Assembly: GCA_902564695.1 (NCBI GenBank)
Contig: CACFCB010000013.1
Span: 1 to 38,065 of the forward strand
Source: an uncultured Prochlorococcus sp.
GTDB taxonomy: Bacteria > Cyanobacteriota > Cyanobacteriia > PCC-6307 > Cyanobiaceae
DNA: 38,065 nt
Direction of reading: 5' to 3'
Within the stretch, counting starts at the first letter, position 1, and each line of letters opens with the position of its first letter. Below the pieces are notes generated by a model. That model was not told where the DNA came from, did not search any database, and worked only from the letters and a program-made list of their open reading frames with translations. The translations under genes and the position numbers were made by a program. Below are positions 1-38,065 of the stretch, one piece after another.

Positions 1-393
1 AGAACTATCCCTCGATTAAGGAAATTCCGTTTAATATTGATTGTTCTAACTGGAATGCTTCTTATTCCCAATCAACAAACTAAATCAGCAGAACTATTTC
101 TTAAATGTACTGGAAAATTTGAAATAAATAGAGGTGAATTAATTAAGCCAGACTGGGAAACTAGTTACTTAACAATTAACCTTGAAGGAGTAAGATCTAC
201 TGTTGTCGATAAAGGTATAAAAAAAGAAGGACGGACTTTAATCAGAAGAAATTTATACACTATTATTTATCGAGATAAATACAATAGAATTAAAACTATA
301 TATAAGGTTCATGGGATTCACCATACCTACTTAGTTGACTATCCTCAAAGAAATAGAACATTAATAGGTACTTGTCAAAAAGGCAGGGGTTAA
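1..393 (+). CDS. Small secreted protein, 5' end cut by window
   Basis: The frame is open from base 1, so the true start lies at or before the window edge; the first internal candidate is a TTG at 37. The N-terminal part is basic then hydrophobic (LILIVLTGMLLIP), followed by a polar stretch and SAE, which reads as a Sec signal peptide. The mature part has two cysteines (in LKCTGKF and GTCQKG) and many charged residues, suggesting a small periplasmic protein of about 95 residues. I do not recognise the family and assign no function. Confidence 0.55.
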   Translation, partial: RTIPRLRKFRLILIVLTGMLLIPNQQTKSAELFLKCTGKFEINRGELIKPDWETSYLTINLEGVRSTVVDKGIKKEGRTLIRRNLYTIIYRDKYNRIKTIYKVHGIHHTYLVDYPQRNRTLIGTCQKGRG

Positions 394-456
394 AACATTC
401 ACTTGTAAAAATATTTTTCAACAAAGCCTTGTAAATTATTTTTAGAAAAAAACAAA

Positions 457-591
457 TTATTTTTTTGTTTTTTGATCAAGACCTTGTGCCTCACGGTTTT
501 TTGCAATGCCTCCTACTCCAATCAATAAGAATATTATGTAGAAAGTTGCCGTAGCCAAGAAGATAAATATAGTAATTGTTCCTAAGTTCAT
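457..591 (-). CDS. 44-residue single-helix membrane protein
   Basis: An ATG-started frame encodes one long hydrophobic segment (about residues 4-28, with ATATFYIIFLLIGVGGIA at its end) followed by a short charged tail rich in Lys, Gln and Asp. Small one-helix proteins of this kind are common in picocyanobacteria and often sit in thylakoid complexes, but this one matches no photosystem or cytochrome b6f small subunit I know. It is convergent with the preceding secreted protein. Confidence 0.5.
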   Translation of the reverse strand: MNLGTITIFIFLATATFYIIFLLIGVGGIAKNREAQGLDQKTKK

Positions 592-655
592 TCAAAAAAA
601 GGTGTTATATCTTTCTATAATCTAACAAGATTCGCAAAATTAAGAGATTAACCAA

Positions 656-739
656 TTAAGAAAAAACAACTGTAATTCCACTTATCAATATGCTAAAGGT
701 AATTATAAAAAATGGAAGAACCTGGAAACTTTTATTCAT
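656..739 (-). CDS. Possible 27-residue hydrophobic peptide
   Basis: A short ATG-started frame encodes MNKSFQVLPFF followed by a continuous hydrophobic helix and ends right after it. The size and character fit a one-helix membrane mini-protein, but at 27 codons chance is a serious alternative. No family recognised. Confidence 0.3.
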   Translation of the reverse strand: MNKSFQVLPFFIITFSILISGITVVFS

Positions 740-919
740 TTAACTTTTTTAAATTACTTTAACAAAAACAAAATCAGATTGAGACTTGAAAACGAACATT
801 AATTTAGTAATGACCGACTATGAATCTAAATAAATAGATAAGCTACTTTTAGATCCAAAGACTTATTACTAACTATAGGTAGCTAGACTATTGAAATAGT
901 TAAATAATGTTGAAACACA

Positions 920-1219
920 ATGTGGGTAAGTGTAGATCTTTGCTTAGTGCCAATAGGAGTAGGCCTTTCATTATCTCCTTATATAAAGACATGTATAACA
1001 ATTATTGAGGAAAATAATCTCGAGTATGAACTCGGTCCAAATGGAACAGCAATTGAGGGAGAGTGGGATAAAGTCTTTGACTGTATAAAAAAATGCCATA
1101 AAGTACTACATGGAAAGGGAGTAAGACGTATCTATACAACTTTAAAGATAAATACACGCACAGATAAAAAACAATTATTTAAAGAAAAAGTTCAAAGCGT
1201 AATTGAAAAAAATAACTAA
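920..1219 (+). CDS. MTH1187/YkoF-type thiamine-binding family protein
   Basis: A 99-residue protein of the MTH1187 (DUF77, Thiamine_BP) family, a small ferredoxin-like fold that forms oligomers and is thought to bind thiamine or a related ligand in the cytoplasm. Seen here: beta-strand start VSVDLCLVPIG, then LSPYIKTCITIIEE, the diagnostic ELGPNGTAIEGEWDKVF segment near residues 37-53, and RRIYTTLKINTRTDK near the C terminus. Length and domain order fit the family's usual size of about 100 residues. It stands alone among mini-proteins; no thiamine-biosynthesis gene or TPP riboswitch was seen beside it. The family call is firm, the ligand is inference. Confidence 0.85.
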   Translation: MWVSVDLCLVPIGVGLSLSPYIKTCITIIEENNLEYELGPNGTAIEGEWDKVFDCIKKCHKVLHGKGVRRIYTTLKINTRTDKKQLFKEKVQSVIEKNN

Positions 1220-1330
1220 TTAAGAGAGTTATAATTTTATCTCAAAATCTTCAATAAACGAAATATCCACACAATTACCCATGCATTTTTATGAAAGTAC
1301 TGATATAAAAGAATAACGGCTTAGGGATTG

Positions 1331-1432
1331 ATGACTATCTTTGCACGTCTTTGCAGATCTGAAGTTATTCACGGACGTATCGCTATGTTCATCGTTGGTA
1401 TGTGGGTGTTAACAAACTTTCTAATCGATTAA
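1331..1432 (+). CDS. Minimal high-light-inducible-type (Hli) protein, 33 aa
   Basis: A very short Hli/SCP-like protein with the chlorophyll-binding helix signature EVIHGRIAMFIVGMWV. Canonical Hli proteins carry ExxNGRxAMxG; here His replaces the Asn and the spacing to the next Gly is one longer. Almost nothing precedes or follows the helix. Known relatives bind chlorophyll and carotenoid in the thylakoid and protect photosystem assembly under light stress. Its stop codon lies two bases before the start of the next frame, so the two are probably co-transcribed. The altered motif leaves pigment binding uncertain. Confidence 0.7.
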   Translation: MTIFARLCRSEVIHGRIAMFIVGMWVLTNFLID

Positions 1433-1434
1433 AA

Positions 1435-1566
1435 ATGAGTAATCCTATCAAAACTTGGTTTTTTGAATTGATAGAAGATGCAATTGGTAGCAAAGCCATG
1501 TCGCAATTCAATAAAGAAGAAGAAAACAAGACTAAAAAAACAAAAGAAAAGCCTAATCAAGATTAG
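1435..1566 (+). CDS. 43-residue protein with Lys/Glu tail
   Basis: Starts two bases after the stop of the minimal Hli gene, indicating an operon. The N-terminal half is amphipathic (TWFFELIEDAIGSKAM), the C-terminal half is almost entirely Lys, Glu, Asn and Thr. No membrane segment. Function unknown; coupling suggests a role with, or at least co-expression with, the Hli peptide. Confidence 0.5.
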   Translation: MSNPIKTWFFELIEDAIGSKAMSQFNKEEENKTKKTKEKPNQD

Positions 1567-1603
1567 TGTTTAATAATTTTGAACGTTTACATTATCCAAA
1601 TCA

Positions 1604-1774
1604 TCAATCCCATTCTGCAGCAACAGCCCTTAATCCACTTGCAATAATATTGTCAGGGCAGTTGGTGTCATCTTTAAGGGCCTTGGCAGCAAGATGTACA
1701 TTTTCCCAGAAATCTGAAACAGGCCCCCGTTTTTGATCATCAGAGAATTTAAACTCTTCAAAAGCTTTTGGCAT
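1604..1774 (-). CDS. 56-residue conserved-looking hypothetical protein
   Basis: A soluble, slightly acidic protein: MPKAFEEFKFSDDQKRGP, then an amphipathic helix (DFWENVHLAAKALKDD), one Cys in NCPDN, and a final helix ending in VAAEWD. Balanced composition and a clean ATG argue that it is real. No domain recognised. Confidence 0.5.
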   Translation of the reverse strand: MPKAFEEFKFSDDQKRGPVSDFWENVHLAAKALKDDTNCPDNIIASGLRAVAAEWD

Positions 1775-1805
1775 TTTCTTTTTACTTTAAGTTCTAGCAA
1801 AAATT

Positions 1806-1958
1806 CTATTCATCAACCTTTATTTTCACATGCTCAATATAATTCTCCTTCTCGTTATCTAAATAGAGTTTTCTTAATACAAAAAGAATTAGCGTAAAAA
1901 TACAGACTATCCCAATTGTTTGTATGAAATCTATATAAGTTGCAATGTAATGATTCAT
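1806..1958 (-). CDS. 50-residue single-helix membrane protein
   Basis: One transmembrane helix (about residues 12-29, TIGIVCIFTLILFVLRK) with a short N-terminal part and a charged C-terminal tail (NEKEN...KIKVDE). It follows the previous gene on the same strand with 31 bases between them. Unknown function. Confidence 0.45.
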   Translation of the reverse strand: MNHYIATYIDFIQTIGIVCIFTLILFVLRKLYLDNEKENYIEHVKIKVDE

Positions 1959-2108
1959 AGAAATGATTGTTTTAACAAATATAGTAGGAAGTAAACAAAA
2001 TACTGTATTGAGTTATTGTTAGAAATAATTATTGGAATCAACTAATCACAGGTGAACCCTATTTTATTATTTTATCAAAGTACCTGTCCCTAAATCAAAA
2101 ATTTTACC

Positions 2109-2210
2109 TCACTCAGAAAGGAGTTCCATCAATTGTTCTCCACTAACTTTTTTTATTTCTTGGTAGGCCTCTTTAGAGATTGATTTATAATTATTGAAAA
2201 TAAAAGTTAA
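2109..2210 (-). other. Orphan open stretch, possible gene remnant
   Basis: The spacer from 1959 to 2350 holds no convincing gene. On the minus strand 33 codons are open and protein-like (NYKSISKEAYQEIKKVSGEQ, then LMELLSE and a stop), but they begin straight after a stop codon with no usable start. This may be the 3' end of a decayed gene. Confidence 0.25.
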
Positions 2211-2406
2211 CTACTATTTAATGACTTATGAGACCATAAATACCGATAGGAATAATTGCCTTAATATCAACTTGGTAAACCAATAGTAAAAAAAAAATAG
2301 TTAATACAAATAATATGACTGTATATACAACCTAATGGTTTAGAGGTTATGTAATTATTCCTATACAGACGGTAGCTGTTTGTTCTTATATTTTTGAACT
2401 TCTTAG

Positions 2407-2450
2407 GACAATCTTCTTTTTATACTGAGCTTTTAGAAGATTGTCTTTTT
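2407..2450 (+). terminator. Rho-independent terminator in left repeat
   Basis: An 11-bp perfect stem (GACAATCTTCT / AGAAGATTGTC) with a 17-base loop is followed directly by a run of T. Nothing codes immediately upstream, so it may end a small RNA beginning near the left end of the repeat. Confidence 0.7.
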
Positions 2451-2602
2451 GAGTAATAACGTCAGTGCCCCCCCAGAAGCCAATCAATTGATTGTCTGAC
2501 GTAAAATTATTTTAAAACTACCTTTTCTTCGTTGGTTTTGTAGGACCGTACGTCTTGGTTAGGTAAACCCTAGAAATAATAATCTCTTGAGATTTGATAT
2601 TT

Positions 2603-2628
2603 AAAAAGGGCCCCTAGAGGCCCTTTTC
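2603..2628. terminator. Second, bidirectional-looking terminator in left repeat
   Basis: AAAAGGGCC and GGCCCTTTT form a 9-bp perfect stem with a 6-base loop, with A-rich and T-rich sides, so it could stop transcription in either direction. Confidence 0.7.
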
Positions 2629-3072
2629 TTTACCGATTCTTTTTGGAAGCCTCTGGATTTGGCAGCCTGGGGCCAAGTTTCTAGTTGCAAGGCTTTTTTA
2701 CTCCGTTAGGGCACCTAAACGATGCAGAGGAGTTTCGACTGAATTGACGCACCTATATCATTGATCCTTGTCGCATCAGACGAATAGCCCACTTATTTAT
2801 TGAGAATGTTGGAGCAGGAACCAGAATTCAGTTCGCTTCTCTTAAATACTCAGGTGGAGTGTCGACCATTATTGGTACCTCTGAACTCAACAAACATATC
2901 TTTGCTCTGTTTGCCCCTCAATGCAATCAGCCTTAATGCCCATTGCATTTCCACTTAACCTGATCAAAAATATTAAGTTTGGGATAAAGCTAAGATCTAA
3001 TTAATAAACCAAACCATCTATATGTCGAGATAACAAACAAGCAAACAAGACCAAATAAGCATTTTAGGAGAT

Positions 3073-3198
3073 ATGGCTAAAGGATTTAGAACTGATAATC
3101 AAAAATTAAAAGTAGATAAATAAAAAGATGCGTCATGGATACTGCAGAAAATAGTCTCTGGTCTTGAGGATCCAATTTTCTTAGGTATAAAGAAGTAA
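3073..3198 (+). pseudogene. Small ORF interrupted by an in-frame TAA
   Basis: A start with an AGGAG ribosome-binding site 5 bases upstream opens a 16-codon frame (MAKGFRTDNQKLKVDK) that meets TAA at 3121. The same frame then continues as normal-looking protein (KDASWILQKIVSGLEDPIFL...) to a second TAA at 3196. The whole reads as a 41-codon gene with one nonsense mutation. Alternatively only the first 16 codons are translated. Confidence 0.4.
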
Positions 3199-3234
3199 TC
3201 AAATCAAAAGATTAGTCTTAATTACATCTGACCA

Positions 3235-3504
3235 ATGATTAGAAATCTGTTTTTCATAATTCTCGGAGCATTTAGCGGGCTTTGGTTAATTTGGCCTCAA
3301 ATTATTACGACCAAAGGTTGGGAATGCACAAAGGATGTTATTGCATCTTCCAATGAAGACTTAACAGATATTGAATCATTAGTTGAATCATTGCCAAACA
3401 GAATCAAATTAGGCTTAGCTCTATCCCCTAAAACCTTGCTAAAGAGAGAGGACCTTACTCGCATTGAGAAGCTTAGAATTGTAGGAGATGCTTGCTTTAG
3501 ATAA
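3235..3504 (+). CDS. 89-residue protein with N-terminal membrane anchor
   Basis: The N terminus (MIRNLFFIILGAFSGLWLIW) is a signal anchor or uncleaved signal. The rest is soluble and helical, with two Cys (GWECTKD, GDACFR) that could pair outside the cytoplasm. Probably an envelope or lumen protein of unknown role. The spacing of its Cys pair, one after the helix and one at the C terminus, resembles the other anchored small proteins in this window. Confidence 0.6.
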   Translation: MIRNLFFIILGAFSGLWLIWPQIITTKGWECTKDVIASSNEDLTDIESLVESLPNRIKLGLALSPKTLLKREDLTRIEKLRIVGDACFR

Positions 3505-3559
3505 TAAAATAGACAAAAAAGAAAAAATCTTTTTTTTAATACCAAAAAGAAGTTGCGTA

Positions 3560-4065
3560 TTAAGTAATTAAAGCGATTGCTTCTTTTAATTCGTTCGCAT
3601 GATTAATTTCATCTTGAGCAATTTCACGTATTCATTGATCACTAGGATTAACAGTTAAATACTTTGCAAAAGTTTCATACGCATGCTCTTCAATTTTTAT
3701 ATTTATATCGTATGCATTTGATGGAGATAGCAAGTAATAAAAAAACATTAACCAGTAAGAGAAGAGAACTAAATGCCTTGCATGAAATAGATCAACCCAA
3801 TATCTATTGCCGCTTCGTGATGCCATCTCCTCTAAATGGTCCGTCTCATTAATTGCTTGTAAAAATGAGCCTTCATAAGCTTGTTACTTAAAGGAGTCTT
3901 GAGACCAAGCGAATCTTGTAAATGCAAAAAACTGATAAGAATGCAAAATAAGGGGCTCTAGCAATTACCTCAAGAACCCAAAAAACGTTGAATAGGTCTA
4001 CCTTTGTAGATACGATCAAGAATACTTACACTGAAATCTAAAACAAATGAATTAATACCATTCAT
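3560..4065 (-). pseudogene. Plastoquinol terminal oxidase (PTOX/alternative oxidase) pseudogene
   Basis: PTOX is a di-iron oxidase that passes electrons from plastoquinol to oxygen at the thylakoid as a safety valve. Conserved pieces appear in order on the minus strand but in several frames: LDRIYKGRPIQRF, then WVLEVIARAPYFAFLSV (first Glu ligand), INETDHLEEM (Glu and His ligands), the SGNRYWVDLFHARH block, SPSNAYDINIKIEEHAYETF, and AQDEINHANELKEAI (last Glu/His pair). Damage: an extra base in a T-run near RF/WVL, another frame change after SV, a TAA before QAYEGS, and a TGA at 3632-3634 before IREIAQDE. All iron-ligand motifs survive, so decay looks recent, but no full-length protein can be made. 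Confidence 0.85.
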
Positions 4066-4179
4066 AATTCCTTAGTACACTGCTTAGATATAAATACTCA
4101 AAATAAATGTGGTTTATAAATTATTTATTTAACTATCGATAACTAAAGGCTGAATATGTAAGTAGACCAATGATCAAAT

Positions 4180-4356
4180 CTATCTTGCTCGAACAGGTTG
4201 GTAAGCAGGAATCATCTTTCCTCCACCGAAATCGTCATCATCATCTGGAAGCGCTCTTGAAATTAGTTCTACTAGAACTAGAGTCGCCATAGGATAGAAG
4301 CACCATAAAACAGCTTTCCAGGTGGGAAATGAGTCAATTAGCTGAAGCTCAGACAT
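4180..4356 (-). CDS. 58-aa one-helix protein with Asp-run/GGG/Met tail
   Basis: A helix (about residues 14-33, KAVLWCFYPMATLVLVELI) is followed by PDDDDDFGGGKMIPAYQPV. The same architecture, membrane helix then Asp run then Gly run then Met, occurs in the genes at 6788-6964 and 14061-14216, which otherwise differ in sequence. The tail resembles an acidic metal- or protein-binding patch at the membrane surface. Function unknown; calling it a family is my inference from the shared tail. Confidence 0.6.
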   Translation of the reverse strand: MSELQLIDSFPTWKAVLWCFYPMATLVLVELISRALPDDDDDFGGGKMIPAYQPVRAR

Positions 4357-4447
4357 GTATCAGAAAATTGTTTGCACAAAACTAACTGATCTAAAAATAT
4401 TTAGTGTGACGGTTAACACGAAGTTAAGGTTTATCTAATCGAAACTA

Positions 4448-4639
4448 GTGTAAAAAAATTACTTCAAGCTGGCTATGTTTTCCACAGCTTCGGAGTCACT
4501 AAATAACTCCAAGTTCTAAATAAAAAGCAATTTCCATAAAAAAGACCCTAGGTATGGTGTCCTACGGGCCTGGGTGATGGGGATCTTATTTTTAACTGTT
4601 TTTCAACCAAATTGCAACCCCTACCATATCTGGTGTTAG
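4448..4639 (+). pseudogene. Damaged copy of the DPRYGVLR peptide gene
   Basis: Read in one frame this stretch aligns with the intact 65-codon gene at 21444-21641 (other strand) with no gap in the 21 codons before the core: KNYFK...FSTA, then HKKDPRYGVLRAWVMGILFL against NKKDPRYGVLRVWVMGILFL. Here codon 2 is TAA and a second TAA follows SKF, so it is not translatable from the start. Within the core, three of five differing codons are synonymous (Ile, Leu, Leu), a sign that the shared segment was held as protein. The sequences diverge after LT-x-F. Confidence 0.5.
4570..4585 (+). repeat. CTGGGTGATGGGGATC element, copy 1
   Basis: First of four copies of this 16-mer (others at 4726-4741, and on the minus strand at 21361-21376 and 21505-21519, the last matching 15 bases). 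It lies within the DPRYGVLR pseudogene, where it encodes the WVMGI part. Confidence 0.7.
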
Positions 4640-4725
4640 AAAGATTAAAAAAACAGAAAAAAAGACCCATATCTGGAATTATTAGCTTGCGTAATATGTA
4701 CACAGCGAGTAGTATTTTCAAATTA

Positions 4726-4741
4726 CTGGGTGATGGGGATC
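4726..4741 (+). repeat. CTGGGTGATGGGGATC element, copy 2
   Basis: Exact second copy, 156 bases after the first, followed 14 bases later by a strong terminator. The surrounding bases do not match copy 1, so the 16-mer itself is the conserved unit. Confidence 0.7.
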
Positions 4742-4755
4742 TCTCAGTATCTTCT

Positions 4756-4778
4756 CCCTCAAATTTGAGGGTTTTTTT
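4756..4778 (+). terminator. Rho-independent terminator after the tandem 16-mers
   Basis: CCCTCAAATTTGAGGG is a perfect 16-base palindrome followed by seven T. It closes the transcription unit that contains both copies of the 16-mer. Confidence 0.75.
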
Positions 4779-4872
4779 ATGCCATGAATTTCTGCTCGTA
4801 ATTTCTAAGATGGATTAAGGCAAAATTAGTGAAAAACTGTTTTGAACCTTATTTTTTTCCCAATTCGAGAAG

Positions 4873-5085
4873 ATGGAACAAGTAACTGATGCAATTGGTA
4901 ATCCCACAGTACTCTTAGTAGAGAGAGTTTTTTGGTTTGGGTTAGGTGCATTTTTAGGGCTGGCAATAATAAGTTCTTTACTAAGAGGATTAAAAAAAGG
5001 AAAGAACAAAACGACACCAGTTTCACCTTATCAATTAGAGAATCTTGCAAAAAAAGCGATCCAACAAAACAGTGATGGCAATTGA
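4873..5085 (+). CDS. 70-residue single-helix membrane protein
   Basis: A short polar N terminus, a helix at about residues 19-37 (RVFWFGLGAFLGLAIISSLL), then a basic segment (RGLKKGKNKTT) consistent with a cytoplasmic tail, and a soluble end with YQLENLAKKAI. No known domain. It has the same small-protein style as its neighbours. Confidence 0.55.
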   Translation: MEQVTDAIGNPTVLLVERVFWFGLGAFLGLAIISSLLRGLKKGKNKTTPVSPYQLENLAKKAIQQNSDGN

Positions 5086-5212
5086 TATTGGTTATCAGAT
5101 ATTTTTATAGCGACAAACAAATTTACTTATGGCAACTGGGGCGAGAACCGTACAATCAGCTACCACTGATTAGATGATGAGCATATATGCTTAATACATA
5201 TTCACAAAAACA

Positions 5213-5293
5213 ATGAAATTAGTTCCTTACATATTCATGGCTGTTGCAATCTTCTCAGAAGTTTCAACAATTGCTACGACTCCTATTATCTAA
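5213..5293 (+). pseudogene. Possible fragment of a small multidrug resistance transporter
   Basis: A 26-codon frame reads MKLVPYIFMAVAIFSEVSTI and stops after six more residues. It resembles the first helix of SMR/EmrE-type drug exporters, including the Glu at the position of the conserved membrane Glu, but the remaining three helices are absent and no further similarity follows the stop. It may equally be an independent hydrophobic mini-peptide. Confidence 0.3.
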
Positions 5294-5321
5294 CTGAATC
5301 TCATTAATTGAGTATTCAGAC

Positions 5322-5360
5322 CTAACGCGTTCGGATGAATACCGACGTTAGATTATTTTT
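5322..5360 (+). terminator. Hairpin before the secreted FPF-family gene
   Basis: CTAACG...CGTTAG with an inner TCGG...CCGA forms a two-part stem and is followed by ATTATTTTT. It lies 16 bases upstream of the next start codon, so it may end upstream transcription or act as a leader hairpin of that gene. Confidence 0.45.
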
Positions 5361-5375
5361 AATTGATATATATCC

Positions 5376-5636
5376 ATGCTCAAAAAAATATTTAGGGCTG
5401 CTAGATTTTTAGCTTTGTCTATTTTTATAACTTCAACAACAATCTTTTCAGGAATTAACCCTGTAGTAGCCGCGCAAATGAGTTCTGACATGAACGAGGA
5501 CAATTCTATGGGTATTGTGATCGAAGAATCAAGTGATGCCTTGAATGCTTCGAAAACTAGTGCTGCCCCAGACCTTGGAGATGATCAAACATTTCCTTTT
5601 ATTCCAGGTTTTGGTAAAAATTCCGGTAAAGACTAA
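5376..5636 (+). CDS. Small secreted protein, FPF-x-PG-x-G family (member 1)
   Basis: 86 residues. A classic signal peptide (MLKKIFRAARFLALSIFITS...) ends at VVAA; the mature part is acidic and Ser/Asn-rich and finishes with LGDDQTFPFIPGFGKNSGKD. The C-terminal G-[DP]-[DE]-x-x-FPF-x-P motif recurs in the products at 14344-14592 and 17720-17980, each a short, exported, acidic protein, and a related PF-x-x-PG-x-G end occurs at 13682-13876. Probably periplasmic or lumenal. The motif could be a docking tail or processing signal. No known family recognised. Confidence 0.65.
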   Translation: MLKKIFRAARFLALSIFITSTTIFSGINPVVAAQMSSDMNEDNSMGIVIEESSDALNASKTSAAPDLGDDQTFPFIPGFGKNSGKD

Positions 5637-5774
5637 TTATCTTTTTGTTGAAAACTATTGATTGATAATAAATTACTAACTTTTCCGATAGCTGGAAAAA
5701 AACCAAAGATATAACTGAACATTAGCTCTACCATTTTCATTGAAAGATGTGAGTCAAAAATAATTATTCTTGTT

Positions 5775-5843
5775 ATGTTTGCAGTGCTTACAACTGGGTC
5801 AATCGCACCATTGATAAGGATGGTCAGTGATCGTATTTCCTAA
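5775..5843 (+). CDS. Possible 22-residue peptide
   Basis: ATG frame starting MFAVLTTGSIAPLIRMV, ending two bases before the start of the next small gene. Proximity suggests a translational pair, but it is too short for confidence. Confidence 0.2.
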   Translation: MFAVLTTGSIAPLIRMVSDRIS

Positions 5844-5845
5844 GA

Positions 5846-5959
5846 ATGACTTTGCTTGGACAAGCTGAGATCATTGGAGGAATTCTTCATAACATGATAG
5901 CTTTTGGCCTTTTGTTATTAATTTTTTATTTTGCAAAAATTGGAAATATCTTGAAATAA
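5846..5959 (+). CDS. 37-residue single-helix membrane protein
   Basis: A short N terminus (MTLLGQAEIIGGILHN) and one helix (MIAFGLLLLIFYFAKIG) ending in a Lys. Sized like photosystem or cytochrome b6f small subunits, but I recognise no specific one. Confidence 0.4.
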   Translation: MTLLGQAEIIGGILHNMIAFGLLLLIFYFAKIGNILK

Positions 5960-6029
5960 ATGGATGGAACAAAAAAATCTAGAGAATAATCTCTAGATTC
6001 ATATGAAAATTGATTTAATTTAGAGCTGT

Positions 6030-6326
6030 TTAAAATATGCCAGGGATTATTTGACCAGTAGTGATATAAGCACCAAGTAAAGCAATCATTCCAATCATTG
6101 CCCAACGGCCATTGGTCTTTTCTGCTTCTTCAGGATAGTTGGAATAATTTTCAACTAGTTGAGTTTGTACCTGGGTAGCAAACATGTTTTGCTTACCGTA
6201 TTCAGTAATGATCTGGTTAGAAGCAGAACTGTAAGCTGGGATTCCTGTTGGATCAACAAGTTGACCATCTGATTGGTTATCAGTTGGATCAATTGATTTT
6301 TCAGAAACTGTGTTACTAGAAGTCAT
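6030..6326 (-). CDS. hli: High-light-inducible chlorophyll-binding protein (Hli), 98 aa
   Basis: An Hli/SCP protein: a long polar N-terminal extension of about 65 residues, then the canonical helix EKTNGRWAMIGMIALLGAYI (complete ExxNGRxAMxG) and the typical Prochlorococcus ending TTGQIIPGIF. Such proteins form dimers in the thylakoid, bind chlorophyll a and carotenoids through the Glu/Asn/Arg residues, and protect photosystem II assembly and repair. Its start lies 8 bases after the stop of the short Hli gene at 6335-6442, so the pair forms an operon. The unusually long extension sets it apart from the minimal forms. Confidence 0.9.
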   Translation of the reverse strand: MTSSNTVSEKSIDPTDNQSDGQLVDPTGIPAYSSASNQIITEYGKQNMFATQVQTQLVENYSNYPEEAEKTNGRWAMIGMIALLGAYITTGQIIPGIF

Positions 6327-6334
6327 TTATTAAC

Positions 6335-6442
6335 CTAAAAAATGCCTGGAATGATTTGACCTGTTGTAGCGTAAGCACCGAAAGCAGCAATAAAGCCGAT
6401 CATTGCCATCCAACCATTAAACTTTTCTGCTTCTGGAGTCAC
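6335..6442 (-). CDS. hli: Short Hli protein, 35 aa, Trp in place of motif Arg
   Basis: Starts at a GTG, the only usable start in the open frame, giving MTPEAEKFNG and then WMAMIGFIAAFGAY and TTGQIIPGIF. The ending is identical to its operon partner. The pigment-binding signature ExxNGRxAMxG reads EKFNGWMAMIG: the Arg that pairs with the ligand Glu of the partner helix is Trp. Such a helix may rely on a heterodimer with the complete Hli encoded next to it. First gene of the two-gene operon. Confidence 0.85.
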   Translation of the reverse strand: MTPEAEKFNGWMAMIGFIAAFGAYATTGQIIPGIF

Positions 6443-6608
6443 GAGATTAAACTCAATTAATGTTGATGAATGTAAAGGAAAAGTAAAGGAATGTAAAGGG
6501 GGGCGCCCGTACAAAGCAAAAGTTATCAGGGTTATTAGCTGAAGAAATATTTTTTATCCACGGTCTAAATAACAATTCCACTACCCTTGTTGAACTTAAT
6601 TCAACTAG

Positions 6609-6785
6609 ATGGATTTAATACCGGGCGTAATTCTTATCTTTGGGGCAATTGGAACTGTGGCTTTACTTGGTTGGGATACTCTCCAAAATCGTAAGCCAAT
6701 TACTAAAGCTGAATTGAAGCAGTCTAGTGGAACTAGAGCAGCTAAGCCACAACAAAAAACAATAGGGTTATTTAACAGAGGATAA
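6609..6785 (+). CDS. 58-residue single-helix membrane protein
   Basis: An N-terminal helix (IPGVILIFGAIGTVALLGW) is followed by a basic, Gln/Lys/Thr-rich tail ending in LFNRG. It is 2 bases upstream of the next start, indicating an operon with the Asp-tail protein. Function unknown. Confidence 0.55.
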   Translation: MDLIPGVILIFGAIGTVALLGWDTLQNRKPITKAELKQSSGTRAAKPQQKTIGLFNRG

Positions 6786-6787
6786 TT

Positions 6788-6964
6788 ATGGGTGAAATTC
6801 AAACATACTCTTCAAACTCAGGAGATTTTAATTTCCTTTTCGTTCTAATTATTGTTGGGACTTATATTCTTTATGAGGTTGGAAAAGCAATATTGGACAA
6901 CAACGATGATGATGACATGGATGGAGGAATGACGATGCGTGTAGCAGATGGAGCACAGGCCTGA
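6788..6964 (+). CDS. 58-aa one-helix protein with Asp-run/GG/Met tail
   Basis: A polar start, a helix (about residues 15-34, FLFVLIIVGTYILYEVGKAI), then NNDDDDMDGGMTMRVADGAQ. Second member of the Asp-run/Gly/Met tail group (see 4180-4356 and 14061-14216), with the same length as the first. It follows a basic-tailed membrane protein by 2 bases, so an acidic-tail and a basic-tail protein are made together and may interact; that is inference. Confidence 0.6.
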   Translation: MGEIQTYSSNSGDFNFLFVLIIVGTYILYEVGKAILDNNDDDDMDGGMTMRVADGAQA

Positions 6965-7072
6965 ATTGACAACCAGAATAATAGGTACTTATTGACTACA
7001 AAAATTTGACGTCTCTAAATAGGTTTAAGGGTGAATTGAATATATAATTAGTCATCTATTTAATTAAAAATT

Positions 7073-7210
7073 TTGAGCGAAGAAAATATCAAAAGAAAAA
7101 TAGATGCTTTATTAAAAGAACTTCAGGAGAAAACACGTGTTTCGGATGAGGAGATGTTCGAATTAAAAAAAATAATGGAACTAGCAGATTTTTCACAAGA
7201 CCAAGAATAA
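7073..7210 (+). CDS. 45-residue helical soluble protein
   Basis: Starts at TTG (no ATG in frame downstream of the upstream stop before Met28). The product is one long amphipathic helix with heptad-like pattern (KRKIDALLKELQEKTRVSDEEM...LKKIMELADF). Likely a small coiled-coil protein. Unknown role. Confidence 0.45.
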   Translation: MSEENIKRKIDALLKELQEKTRVSDEEMFELKKIMELADFSQDQE

Positions 7211-7239
7211 TTTATGTATAAGTAGGGATGAATGAAGGT

Positions 7240-7392
7240 CTAGCGAGATGCGAGTTTTGACCAAATAAGCAGTACCAACACGTTAAACAATGCATATCCA
7301 AAAGCAATTTGCATTTGGTAAAAATATCCAACAATCGAAGAGGATCCCAAAATGATCAAACTAGTAATAATAATATCTCTTGAAAAATTCAC
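7240..7392 (-). CDS. 50-residue two-helix membrane protein
   Basis: GTG start. Two hydrophobic segments (IIITSLIILGSSSIVGYFY and IAFGYALFNVLVLLIW) with a short turn and a basic end (SKLASR). No domain recognised. Moderate confidence because of size and start codon. Confidence 0.4.
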   Translation of the reverse strand: MNFSRDIIITSLIILGSSSIVGYFYQMQIAFGYALFNVLVLLIWSKLASR

Positions 7393-7435
7393 CTAAAATA
7401 ATCAGGCACTATAAATATTCAGATTGAAAATAAAA

Positions 7436-7594
7436 TCATGAAAGTCTTATTTGATTTTCAATCGAATAAGCATTGCTTGTGCAGGTCTCATTACCTATAA
7501 CTTGAGAAACAGCAATAACTAGAAGACTTAGAGAACCAACCGCTAGAGACATTGTTCTAATAGCACTGGCTTTCTTAGAGATTTTCTTGCTCAT
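7436..7594 (-). CDS. 52-residue signal-anchored small protein
   Basis: A basic start (MSKKISKKASAIRT), a hydrophobic stretch (SLAVGSLSLLVIAVSQVIG) and a short polar tail with a single Cys (NETCTSNAYS). It reads as an exported or inner-membrane mini-protein. Unknown function. Confidence 0.45.
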   Translation of the reverse strand: MSKKISKKASAIRTMSLAVGSLSLLVIAVSQVIGNETCTSNAYSIENQIRLS

Positions 7595-7744
7595 ATCAAA
7601 AAATCTTGATGAAATAAGAATATGTCAACTATCCAAGCATAAAAGAGTATCTATTGATACCTAGTAGAAATAATTACCTAAAAATTATTAGAACAATTCT
7701 GAATAGAACTAAATCAACTGAAAACTAGATTTAAATTGATTACT

Positions 7745-8030
7745 TTACTTACATGCTTGCGATGGTTGTTGCGAGCTTTCTTTTAACAGTTCAATCCAAT
7801 CTTGCAAAGAATTTAATGAGTCAATATTTAATTGGTAATAAACCTATCTACCAGTTTGCCTATCGGTAATCAAACCTGCGTCTTAAAAACTTTTAAATGA
7901 AAGATATTTTCGATTGCGCCAATCCAATTTCATTAATCAAGTCACAAACACATCGTTCTCCTCCTGAGAGAGACTTAATGATTTGCAATCGAAATGGATC
8001 AGATAAAACTTTTAGAAATTTCCTGGACAT
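7745..8030 (-). pseudogene. arsR: arsR pseudogene (ArsR/SmtB-family repressor)
   Basis: The translation starts as a normal ArsR repressor: KFLKVLSDPFRLQIIKSLSG, then GERCVCDLINEIGLAQSKIS with the C-V-C metal motif, and FHLK of the recognition helix. Within a T/A run at about 7881-7890 one base is missing and the frame shifts; the expected continuation DAGLITDRQTGR follows in another frame, then an in-frame TAG at 7844-7846 sits where a Trp is usual, before VYYQLNIDSLNSLQDWIELL and the end. Two independent lesions make a sequencing error unlikely. It would have been divergent from gap-arsJ, which it presumably repressed until arsenic bound. Confidence 0.85.
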
Positions 8031-8074
8031 TGAATTTTTCAAGCACTACTTAACTCTTTGTCTCTGTGGCCATC

Positions 8075-8097
8075 AAAAAAAAAAAAAAAAAAAAAAA
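8075..8097 (+). repeat. Uninterrupted A23 tract followed by TA repeats
   Basis: Twenty-three consecutive A followed by (TA)-rich sequence, in the spacer between the arsR remnant and gap. Such a tract is rigid, prone to slippage, and lies upstream of the presumed promoter, so length variants could change gap-arsJ expression. Confidence 0.9.
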
Positions 8098-8160
8098 TAT
8101 ATATATAATCACATGATAAAACAAACCGCAGAAAAAGCTTGTATCAACAAACCTCTATAT

Positions 8161-8176
8161 ATCAACATAAATTGAT
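8161..8176. promoter_or_regulatory. Putative ArsR operator upstream of gap-arsJ
   Basis: ATCAACATAAATTGAT is a perfect ATCAA-N6-TTGAT inverted repeat, 51 bases before the gap start. From memory this matches the inverted-repeat type bound by many bacterial ArsR repressors. The same spacing recurs twice upstream of pstS at 12331-12364. Confidence 0.6.
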
Positions 8177-8227
8177 ATGAGGAATATAATCATTTATTGA
8201 TTCACTCAATCAACTCATTTACACATT

Positions 8228-9253
8228 ATGCGAATCGGTATTAATGGTTTTGGTCGTATAGGACGACTAGTCCTTAGAGCGCTCTGGGGTAGAGAAAATA
8301 TCGAGATTACACATATCAACGATCCATTTGGTGATGCAAAGGGAGCTGCGCATTTACTTGAATTTGATTCAGTTCATGGTCGTTGGAACAAATCAATAAG
8401 CAACGACCAAAACAACCTGAGTATTGAAGGTCAGTCAATATCCTTTTCTAAGGAAAGAGATTTTATAAAAGTCCCATGGAATGAGTCAGGGGTAAAGATA
8501 ATTCTCGAATGCTCAGGCAAATTTAAAACCCCTCAAACATTAAATCCATATTTCGAAACTCTCGGTATGAAAAGAGTTGTCGTTGCATGTCCAGTTAAAG
8601 GAGAAATCCAGGGAGAGGATGCTCTAAATATCGTCTACGGTATTAATCATGGTTTATACGAGCCCAACAAACATCGCTTAGTAACAGCTGCATCCTGCAC
8701 AACTAATTGCTTAGCTCCCGTTATAAAAGTTGTTAATCAAGCTTTTGGTATCAAGCATGGAAGCATTACAACACTTCATGATTTAACCAATACACAGGTA
8801 ATTGTTGATTCATTTAAGCCAGATTTAAGAAGAGCCAGAAGCGGATCACAAAGTTTAATACCAACAACTACAGGTTCGGCAAAAGCGATAGGGATGATTT
8901 TCCCAGAATTGCAAGGCAAATTAAATGGCCATGCAGTTCGAGTTCCTCTCCTCAATGGATCTTTAACTGATGCTGTATTTGAATTAGAGAAAGAGGTAAC
9001 GCAAGAAGAAGTCAATCATGTGTTCAAAGAAGCTTCAGAAGGAGAGCTAAATGGAATACTCGGTTATGAAGAAAAGCCACTTGTCTCAATCGATTATGTC
9101 AATGACTCAAGGAGTTCAATCATTGATGCTCTCTCAACCATGGTCGTCAACGAAACTCAACTGAAAGTTTATATTTGGTATGACAATGAATGGGGGTATA
9201 GCTGTCGAATGGCTGATCTCGTTTGCCATGTCATAAATCTCGAAAAAGGTTAA
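8228..9253 (+). CDS. gap: ArsJ-associated glyceraldehyde-3-phosphate dehydrogenase
   Basis: A 341-residue type I GAPDH. Seen: NAD-binding start [13 protein letters not shown], catalytic Cys157 in ASCTTNC, His184 in [10 protein letters not shown], and the ending [16 protein letters not shown]. The HDLTNTQ form differs from HAYTATQ of glycolytic GAPDH and is, as I recall, typical of ArsJ-linked enzymes. In that system GAPDH uses arsenate instead of phosphate to form unstable 1-arseno-3-phosphoglycerate, which ArsJ exports. The MFS gene begins 10 bases downstream, so the two form an operon. An ArsR-type operator lies upstream while arsR itself is broken. A housekeeping role is less likely given the neighbour. 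Confidence 0.9.
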
Positions 9254-9263
9254 AAATAAAAAT

Positions 9264-10517
9264 ATGCGATTAACGGCATTGCAACAATATGGAATCGTAA
9301 CGACCAACTATTGGGCATTCACGCTGACAGATGGTGCTCTAAGGATGCTAGTGATTTTTCACTTTCACAGCCTTGGATATACAACCTTAGAAATCGCATT
9401 CTTATTCCTTTTTTACGAGTTCTTTGGCGTTATCACTAATCTCTATGGTGGATGGATTGGAGCAAGGTATGGATTACGTCTAACACTTTGGGTCGGGACT
9501 CTTTTACAAATCGGTGCCTTATTGATGTTGATACCCGTTTCAAGTGGTTGGTCGAAACTTTTGAGTGTCATTTATGTCATGGTTGCTCAAGCAATTAGTG
9601 GTATAGCAAAAGATCTAAATAAGATGAGTGCTAAAAGTGCCATCAAAACTGTAGTTCCAGACTCCTCAGAAGACGATGGTGGAAATAATCAATTATTTAA
9701 ATGGGTAGCCATCTTAACTGGTTCAAAAAATGCACTCAAAGGAGTTGGCTTCTTTCTTGGTGGGCTTTTGCTTACAAGTTTTGGTTTTAATACAGCAGTT
9801 GAATTAATGGCAATCGGATTAGCTGTTTCGTTTTTAATGACATTGATTTTGCCTGGAGATATTGGAAAGATGAAAAGCAAACCCATATTTAAAGACTTAT
9901 TTTCTAAATCTCAAGGGATCAACGTCCTATCTTTTGCACGTTTTTTTCTCTTTGGGGCGAGAGACGTATGGTTCGTCGTAGCACTTCCTGTTTTTCTTGA
10001 AACGTATTTAAATTGGAATTTTTCTGAGATTGGAGCGTTCCTAGGTTTATGGGTTATTGGTTATGGCTTTATCCAAGCGTTTGCACCGTCTTTAAGAAAT
10101 TTATGGGGAAATAAAACAAGTCCAGGAGTTGCTTCTGTTCAATTTTGGAGTGCTGTCTTAACTGCGTTACCTGCGCTAATAGCAATAGCACTATGGCGAC
10201 AAAACAATCCAGAAATAGCAATTACCGTTGGATTAATACTATTTGGATTCGTTTTTGCAATGAACTCATCAATACATTCATATATGGTTCTTGCTTATAC
10301 AGACAAGGATAACGTAAGTCTAAACGTGGGCTTCTATTACATGGCAAATGCAGCAGGGAGACTTATTGGTACGCTCTTATCTGGTGTCCTATTTTTGCTT
10401 GGGAGCAATGCCTCTATAGGAATGCAAGTTTGTTTATGGTGTTCAAGCTTGTTTTTATTCATTTCTTTATTTATAAGCCTACGACTACCATTAGTATCAA
10501 CGAAAAAAGTCTACTAA
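9264..10517 (+). CDS. arsJ: ArsJ organoarsenical efflux permease (MFS)
   Basis: A 417-residue major facilitator protein with about twelve hydrophobic segments. Seen: TLTDGALRMLVIFHFHSLGY at the start, YEFFGVITNLYGGWIGARYG in the loop 2-3 region, GIAKDLNKMSAKSAIK in the central part, FGARDVWFVVALPVF, and YYMANAAGRLIGTLLSGVLF near the end. These match ArsJ, which moves 1-arseno-3-phosphoglycerate out of the cell, giving net arsenate detoxification. Ten bases separate it from gap upstream. Length is normal for ArsJ and the frame is intact. Marine cyanobacteria need this because their high-affinity phosphate uptake also brings in arsenate; the phosphate-binding protein gene lies 0.8 kb downstream. 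Confidence 0.9.
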   Translation: MRLTALQQYGIVTTNYWAFTLTDGALRMLVIFHFHSLGYTTLEIAFLFLFYEFFGVITNLYGGWIGARYGLRLTLWVGTLLQIGALLMLIPVSSGWSKLLSVIYVMVAQAISGIAKDLNKMSAKSAIKTVVPDSSEDDGGNNQLFKWVAILTGSKNALKGVGFFLGGLLLTSFGFNTAVELMAIGLAVSFLMTLILPGDIGKMKSKPIFKDLFSKSQGINVLSFARFFLFGARDVWFVVALPVFLETYLNWNFSEIGAFLGLWVIGYGFIQAFAPSLRNLWGNKTSPGVASVQFWSAVLTALPALIAIALWRQNNPEIAITVGLILFGFVFAMNSSIHSYMVLAYTDKDNVSLNVGFYYMANAAGRLIGTLLSGVLFLLGSNASIGMQVCLWCSSLFLFISLFISLRLPLVSTKKVY

Positions 10518-10558
10518 GCTCTTTGCGATTTCTATTAGACGGGATGGAAGTAAATTTT

Positions 10559-10936
10559 TTATTTTTGTAGACAATCAAAATAAGGTTGTTTTTTGGCTTT
10601 TTTCTGTTTTATACATACATCAATTTTATCTAATTCTGTATTTGAACGATTGGTTTCATTTAGTTTAATATTTTTATTTGACTTAATAGAGCGCTCGTTC
10701 ACACCTTTATTAATATTTTCTGAATTATCTAAATTATTTTGAGTTGACTTATTATCAATAGATTTTTTCAAATCGATTGCACATCCAGAAATAGGAAGAC
10801 CTTGAGCTTTTTTCAGTTCAATACATTGATCTAACTTCTCTAATTCTGATTGTTTCAAATTTTTTATTTGATCTTTCTCAGGACAACCTGTTAAGAAAAT
10901 CAGAAAAACAGGTGACAAGACAAGGAAGCGTTTCAT
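10559..10936 (-). CDS. Small lipoprotein with duplicated Cys motif
   Basis: 125 residues. The N terminus MKRFLVLSPVFLIFLTGC carries a lipobox (L-T-G-C), so it is probably lipid-anchored to the outer or plasma membrane. The mature part has two related segments: KLDQCIELKKAQGLPISGC near the start and KIDVCIKQKKAKKQPYFDC at the end, separated by an Asn/Lys/Ser-rich linker. Each has two Cys with the same 13-residue gap, suggesting an internal duplication and two small disulfide modules. It converges on arsJ. Unknown function. Confidence 0.7.
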   Translation of the reverse strand: MKRFLVLSPVFLIFLTGCPEKDQIKNLKQSELEKLDQCIELKKAQGLPISGCAIDLKKSIDNKSTQNNLDNSENINKGVNERSIKSNKNIKLNETNRSNTELDKIDVCIKQKKAKKQPYFDCLQK

Positions 10937-10998
10937 GTAATCGTTTATTTATTTGAATCATACTTTATAAAAAATATTAATTAGAGATTAGGAAAAAA

Positions 10999-11196
10999 TT
11001 ACTGAACCTCTGATTCTCTATCATACTTGAGTCCAGCTTCATTCATCCAAGCAGCTTTTGTTTTACAGTTTTTATCATGCTCAGCAAGATGTAATCCCTC
11101 AATCGAAATAAATAAAACTAGCAATGAGACAGGAAACCACCAGACAGGAGAACTAACTATTTGCTTCCAATTATTTCGTAATTCATTATTTTTCAT
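10999..11196 (-). CDS. 65-residue single-helix membrane protein
   Basis: A polar N terminus (MKNNELRNNWKQIV), one helix (SSPVWWFPVSLLVLFISIEG), then HLAEHDKNCKTKAAWMNEAG and a charged end. Same strand as the lipoprotein and pstS. No family recognised. Confidence 0.5.
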   Translation of the reverse strand: MKNNELRNNWKQIVSSPVWWFPVSLLVLFISIEGLHLAEHDKNCKTKAAWMNEAGLKYDRESEVQ

Positions 11197-11255
11197 ATTA
11201 AAGAACTTTTTTTAAGTTTAAGTTATGAAGCTACAACTAGCAAAATAAAAAGATT

Positions 11256-11285
11256 TTAGAAAGGATGCGTTAGCCTTCTTTCTAA
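11256..11285 (-). terminator. Terminator of pstS
   Basis: TTAGAAAG and CTTTCTAA form an 8-bp stem extended inward by GG/CC. Read on the minus strand it follows the pstS stop by 17 bases and is followed by a T-rich stretch. Confidence 0.65.
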
Positions 11286-11302
11286 TATTATGAGGATTTA
11301 AT

Positions 11303-12307
11303 TTACTTACCAATACGCCTTACGGCAGCGCGCGACTTAGCAAGAATTTCACCTTTTAAAGATACAAACCCAAGAGAAGGAGCCTTATCCTGGGCTTTAT
11401 CACTTAGTAGATAGTTAAGTGAATCTTGAATGGCTTGCGTGTTTCTACCATTACCAGTTTCATAAGCAAGGACCCAAGTCAAAGTAGCAATCGGGTATGC
11501 CCCCTTGGCTTTAGGGTTAGGGTTATTACCGGCTAAATTTTTATCTAGTTGTATTTCATTAAGAGCTATCGCACCAGCCTCAGTAGTTGGTTGTAAGAAC
11601 TCTCCTGATAAATTCTGAAGAGCGGCTGCTTTAATTTCACCTGTAATATATGACTGGTTTACATAACCAATTGCACCGGAAGTGTTACGAATAACACCAG
11701 CGACACCTGCGTTACCTTTAGCACCAACGCCAGAAGGCCAGGCAACAGATTTACCTATTCCTAGAGACCAGGTCTTTGAAAAAGCTTGCATGGAATTTGT
11801 AAAAGCCTTCGTAGTACCAGAGCCATCTGAACGATGCGTCCAAGTTAGTTTTCCTTCAGGGCAACCAACCTCTTTCCAGTTTGTAATTTTACCCATAGCG
11901 ACACGAACAGCTTGTTCTTGAGTAAGTTTAAGATCGCAATCGTAGTTATAACCAAAGGCAATAGTGCCACCAACCATTGGAATTTGAACTAATCCACGTG
12001 ATACTTTTGCAATATCTGTTGCTTTCATCGGATCATCAGACGCACCGAAATTAACGGTCTCATCAATGAAAGCTTTACGGCCAGAACCAGAACCAACAGC
12101 TTGATAGTTAACACGAGGTCCACCCTCTTTAGCTAAGTCAGAGAACCATCGAGTATAGATTTTAGCGGGAAAAGAGGCGCCAGCTCCGCTGAGTCGAGCA
12201 CCTGCAAAGGCACTTCCACCTGAGCCAAAAATAATTAAAGAGGAAAGAACAAGACTCTTCCTAGCAAAGCTCATCAAAAGTCTGCGACGTAAAAGTAATG
12301 AAAGCAT
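11303..12307 (-). CDS. pstS: Periplasmic phosphate-binding protein PstS/SphX type
   Basis: A 334-residue substrate-binding protein for high-affinity phosphate uptake, delivering phosphate to the PstCAB transporter. Seen: a signal peptide ending near SAFAGA, GAGASFP (residues 41-47), AVGSGSGRKAF (70-80), FGASDDPM (87-94) and the phosphate-binding RSDGSGTT (159-166). The first start (used here) gives an Arg-rich extension; a second Met at residue 12 (MSFARKSL) gives a more usual signal peptide and may be the real start. No pstC, pstA, pstB, phoB or phoR lies nearby, so this is a stand-alone copy. Its promoter carries ArsR-like inverted repeats, not an obvious Pho box, suggesting arsenic-linked control. 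Confidence 0.92.
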   Translation of the reverse strand: MLSLLLRRRLLMSFARKSLVLSSLIIFGSGGSAFAGARLSGAGASFPAKIYTRWFSDLAKEGGPRVNYQAVGSGSGRKAFIDETVNFGASDDPMKATDIAKVSRGLVQIPMVGGTIAFGYNYDCDLKLTQEQAVRVAMGKITNWKEVGCPEGKLTWTHRSDGSGTTKAFTNSMQAFSKTWSLGIGKSVAWPSGVGAKGNAGVAGVIRNTSGAIGYVNQSYITGEIKAAALQNLSGEFLQPTTEAGAIALNEIQLDKNLAGNNPNPKAKGAYPIATLTWVLAYETGNGRNTQAIQDSLNYLLSDKAQDKAPSLGFVSLKGEILAKSRAAVRRIGK

Positions 12308-12330
12308 AGGACGAAAAGGTGTCGATATAG

Positions 12331-12376
12331 ATCAATATTAATTGATACATCAATTGATATTGATCTATCAATTGAT
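12331..12376. promoter_or_regulatory. Cluster of ATCAA...TTGAT inverted repeats upstream of pstS
   Basis: Three overlapping or adjacent repeats occur within 46 bases: ATCAATATTAATTGAT (12331-12346) and ATCAATTGATATTGAT (12349-12364), both ATCAA-N6-TTGAT, and the palindrome ATCAATTGAT (12367-12376). They begin 24 bases before the pstS start. The spacing equals the single site before gap-arsJ, so one ArsR-family regulator could bind both promoters. Binding is inferred. Confidence 0.6.
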
Positions 12377-12469
12377 ATGCCTCTGCGGCAAATAACAAAT
12401 TAAGAATATAAATTACTGCTTGAATGAGCGAAGCGGTATTTTACGAACAATATTAGGATTAATGATTGG

Positions 12470-12652
12470 TTGCAAACCAACCAAAAGAACAATCAAGCAT
12501 TTAATAAGAAGTTGAAAAACAAAGTAAAATATCTTCAAATAATTCTAGTCTTAATAATCGGCACATCTATATCTTTTAGGCAATACAAAAACACATATCC
12601 AGATCCGAGTGAGAGAAAAGATTTGTCTATTAAAGGAATCTTTCTAGATTAA
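12470..12652 (+). CDS. 60-residue single-helix protein
   Basis: The likely start is TTG at 12470; no ATG exists in this frame. A basic, Asn/Lys-rich N terminus, a helix (YLQIILVLIIGTSISF), and a polar tail (PDPSERKDLSIKGIFLD). Reads as a membrane-anchored mini-protein. Start and reality are uncertain. Confidence 0.4.
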   Translation: MQTNQKNNQAFNKKLKNKVKYLQIILVLIIGTSISFRQYKNTYPDPSERKDLSIKGIFLD

Positions 12653-12755
12653 AATTGTTATGTTTACAAAAATATAAAACATAAACAAGGTTTAAATGTA
12701 TCAATTTAGACTAAAGTAAAGAAAGAATGAAGGATTGAAGAAAAGAGGGAACTAA

Positions 12756-12986
12756 ATGAGATGGCCACCGAATGCAGCTTGGACCTCAGCAGTAAAAAGA
12801 GAAGGTTATCGACATTTTGAAGTTAAAAGCTATGGAGGCAAAAAAGATGAACGGTGGGTAGAACTATTCCCAGTTAACAACAACAAAATCCTTATAAGAG
12901 TTCCATGGTCGGAATTAAAAACATACTCAAAGTGGACGAGTGGATGGCTTCAATTGCCAAAAGATGATGATTACGATGGCAACTAA
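12756..12986 (+). CDS. Trp-rich conserved protein (TIGR02450-like)
   Basis: 76 residues with Trp at regular places: MRWPPNAAWTSAV, the strand-like HFEVKSYGGKKDERWVELFP, then ILIRVPWSELKTYSKWTSGW. The order 'W-T-x-V ... HF-x-V ... V-x-L ... I/VPW-x-EL ... W-x-x-GW' matches the small Trp-rich family TIGR02450 found in cyanobacteria and marine bacteria, whose function is not known. Length fits. The right repeat copy begins 30 bases after its stop. Confidence 0.75.
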   Translation: MRWPPNAAWTSAVKREGYRHFEVKSYGGKKDERWVELFPVNNNKILIRVPWSELKTYSKWTSGWLQLPKDDDYDGN

Positions 12987-13071
12987 TCTTTAGAGAAAAT
13001 AAAAAAATATTTCAAGTAATTACTCCTACACAGACGGTAGCTGTTTGTTCTTATATTTTTGAACTTCTTAG

Positions 13072-13115
13072 GACAATCTTCTTTTTATACTGAGCTTTTA
13101 GAAGATTGTCTTTTT
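13072..13115 (+). terminator. Rho-independent terminator in right repeat
   Basis: Identical to the one at 2407-2450: 11-bp stem and T-run. Confidence 0.7.
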
Positions 13116-13267
13116 GAGTAATAACGTCAGTGCCCCCCCAGAAGCCAATCAATTGATTGTCTGACGTAAAATTATTTTAAAACTACCTTTTCTTCGTTGG
13201 TTTTGTAGGACCGTACGTCTTGGTTAGGTAAACCCTAGAAATAATAATCTCTTGAGATTTGATATTT

Positions 13268-13293
13268 AAAAAGGGCCCCTAGAGGCCCTTTTC
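13268..13293. terminator. Second terminator in right repeat
   Basis: Identical to 2603-2628: AAAAGGGCC / GGCCCTTTT stem. Confidence 0.7.
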
Positions 13294-13681
13294 TTTACCG
13301 ATTCTTTTTGGAAGCCTCTGGATTTGGCAACCTGGGGCCAAGTTTCTAGTTGCAAGGCTTTTTTACTCCGTTAGGGCACCTAAACGATGCAGAGGAGTTT
13401 CGACTGAATTGACGCACCTATATCATTGATCCTTGTCGCATCAGACGAATAGCCCACTTATTTATTGAGAATGTTGGAGCAGGAACCAGAATTCAGTTCG
13501 CTTCTCTTAAATACTCAGGTGGAGTGTCGACCATTATTGGTACCTCTGAACTCAACAAACATATCTTTGCTCTGTTTGCCCCTCAATGCAATCAGCCTTA
13601 ATGCCCATTGCATTTCCACTTAACCTGATCAAAAATATTAAGTTTGGGATAAAGCTAAGATCTAATTAATAAACCAAAAAA

Positions 13682-13876
13682 ATGACTCAGTCTCCAGAGA
13701 AAAAGAAGGAAATGAGCTTAATAAAAAAAGCTGGTAAATGGGCTCCATTTGTCGGAGGAACATGGATTGTTCTGAATATTGTGGTTCCATTAGCTCTTCT
13801 TCGTATTCCAGCAGTCCAAAAATACTTAGTAGTACTGGAGAACAAACTTCCTTTTGATATTCCAGGTATTGGTTAG
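13682..13876 (+). CDS. 64-aa membrane protein ending PF-x-x-PG-x-G
   Basis: A basic N terminus (SPEKKKEMSLIKKAGKW), a hydrophobic segment (APFVGGTWIVLNIVVPLALL) and a tail ending KLPFDIPGIG. The C terminus resembles FPFIPGFG and FPFPPGLG of the secreted small proteins at 5376-5636 and 14344-14592. It starts at the very edge of the right repeat copy, so the repeat probably contributes its leader or promoter. The next gene starts directly after its stop codon. Confidence 0.55.
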   Translation: MTQSPEKKKEMSLIKKAGKWAPFVGGTWIVLNIVVPLALLRIPAVQKYLVVLENKLPFDIPGIG

Positions 13877-14056
13877 ATGTCAATAGAGATCATTTGTTTT
13901 TTCTTGCTTGGTATTGCAGCACTGCTTCTAAATGCTGGACTCGACGCTCAAGTTCTTCCAATCTTTTGGCTAATTCTTCCATTAGTAATCAAATTAAGTT
14001 TCGACAATATAACCAGAAAGCTCTCCTCCACAACAAAAAAACAAAATAGAGGCTAA
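13877..14056 (+). CDS. 59-residue two-helix membrane protein
   Basis: Begins on the base after the previous stop codon. Two hydrophobic segments (IEIICFFLLGIAALLLNAG and QVLPIFWLILPLVIKL) and a polar, basic tail. Part of a three-gene run 13682-14216 of tiny membrane proteins. Unknown function. Confidence 0.5.
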   Translation: MSIEIICFFLLGIAALLLNAGLDAQVLPIFWLILPLVIKLSFDNITRKLSSTTKKQNRG

Positions 14057-14060
14057 GGTC

Positions 14061-14216
14061 GTGAAAATTAGCCGCAAAGCTTTGAACGAGTTACAAGAAT
14101 TGATGCTATCAGGATCATTGGCTGTATTTGCTATTACCTGGCTATTTTTTGGTTTTGGGGATGACGATGATGATGGAGGCGGGATGATGAGACCTGTCAG
14201 ACAAAATGCAGATTAA
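14061..14216 (+). CDS. 51-aa one-helix protein with Asp-run/GGG/Met tail
   Basis: GTG start 4 bases after the previous stop. A basic amphipathic N terminus, one helix (SGSLAVFAITWLFFGFG), then DDDDDGGGMMRPVRQNAD. Third member of the Asp-run/Gly/Met group, and the closest in tail to 4180-4356 (DDDDDFGGGKMIP). As at 6609-6964 it is the downstream partner of another tiny membrane protein. Confidence 0.6.
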   Translation: MKISRKALNELQELMLSGSLAVFAITWLFFGFGDDDDDGGGMMRPVRQNAD

Positions 14217-14343
14217 AATCAGTTGCGAATAAGAAAGAAAAACCCACAAACTAATTAAGACAATCCAAAACGTATTTTTACAAGTCCTAAAGCTAATCAG
14301 ACTTCTGATCAAGGATTAGCCTAAGTAATGAGAGCATATATAT

Positions 14344-14592
14344 ATGAAAAATTTTCTAATCAAATTATTTTTATTCGCATTCATTGTTTTCTCTGGATTA
14401 AATAGCGCTGAGGCTGTAATACAAGGCTGGGTTCCACCAGAGGATTATGGAGAAGGTGACTCATATGAAATGGGAATGGAATCCGAAGAAGAAGAAGCCG
14501 AAGGAATGGATTCACAAACCAAAGAGTTGAGTATGGAGGATATTTTTGGGGATGAACAAGTTTTTCCTTTTCCACCTGGTCTAGGCAATTAA
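14344..14592 (+). CDS. Small secreted protein, FPF-x-PG-x-G family (member 2)
   Basis: 82 residues: a signal peptide (MKNFLIKLFLFAFIVFSG...) ending at AEA, then a strongly acidic middle (a run of Glu near residues 48-54) and the ending FGDEQVFPFPPGLGN. The signal, acidic centre and terminal motif match 5376-5636. Isoelectric point would be very low. Likely periplasmic or lumenal. Unknown function. Confidence 0.65.
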   Translation: MKNFLIKLFLFAFIVFSGLNSAEAVIQGWVPPEDYGEGDSYEMGMESEEEEAEGMDSQTKELSMEDIFGDEQVFPFPPGLGN

Positions 14593-14662
14593 TCAAAAAG
14601 CAAACATTCGCTTTAGTAAGGTAGATACAGATAACTATCTAACATTTAAGTTTGTTGAACTA

Positions 14663-15073
14663 ATGGCAGCAAGAAAAAAAGAGTCAGACCCTCTAGATAA
14701 CTTATCCAGTCAAGAGATAGAGGAAATTGTCAGATCAAACGAAATCTTAGATCAAGAAAATGAAAGACTAATCAGAGAAGAAGAAATAGAGGCACAAAGA
14801 TTCTCGAAGACAAAATCTACAAAAAGATTGCTTAGACGATTAAGAAGATCTCCACTTGAAGTGATAAATCGATTACTATTTTTTGTATTCATTGGTAGTT
14901 TTATATTCTCTTTTGTCTCTGTTTACTCAATAAATAAATTATGGTTTATCTTTTATGTGATCAGTGCCTTCTCATGTGTTTTATACACACCAAACAGACA
15001 AGCCCTAAAGGAACTAATTGCAGCATGGCCCAATATCGAAGATCTTTTAAAAAAAAAAAGTCTATGGAAATAA
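14663..15073 (+). CDS. 136-residue coiled-coil membrane protein
   Basis: The N-terminal half is a highly charged helix (about residues 15-65: QEIEEIVRSNEILDQENERL and onward, then a basic RRLRRSP segment). Two hydrophobic segments follow (LLFFVFIGSFIFSFVSVYSI and LWFIFYVISAFSCVLY), then an amphipathic end (RQALKELIAAWPNIEDLLKK). The likely layout is a cytoplasmic coiled coil and a two-helix hairpin in the membrane. No known family. Confidence 0.65.
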   Translation: MAARKKESDPLDNLSSQEIEEIVRSNEILDQENERLIREEEIEAQRFSKTKSTKRLLRRLRRSPLEVINRLLFFVFIGSFIFSFVSVYSINKLWFIFYVISAFSCVLYTPNRQALKELIAAWPNIEDLLKKKSLWK

Positions 15074-15161
15074 ATTATTGAGACTTATAGGCCATTAATT
15101 TGAATATTATTTTTTTGAGGTAAGTCTGATCTATCCTAAATTCATTATTGATTAAAAGGTA

Positions 15162-15503
15162 ATGGATAAAAAAGGAGCCAAAGGGTACTGGATCTCAACA
15201 GCAAAAGTTATTAATCAAGAATTATTTGATGAATATGTCGAAAAGGTTGGGCCATGGCTCAAAGAGAATGGTGGTGAGGTATTTGCGAAAGATACAGACC
15301 CAATGGGAAAAGAAAAAACCGAAGATTCAAACCTAGCGGTCATTTGTGAATTTCCATCTATGCGAATAGCTGTAGAGGCATATGAGTCCAATGAATATCA
15401 AGAGCTAAGTAAGCTACGTAAAGCAGCCACCGTGAATGCAACGTTCACAATTATGGAAGGAATGGACCAGGCAACAAAACTTAGAAGAGCAATGGGAATG
15501 TAG
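15162..15503 (+). CDS. DUF1330 domain protein
   Basis: 113 residues with a single ferredoxin-like (dimeric alpha+beta barrel) domain of the DUF1330 type: KGYWISTAKVINQELFDEYV at the start, PWLKENGGEVFAKD, LAVICEFPSMRIAVEAYESN, and EYQELSKLRKAATVNATFTI. The order 'strand - helix around Y-x-x-x-V - GG - EFPS - A-x-x-W/Y' is that of the family. No enzyme activity is established for it. A closed cytoplasmic protein without signal peptide. Stands alone before the LOG gene. Confidence 0.8.
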   Translation: MDKKGAKGYWISTAKVINQELFDEYVEKVGPWLKENGGEVFAKDTDPMGKEKTEDSNLAVICEFPSMRIAVEAYESNEYQELSKLRKAATVNATFTIMEGMDQATKLRRAMGM

Positions 15504-15595
15504 AAGATGGCATCAGCTACTTCACCATTCATTTCATATGGATGTATGAATTGATCTGATTCATTACCACATTAAAACTCAAGGAGGCATATTCT

Positions 15596-16444
15596 GTGAA
15601 TATACAAAATAGAAGCGACGATCTAGAACTAGTCAACAAAAATCTCGAATTAATTATAAGTTCAAGTAACTACCAATTGGCCCATGAAGATAAAGAGTTA
15701 CTCAATAGTGATGAAATGAGAGGAGTGCGAATGCTTCTAGAAATTAATAAACCGGAAAAAATCTTAGAACAACAGAATATTTTATCAACAATCATCGTCT
15801 TTGGAGGTGCAAATCTATCGAATAAAAGCTCTATAGATCACAGAATTGAACTAGCCAAGAAGTCTCTTACCAAAGATCCAAACTCATCAACTCTAGAGAG
15901 AGAAATAATACGACTAAAGAATTTACAGACGATATCTCACTACTACGATTCAGCCAGAGAATTCGCAAAGATTGTCTCCAGACAAAACCAAAAAGAACAC
16001 TGCAATTCACATGTAATTGTTACAGGTGGAGGTCCGGGGATCATGGAGGCTGCGAATCGAGGTGCTTTTGATGCCGATTGTAAATCCATAGGATTAAACA
16101 TAAGTCTCCCTAACGAACAACATCCCAATTCATATATCACGCCAGGGCTATGCTTCAAATTTAACTATTTCGCATTAAGAAAATTTCATTTTGTAATGAG
16201 ATCAGTTGCAGCAGTGTTTTTTCCAGGAGGGTTTGGAACATTGGATGAACTGTTCGAATTACTCACTCTTCGGCAAACAGGAATGAAAACACGAATTCCA
16301 ATTATTCTATTTGGTCGAGATTATTGGACGAAAGTAATCAACTTTCAGTTCCTTTCAGACCATGGACTTATCTCAGATGAACATATGAATCTCTTTCAAT
16401 ACGCCAATAGTGCTTCAGAAGCATGGGACATTATCAAACAATAG
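15596..16444 (+). CDS. LOG family protein (nucleoside-monophosphate phosphoribohydrolase)
   Basis: 282 residues, Rossmann-type LOG (TIGR00730-related) protein, formerly called lysine decarboxylase-like. Seen: GGGPGIMEAANRGAFDADC (residues 144-162) and FPGGFGTLDELFELLTLRQTG (from 209), the two signatures that form the nucleotide and catalytic site. Members hydrolyse cytokinin riboside 5'-monophosphates or other NMPs to base plus ribose 5-phosphate. The N-terminal 60 residues are an extension typical of longer LOG proteins. The start is GTG, chosen because AAGGAGG lies 8 bases upstream. The next gene follows after 15 bases. Confidence 0.85.
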   Translation: MNIQNRSDDLELVNKNLELIISSSNYQLAHEDKELLNSDEMRGVRMLLEINKPEKILEQQNILSTIIVFGGANLSNKSSIDHRIELAKKSLTKDPNSSTLEREIIRLKNLQTISHYYDSAREFAKIVSRQNQKEHCNSHVIVTGGGPGIMEAANRGAFDADCKSIGLNISLPNEQHPNSYITPGLCFKFNYFALRKFHFVMRSVAAVFFPGGFGTLDELFELLTLRQTGMKTRIPIILFGRDYWTKVINFQFLSDHGLISDEHMNLFQYANSASEAWDIIKQ

Positions 16445-16459
16445 ACGTATCATCAGATA

Positions 16460-16741
16460 ATGGATTGGAAAACATCACTAGATTGGTATTGTTCAGGCAA
16501 CATTCTCGAGAAAGAGGATATTGAGCTTTTAGAAAAACATTATCAACAGGTAATCAATGAAATCGATACCAATCTCTCCCTTGAACTAGCTCCAAAACAT
16601 ATTTGTAATCAAACAAATATTCCAGAGGGAAGTTCTTGGCTTACAGCAGTAGCAGTTGTACTTGATAGATTAAATCCTGTTAAGACTGGGAATTCAAGAA
16701 ATTTAATCGTAGATGGACTAAGAAGGAAGCAAAGCAGTTAA
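16460..16741 (+). CDS. 93-aa helical protein, three-member family (member 1)
   Basis: No known domain. It aligns with the product at 19547-19843 and with a broken copy at 27978-28279: a conserved Tyr at residue 10, a helix with ELLEKHYQ, then ELAPKHICNQ, EGSSWLTAVAVVLDRLNPVK and a final helix. The block 'C/K-I-C ... S-x-L/I-D-x-L/I-x-P' is shared by all three. Soluble, helical, about 95 residues. Its 3' end overlaps the convergent MAPEG gene by 24 bases. Probably co-transcribed with the LOG gene. Confidence 0.65.
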   Translation: MDWKTSLDWYCSGNILEKEDIELLEKHYQQVINEIDTNLSLELAPKHICNQTNIPEGSSWLTAVAVVLDRLNPVKTGNSRNLIVDGLRRKQSS

Positions 16742-17128
16742 GCCCTCTTTATACAAAATAGTTGAACATAAAAGACCCGATGCCCAACAAAGTCCTCTAG
16801 CAGGAGGTATATCACCAACATAAGCACCTATATATATAAACCTCACGAATGGGTGAACCCATGCAGCTATAACTGCCACAGGAGAGACAACACCAGCAAA
16901 AAGACATAGTAAACACGCAGGAGCGTGAAGAGTTATGCTCTCCCAGCAATTTTGATGACACCAAAAAGCTCTTTTGCCAAAATCAGAAAGCTCATCAAAC
17001 AAAGCTCTCGGAGCACTCATATTCTCGGGCGAATATCCAGCTTTGACTCGTCCATAAGTTAGTGGCCCAATTGAAAGCAAAACAACAACGGCTGACAGGC
17101 AAAGGCTCCAAGCAAAAGCTGATTCCAT
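16718..17128 (-). CDS. MAPEG family membrane protein
   Basis: 136 residues, four hydrophobic segments, as in MAPEG proteins (membrane-associated proteins in eicosanoid and glutathione metabolism). Seen: a first helix with SLCLSAVVVLLSIG, RVKAGYSPENMSAPRALFDE, then RAFWCHQNCWESITLHAPAC where Glu and the preceding residues match the family signature, and AWVHPFVRFIYIGAYVGDIP near the third helix. Bacterial members often have glutathione transferase or peroxidase activity, but the substrate here cannot be predicted. Convergent overlap with the upstream plus-strand gene. Confidence 0.85.
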   Translation of the reverse strand: MESAFAWSLCLSAVVVLLSIGPLTYGRVKAGYSPENMSAPRALFDELSDFGKRAFWCHQNCWESITLHAPACLLCLFAGVVSPVAVIAAWVHPFVRFIYIGAYVGDIPPARGLCWASGLLCSTILYKEGLTALLPS

Positions 17129-17336
17129 GGAAGAAATAATAGTAATGCGAGCCTAAGTGAGTCAGTGTCTAAATGAGGATTAAAAGTTGGGTTTAAATTG
17201 ATAACCCAAAAGTTCATTCAAATAAAGTTTTCAAAAAAAAGATAAAAACACAATATTTAGTTCATAAGCTTGTTATTGTCTGGAAGTCATAAAGAGTTCT
17301 GCTCGACAAATCATCCATTTTTTAAGTAATCCAACC

Positions 17337-17501
17337 ATGAACTGGGATTCTGCAAAACAACATTGTATGGATAGAAACTGGCAATGGACATTGGAATTAA
17401 TCAATCAAGCTCAAAAGGAAATGGAAGATTTAGAGACGAAACTAAAAAAATGTGAGGATCAACAAAAAGCTAATCGCTTATATAACGCCTGTAATTACTA
17501 A
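17337..17501 (+). CDS. 54-residue coiled-coil protein
   Basis: Starts MNWDSAKQHCMDRNWQWTLE and continues as a heptad helix (AQKEMEDLETKLKKCEDQQK) with two further Cys. Soluble. Eight bases separate it from the next small gene, so they may share a transcript. Unknown function. Confidence 0.5.
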   Translation: MNWDSAKQHCMDRNWQWTLELINQAQKEMEDLETKLKKCEDQQKANRLYNACNY

Positions 17502-17509
17502 TGTAAGAG

Positions 17510-17707
17510 ATGAGCGCAACAATAGTCCCATTAGGTTCACTTGCATTTGTTTTTGCTGTGATTTCAATCCTTGTCTTCCTTAGGAAAGCAATAATTGCAA
17601 GACAAGGTGATGAGTCTTTAAAAAATAAAATGGAGGCAAAAAGAAATGAAAAGACAGTATCTCTTGAAGAACAAAAAAAACGTTTAGAACTTCTGCTTAA
17701 AAAATAA
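17510..17707 (+). CDS. 65-residue membrane-anchored coiled coil
   Basis: An N-terminal helix (GSLAFVFAVISILVFLRKAI) is followed by a highly charged coiled coil ending in KKRLELLLKK. This one-helix-plus-coil layout is seen again at 27757-27948. Unknown function. Confidence 0.55.
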   Translation: MSATIVPLGSLAFVFAVISILVFLRKAIIARQGDESLKNKMEAKRNEKTVSLEEQKKRLELLLKK

Positions 17708-17719
17708 GAATGTAGCTAA

Positions 17720-17980
17720 TTACAAATTATTTTCACTTATTTTACCAATTCTTTTGATTGGATTAGATCCATCTCTATGATTTGCTGGATCAAATGGAAA
17801 ATTTGTATCTGGCCCTAAAAGGTCATCAATACTTTTTGGATCCATTGAACTTTGATCATTTTCAATATCAACATCCCTGCTCATTAAAACAGATTGAGCT
17901 TCAACTGACTGGAAGCAAACACTAATTATTAAAAACAAGGAAAGAAATAGTCCAAACCAAGTTTTTATAACAATTTTCAT
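17720..17980 (-). CDS. Small secreted protein, FPF family (member 3)
   Basis: 86 residues, with signal peptide MKIVIKTWFGLFLSLFLIIS... ending at VEA, an acidic Ser/Asp-rich middle, then DLLGPDTNFPFDPANHRDGS and a 17-residue basic end. LGPDTNFPFDP corresponds to LGDDQTFPFIP and FGDEQVFPFPP of the other members, but here the PG-x-G part is altered and a tail follows. Convergent with the anchored coiled-coil gene. Confidence 0.6.
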   Translation of the reverse strand: MKIVIKTWFGLFLSLFLIISVCFQSVEAQSVLMSRDVDIENDQSSMDPKSIDDLLGPDTNFPFDPANHRDGSNPIKRIGKISENNL

Positions 17981-18042
17981 TGAGAAGTAAAAGATTAACT
18001 ATTTGCTCAAGGAAAGTCTATTTCCTTATGTCTTATAAATTA

Positions 18043-18204
18043 CTAGTCCTCAAAAATAAGACATGCAGGTGAGGAAGGATTTAAAGCACACTCTCTCTCC
18101 CAGTATGAAGCGATCACTGTCATCCCTCTTTTGACTGCCTCATGTTTTCTACCTATGTCACCCATATTTTCTCTGGGGACACTAAATGAAGTTTGAAGTT
18201 TCAT
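18043..18204 (-). CDS. 53-aa protein with CP12-like C-terminal tail
   Basis: The C terminus CALNPSSPACLIFED has the C-x8-C spacing, the Pro placing and the acidic end of CP12, the intrinsically disordered protein whose C-terminal disulfide loop binds GAPDH in the Calvin cycle. The middle CP12 core and the N-terminal Cys pair are absent; the first 38 residues are unrelated (KLQTSFSVPRENMGDIGRKH...). Either a CP12-tail mini-protein or convergence; only biochemical data can say. Confidence 0.5.
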   Translation of the reverse strand: MKLQTSFSVPRENMGDIGRKHEAVKRGMTVIASYWERECALNPSSPACLIFED

Positions 18205-18476
18205 AGTTTACCTCTTCAATTATTATCGGTATAAACGATCAATAAGCATTATTGCAAGTGCATTTATCCTTATCTTTCTTTTAAATTATATTATAGGCAT
18301 AGATATCAAATGGATTTAGAAAAGCCTTATTAAAGTTAGGAAACAGTCTCCTTCTCATAAAAGTGGAGGAATTAAAAAACATTCTTCAGACCAACTAAAA
18401 GCTAATTCTTATTAAGAGCACCCTTAACCTATGTAGGAGTCAAAGCCTTAAAGTCATCTTTTAATTCATTTTAACG

Positions 18477-18668
18477 TTAATCAAGAAACTTAATACGAGT
18501 AAGATAATTCTCTTCTAGTCTCTTTTTGGGTTCTTCGATGTTGTCGAGTTCTTCTTGACGTTGATTATGCTTAAGCTCTTTATGCTGGCTATCAGAAATA
18601 ACATATACAGTTCTGGTAGGAGCAATTAAAGAACCAGAGAAAAAAGTGTCGAAGAGTGAAGTGTACAT
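18477..18668 (-). CDS. 63-residue hypothetical protein
   Basis: A mildly hydrophobic start (MYTSLFDTFFSGSLIAPTRT), then a charged helix rich in Gln, Glu and Lys (KELKHNQRQEELDNIEEPKK). The spacers on each side (18205-18476 and 18669-18721) show no gene. Unknown function. Confidence 0.45.
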   Translation of the reverse strand: MYTSLFDTFFSGSLIAPTRTVYVISDSQHKELKHNQRQEELDNIEEPKKRLEENYLTRIKFLD

Positions 18669-18721
18669 AACTTTTCTTTCGGAGCACGCAACTACTCTGT
18701 TCTAAATTAATTTAGTTAGAG

Positions 18722-18805
18722 ATGATGTATACCGTAGAAACTGATTCGGTAACTAGAACTTACTTCGGTTGCTACTACTATAAAGTCAGCCTTACCGACC
18801 TCTAA
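18722..18805 (+). CDS. Possible 27-residue peptide
   Basis: ATG frame rich in Thr, Val and Tyr (TDSVTRTYFGCYYYKVSLTD). No clear ribosome-binding site. Listed only because its composition is protein-like. Confidence 0.2.
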   Translation: MMYTVETDSVTRTYFGCYYYKVSLTDL

Positions 18806-18844
18806 ACTTTTTCAGAAACGTCTCTTAAAAGAGACAACAAAATA

Positions 18845-19003
18845 ATGGCTACATTTTTACTCTTACTTGGCATCCTTGTGATATTTATTTCATGGAAATT
18901 CTACAATGACTGGGCATCTGGTCTGGCAGGATTTATTTATGGAGGCATATTATTTTGGAGTATCAAATTATTTATTCAACTTATCAAAGCTTTATTTACT
19001 TAA
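18845..19003 (+). CDS. 52-residue two-helix membrane protein
   Basis: Two hydrophobic stretches (TFLLLLGILVIFISWKFY and GFIYGGILFWSIKLFIQLI) around NDWASGLA. Clean ATG, no charged tail. Unknown function. Confidence 0.5.
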   Translation: MATFLLLLGILVIFISWKFYNDWASGLAGFIYGGILFWSIKLFIQLIKALFT

Positions 19004-19023
19004 AAAATGATGTCTCTTAAAAA

Positions 19024-19179
19024 TCATATGAAACTACTGAAACCATGTTTTAACCCCCAAAAAATAGTTACCAAAAGAGCTGACAACGGTAGAGCAATTG
19101 CGAGTGTAATATTGATTGTACTGAAAATCTTACCAACTCCATTACTAGAATCTTTAGAAGGATCTACGATAAGTGGCAT
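19024..19179 (-). CDS. 51-residue single-helix membrane protein
   Basis: A polar start (MPLIVDPSKDSSNGVGKIFS), one helix (ITLAIALPLSALLVTIFWGL) and a short end. A 61-codon frame on the opposite strand overlaps it entirely; I prefer the minus-strand reading because it has a normal membrane-protein pattern. Confidence 0.4.
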   Translation of the reverse strand: MPLIVDPSKDSSNGVGKIFSTINITLAIALPLSALLVTIFWGLKHGFSSFI

Positions 19180-19259
19180 GACGCATCCGTAATTTTTTAT
19201 ATTTATAGGCGCAAATTACATTCCATTGGTTAGATTGTCGTAAATATCGAGAAAATCTC

Positions 19260-19475
19260 ATGTATTTATTAGGTCTAGGACTATTAGTTTTAAGTACCTG
19301 GTACCTGATGAAGCTATACACAAATTTCAATAACGATCCAATAGCAAAGAAAGAAATCAATAATGCATGGCAAGAAGCTAAGAAGGAAGCAAAAGGTAAA
19401 AATCCTTTTGCTCCAGGAAGGATTAAAGAAGCTCTCAATTCATATAAAGCTGATATGAATAAAGAAGATAACTAA
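19260..19475 (+). CDS. 71-residue signal-anchored small protein
   Basis: An N-terminal helix (MYLLGLGLLVLSTWYLMKLY) followed by a soluble basic-acidic part (NFNNDPIAKKEINNAWQEAK...) with PFAPGRIKEALNSYKADM. Unknown function. Confidence 0.55.
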   Translation: MYLLGLGLLVLSTWYLMKLYTNFNNDPIAKKEINNAWQEAKKEAKGKNPFAPGRIKEALNSYKADMNKEDN

Positions 19476-19546
19476 AAGATAAAAAAATCCATAGAGTTCA
19501 TAATCTTACAAGAAAGTGATTAAATTAAACTTTTACTGATTTCCTA

Positions 19547-19843
19547 GTGACGCCGTCATTAGTTTTAATGGATTACGTAGACAGAAAGACATTGAATAAT
19601 GAACAAATAGAATATCTTGAGCAAGTTTTAAAAGCATCAATTCAGAAATTAAAATTCACTGGTATTGAACCTGTTACTGCCAATAATAAAATATGTGATG
19701 CAGCTCTCATTTCCCAGGGTTCATATGAAATAAGTTGTATTGCTTCCATACTTGATATGCTTCAGCCAACAAAAACAATCATGGAACGTAAAACGAAAGT
19801 ATTCAACGCTCTATGCAATGCAGGGTTAATAGTTACTGATTAA
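19547..19843 (+). CDS. 98-aa helical protein, three-member family (member 2)
   Basis: The GTG start is chosen because from it the first 28 residues align without gap to the product at 16460-16741 (Tyr10 and Leu16 coincide; EQIEYLEQVL against EDIELLEKHY). Then NNKICDAAL, GSYEISCIASILDMLQPTKT and a final helix. Soluble. No known domain. Confidence 0.6.
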   Translation: MTPSLVLMDYVDRKTLNNEQIEYLEQVLKASIQKLKFTGIEPVTANNKICDAALISQGSYEISCIASILDMLQPTKTIMERKTKVFNALCNAGLIVTD

Positions 19844-19906
19844 ATACATCTGCACAACTTAACCGACATTTCAAAACAAATATTATCAAAAATCTAAAAG
19901 GAAATA

Positions 19907-19949
19907 CTAGTGAGAGGCATTGAACCTCTCATGCCGCCTAACGGTCTAG
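19907..19949 (-). ncRNA. Conserved 3' RNA fold after histone-like gene 1
   Basis: Within 43 bases, starting 7 bases after the stop, are an outer CTAG/CTAG pairing, hairpin GAGAGG-N7-CCTCTC, and small hairpin CCG-N5-CGG. The region after the second histone-like gene (30380-30426) has the same arrangement with GAAAGG-N7-CCTTTC: a compensated base-pair change. It may act as terminator or 3' stabilising element. Confidence 0.55.
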
Positions 19950-19956
19950 AGAATCT

Positions 19957-20475
19957 TTATTTGGCTTCTTCAGTTGCTTTTCTGGCTTTGCGTGCACGTC
20001 TAGCAGGTCTACCAGCACTTTGTTTGACAACCGCAGGAACCTCAGATTTAGCTTTAGGTGAAGACTTTTTAGCTACAGGCTTTTTAGCTACTGCTTTCTT
20101 AGATGTTGCCTTTTTAGCAACTGTTTTTTGGGCAGATGCTTTTTTAGCAGTAGATTTCTTAACTGCAGCAGCTTTTGGAACAGCGCCTTTGCGTGTGCGA
20201 TGAGAAAGAATTAAAGCCCATTCATCAGCGCTAATATTAGCTGGCTTATTTCCATGAACTTCAGAAACTTTAGCGGCTTTTTCGATATCTTTAATTAAGT
20301 TTTTCCAAGAAGCAGCGTAACGCTTATCAGACTGAGATTTTGCTCCACTTTCAACAAGGGTTTCAACGACTTGAGAAGCAGTAACCTTTTTACGACGTCT
20401 GTTAAAAATCTCTTTTTGCAAGGTAGCGATCAAGGCATCACCTTTAGCGCTAACTTTGATGGATAACTGAGACAT
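19957..20475 (-). CDS. Histone H1-like DNA-binding protein, paralog 1
   Basis: 172 residues. The first 97 form a conserved domain (MSQLSIKVSAKG, NRRRKKVTASQVVETLVESG, DKRYAASWKNLIKDIEKAAK, ISADEWALILSHRTRKG). Then comes a low-complexity Lys/Ala/Pro tail of repeated AKK units like the C-terminal domain of histone H1, and the end GRPARRARK. The N-domain differs from paralog 2 (30434-31021) at only 4 of 97 positions, whereas the tails differ in length and order. Probably a nucleoid- or RNA-binding protein. Its exact target is unknown. Confidence 0.75.
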   Translation of the reverse strand: MSQLSIKVSAKGDALIATLQKEIFNRRRKKVTASQVVETLVESGAKSQSDKRYAASWKNLIKDIEKAAKVSEVHGNKPANISADEWALILSHRTRKGAVPKAAAVKKSTAKKASAQKTVAKKATSKKAVAKKPVAKKSSPKAKSEVPAVVKQSAGRPARRARKARKATEEAK

Positions 20476-20689
20476 AACTCAATAAATACTTTCTTAATAC
20501 ATCTATCATATATAAGGTATGTAGTTCAATAGTCAATGGTTAATCGACTACTAAATTTTCATATATCTAGAATTATCGACTTAAAGTGACGCGTTAAAAT
20601 GATTATATTTTCTCGATAATAATTAGATCTTAGCTAAAGATACATAGAAAATGAAAAAAAAATCAAATACTAATGTAAATAAAAGATAG

Positions 20690-20929
20690 TTAATAAAGCA
20701 GAAAATGCTGACATACTGAGCAAAAATTGCATGAGAATCGTATAAAAAATTGATCTATCAGCCACTCAGGCAACCTTTGGACAATTAAGAATTTTTTCTC
20801 GTTTACGAATCCAAAAATGACAACATGAAATCCAATGATAACTATAGGGAATAAGACGACAATGCACATACAGGCAAGATTTATTATGAGTTGTTTATCG
20901 TTGCAATAATTGAAATGTCGACATGTCAT
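20690..20929 (-). CDS. 79-residue Cys-rich membrane protein
   Basis: MTCRHFNYCNDKQLIINLAC begins with three Cys, then a helix (MCIVVLFPIVIIGFHVVIFG), a linker with LIVQRLPEWLIDQFF and a Cys-containing end (RFSCNFCSVCQHFLLY). Two C-x2-C-like pairs could bind metal. Reality is moderately supported; the far end may be read-through into non-coding sequence. Confidence 0.4.
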   Translation of the reverse strand: MTCRHFNYCNDKQLIINLACMCIVVLFPIVIIGFHVVIFGFVNEKKFLIVQRLPEWLIDQFFIRFSCNFCSVCQHFLLY

Positions 20930-21316
20930 GCAAACTTGAGATAAACATGATTTTTGAGAAACCCTGACTCAAAGAATTACCAGTATTCTTCTTGATAAAA
21001 GAAACGATTGGTCCAAGTTTCATTGGAGCAAGACGTAGACATTACCCAATACCCATAGATTAAGCAATGGTAGAAACCATTTCCTCAGCCATAAAAAAGA
21101 TACAGGTGAGAATAGAGATTCATTTTATTGTTAGCAGCACATCAGTACTAGCGAAACAAAATAGGTATTGTCATGTCTTATATTTTTAAACATCCAAACA
21201 TCTCTTCTTCTGTGACAGAAGTTGAAAGGATGACAGGGCTAGACTCGAAAAATATTCCTTAAATATAAAGGTAAATAATGAAATCAAACAGATAAGACCT
21301 TTTTGGTGGAACAAAT
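20930..21316. other. Spacer without convincing gene
   Basis: Holds only short open frames, such as 29 codons at 21173-21262 (MSYIFKHPNISSSVTEVERM, continuing for nine residues) and 40 overlapping codons from 21067. Neither has a good ribosome-binding site or recognised relatives. Confidence 0.3.
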
Positions 21317-21342
21317 AAAAAAAGCCCTCATCTCAGGAGAGC
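21317..21342 (-). terminator. Terminator after the minus-strand 16-mer pair
   Basis: Read on the minus strand: GCTCTC-N7-GAGGGC (one G-T pair) then seven T. It holds the same place relative to the two 16-mers as the terminator at 4756-4778 does on the other strand. Confidence 0.65.
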
Positions 21343-21360
21343 AATTTTTATAGGCTGAAG

Positions 21361-21376
21361 GATCCCCATCACCCAG
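21361..21376 (-). repeat. CTGGGTGATGGGGATC element, copy 3
   Basis: Exact 16-mer, minus strand, 18 bases before the terminator. Corresponds in position to copy 2 at 4726-4741. Confidence 0.7.
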
Positions 21377-21443
21377 CTTCCAAAAATAATATCAAATCAA
21401 ACAGATTAGGCAACATCAAAGCACCATATCTTTTATCTCAGGC

Positions 21444-21641
21444 TTAAATAAACACCATCTGTAGGGGGGGGTTGATTTCTGCTAGAAATAGAGTTAGAAA
21501 TAGTATCCCCATCACCCAGACCCGTAGGACACCATACCTAGGGTCTTTTTTATTTAAAAATCTTTTATAAGCAATTTTTTTATTTTTAAACGATATTGGA
21601 GTTGTGGAAAACTTTTCATATTTGAATGAATTTTTTAGCAA
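21444..21641 (-). CDS. 65-aa peptide with DPRYGVLR core
   Basis: TTG start. A Lys/Phe-rich N-terminal half (KNSFKYEKFSTTPISFKNKK) leads into NKKDPRYGVLRVWVMGILFL and a short hydrophobic end. The core is nearly identical to the damaged copy at 4448-4639 and contains the fourth 16-mer (21505-21519). A basic half followed by one hydrophobic segment suggests a membrane-active or membrane-anchored peptide. Unknown family; it could be a fragment of a larger lost protein. Confidence 0.45.
   Translation of the reverse strand: MLKNSFKYEKFSTTPISFKNKKIAYKRFLNKKDPRYGVLRVWVMGILFLTLFLAEINPPLQMVFI
21505..21519 (-). repeat. CTGGGTGATGGGGAT element, copy 4
   Basis: Fifteen of sixteen bases, inside the DPRYGVLR gene, about 144 bases from copy 3. 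Confidence 0.65.
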
Positions 21642-21797
21642 AAAAGTCGAGTCATATCTAAATATTCAGAAAAGTAGCAATTGAAGGAAGAGGCCTAGAA
21701 GTCGTAAGACTTTTTTCAATAAGCCAAATCAAAGAATAATTTTTAACTTAGAATAGGTAGTTTCACAAATTTTCTTACATGTCAAAGATGTTTTGAT

Positions 21798-22200
21798 ATG
21801 CACAGGGTAAGAGGTCTCGAGCCTACATGGACATCAGGTTGGGCTCTCAATGAAACAACTAACCTATTACTCAAAAAAGAAATTGACGATTGCATACAGA
21901 GAAACATTCCACACAGAATATTTGTATTAAATTGACTATCTCATGTTGTTCCAGTTGATCATCGAGAAATAGATAACTGGAAAAACTAACTTAATCGTGG
22001 AATTATTCATCATTACAAAGATAAAGGAATGTATTTGATGGGAGGTGTAGACGATATTTGGCAAGACACTATTACAAAGCAACTCATCATTCTAGATTAC
22101 AAATCACAAGATAAAAAACGGAGTTGTAGATAAGAAAGATTATTCAGAAGATCCATATGACAAGGCTTATATAATTCAAATAAAAAAATTTTTCTCAAGA
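21798..22200 (+). pseudogene. PD-(D/E)XK nuclease-like pseudogene
   Basis: Reads in one frame as MHRVRGLEPTWTSGWALNET... with stops at FVLN*, NWKN* and KRSCR*, while protein-like sequence continues across them: GMYLMGGVDDIWQDT, then KQLIILDYKSQDKK, and in another frame VVDKKDYSEDPYDKAYIIQI. 'GVDDIW ... LIILDYKS ... YDKAY-x-x-Q' is the layout of the PD-(D/E)XK / Cas4-like nuclease core (Asp, then D-x-K). Two or three nonsense codons plus a frameshift make it non-functional. The right end is approximate. Confidence 0.65.
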
Positions 22201-22274
22201 CACTTTGCCATTATTTTAAGAACGGTGATAATTAGAAAAGATTCTGACCAAAAAGCATCTAAAGGATTAATTTC

Positions 22275-22913
22275 ATGTGCGGAAGATACCAGCTAATAAC
22301 CAAATATATTAATCTACCTGATCTTTTAAAAAAAGATATGCCAAGAGGGTTGAGTAAAAATTATGAACAACAAGCATTAATAACTCCAGGGTCTCCAATT
22401 CTTGTTCTTAAAAATGAAGGTAAGACGCAAACATCAATTATGATTTGGGGATTTATTTCTGAGTGGAGTAAAAATCCTTTCGACAATACAAGACCAAAAC
22501 CATTTAATGCTAGATCAGAAAATCTAGAAGATAAGAGACTTTTTCGTGCAAGCTGGAGGCACAAGAGATGTTTGATACCCGCAAGTGGATTTATAGAAAA
22601 AGGTCACCTAATAAGTAGAAAAGATTCTCAAACTTTTTGGTTAGGTGGACTTTGGAATAGATGGATGTCTCAAGAAGGAAGTGAATTAGAGAGCTGTTGT
22701 GTTATAACAACCCAATCAAATGATTTAGTCCAACAATTTCATAACCGTATGCCAGTAATTATTTCAAATGGACGTGAAGAAGAATGGATCTCTTCAGTCA
22801 AAGACGCTCAAGATCTAAAAACTTTAAAAATATTAATGAATAAATGGAGCCCGAAAGAATGGAAAGCTGAGCCAATAAACAAACAAAATACCACCCAATT
22901 ATCCTTCCTATAA
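22275..22913 (+). CDS. SRAP domain protein (HMCES/YedK-like)
   Basis: 212 residues, full SRAP domain. Cys2 is the catalytic residue that, after Met removal, forms a thiazolidine DNA-protein crosslink at abasic sites in single-stranded DNA. Also seen: Asn78 in PFNARSE, Glu108 in IPASGFIE, and His156 in FHNRMPVII, the other active-site residues of the family. Thus it should protect abasic sites and be intact. Start fixed by the required MCGRY. Follows the decayed nuclease and is closed by a strong terminator. Confidence 0.95.
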   Translation: MCGRYQLITKYINLPDLLKKDMPRGLSKNYEQQALITPGSPILVLKNEGKTQTSIMIWGFISEWSKNPFDNTRPKPFNARSENLEDKRLFRASWRHKRCLIPASGFIEKGHLISRKDSQTFWLGGLWNRWMSQEGSELESCCVITTQSNDLVQQFHNRMPVIISNGREEEWISSVKDAQDLKTLKILMNKWSPKEWKAEPINKQNTTQLSFL

Positions 22914-22924
22914 AAACCTGACAA

Positions 22925-22950
22925 AAAAAGGGCTTATTTAAGCCCTTAAA
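22925..22950. terminator. Bidirectional terminator after SRAP gene
   Basis: AAGGGCTTA and TAAGCCCTT, 9-bp stem with 2-base loop (likely opened to 4), A-run on the left and TTAAAA on the right. Serves the SRAP gene and possibly the convergent small gene. Confidence 0.75.
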
Positions 22951-22974
22951 ATCAATTACAAATAATTCAACTCA

Positions 22975-23148
22975 TTAATGGTCATGCTTAACTTCTAACG
23001 AAGCGGGGATTTCTTGCACAGTAGACAATTTTTTCAATGATTGAGATCCACAAAGTGCAGATAGAGCAATCACAACCAAAGATGCAGTGCTTAACAATTT
23101 AAGCACTATCGGAAGATGTGAATTAATTCTTTCTCTAAGAGTAGTCAT
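22975..23148 (-). CDS. 57-residue signal-anchored protein with His end
   Basis: A polar start (MTTLRERINSHLP), hydrophobic segment (IVLKLLSTASLVVIALSALC), then QEIPASLEVKHDH. Could be a short exported protein, the Cys lying at the end of the hydrophobic part (SALCGS), which also resembles a lipobox. Unknown function. Confidence 0.5.
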   Translation of the reverse strand: MTTLRERINSHLPIVLKLLSTASLVVIALSALCGSQSLKKLSTVQEIPASLEVKHDH

Positions 23149-23514
23149 TTGGGAAGTTAATTAACACTTAATTCAAACAAAAAGATTAAGCACCGTCCAT
23201 AGTTTAAGTTATGGAATTAAAAACCTAAAAAAATTTACCATAATCAAATTTAGTCCTTCTGTTACGAGTCATTTACTTGCATTAAATTCTTTAACCAAAG
23301 CCAAGGGACTCAAACTCTTATTAATTTCTAATTATGAGTTAATAATTATACAAGTCATATAATAAGTTTTGAATGTATAACTATAAAAAAACATATAAAT
23401 TAAGAATTCCAGAAAGAAAGTAAATCAAAACTTCATTGGACAGAATAATTAATAAAGACAAAACTACTAAGCATCAAAAATCTGTTTAAAATCATGCAAA
23501 TCAACTAAAGTAAC
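23149..23514. other. AT-rich spacer, no gene seen
   Basis: 366 bases of AT-rich sequence. Both strands are closed by stops every few codons; no strong hairpin or repeat was noticed. Confidence 0.4.
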
Positions 23515-24024
23515 ATGGACAAAAATAAAATTGAACTTCCTTCTCTAGTAAAACTTATTGAATTTGAGAAAAAAGCAAGAGTAGAAGGGAGTGGAATTGA
23601 ATTTGACTCTCTTTTAGGACTATGGAAATTTCATTCAGTTTGGAAGCAGGGATCTGATAAAGGAGACTCGATTTCAAGCACCTTGCTACAGATTCTTTCA
23701 GCCAGCCTAGAATTGAAAAAGAATTCAGAGAATCCGAAAGAGAAAAAATTTACTATCGCCAACTCAATTAAATTTGGATTGCTAACTTTGAGATTTAGTG
23801 GATCAGCAAACTTAGAAAGGAAACAGCCTTTATTACCTTTTTCTTTTGACTGCATCCAAATAAAATTAGCTTCATTGACTGTTTTAAAGAGATCTCTTCC
23901 ATCACCCAATCAAAAGAACAGACCTTTTTTTGCACTAATAGCGATCGATTCCAATGGGAAATGGCTATCAGCAAGGGGAAAGGGTGGAGGGCTTGCCCTA
24001 TGGGTAAAGGATAAATATAAGTAG
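23515..24024 (+). CDS. Conserved cyanobacterial protein, lipocalin/fibrillin-like
   Basis: 169 residues. Seen: EFDSLLGLWKFHSVWKQGSD (a 'lipid-pocket' start like GxW in lipocalin/PAP folds), LLQILSASLELKK, SIKFGLLTLRFSGSANLERK, QPLLPFSFDCIQIKLA, and GKWLSARGKGGGLALWVK at the end. This looks like a single-domain beta-barrel protein of the type conserved in cyanobacteria and plastids, distantly PAP/fibrillin-like. I know no proven function. Length and frame are intact. Confidence 0.6.
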   Translation: MDKNKIELPSLVKLIEFEKKARVEGSGIEFDSLLGLWKFHSVWKQGSDKGDSISSTLLQILSASLELKKNSENPKEKKFTIANSIKFGLLTLRFSGSANLERKQPLLPFSFDCIQIKLASLTVLKRSLPSPNQKNRPFFALIAIDSNGKWLSARGKGGGLALWVKDKYK

Positions 24025-24257
24025 GCGAAGTTATATGTAATACTTACAAAAAATTTTTTTACTTGAATCATCACCGCTTTTTACGGAATTAACATTAAAT
24101 CTATATAGGTAAATAATCTGCAAAACAATTAATTAAACAGTTGGGTTTTCACCCTAGGATGTAAAGTTATTCGTTAATTTTATTTTTGTACTCACACAAC
24201 TAAGATCATTTTATAAACAATTAATAGTCTTTACATTACAAATAAATTAAAAAGTTG

Positions 24258-24401
24258 CTATGCAACAACTTTATTCCTTAAAGAAATTCTATCAATAGAG
24301 TTCGGATGCTCACGAACAAATTTATTGAACTCAATTGCAAGCTGCCGAGCTATAAAAGCATCAATAGCATAAAAGCCTAACTCATGTATGTTGTTAGCCA
24401 T
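24258..24401 (-). CDS. 47-residue hypothetical protein
   Basis: A soluble, helical, slightly basic mini-protein (ELGFYAIDAFIARQLAIEFN then KFVREHPNSIDRISLRNKVV). Ends inside a GTTGC/GCAAC hairpin. No domain recognised, though composition is convincingly protein-like. Confidence 0.5.
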   Translation of the reverse strand: MANNIHELGFYAIDAFIARQLAIEFNKFVREHPNSIDRISLRNKVVA

Positions 24402-24897
24402 ATCTCGGAATATTACAGAATATTTTTTCATGAAGTAATTGGTCTTGAGCCCATTATGAAGTTGTTTTTAAGATATTTTAGAAATAAAGAAATAGTAATG
24501 AATAACTTCTACCTAACACGTTTGGGATAGAAAAAGAATCAAAGATCAGTTAATGAATTCAACCCATTTGATTACAGTTCATTGTCCAAGATAAATTTTT
24601 GATTATTAGAAGTACTAATAAATAAAAAGTAAATTAAGTTTTTACAAATAAAATGTGAATTAAAAGTCTTAAAAATCTCGGGTTCTTTAGATATATATTA
24701 AGAGAAAAAACAATACGGTGAATATTTTTAATTTATTTATTTGGTATTTTTCCATACATATAATCACTGATAAAAAATTAACTTTAAAAAAATAATTATT
24801 GAATTTAATTAAAGTAATGACTTTAGATATTTAAAAGAGATTGTAAAGGCTAAGAGCTAGGGAATTTATGGGGACTAAAGCATACTGATTACTAACT
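24402..24897. other. Long AT-rich spacer, no gene seen
   Basis: Nearly 500 bases, extremely AT-rich, with no frame above about 25 codons that looks like protein and no clear hairpin. Nothing specific supported. Confidence 0.4.
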
Positions 24898-25023
24898 ATG
24901 TTTAAATTCAGCAAATTTAAGTTTATTCAACTACTTATATTGTGGAATCTTCCTGTTATGATTTTTTATTGGTATACTAATACGCATAGAAATTACAAAT
25001 TCAAAATATTAAAAAGAAATTAG
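24898..25023 (+). CDS. 41-residue basic membrane peptide
   Basis: MFKFSKFKFIQLLILWNLPV followed by MIFYWYTNTHRNYKFKILKR: one aromatic hydrophobic segment flanked by basic ends. Unknown function. Confidence 0.4.
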   Translation: MFKFSKFKFIQLLILWNLPVMIFYWYTNTHRNYKFKILKRN

Positions 25024-25179
25024 TAGTCAGGGAATCAACAAATTTTTCACTCTATGAAATCCATAAATAATATAACTAAGCTACAAATTTTATATATAAA
25101 TACTTATAAACATTATTGGCGTGGAAATTAAACAATTTATAAAAAGTCGGATTAATTAAAAGGAGGGTAAGACAATTTA

Positions 25180-25497
25180 TTAAGCGGCTTTAAACTGCTC
25201 ACCTCTATTGTCAGTCCAAGTCCAAGCAGACTTTTCCATTGTAGACATATCAACTCTGTGACTCGCCATCCAGTCTTGATTGAACTCTATAAATTTTTCA
25301 ATATTCCCCTCTGGGTGCTGATGGATAACAATGATTTTTTGAGGGTCATCATCACTACAACCTCTATATAAAGGTTGAATATTAAACTCTTTGTGCCTTC
25401 TAGTAGCTTCTTTACTGTCGAAAATTGCAGCCCACTCATCAAAAGTGCTTTTTACCTTAAAGGTAAAAACTGAAGTAACAATAGAAGACATTGACAT
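25180..25497 (-). CDS. DUF3764-like protein
   Basis: 105 residues with a ferredoxin-like alpha+beta pattern: VFTFKVKSTFDEWAAIFDSK, EFNIQPLYRGCSDDDPQKII, VIHQHPEGNIEKFIEFNQDW, and TMEKSAWTW. The order 'TFDEWAAIFDS - PLYRG - DP-x-K-x-x-x-x-x-Q-x-PEG' fits the DUF3764 family of cyanobacteria, with no known function. A 7-bp inverted repeat lies about 35 bases upstream of its start and could be its operator. Confidence 0.75.
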   Translation of the reverse strand: MSMSSIVTSVFTFKVKSTFDEWAAIFDSKEATRRHKEFNIQPLYRGCSDDDPQKIIVIHQHPEGNIEKFIEFNQDWMASHRVDMSTMEKSAWTWTDNRGEQFKAA

Positions 25498-25531
25498 TTT
25501 TTAATATGTGCAAACGATACCTAAACCAAAC

Positions 25532-25550
25532 ACAACTGCCTAACAGTTGT
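25532..25550. promoter_or_regulatory. Inverted repeat upstream of the DUF3764-like gene
   Basis: ACAACTG-CCTAA-CAGTTGT is a perfect 7-bp inverted repeat. Its place just before a start codon makes an operator or a leader hairpin plausible. Confidence 0.35.
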
Positions 25551-25935
25551 TGTAAAAACTAGACAAACAAGAAAGACTTTCTGCTAGTGATAGCCGATTA
25601 TGATACCAAGAAAAAAAACCTTTTCTATGTACAAACACTAATAGTACATTAAAAGATAAGCCTAAGATAAAATGAAAAATTAATGCCGATTATAAAGCGC
25701 AATCTGAAATCTATTGGCATAAAAGAGATTATAGTGGATTAGATTTAGCTACTCACGCTTTGCTCACAGTGGTATCACAGGGAGCAAGATATCATCTAAA
25801 CCATATGCTCACAGCTTGCTCACTCAAGTAAAATATAGTAAATCTATTGATATGACTGAAATTAGTATATTATGTGCGCACTAATAAGTAAAACTACCCT
25901 TAACGACAAACTAAAATGATATTCGCTTTACTCAG
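25551..25935. other. Spacer with an unstarted open stretch
   Basis: No ATG-started gene. One plus-strand frame from about 25675 is open for about 50 codons (KAQSEIYWHKRDYSGLDLAT, ... VVSQGARYHLNHMLTACSLK) but follows a stop with only an ATT as possible start. GCTCAC occurs three times within 60 bases. It may be a gene remnant. Confidence 0.3.
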
Positions 25936-26853
25936 TTGGAAATAATCTTTCTATTATCTGAATTGATACCATGTCTTTTAATAGGCTATTTACTCGGACG
26001 ATTTAAAGAAAATTTTGCCCAAACGATTTCTCGCCCTCTAATTAGCTATGGAATTCCTATCAGTTTGATGGGGATATTACTTAAGTCTGGACTAGAATTT
26101 CCATTAATAAAATCTGCTGCATTAGCATTGATAGCTATTAGCTTATTAATGACTATATTAATTCGACTTCCCTATATAAAAAACTATATACCAAACAAAA
26201 CTCTTCAATTAGGTAGCGCATTTGGCAATACAGGTTATTTCGGGATCCCAGTTTCATTAGCACTTCTTCCAAATGATGCTTTGATTTACAGCATAGGTTT
26301 TGACCTTGGTGCGACATTAGTTATTTGGAGTCTTGGGCCGATACTCTTAACGTATCCTTCAAAAGTATTAAGTTCTAATACATATTGGAAAAATTTCATA
26401 AAAGCAATATTTAGCAGCCCAGCATTTAAAGGATTAATTTGCGCGTTAATTATTCAGTCATGTCCATGGGATGAACAAATAACAGCTTTACTATGGATCC
26501 CTTCACGAGTTGTAATTGTTTTAGCACTAGTAATTGTCGGAATGAGACTAAGTTGGCTAAGAAAAACCAATTTTTCAAGAATAAAAATTCAAATAATATC
26601 CATAAAAAATGCATTAATTATGAAACTATTTGGACTACCGGCAATTATGTTGATCATTGCCTCGGCAATCAGATTACCGAGCATCATGCGAGAGGCCTTA
26701 GTACTTCAATCAGCTGCACCCACAGCACTATCAGTCTTACTAATATCCCAAGCAGTTTCTAGAGATGAGGAGGAAGCCACATGTCTTGTAGTCTTTAGTA
26801 CTATCTTTGCACTCATATCAATCCCCGTATGGTTGATGATTTTAAGATTGTAA
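25936..26853 (+). CDS. AEC family permease (auxin efflux carrier-like)
   Basis: 305 residues, about ten hydrophobic segments in two five-helix halves. Seen: LIPCLLIGYLLGRFKE at the start, then FGNTGYFGIPVSLALLPNDA at about residues 95-115, the conserved N-x-x-x-x-G-x-P crossover of this family, and in the second half LVLQSAAPTALSVLLISQAV. Bacterial AEC proteins export or import small organic acids such as malate or amino acids; the substrate here is unknown. The start is TTG at 25936: the only ATG before it (25917) is in another frame. Confidence 0.85.
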   Translation: MEIIFLLSELIPCLLIGYLLGRFKENFAQTISRPLISYGIPISLMGILLKSGLEFPLIKSAALALIAISLLMTILIRLPYIKNYIPNKTLQLGSAFGNTGYFGIPVSLALLPNDALIYSIGFDLGATLVIWSLGPILLTYPSKVLSSNTYWKNFIKAIFSSPAFKGLICALIIQSCPWDEQITALLWIPSRVVIVLALVIVGMRLSWLRKTNFSRIKIQIISIKNALIMKLFGLPAIMLIIASAIRLPSIMREALVLQSAAPTALSVLLISQAVSRDEEEATCLVVFSTIFALISIPVWLMILRL

Positions 26854-26916
26854 AAAGTTAACAACTATCGCCTTTTAACTCAGTTTGTCTAAGTTATAAG
26901 AAATACAATTTTTTTA

Positions 26917-27117
26917 ATGAGCTCAGCTACACCGACAAAAGCGACAGCAAAGAAAACAACGGCTGTAAAAACATCAGCAATAAAATCTCAATCAATTTAT
27001 GCATCAACTCAATCAAGATATGCCAGTTCAAAGCTCATTCAAAACCTTGGTTCATCAAATGATGGGATTAAATTCAATTTTTCAAGTGCATTAAGAACTG
27101 TATTTGGAAGAGACTAA
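26917..27117 (+). CDS. 66-residue basic Thr/Ala/Lys-rich protein
   Basis: The N-terminal half is low complexity (MSSATPTKATAKKTTAVKTS), then Ser/Tyr-rich (QSIYASTQSRYASSKL) and FNFSSALRTVFGRD at the end. It faintly resembles the tail of the histone-like proteins but has none of their domain. Probably nucleic-acid or membrane-surface binding; unknown. Confidence 0.5.
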   Translation: MSSATPTKATAKKTTAVKTSAIKSQSIYASTQSRYASSKLIQNLGSSNDGIKFNFSSALRTVFGRD

Positions 27118-27123
27118 AAGAAT

Positions 27124-27219
27124 ATGGACCTTTTAAAAACACTTTTTACAGTTGTCATATGTCTTGGTATTGGATGGGCAATTTCTAAAGGGATTATGTT
27201 TGGCTTGACTCATATCTAA
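27124..27219 (+). CDS. 31-residue single-helix membrane peptide
   Basis: MDLLKTLFTVVICLGIGWAI followed by a short end. Six bases after the previous stop, so perhaps co-translated. One-helix peptide of unknown role. Confidence 0.45.
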   Translation: MDLLKTLFTVVICLGIGWAISKGIMFGLTHI

Positions 27220-27231
27220 CATGCCTGAAGA

Positions 27232-27285
27232 CTTGCATCCAAGCTAATGAGGAAATTGCATTAACATACAATGCATGGATGCAAG
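27232..27285. repeat. Nested inverted repeat
   Basis: CTTGCATCCA (27232-27241) and TGGATGCAAG (27276-27285) pair perfectly over 10 bp; directly inside, TGCATT (27257-27262) and AATGCA (27270-27275) make a second stem. Partly overlapping is a frame that is open up to a stop at 27372-27374 (ANEEIALTYNAWMQVK...) but lacks a proper start. Could be a regulatory RNA hairpin. Confidence 0.5.
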
Positions 27286-27386
27286 TCAAGGTTACATACA
27301 AAAAAATAAAAGAACAAACAACTACAACTGAAAAATATATTTCAAATATGTTTAACGAAATACCTGATCAATAAAAAACAAATTAA

Positions 27387-27575
27387 TTGATCAAATTGGC
27401 TGCCAAACGAATAACACCAAGCTATTGCAGAAATGAGTATAGAATTATTTCTGATGAGATAGCTGAGTTACAAGAAGCTTTAAACTATAATAATACATTT
27501 ATAGTTGAGATAGTGAATAAAGTAGTATCTGAATATAAAACAAATCAAATCATCATTAGAGGAAATAAGGGATAA
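27387..27575 (+). CDS. 62-residue soluble protein
   Basis: TTG start. A Lys/Arg-rich N terminus, then an acidic-basic helix (EYRIISDEIAELQEALNYNN), and FIVEIVNKVVSEYKTNQIII. Its stop codon abuts the start of the next gene, so translation is likely coupled. Unknown function. Confidence 0.45.
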   Translation: MIKLAAKRITPSYCRNEYRIISDEIAELQEALNYNNTFIVEIVNKVVSEYKTNQIIIRGNKG

Positions 27576-27695
27576 ATGGAATTTATGCAATCACATGATT
27601 TAAACCAACTGGGTCTTTGGACACCACTTATTGGAGGTATTCTTATTTACATTGGCTTAAATCTAAAAATCACTGAAGTTGATCCTAATGAGTAG
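27576..27695 (+). CDS. 39-residue single-helix membrane protein
   Basis: Begins on the base after the preceding stop. A polar start, a helix (LWTPLIGGILIYIGLNLKI) and an acidic tail (EVDPNE). Sized like photosynthetic small subunits, but not one I recognise. Confidence 0.5.
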   Translation: MEFMQSHDLNQLGLWTPLIGGILIYIGLNLKITEVDPNE

Positions 27696-27756
27696 TAAAA
27701 ACATGAGAAATAAATATAACGATATGAATAGTTTCTATTTATGAACTGTAACTTGA

Positions 27757-27948
27757 ATGAAACAAGGAACTTTTGAACTAATTGTTTTTGCTCTGATTTT
27801 TTTTAGTCTTCAATTTTGGTGGATAAGAATGACCATCAAAAATGGTCGAAATGTAGAAGTAGATAAATGGGGTATAAAAACAACCTCCAAAAAACTAAAT
27901 GAATTAGATAAAGCTAAGCAAGATTTAGAAAAACTTTTTCGATCTTAA
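27757..27948 (+). CDS. 63-residue membrane-anchored coiled coil
   Basis: An N-terminal helix (FELIVFALIFFSLQFWWIRM), then a charged segment (TIKNGRNVEVDKWGIKTTSK) and a coiled coil (KLNELDKAKQDLEKLF). Architecture like 17510-17707. Unknown function. Confidence 0.55.
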   Translation: MKQGTFELIVFALIFFSLQFWWIRMTIKNGRNVEVDKWGIKTTSKKLNELDKAKQDLEKLFRS

Positions 27949-27977
27949 TTTTTAATATCATTAAAGCTATTCAACTA

Positions 27978-28279
27978 ATGAACTATCAAATTTTGCTTGA
28001 AAGCTACGCAACTAGTGAAGGTATTGGTAAAGACCATTATCATTACTAGATTTAGAACTTAATTCTCAACTGGAATCTATTAAAATTTAAGGCACTCAAG
28101 GTCGCATCGAAAAAGCTCCAAAACACATTTGAGGAGCTGCTAAAGTGTGCGAAGGTAGTTGTTGGATCAAATGCTTTGCCTCAATATTAGATAAGATCAA
28201 TCCACTTTCTCTAGTTAAGAAATCAAGAGAAGCAAAAGTTATTGATGCACTTCTAGATAACAATTATTTAATGAATTAA
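27978..28279 (+). pseudogene. Broken third member of the 93-98 aa helical family
   Basis: The start MNYQILLESYATSEGIGKDH keeps the conserved Tyr10, then a frame shift moves into LDLELNSQLESIKI, which meets TAA and, after EKAPKHI, a TGA. The same frame runs on as VCEGSCWIKCFASILDKINP and KVIDALLDNNY. APKHI and ASILD-x-I-x-P match the intact genes at 16460 and 19547. One shift and two stops show that it is dead. Confidence 0.7.
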
Positions 28280-28338
28280 ACTAGTAAATGAAATTCTTAA
28301 TCCACTATTAACAGTCAAATTATTATCAAACATATCTA

Positions 28339-28551
28339 ATGAAAAATAGTGAAAGTCGTGAAGAGAGGAAAAAACGTTTAAAGAGTCTTTCAAGTGAAGA
28401 AAGAAAAATATTAATTAGAAAGAAATTAAAGCAACAAGGTCTAAAAGAGGGAAGCGGTGTAAGAGAAAAGGATCAATCTTCTTATGACAAAAACGAAATA
28501 ATTGATTTAATTCTATTAACGAGATGTTTTCACATAGATAAATTTCAGTAA
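28339..28551 (+). CDS. 70-residue highly charged protein
   Basis: Mostly Lys, Arg, Glu and Ser (SREERKKRLKSLSSEERKIL), with a hydrophobic end (IIDLILLTRCFHIDKFQ). Helical; perhaps RNA- or ribosome-associated. No domain recognised. Confidence 0.45.
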   Translation: MKNSESREERKKRLKSLSSEERKILIRKKLKQQGLKEGSGVREKDQSSYDKNEIIDLILLTRCFHIDKFQ

Positions 28552-28587
28552 ATCATCAATGAAAAATCTGTTTTACGCAATCAATGC

Positions 28588-28806
28588 ATGCAAAATGGGT
28601 ATATGAATAAACCTATAAAAAAAAATAAAATCACCTTTGCAAGATTTGCCGTTCGAACTCTTGCTATTTCTGCAAGCACCCTAGCGATATTTGACCTTCT
28701 AAAAGGAGAATATCAAACTGGTGTGCTTTTAGCACTTGGATGGTTAACTATCGTGATTGGAGAGAAAAGGATGTTAAATGGAGAAAAGACAAATGATGAA
28801 ATCTAA
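28588..28806 (+). CDS. 72-residue two-helix membrane protein
   Basis: A basic N terminus (a second Met at residue 6 may be the start), ARFAVRTLAISASTLAIFDL, then GVLLALGWLTIVIGEKRM and a polar tail. Unknown function. Confidence 0.5.
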   Translation: MQNGYMNKPIKKNKITFARFAVRTLAISASTLAIFDLLKGEYQTGVLLALGWLTIVIGEKRMLNGEKTNDEI

Positions 28807-28944
28807 GAGAAATTGCCAACTGTTAACTATCAATAAATACATGTATTAAATTAATACAGTTTTTATTCCGTATGCCACCATGAAAAAGGTAAAAGTATAA
28901 AAGTCTTTCAATATTGAAGCATTTTATTCCAACCAATAAGTTCT

Positions 28945-29205
28945 ATGAGTGAGACAAAAAAAAATAAGAACTTCAATTTAACAAAAATGAAGTTCAAGTT
29001 TGATGATCTATTTAATGGAATAGCTTTGCTGTTGTGTGCATTTTTATGTGCGTTCAGCCTTGCACTTATAGCAATAAGATTAGGGCCAATAGCTAAATGG
29101 GCTAATTATCAGACTATTTGCGTTGAACAAGAAAGTTTAAAATCCCCAATAGAATGGTCGGTACGTAAATGCAATGGAAGGTCAAAAGTTTATCAAGTGA
29201 AATGA
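28945..29205 (+). CDS. 86-residue membrane-anchored protein with Cys pair
   Basis: A basic start, a helix with GIALLLCAFLCAFSLALIAI, and a soluble domain with TICVEQESLKSPIEWSVRKC, two Cys 18 apart, likely outside the cytoplasm. Resembles 3235-3504 in general layout only. Confidence 0.55.
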   Translation: MSETKKNKNFNLTKMKFKFDDLFNGIALLLCAFLCAFSLALIAIRLGPIAKWANYQTICVEQESLKSPIEWSVRKCNGRSKVYQVK

Positions 29206-29272
29206 GCTCCTCTCAATTCAGATCTTCACGTTTTTCAGAAGAAGCAATTAAATCATATTAATTATTTTTAAA

Positions 29273-29887
29273 TTAGAACCAAAACAAAATAAATCCTGCG
29301 AAAAGTCCTGACATATGACCTAAAAGACTAATGCCAGGAAGGAATGACCAAATAATTCCAATGCCTGTGAGTAAAGAAATAGATTTAAGTAATTTTGGAT
29401 CTTTCTTCAACTCACAACCAATATAAAAAAATTTTTTCTTTCCATAAATTGTAGTCATTAGAATAAATGCGTCGATACCAAATAAAACGCCACTAAAGCC
29501 AATTGCTAGCGACATAGGATTTCTATAAACCAAAATATCAACACACCAACAAATAATCGCTTGGAGAGGCATTATTAAAGAAATAAAAGCTAGAAAGAAA
29601 TAGTCACTTTTAAGGCATAGAGTTTTAAGAAAATATCTAGCTACAATGATTCCTGAGATATTTGCCAATAAATGATTAAAATCACCATGAAAAAAATGGG
29701 ACGTAATAATCCTATATGGCTCATAAAACAAACGTCCAGACCAATAAGCAATGGAAGTCTTATCTATTATTCCTAAGAAATCTGATGCAAAGAAGCAAAT
29801 AAGGCAAACCAAGAAAGGCGCAAAATATTGCCAATCATCTTTTGAAACTTTCTCAAGCATACGTAAAAATATTTCCAATAATTTCAA
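29273..29887 (-). CDS. Rhomboid family intramembrane serine protease
   Basis: 204 residues, six hydrophobic segments. Seen: HFFHGDFNHLLANISG (residues 64-79, the family's H-x-x-x-x-H-x-x-x-N), GFSGVLFG with catalytic Ser132, and GHMSGLFAGF with catalytic His191. Thus a complete rhomboid dyad. These proteases cut transmembrane segments of substrates inside the membrane. Given so many single-helix mini-proteins around it, substrates could be local, but that is speculation. Convergent with the small gene before it. Confidence 0.9.
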   Translation of the reverse strand: MKLLEIFLRMLEKVSKDDWQYFAPFLVCLICFFASDFLGIIDKTSIAYWSGRLFYEPYRIITSHFFHGDFNHLLANISGIIVARYFLKTLCLKSDYFFLAFISLIMPLQAIICWCVDILVYRNPMSLAIGFSGVLFGIDAFILMTTIYGKKKFFYIGCELKKDPKLLKSISLLTGIGIIWSFLPGISLLGHMSGLFAGFILFWF

Positions 29888-30031
29888 TCGTACTTGCTGA
29901 CTTCGATCAATACAAAACCGATATGGTTAATTATTTGACTATGTGATTAAGTTAAAATATTGACCTATCAAGAACTACACCCATAAAAAATGTTCTAAAA
30001 GCTTAAGGTGAAAAAGCTTTTTTTAATTTAA

Positions 30032-30358
30032 ATGAAGATGGATTTAAAAAAGATACTAAATCTAAATAGTTATGAATGGTGGAGATACCACCGAAGGTTT
30101 GTAACCCTTGGATTATTTCTGGCATTTTTTGCTGGCTATCTCAGAGGTCCTTCAGCGAAAGATTTCAAAGTTAATGATATTTGCGGACGTCTTAGCGCTG
30201 ATTTAATTACAGGAAAAGAAGCGGCAAGAGAATTAAAATTAGGTAAAAAAAGAATCGATGGGCTAGGAGGAGAGAAAGCTGATATAACGAATCACTATTA
30301 CCATGCAAAGTACTACTGCCAAGGCTACACAAAAGGCAGTGTGGGATTGGGATACTAA
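30032..30358 (+). CDS. 108-residue membrane-anchored protein
   Basis: NSYEWWRYHRRFVTLGLFLA begins a single helix (about residues 22-38), followed by a soluble basic part with DICGRLSADLITGKEAAREL and the Tyr/His-rich NHYYHAKYYCQGYTKGS. Two Cys might pair. 'GKEAARELKLGKKRI' looks like a helix-turn-helix-style helix but with no clear match. Unknown function. Confidence 0.55.
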   Translation: MKMDLKKILNLNSYEWWRYHRRFVTLGLFLAFFAGYLRGPSAKDFKVNDICGRLSADLITGKEAARELKLGKKRIDGLGGEKADITNHYYHAKYYCQGYTKGSVGLGY

Positions 30359-30379
30359 CTCGTTGGATTCAATTAAATA

Positions 30380-30426
30380 GCCAGAGAAAGGCATTGCACC
30401 TTTCAGGCCGCTTTAACGGATCTGGC
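30380..30426 (-). ncRNA. Conserved 3' RNA fold after histone-like gene 2
   Basis: Outer stem GCCAGA/TCTGGC encloses hairpin GAAAGG-N7-CCTTTC and small hairpin CCG-N6-CGG, starting 7 bases past the stop. The same plan as 19907-19949, but with a stronger outer stem. Confidence 0.6.
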
Positions 30427-30433
30427 TTTTTGA

Positions 30434-31021
30434 CTAAGCTTTTAAAGCCTTAGTACTAACTTTTCTTGCACGTCTTGCAGGTCGGCCTGCAACAGCTTTA
30501 GCAATACGCTTTGCAACTGAATTAGTACTTCTAGATGTTGTTTTAGCTTGAGTAGAAGCTACTTTCTTTACAGCTGTCTTAACTTTGGAGGCACTAACCT
30601 TTGATTTGATAGCACGTTTAGCAGGTGCAGTTTTTATAACTGATTTCTTAACAACTGTCTTATTGGCAGCAGCTTTTTTAGCTACTGCCTTTTTAGCGGG
30701 AGGTTTTAGTGTTGATTTTTTAGTAGTAATTCCCTTGCGAGTACGATGTGAAAGAATCAGCGCCCATTCTTCAGCACTTATATTTGCTGGCTTATTACCA
30801 TGGATCTCAGAAACTTTGGCAGCTTTCTCAATATCCTTGATTAGGTTTTTCCAGGATGCCGCATAACGCTTATCAGACTGAGATTTAGCTCCGCTCTCAA
30901 CAAGAGTTTCAACGACTTGCGATGCAGTTACTTTTTTTCTTCTTCGATTGAAGATTTCTTTTTGCAAAGTAGCGATCATGGCTTCGCCTTTTGCGCTAAC
31001 TTTGATACTTAATTGAGACAT
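30434..31021 (-). CDS. Histone H1-like DNA-binding protein, paralog 2
   Basis: 195 residues; the N-domain (97 residues) is about 96% identical to paralog 1 at 19957-20475 (changes: D13E, L15M, V73I, D84E, all conservative). The tail is longer (about 85 residues), Lys/Ala/Thr-rich with repeated AKK units, and again closes with AGRPARRARK. A strict N-domain with a drifting tail suggests a selected interaction surface plus a general polycation. Possibly nucleoid compaction. Both paralogs share a 3' RNA fold. Confidence 0.75.
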   Translation of the reverse strand: MSQLSIKVSAKGEAMIATLQKEIFNRRRKKVTASQVVETLVESGAKSQSDKRYAASWKNLIKDIEKAAKVSEIHGNKPANISAEEWALILSHRTRKGITTKKSTLKPPAKKAVAKKAAANKTVVKKSVIKTAPAKRAIKSKVSASKVKTAVKKVASTQAKTTSRSTNSVAKRIAKAVAGRPARRARKVSTKALKA

Positions 31022-31319
31022 TGAATTAAAAATTACCTATATACAACATCTAGCACATTTTGGGTATCCCAACCGAACAACCTATTTACATGTAGATGTA
31101 AACATTAAATATATATCATTCTATATGACATTAAAAGAGCACAAACTATTACCGGGAAAGAAAAAATAACTAGTCATAGACTACCTTTTTATTATTAAAG
31201 AATCAAAGAAAACATGGCATCTATGATAGCTATCCAAAATGGTTGAATTTTTTTCAAAAATAATAGTGAATATTCTTTAAGTGATTTTTTCTCAAAAAAA
31301 GGATAGTTGAACAGAACGT

Positions 31320-31523
31320 CTAGCTGTCAATTGCAAAAGTCTTTTCTAATTTTGCTTTAATTTGCTTTAAAGATGGTTCAGATAATTTTAGTATCTTTTT
31401 ATAGAAACCAAAGGCCTTAAGACAAGCCAAGGGGACAAAAATCGTCAATAGTATGGTTTTGATAGTAATCATATGATCGTTATAGGAAAATTTAGAAAAA
31501 ATACTGCAAATTTTCTTGTTCAA
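31320..31523 (-). CDS. 67-residue single-helix protein
   Basis: The first Met gives a 17-residue polar extension; the second (MITIKTILLTIFVPLACLKA) starts right at the helix and may be the real start. The rest is a basic helix (FYKKILKLSEPSLKQIKAKL). Preceded by 300 bases without a gene (31022-31319). Unknown. Confidence 0.45.
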   Translation of the reverse strand: MNKKICSIFSKFSYNDHMITIKTILLTIFVPLACLKAFGFYKKILKLSEPSLKQIKAKLEKTFAIDS

Positions 31524-31603
31524 GGTATTTATAAACTAATTGGTAACATTAAAATTATAGTTAAGGTCAAAATGTCAATTAAAGTTTTAACCGTTTAAAT
31601 TCA

Positions 31604-32365
31604 ATGGAAGACAGAAAAGATCTCAAAGCTCTTATTTACAAAGTTTCCGCTGCAACGGATAGAGGTCAAAGAATGAACGCCATGATAGCTCCTGTCTATA
31701 AAGAGAAATCATTAGAAATGAGAAAGCTAGTTGAGTCCCTTAAGCCACTATCAGACAAAATAACTCAGAGCTCTATTGAAGGTGAATGGGAACTAATATA
31801 CTCATCAGTTGAATTATTTAGAAGCTCTCCCTTCTTCTTAGCCATTGAGAAGGCATTGAACAACAAAACAAAAAGTGATTTATTTTTCAAACTTCATCTG
31901 TTACAAGTAGGTTCTTTTGGTTTATCAACTGTAGGTCGTGTCGGTCAATATATCGACTTCAATAAAGGGGAAATGATCTCCTCATTTGATACTACAATTT
32001 TTGGACTTACGACTATCCCAATAATTGGGTGGTTCAAACTTTTGCCTACGTTTGGTGGCCGCGTCATAACACTAGCTAAAGGACTTCAATTAAACGACAA
32101 CATAATATCTATGGAATTAGAAAAGACTAAGGTTATTCAAGTGGATGGACTCGGAAGAATTCCCATTTTAGATTCTATCCTCATGGAAAGGTGGTATCCA
32201 GTGAAAACTATTTGGAAGCTTCTACCATGGAATAAAGAAAGTCCAAATTGTGAAATCAAAGTGATCTATGTTGACGAGGATTTAAGAGTCATCGAGGATA
32301 TGTACGGTGCATTATTTATTTACATACGGACATCGATTCCTCTTTTTAATGAATCAAAAAATTAA
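31604..32365 (+). CDS. PAP/fibrillin family protein
   Basis: 253 residues. The plastid-lipid-associated protein (fibrillin) domain is clear: an N-terminal helix region with SAATDRGQRM, then IEGEWELIYSSVELFRSSPF (the W-x-L-x-Y-S/T-S block near residues 58-77), the barrel strands with QYIDFNKGEMISSFD, and a C-terminal VIYVDEDLRVIEDMYGALFI (the D-x-x-L-R/Y motif). Cyanobacterial members associate with thylakoids and carotenoid- or lipid-rich structures and help photoprotection. Fits with the carotenoid-related oxidoreductase gene downstream, about 100 bases away on the same strand. Confidence 0.85.
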   Translation: MEDRKDLKALIYKVSAATDRGQRMNAMIAPVYKEKSLEMRKLVESLKPLSDKITQSSIEGEWELIYSSVELFRSSPFFLAIEKALNNKTKSDLFFKLHLLQVGSFGLSTVGRVGQYIDFNKGEMISSFDTTIFGLTTIPIIGWFKLLPTFGGRVITLAKGLQLNDNIISMELEKTKVIQVDGLGRIPILDSILMERWYPVKTIWKLLPWNKESPNCEIKVIYVDEDLRVIEDMYGALFIYIRTSIPLFNESKN

Positions 32366-32462
32366 GTCACATTATTTATGCTTATGACCTTCCTAAAAGC
32401 GATCGAGAGAAATATGTTGTAGAAACTCTAAAGATGAACACCTCTTAAATGAGAATAATTAA

Positions 32463-33992
32463 ATGAAAAATCCTGAGATCATTGTTATTGGAAGTGGTAT
32501 TGGAGGATTATGTTGTGCAGGTTTACTTGCAAAAGCAGAAAAAAAAGTTCTAATTCTTGAAGCCCACTCAAAACCAGGAGGTGCTGCTCATAGTTTTAAA
32601 AAGAATGGTTATAAATTTGAATCCGGTCCTTCTCTATGGAGTGGTATAGGCTCCTGGCCAACGACAAATCCATTAGGTCAAGTTCTTAAGGCACTCAACC
32701 AAAAAGTTGAAATAATTAAATATCAAGATTGGGGTGTTCAAATTCCTGAAGGAGATTACACAATTGGTGTAGGTGATAAAGTTTTTATTGAACAAATCCG
32801 TTCTATTAGTGGGAGAGATGCCATAAAAGAATGGGAAAATTTCATTAAAGTGATAAAACCTATTGGAGTTGCTGCCAACGCGATTCCCTTACTAGCTATA
32901 AATTCAAATAAAGAAACTATTTTCCAGCTAATAAAAAGAAGAAAAAAACTCCTGAAAAATCTGAAATCATTTAAATACCTAGGAGGTGCATTTGGAAAAC
33001 TAGTTGATGATCATCTACAAGATCCTTTTTTAAGAAATTGGGTTGACTTACTTTGTTTTTTGATAAGCGGCTTAACAAAAGAAGAAACAAATGCAGCAGC
33101 AATGGCAACACTTCTGGATGATTGGTTTAAACCAAATGCCTACCTAGAGTATCCAAAAGGTGGTAGTGAATCTGTAGTGAATGCATTGTTGAGAGGAATT
33201 TACTCATACGGAGGGGAACTAAAACTTAACTCAAAAGTAAATCAGATCATAGTAAAAAATAATAAAGCTATCGGTATTGAATTAGAGAACGGCGAAAAAA
33301 TTCTTTCTAATCATATTGTTTGCAATGCAGACATTTGGAATACAATCGAATTACTGCCAAAAGATGTAGCTAAAATATGGAGTACAGATAGGAAGAACAT
33401 CCCAAAGTGTAAATCATTTCTTCATATACACCTTGGTTTTAAAGCAGAAGGACTAAAAAATATTCCACTACATTCAATATGGGTTGATAATTGGTCAAAA
33501 GGTATTACTACTGACAGAAATGTAGTAGTTCTATCTATTCCATCGACATTGGATCCAACTATGGCTCCAGCTAATAAACATATTCTTCACGGATATACAC
33601 CTGCAAACGAACCCTGGGAAAAATGGGAAAATCTTAAGATTGGCAGTGAAGAATATATAAAGACAAAAGAAGAACGATGCTCAATATTCTGGAAACCAAT
33701 AAAAAAAATAATACCTGATATTGAGGAAAGAATCGAAATAAAGATGCTTGGCACACCACTTACTCATCAAAGATTTTTAAATACAAAAAATGGAACCTAT
33801 GGTCCGGCCTTATCAGCAGAGGATGAACTTTTCCCAGGCAACAATTGTCCAATTAAAAATCTATTACTATGTGGGTCAAGTACTTTTCCAGGAATCGGAA
33901 TACCACCAGTAGCAGCAAGTGGAGCACGCACAGCTATTAAAATCCTAGGTCCAAGATTTCAACGTAATCTAATTAATGAACTAGGAATCTAA
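32463..33992 (+). CDS. CrtI/CrtISO-like FAD-dependent oxidoreductase
   Basis: 509 residues. Seen: FAD-binding IIVIGSGIGGLCCAGLLAKA with Glu at the end of strand 2 (LILEAHSKPGGAAHSF), FESGPSLWSG of the phytoene desaturase/carotenoid isomerase group, EYPKGGSESVVNALLRGIYS, and the C-terminal NLLLCGSSTFPGIGIPPVAA that closes the FAD site. Related to CrtISO (CrtH), which turns poly-cis lycopene to all-trans, and to other COG1233 enzymes; which reaction it does is not certain. Complete frame. Lies behind the PAP/fibrillin gene. Confidence 0.85.
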   Translation: MKNPEIIVIGSGIGGLCCAGLLAKAEKKVLILEAHSKPGGAAHSFKKNGYKFESGPSLWSGIGSWPTTNPLGQVLKALNQKVEIIKYQDWGVQIPEGDYTIGVGDKVFIEQIRSISGRDAIKEWENFIKVIKPIGVAANAIPLLAINSNKETIFQLIKRRKKLLKNLKSFKYLGGAFGKLVDDHLQDPFLRNWVDLLCFLISGLTKEETNAAAMATLLDDWFKPNAYLEYPKGGSESVVNALLRGIYSYGGELKLNSKVNQIIVKNNKAIGIELENGEKILSNHIVCNADIWNTIELLPKDVAKIWSTDRKNIPKCKSFLHIHLGFKAEGLKNIPLHSIWVDNWSKGITTDRNVVVLSIPSTLDPTMAPANKHILHGYTPANEPWEKWENLKIGSEEYIKTKEERCSIFWKPIKKIIPDIEERIEIKMLGTPLTHQRFLNTKNGTYGPALSAEDELFPGNNCPIKNLLLCGSSTFPGIGIPPVAASGARTAIKILGPRFQRNLINELGI

Positions 33993-34218
33993 ATAACACC
34001 TATAGAATTTAGATAATGATTTCAAATCAAGGTCGAGCTAAGTTATCAATGAAAACTGTATTGAGTGTCAACTAAATCACCTATTGTCAATGAACCTAAT
34101 GATAAAAAATTCTCTTTTTTTTATCAAGGTAGTAAGAAAATGAAAATGGCTTAATCATGATGAATTCTTGTTCTTTAGACTAGAAAGGACTATAGATAAA
34201 CTAAATACCACATATAAA

Positions 34219-34482
34219 ATGAGCAACTCACTAAATAAAGCATTTACAGGAGTAATAGCACTCGCTCTTATGTTTATAGCAGTTGGACGTATACCCTTTT
34301 CAAGAGAAAAAGAGCTTTTAAATTTGTGCAGAGAATACTACACAATGTACCTTAATCAGAATGACTATTCATTAAATGAAAAAACTAAAAAAATCAAAGT
34401 AATAGCAAAAAAGACAGGCCTTAAAGCTGAGACAAACAATATTGGGGATTTTTGTAATTCATTCTATTTCAACCAAAGGTAA
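34219..34482 (+). CDS. 87-residue signal-anchored protein
   Basis: The start is set at ATG 34219 since it sits just before the hydrophobic segment (KAFTGVIALALMFIAVGRIP); an upstream TTG would add 17 polar residues. The mature part is basic with two Cys (LLNLCREYYTMYLNQND ... GDFCNSFYF), a potential disulfide. Exported or membrane-anchored. Unknown function. Confidence 0.5.
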   Translation: MSNSLNKAFTGVIALALMFIAVGRIPFSREKELLNLCREYYTMYLNQNDYSLNEKTKKIKVIAKKTGLKAETNNIGDFCNSFYFNQR

Positions 34483-34621
34483 ATTCCATAAATATCAATT
34501 AGATAAGAGACTAGCTAAAAAATCCTATTCAAAGGATAATAGTAATAAATACATCAGTAATGCTTTCGATAGATTTAAATTGATTTTAGGACTTTAATAG
34601 AGATAATTATAAGCAAAAATT

Positions 34622-34768
34622 ATGAAGAGAAAGAATACATCAAAAATGCCTAAAAAAATTGATGTCGCTAGAGAGGTAATCAAAGAATTACAAACAATGA
34701 TAAATCATTGGGAAAGTAATGAGGCAAATGATTTTTGGGATATTGAATGTTCAAGAAATCCATCCTAA
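34622..34768 (+). CDS. 48-residue soluble protein
   Basis: A basic start (MKRKNTSKMPKKIDVAREVI), a helix (KELQTMINHWESNEAND) and an aromatic/acidic end FWDIECSRNPS. Unknown function. Confidence 0.45.
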   Translation: MKRKNTSKMPKKIDVAREVIKELQTMINHWESNEANDFWDIECSRNPS

Positions 34769-34842
34769 CCAGCTTGTCTTCTATTTAATGATTAATATTG
34801 TTTTTATTAATGCCTAAATATACTTAAATTTATTTTCTTGAA

Positions 34843-34914
34843 TTAGAAATCTCCAGTCAAGATATATTGAATTAACAAAGTCACTACTCCAATAAAAAAC
34901 AAAACAAAATTCAT
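34843..34914 (-). CDS. Possible 23-residue hydrophobic peptide
   Basis: MNFVLFFIGVVTLLIQYILT and a three-residue end. One helix, no other domain. It has the size of PetL/PsbX-like subunits, but I cannot match it. Confidence 0.3.
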   Translation of the reverse strand: MNFVLFFIGVVTLLIQYILTGDF

Positions 34915-35007
34915 CAAAGCCTGATTTGTATTTTCTGGTTATAACTACATTTTAAAGCTCAGGATTCAAAAAATAATTTTCTAGAATCAAATAATTTTTT
35001 ATAAAAG

Positions 35008-35557
35008 ATGTCTAAAACAATCGTAATTACTTCATCTAATAGCTTTGATGAGTGGTTTCCATTGAATGACACTGTTATGGGAGGTTCAAGCATGGCAGTT
35101 TGTAGCACTTCTTCAAAAGGACTATCACTTGATGGTGTTGTTGTAAAAAAAAAATAGCTTTTTTCTATCTTCCAAATCTCCAAATATTCACCTCTTTTAA
35201 ATCTCTAGAAATATCAAGGTTTCGAATTGAAAATTAATGGGAGAGGTCGAACCTTGAAATTGGAGTGTCAAGTAAATATGTGATTATAAGCTTTCAAGAA
35301 TTTTATTAGATATATCACCAGGGTGACTTAGTTGGGTAACAGAAAAAAAAATTTGGAACAACAACTATTAAAATTCCTTTTGATCGACTTGAACCAACTG
35401 TACTGGCAAAAAAAATCAAACAAACAGTAAAATTCTAATCAGACTCTATTAGCCAATTTCAATTATTACATTCTAAATTCGGTAAACCTGGCGAGTCAAG
35501 TCCTGGCTTTAAACCAAGGAAAATCAACTTTATCAAAAATCAATTGGTGCTTATTAG
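35008..35557 (+). pseudogene. CIA30-family pseudogene
   Basis: CIA30 (complex I intermediate-associated protein 30) domains are NAD(P)H dehydrogenase or photosystem assembly-linked carbohydrate-binding-like folds. In frame at the start: FDEWFPLNDTVMGGSSMAVC, then SSKGLSLDGVVV. An A-run then breaks the frame; the expected FTSFKSLEISRFRIE, NGRGRTLKLECQ, FDRLEPTVLAKK and SISQFQLLHSKFGKPGE appear in shifted frames, ending KSIGAY before TAG at 35555-35557. Several frameshifts are needed to read it, so it is a clear pseudogene. Confidence 0.75.
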
Positions 35558-35754
35558 CTACGTCATAATAAAAGTATGTCTACTATCCTTAGTCTTAAGA
35601 GTTGAAATAGCTACCTCAAAACCAATTACAAACTATAAATAGAAACATATATATTAACTAAATCTATGAAAAAATTTTTTTATGGTATAAATATGTAAAA
35701 TCAATAAATCTTACCCATTAAATGAGATTCGTTTATATACCTTCCTGAATTAAA

Positions 35755-37224
35755 ATGAACAAAAAAGATTTGCCACCAATATGTGGTTATGAATTAAGGA
35801 TTAACAACATAGTTAATTTGAAAAGAAAAAAAACGAAATTCCAAACTCACTCAAATATAAAGAACATTAAATCAGGATTTGCATGTGCCCTCCATATGCA
35901 TCAACCATCAATTCCAGCAGGAGAGCATGGGAATCTTATTTCACATTTGCAATATATGTTTGAGAACATTTCAGAAGGTGATAATCATAATGCTGAACCT
36001 TTTGCTCAATGTTATAAACGTCTAGCTGAAATCATTCCATGTTTAATTAATGACGGATATGATCCCAAAATAATGCTTGATTACTCTGGAAATCTTCTTT
36101 GGGGTATTGAGCAAATGGGTCGTGAAGATATCCTCGAATCTTTAAAAATCCTAACTTGTGAAGAAAATGTTTATCCCAATGTTGAGTGGCTTGGAACCTT
36201 TTGGAGTCACGCTGTAGCTTCTTCAACGCCACCATCCGACTTTAAATTACAGATAAATGCTTGGCAGCATCATTTCTGTGAATTATTTGGAAAGGATGCA
36301 TTACGACGAGTAAAAGGATTTTCGCTCCCCGAAATGCATCTTCCTAATCATCCTGAAGTTCTTTATCAATTGATAAAAGCTCTAAAAGAGTGTGGTTATC
36401 ATTGGTTAATGGTTCAAGAACATACTGTTCAAAATCTAGATGGCTCTAAGCTTGGAGATAAGCAAAAATATATGCCTAACATGCTTAAAGCTCAAAATAA
36501 TTATGGAGATGAAATTTCAATAATTACTTTAATAAAAACTCAAGGGTCAGATACAAAGCTAGTGGGGCAAATGCAACCTTATTACGAGGCTTTAAGTCTT
36601 AGTAAGCTAAAAATAGGAGAATATTATATTCCTCCTCTAGTATCACAAATAGCAGACGGTGAAAATGGAGGGGTAATGATGAACGAATTTCCTCAAGCTT
36701 TTATTGAGACATATAAAAAAATTGGTACTAGAAAAAACGCAAGCCCAACAATTGCCATAAATGGATCTGAATACTTAGATCTATTAGAAAGCGCAAATAT
36801 ATCGCAAGAAAATTACCCTAGAATACAAGCATCACATCAACATAAAATATGGGAAAAGATAGAAGGTCAAATAACACCAACAAAAATTGATAAAGCTATT
36901 GCTGAATTAAAAGAGAATGATCAATCTTTTTCAATAAATGGGGCTAGTTGGACGAACGACCTTAGCTGGGAAGACGGATATGAGAATGTTCTAAAACCGA
37001 TTTCAAGCCTTAGTATTAAATTCCATCAAACTTTTGACCAATTAGTAATTCAAGATCCATTAACAACAAAAACACATGCTTATCAAGAAGCACTGCTATA
37101 TCTATTATTACTAGAGACAAGCTGCTTCAGATACTGGGGGCAAGGGAGATGGACAGAATACGCTAAAACAATCTTTAAAAGAGGTGAAGAGATACTTAAA
37201 AAACACAACGTTTCAAATCACTAG
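35755..37224 (+). CDS. Glycoside hydrolase family 57 protein
   Basis: 489 residues. Seen: LHMHQPSIPAGEHGN (conserved region 1, HQP at 49-51), LDYSGNLLWGIEQMG, WLGTFWSHAVASSTPPSDF (region 2), and GFSLPEMHLPNHP, with Glu193 in the place of the family's catalytic nucleophile (region 3). GH57 enzymes act on alpha-glucans (amylases, glucanotransferases, branching enzymes); this belongs to the group of GH57-like proteins in picocyanobacteria and probably works in glycogen metabolism. The specific reaction is not predictable. No other glycogen gene adjoins it. Complete length. Confidence 0.88.
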   Translation: MNKKDLPPICGYELRINNIVNLKRKKTKFQTHSNIKNIKSGFACALHMHQPSIPAGEHGNLISHLQYMFENISEGDNHNAEPFAQCYKRLAEIIPCLINDGYDPKIMLDYSGNLLWGIEQMGREDILESLKILTCEENVYPNVEWLGTFWSHAVASSTPPSDFKLQINAWQHHFCELFGKDALRRVKGFSLPEMHLPNHPEVLYQLIKALKECGYHWLMVQEHTVQNLDGSKLGDKQKYMPNMLKAQNNYGDEISIITLIKTQGSDTKLVGQMQPYYEALSLSKLKIGEYYIPPLVSQIADGENGGVMMNEFPQAFIETYKKIGTRKNASPTIAINGSEYLDLLESANISQENYPRIQASHQHKIWEKIEGQITPTKIDKAIAELKENDQSFSINGASWTNDLSWEDGYENVLKPISSLSIKFHQTFDQLVIQDPLTTKTHAYQEALLYLLLLETSCFRYWGQGRWTEYAKTIFKRGEEILKKHNVSNH

Positions 37225-37321
37225 AATTTATTTATTTTGTAAAAGCATTAAACAACAATAAGAAATAACAAGCGATTTTTTATTTTTTGCGTTATGTTCT
37301 CCTACCAAAGCTTATAAAAGA

Positions 37322-37504
37322 ATGACTAGTACAAGTTTCGATAAAAATGGACTTGATAAAGCTGGAATTCATTGGATGCAGTATCTTTCAATGACATCAA
37401 TGTCGTTACTTATATTTCTTATTGCCTTAGATAAAGCAGTACCAAGCTTTCATCATTTTGTCCTAGCTTCAATGGCAAAAGCTGGAATTATTTGTTCGGT
37501 ATAG
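37322..37504 (+). CDS. 60-residue membrane protein
   Basis: A polar start (MTSTSFDKNGLDKAGIHWMQ), a helix (YLSMTSMSLLIFLIALDKAV) and a hydrophobic end (SFHHFVLASMAKAGIICSV). Clean ATG. Unknown. Confidence 0.5.
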   Translation: MTSTSFDKNGLDKAGIHWMQYLSMTSMSLLIFLIALDKAVPSFHHFVLASMAKAGIICSV

Positions 37505-37619
37505 TTTGATAAATGCTGTAGAAGCCTTTTAAACATGGCTACAAAATTTTTTCAAAGTAAACGTATAATAAATAAATATGTAAAATACAGTTAAAAGAAT
37601 CAATAAATTTTTAAAGCCC

Positions 37620-37754
37620 ATGAAAGAGAAACTCAATCCAGAGAACGATATTTTCGATCCAACTGAGGATTACTTCAAAAAAAAAGATATTTCATTAGAA
37701 AGTGATAATGAAGAATATTTCCCACTAGAGTTTTCAAAACCACCTCATTATTAA
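37620..37754 (+). CDS. 44-residue acidic protein
   Basis: Asp/Glu/Lys-rich with FDPTEDYFKKKDISLESDNE and YFPLEFSKPPHY at the end. Probably disordered. Unknown function. Confidence 0.45.
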   Translation: MKEKLNPENDIFDPTEDYFKKKDISLESDNEEYFPLEFSKPPHY

Positions 37755-37799
37755 TGATTCACTTAAAATTTAAATTATTCTTATTTACTCCATTACCCT

Positions 37800-38003
37800 T
37801 TATCTACCTGGAATGAAAGTACCTTTTGGATATAGTTTTGATATTTCCTTGAAGCGACTTTTTATTTGTTTTTCTTTATCAATATTCACTTTTCGATTTA
37901 GAACTAAAATGTTATGAACCATCCATAAGAAAAATACAACAAGCCAATACCAGGAAATGGGATGCGCCAAAATTTGAAAAATTATATAATTATAATATGG
38001 CAA
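37800..38003 (-). CDS. 67-residue single-helix membrane protein
   Basis: MPYYNYIIFQILAHPISWYW, then a helix (LVVFFLWMVHNILVLNRK) and a basic tail ending YPKGTFIPGR. Convergent with the acidic mini-gene. Unknown function. Confidence 0.45.
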   Translation of the reverse strand: MPYYNYIIFQILAHPISWYWLVVFFLWMVHNILVLNRKVNIDKEKQIKSRFKEISKLYPKGTFIPGR

Positions 38004-38065
38004 GTTTGCTAATATTTTTCATAAGTATTTTGACCTTTTTTTGAATCAAAACATCAAAACCACAT

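Follow-up and report, generated by a model that had tools for sequence, protein, structure and literature searches.

Why does a stretch of Prochlorococcus DNA carry two nearly identical repeats on either side of a group of arsenic- and phosphate-related genes, and what do these repeats contain? The window, i.e. the whole analysed stretch of 38,065 nucleotides from an uncultured Prochlorococcus sp., holds copy A at positions 2351-3013 and copy B at 13016-13678. Realignment confirmed the geometry given in the preliminary description: both copies align without gaps over 663 bp, differ by exactly three substitutions (A/B: 2358 T/C, 2364 T/C and 2665 G/A) and are spaced 10,665 bp apart. Their likeness ends at both repeat edges, and the pair is the top non-self match within the window, far above chance. 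Only two repeat copies were found in the source genome, a 76-contig draft with 72% completeness. The repeats had been called non-coding, but both copies hold an RNA gene that is conserved, as is a micro-ORF within it. We consider it likely that each repeat carries a copy of the Yfr103 gene, that gene conversion keeps both alike and that the micro-ORF at the 5' end of the RNA is translated.

Both copies were present in all 18 other comparable genomes of the same genus, with an identical left repeat boundary wherever it could be read. By this comparison the pair is old and syntenic in Prochlorococcus of this genus and is not the recent duplication proposed earlier. The alternative proposed at the same time, ongoing gene conversion, was borne out. 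In 17 of 19 genomes, A and B group as sisters (nine with a printed support of 0.92-1.0, eight without printed support), and no fixed difference between A and B occurs over the first ~628 positions. Across 171 variable columns, A equals B within a genome in 98.1%, compared with 76.9% for A and A of different genomes. From these patterns we have little doubt that gene conversion keeps the copies alike. The left part of the repeat (2351-2600, plus strand), which contains conserved hairpins outside the RNA gene, is co-converted with it.

In each copy, the minus strand encodes one RNA gene, composed of a palindrome, a predicted start, about 285 nt of RNA and a terminator. It spans 2603-2888 in copy A, with homologs in relatives, and by position 13268-13553 in copy B. 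For copy A the start is predicted at about 2886-2891, resulting in a length of ~284-289 nt. Upstream of it, an imperfect palindrome GCAATGGGCATTAAGGCTGATTGC (2923-2946 in A, 13588-13611 in B) is conserved in relatives, and a -10-like TATGTT (2893-2898 in A) was assigned by eye. A putative Shine-Dalgarno sequence AGAGG (2878-2882 and 13543-13547) precedes the micro-ORF MVDTPPEYLREAN with its stop (2828-2869 and 13493-13534), which was examined by the coding tests described below. The sequence TGCTCCAAC (2808-2816 in A) is invariant in 35 aligned relatives and is located 11-12 nt after the micro-ORF stop in 88 of 126 sequences. Two elements with a TAGGTGC motif follow in copy A, the first in GGATCAATGATATAGGTGC (2749-2767) and the second in CTGCATCGTTTAGGTGCCC (2709-2727). 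The GGATCAATGATATAGGTGC element is absent from the Synechococcus sequences printed and is found at the 3' end in five high-light-type sequences. The gene ends with a predicted intrinsic terminator AAAAGGGCCTCTAGGGGCCCTTTTT (2603-2627 in A, 13268-13292 in B), assigned by folding and by eye; a consensus scan detected neither the -10 box nor a minus-strand terminator. The RNA of the window folds only slightly better than shuffled sequences (z -1.15), and double changes were seen in only nine of 25 consensus pairs. No Rfam family matched over the window at the gathering score, and with E up to 5 the region 1900-3400 gave two chance-level matches (E ~2, below the gathering score). An RNA on the plus strand was rejected: its fold is no better than that of shuffles (z -0.26), and palindrome, Shine-Dalgarno sequence and ORF all lie on the minus strand. 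The plus strand of the repeat also has an ORF of 50-52 aa (2800-2958), but relatives show indels there, and by eye they are unlikely to share its frame.

A model built from the 3' 93 nt of the RNA only (R1) matched 304 of 400 genomes and 51 of 59 genera of the family (E up to 0.001; the E-values are rough). In a class-wide draw it matched 29 of 242 genomes, all 29 of them members of the same family, the Cyanobiaceae. The comparison thus indicates an RNA conserved across this family, in addition to an old syntenic pair evolving in concert. Exactly seven R1 matches were obtained in G360, a single contig of 2,510,659 bp which we take to be Synechococcus CC9605. Further matches were found in WH7803 and RCC307, by name, and in genomes presumed to be SS120, NATL2A and MIT9313, i.e. 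in named Synechococcus and low-light Prochlorococcus. Yfr103 was described with seven paralogs of 290-328 nt in CC9605 and an imperfect palindrome at -29 to -58; the Prochlorococcus homologs listed are those of SS120, NATL1A/2A, MIT9303 and MIT9313 only, and the RNA accounted for 55.2% of the Synechococcus CC9605 mdRNA-Seq reads in situ (PMC5069720). The seven matches in G360 equal the published number, 284-289 nt from the predicted start compare with the published 290-328 nt, and the 24-nt palindrome, ending ~30-36 nt before the predicted start, fits the published element. Because of the seven copies in the presumed CC9605 genome, the predicted length of about the published size, the palindrome and the strain list, the repeat RNA is very probably Yfr103; the multi-copy nature is also common to both. 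The repeat RNA departs from Yfr103 as published in three respects: its micro-ORF is conserved, high-light-type Prochlorococcus also have copies, which are diverged, and gene conversion acts between copies.

Two other readings were rejected. In the genome presumed to be MED4, the match is located at 980 kb. Yfr8 and Yfr9 of MED4, 290-nt RNAs of which one has a potential peptide ORF (PMC2518516), lie at ~340 kb and this ORF comprises 44 residues, so they are not the same gene. A phage source was dismissed, since copy A had no match in phages and the RNA pattern no exact match in viral contigs; the SD-ATG-DTPPE pattern alone occurs in 11 viral contigs.

The micro-ORF consists of a GGAGG-like site, ATG or TTG as start and the sequence M-x-D-T-P-P-E..., mostly with 7-14 codons. 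It was detected in 142 of 147 distinct 5' parts, compared with a mean of 7.0% and a maximum of 15.6% in dinucleotide shuffles, and comprises 104 distinct peptides. The 147 parts include two with non-cyanobacterial names (L159 and L222), which were not removed; both contain the usual ORF and are probably misbinned cyanobacterial contigs. They are two of three stretches with such names (Rubripirellula MAG, Rhodococcus and a proteobacterium MAG) among the 80 listed from a named scan, which yielded at least 118 stretches. For D-T-P-P-E, parsimony changes at codon positions 1/2/3 were 27/26/82, and for the second proline 0/0/20. Elsewhere in the RNA, 69 control window-frames were all less periodic (best 2.44 vs 2.98). 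All 129 sequences with a DTPP block have a Shine-Dalgarno-like site followed by an in-frame start. Every ATG that precedes the block is in frame (118 of 118), though the start shifts by whole codons. The five high-light-type genomes fetched all keep the Shine-Dalgarno site and MIDSLP(E/A)ISE. P-P is not universal, as GPT and LP forms occur (aligned by hand). In its C-terminal half the peptide varies and frequently leaves the frame, with three longer run-ons. In the presumed CC9605 genome, two of seven copies have the same frameshift after MTAE; over 260 nt these two do not differ. Two eight-copy genomes gave 12 copies with the ORF, three without the 5' end and one unreadable; at least three of these 16 copies are 100% identical between both genomes.

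On this evidence it is highly probable that the micro-ORF is under coding selection, and we strongly infer from sequence comparison that the 5' end of the RNA is a translated micro-ORF. A conserved micro-ORF in an RNA published as non-coding appears to be new. The original description of Yfr103, reportedly that of Voigt et al. 2014, may mention an ORF. Among the papers covered, Yfr103 is named in PMC5069720 only; in its main text the term "reading frame" does not occur, and the one passage with "peptide" concerns other genes.

Regarding the function, we propose that transcription from a promoter whose palindrome serves as regulator site would give a very abundant RNA of ~285 nt. Ribosomes would load at its 5' end, link a few amino acids and halt just upstream of the invariant TGCTCCAAC. 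The act of translation, by ribosome occupancy or by the nascent MxDTPPE chain, would protect or reshape the RNA, and the 3' domain would act in trans. Extra copies would raise the RNA dose, while conversion would keep them alike. That translation itself and not the released peptide is the point of the micro-ORF has, in our opinion, an even chance. More tentatively, the transcript reported as the most abundant of marine picocyanobacterial populations would not be non-coding but dosage-amplified and translation-engaged, its purpose being a ribosome event on a very short ORF, e.g. a ribosome-loading, stalling or decoy device that would tune translation to light and temperature in the most numerous phototrophs of the ocean. 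The apparently translated 5' micro-ORF offers a concrete handle on the enigmatic function of Yfr103.

The product of the micro-ORF might instead be a free functional micropeptide, acidic and with an MxDTPPE N-terminus, and the RNA mainly its mRNA. The constraint on the first residues at the amino-acid level agrees with this, as does the Shine-Dalgarno-like site before the ORF in every sequence with a DTPP block. However, 7-14 codons are a small part of a ~285-nt RNA of which other parts are also strongly conserved, and the C-terminal half is variable or truncated. A free micropeptide is conceivable, and we would rather not expect it.

The interval between the copies (3014-13015) has a content largely conserved in the genus. 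Ten ORFs were put to Pfam. An ArsR-type HTH fragment (E 1.1e-10), GAPDH, an MFS protein and a PstS-like binding protein were identified. Matches below the cut-off were those of one of two Hli candidates (E 0.0015; the other had none) and that of the PTOX fragment to alternative oxidase (E 0.0013). The arsenic/phosphate gene content described earlier thus holds broadly, the Hli pair and the PTOX remnant being seen only below the cut-off or without a match. Neither integrase nor transposase was found among the ten ORFs, nor a tRNA in the window. None of the findings suggests a standard mobile element, in line with the preliminary description.

Could the repeats be sites at which an arsenic/phosphate cassette is removed by recombination? 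The draft genome G014 (54% complete) shows exactly the layout expected, as one 114-kb contig runs from the left flank of A through a single repeat into the right flank of B, and the copy spacing varies (~4.5 kb in G023, 8.2 kb in G008, 26 kb in G032). A one-copy relative without the interval was thus seen once. This join is a possible recombinational loss, but loss of interval coverage or an assembly error in the draft could yield the same arrangement. Moreover, 16 of the 18 other genomes cover 88-95% of the interval at 88-91% identity and at a similar length of 9.4-11.9 kb. The interval of G032, presumably NATL2A, is larger by ~15 kb, while in G015 48% of it is covered and the gap-arsJ match lies on another contig. 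Among the relatives, the interval was not seen to come and go as a whole, apart from the ambiguous G014, and in other genera the RNA is also multi-copy, with copies often far apart. Since the copies are shared by genomes of the genus around mostly the same genes, they are old and not tied to the presence or absence of the interval, an outcome that the preliminary description itself had named as refuting its reading. A recent duplication or mobile cassette was rejected as the main explanation because of shared synteny and the conversion evidence, and a role as cassette recombination sites is improbable.

Even less probable, and in our view very much so, is that Yfr103 is purely non-coding, with SD-ATG-DTPPE preserved because of the RNA fold or of a bound protein and resembling an ORF by accident. 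In its favour, a pairing of CCUG in the ORF with CAGG close to the 3' end is predicted for 35 of 35 aligned sequences, and the frameshift mentioned above affects two of seven copies of one genome. Furthermore, Yfr103 was published as an ncRNA with conserved structure and enigmatic function (PMC5069720). Against it, 82 of 135 changes fall on third codon positions, all 20 in the second proline among them, the ATGs stay in frame while the start moves, and in high-light-type strains different nucleotides encode a similar peptide. Changes on the ORF side are not mirrored at the 3' side (few rows are readable on both sides); long-range pairing was rejected on this ground as the cause of DTPPE conservation, a weak test as most rows are unreadable. 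That one copy is an assembly artefact of the 76-contig draft has a negligible probability, as A and B differ in their flanks and at three positions and two copies occur in six of six single-contig genomes of the genus (G002, G011, G019, G025, G032 and G033).

The preferred reading, converted Yfr103 copies with a translated micro-ORF, can be compared with known systems. Leader-peptide attenuators of the trp and erm type contain a 5' Shine-Dalgarno sequence, a micro-ORF, hairpins and a terminator in the same order as the repeat RNA gene. A leader of a conserved gene was rejected, since within the flanks examined no common downstream gene was found and any neighbour family occurs at no more than 11 of 85 loci. 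As in the concerted evolution of multi-copy RNA genes, e.g. those of rRNA, the copies are nearly identical within and different between genomes; in contrast, the gene is not rRNA, and diverged subfamilies coexist in Synechococcus genomes. The repeat would offer a clear natural example of how, in streamlined genomes, a multi-copy RNA gene is maintained by gene conversion. Dual-function small RNAs such as Spot 42/SpfP combine, like the repeat RNA, a structured RNA with a short ORF. Further examples are SgrS/SgrT and SR1/SR1P, with 43 residues for SgrT and 39 for SR1P (PMC5126843), and RNAIII with a peptide of 26 residues (PMC2518516). The repeat RNA shares with this class an ORF under apparent coding selection with a ribosome-binding site, and it is conserved outside the ORF as well. 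It differs in that its ORF mostly has 7-14 codons, with conservation chiefly in the first seven residues, and in that its gene is multi-copy.

The two 663-bp copies in the window (copy A, 2351-3013; copy B, 13016-13678) differ by three substitutions without gaps, have sharp edges and lie 10,665 bp apart, just as the preliminary description had it. A search of the draft genome to which the window belongs turned up no further copy. With copy A as query, matches were obtained in 119 of 296 genomes. The window and the same-genus genomes belong to Prochlorococcus, and their genus is presumably the low-light NATL-like group. Both copies were readable in 18 same-genus genomes besides the window. Within a genome, identity of A and B was 93.2-99.7% in 17 of the 18 (99.5% in the window) and 86.8% in G015, the low value being due to truncation of one copy at the end of a contig; between genomes of the genus, the median was 92.6%. 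The left boundary was identical wherever readable, and the right one lies near offset 633 of the repeat in most genomes and near 660 in some. Another 40 same-genus genomes were compared; nine gave no match and several gave single or only partial matches. For two genomes (G030, G036) contigs start at most about 50 bases from the repeat edge or inside the repeat. Thus, assembly loss accounts for at least some missing copies.

In a tree, A and B were sisters in 17 of 19 genomes, with printed support of 0.92-1.0 for nine pairs and none printed for eight; the exceptions were G032, presumably NATL2A, and G039. Over the 171 variable columns of the repeat, the A and B copies of one genome agree in 98.1% of cells, and the A copies of different genomes in 76.9%. 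There was no position at which all A copies of the 19 genomes differed from all B copies. Therefore, the pair is old and subject to gene conversion; of the earlier alternatives, recent duplication or gene conversion, the second stands, but a recent origin does not.

Most of the interval between the copies (3014-13015) is common to 16 of the 18 genomes, at a similar length of 9.4-11.9 kb. G015 covers 48% of it, with the gap-arsJ match on another contig; G032 covers 91% and carries about 15 kb of extra DNA between its copies (loci L036-L037). Since the interval is mostly kept, the repeat is not tied to its presence or absence, and its proposed role as bracket of a removable segment was not borne out. 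The predicted one-copy form was seen in G014 alone, where a single repeat (L092) has the left flank of A on one side and the right flank of B on the other, without the interval; this draft single-cell genome is 54% complete and is not taken as proof.

Outside the genus only repeat offsets of about 250-605 matched. This part holds a minus-strand RNA gene, about 285 nt from its predicted start and very probably Yfr103. Its order on that strand is palindrome, -10-like box, predicted start, Shine-Dalgarno site, micro-ORF, TGCTCCAAC, two TAGGTGC elements, a GGCCCCAGG element and terminator. A search model built from the 3' 93 nt found 1-8 matches per genome in 304 of 400 family genomes, spread over 51 of 59 genera; matches close to the E limit were counted without a check of each. 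A class-wide draw gave matches in 29 of 242 genomes, all 29 within this family. Three loci (L062, L068, L091) have an enlarged region around GGATCAATGATTTAGGTGC, which suggests, judged by sequence, a modular protein- or RNA-binding element. Three copies stand in tandem at an exact 450-bp spacing in G114:C1:2268133-2269127. Two genomes of different genera (G340:C1:963516-981100; G103:C1:296402-313986) each carry three copies at the same spacings of 4,620 and 12,870 bp. The sequences retrieved around these copies match at 100% for about 1.1 kb; either an RNA-bearing island was recently transferred or there is contamination.

To the left of the RNA gene, the repeat (2351-2600) is nearly as conserved within the genus. 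The hairpins of this part show a paired change (AATCTTC/GAAGATT in the window vs AACCTTC/GAAGGTT), along with two loop alleles that are exchangeable, GATGACCAATGC-like and ATCGCCCTTGGT; this part may be a second small RNA. A further direct repeat (20186-20475 and 30732-31021; 82% identical over 290 bp) overlaps ORFs on the minus strand, 172 and 195 aa long.

The micro-ORF was examined in 147 distinct 110-nt 5' parts from 259 loci. In 142, a start lies 3-12 nt after a Shine-Dalgarno-like site and a stop falls inside the stretch, compared with a mean of 7.0% (maximum 15.6%) of shuffled 5' parts; 104 different peptides are encoded. Three of the five failures have the same start and MDDTPPE and run past the stretch, and two were apparently misplaced by the anchor. 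For 141 sequences, with the GPT and LP forms aligned manually, changes at the five core codons (D-T-P-P-E) numbered 27, 26 and 82 at positions 1, 2 and 3, and 0, 0 and 20 at the second proline codon, when placed on a tree of the remaining RNA. Of 69 control window-frames in other parts of the RNA, none was as periodic, the best reaching 2.44 vs 2.98, a moderate margin. Of the 147 sequences, 129 have the DTPP block and 18, left out of this count, lack it; an in-frame start follows the Shine-Dalgarno site in 129 of 129; all 118 ATGs between this site and the block are in frame, the start lying at differing codons.

Counting against the micro-ORF, its C-terminal half is unconstrained, and two of seven copies share a frameshift in the genome presumed to be Synechococcus CC9605. 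Likewise, of 16 copies in two eight-copy genomes, these copies not being independent, 12 have the ORF, three have lost the 5' end and one could not be assigned. Despite a distance of about 515 kb, two copies (L276, L152) are identical over 260 nt including a common frameshift, and it seems from this that gene conversion carried the broken ORF between them.

We propose that the RNA works in part through translation of its 5' micro-ORF, via ribosome occupancy or the nascent chain; the steps observed are at the sequence level, and from them we infer translation and function. The main rival is a free peptide effector made from the micro-ORF.

High-light-type Prochlorococcus (L140, L142-L145), detected through the 3' model alone, has a single diverged relative with the GGATCAATGATTTAGGTGC module at its 3' end. 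AGGAGG and MIDSLP(E/A)ISE are kept in five of five such genomes fetched. Genus g18 is assumed to be the high-light group, and G302 and the source genome of L145 to be MED4.

Exactly seven 3'-model matches were found in the genome taken as CC9605, the comparison with Yfr103 being by published description. Among the papers covered, PMC5069720 alone names Yfr103. Passages of it place a palindrome at -29 to -58 of Yfr103, assign it 55.2% of CC9605 mdRNA-Seq reads, call its function enigmatic and mention no ORF in it. In the literature covered, which does not include the first description, no earlier report was found that describes the micro-ORF in Yfr103, relatives in high-light strains or gene conversion between Yfr103 copies. 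According to the same passages of PMC5069720, CC9605 has seven paralogs of 290-328 nt, equal to the number of matches here. Homologs are listed there for Synechococcus, SS120, NATL1A/2A, MIT9303 and MIT9313; high-light-type strains are absent from that list, whereas a diverged relative is present in them here.
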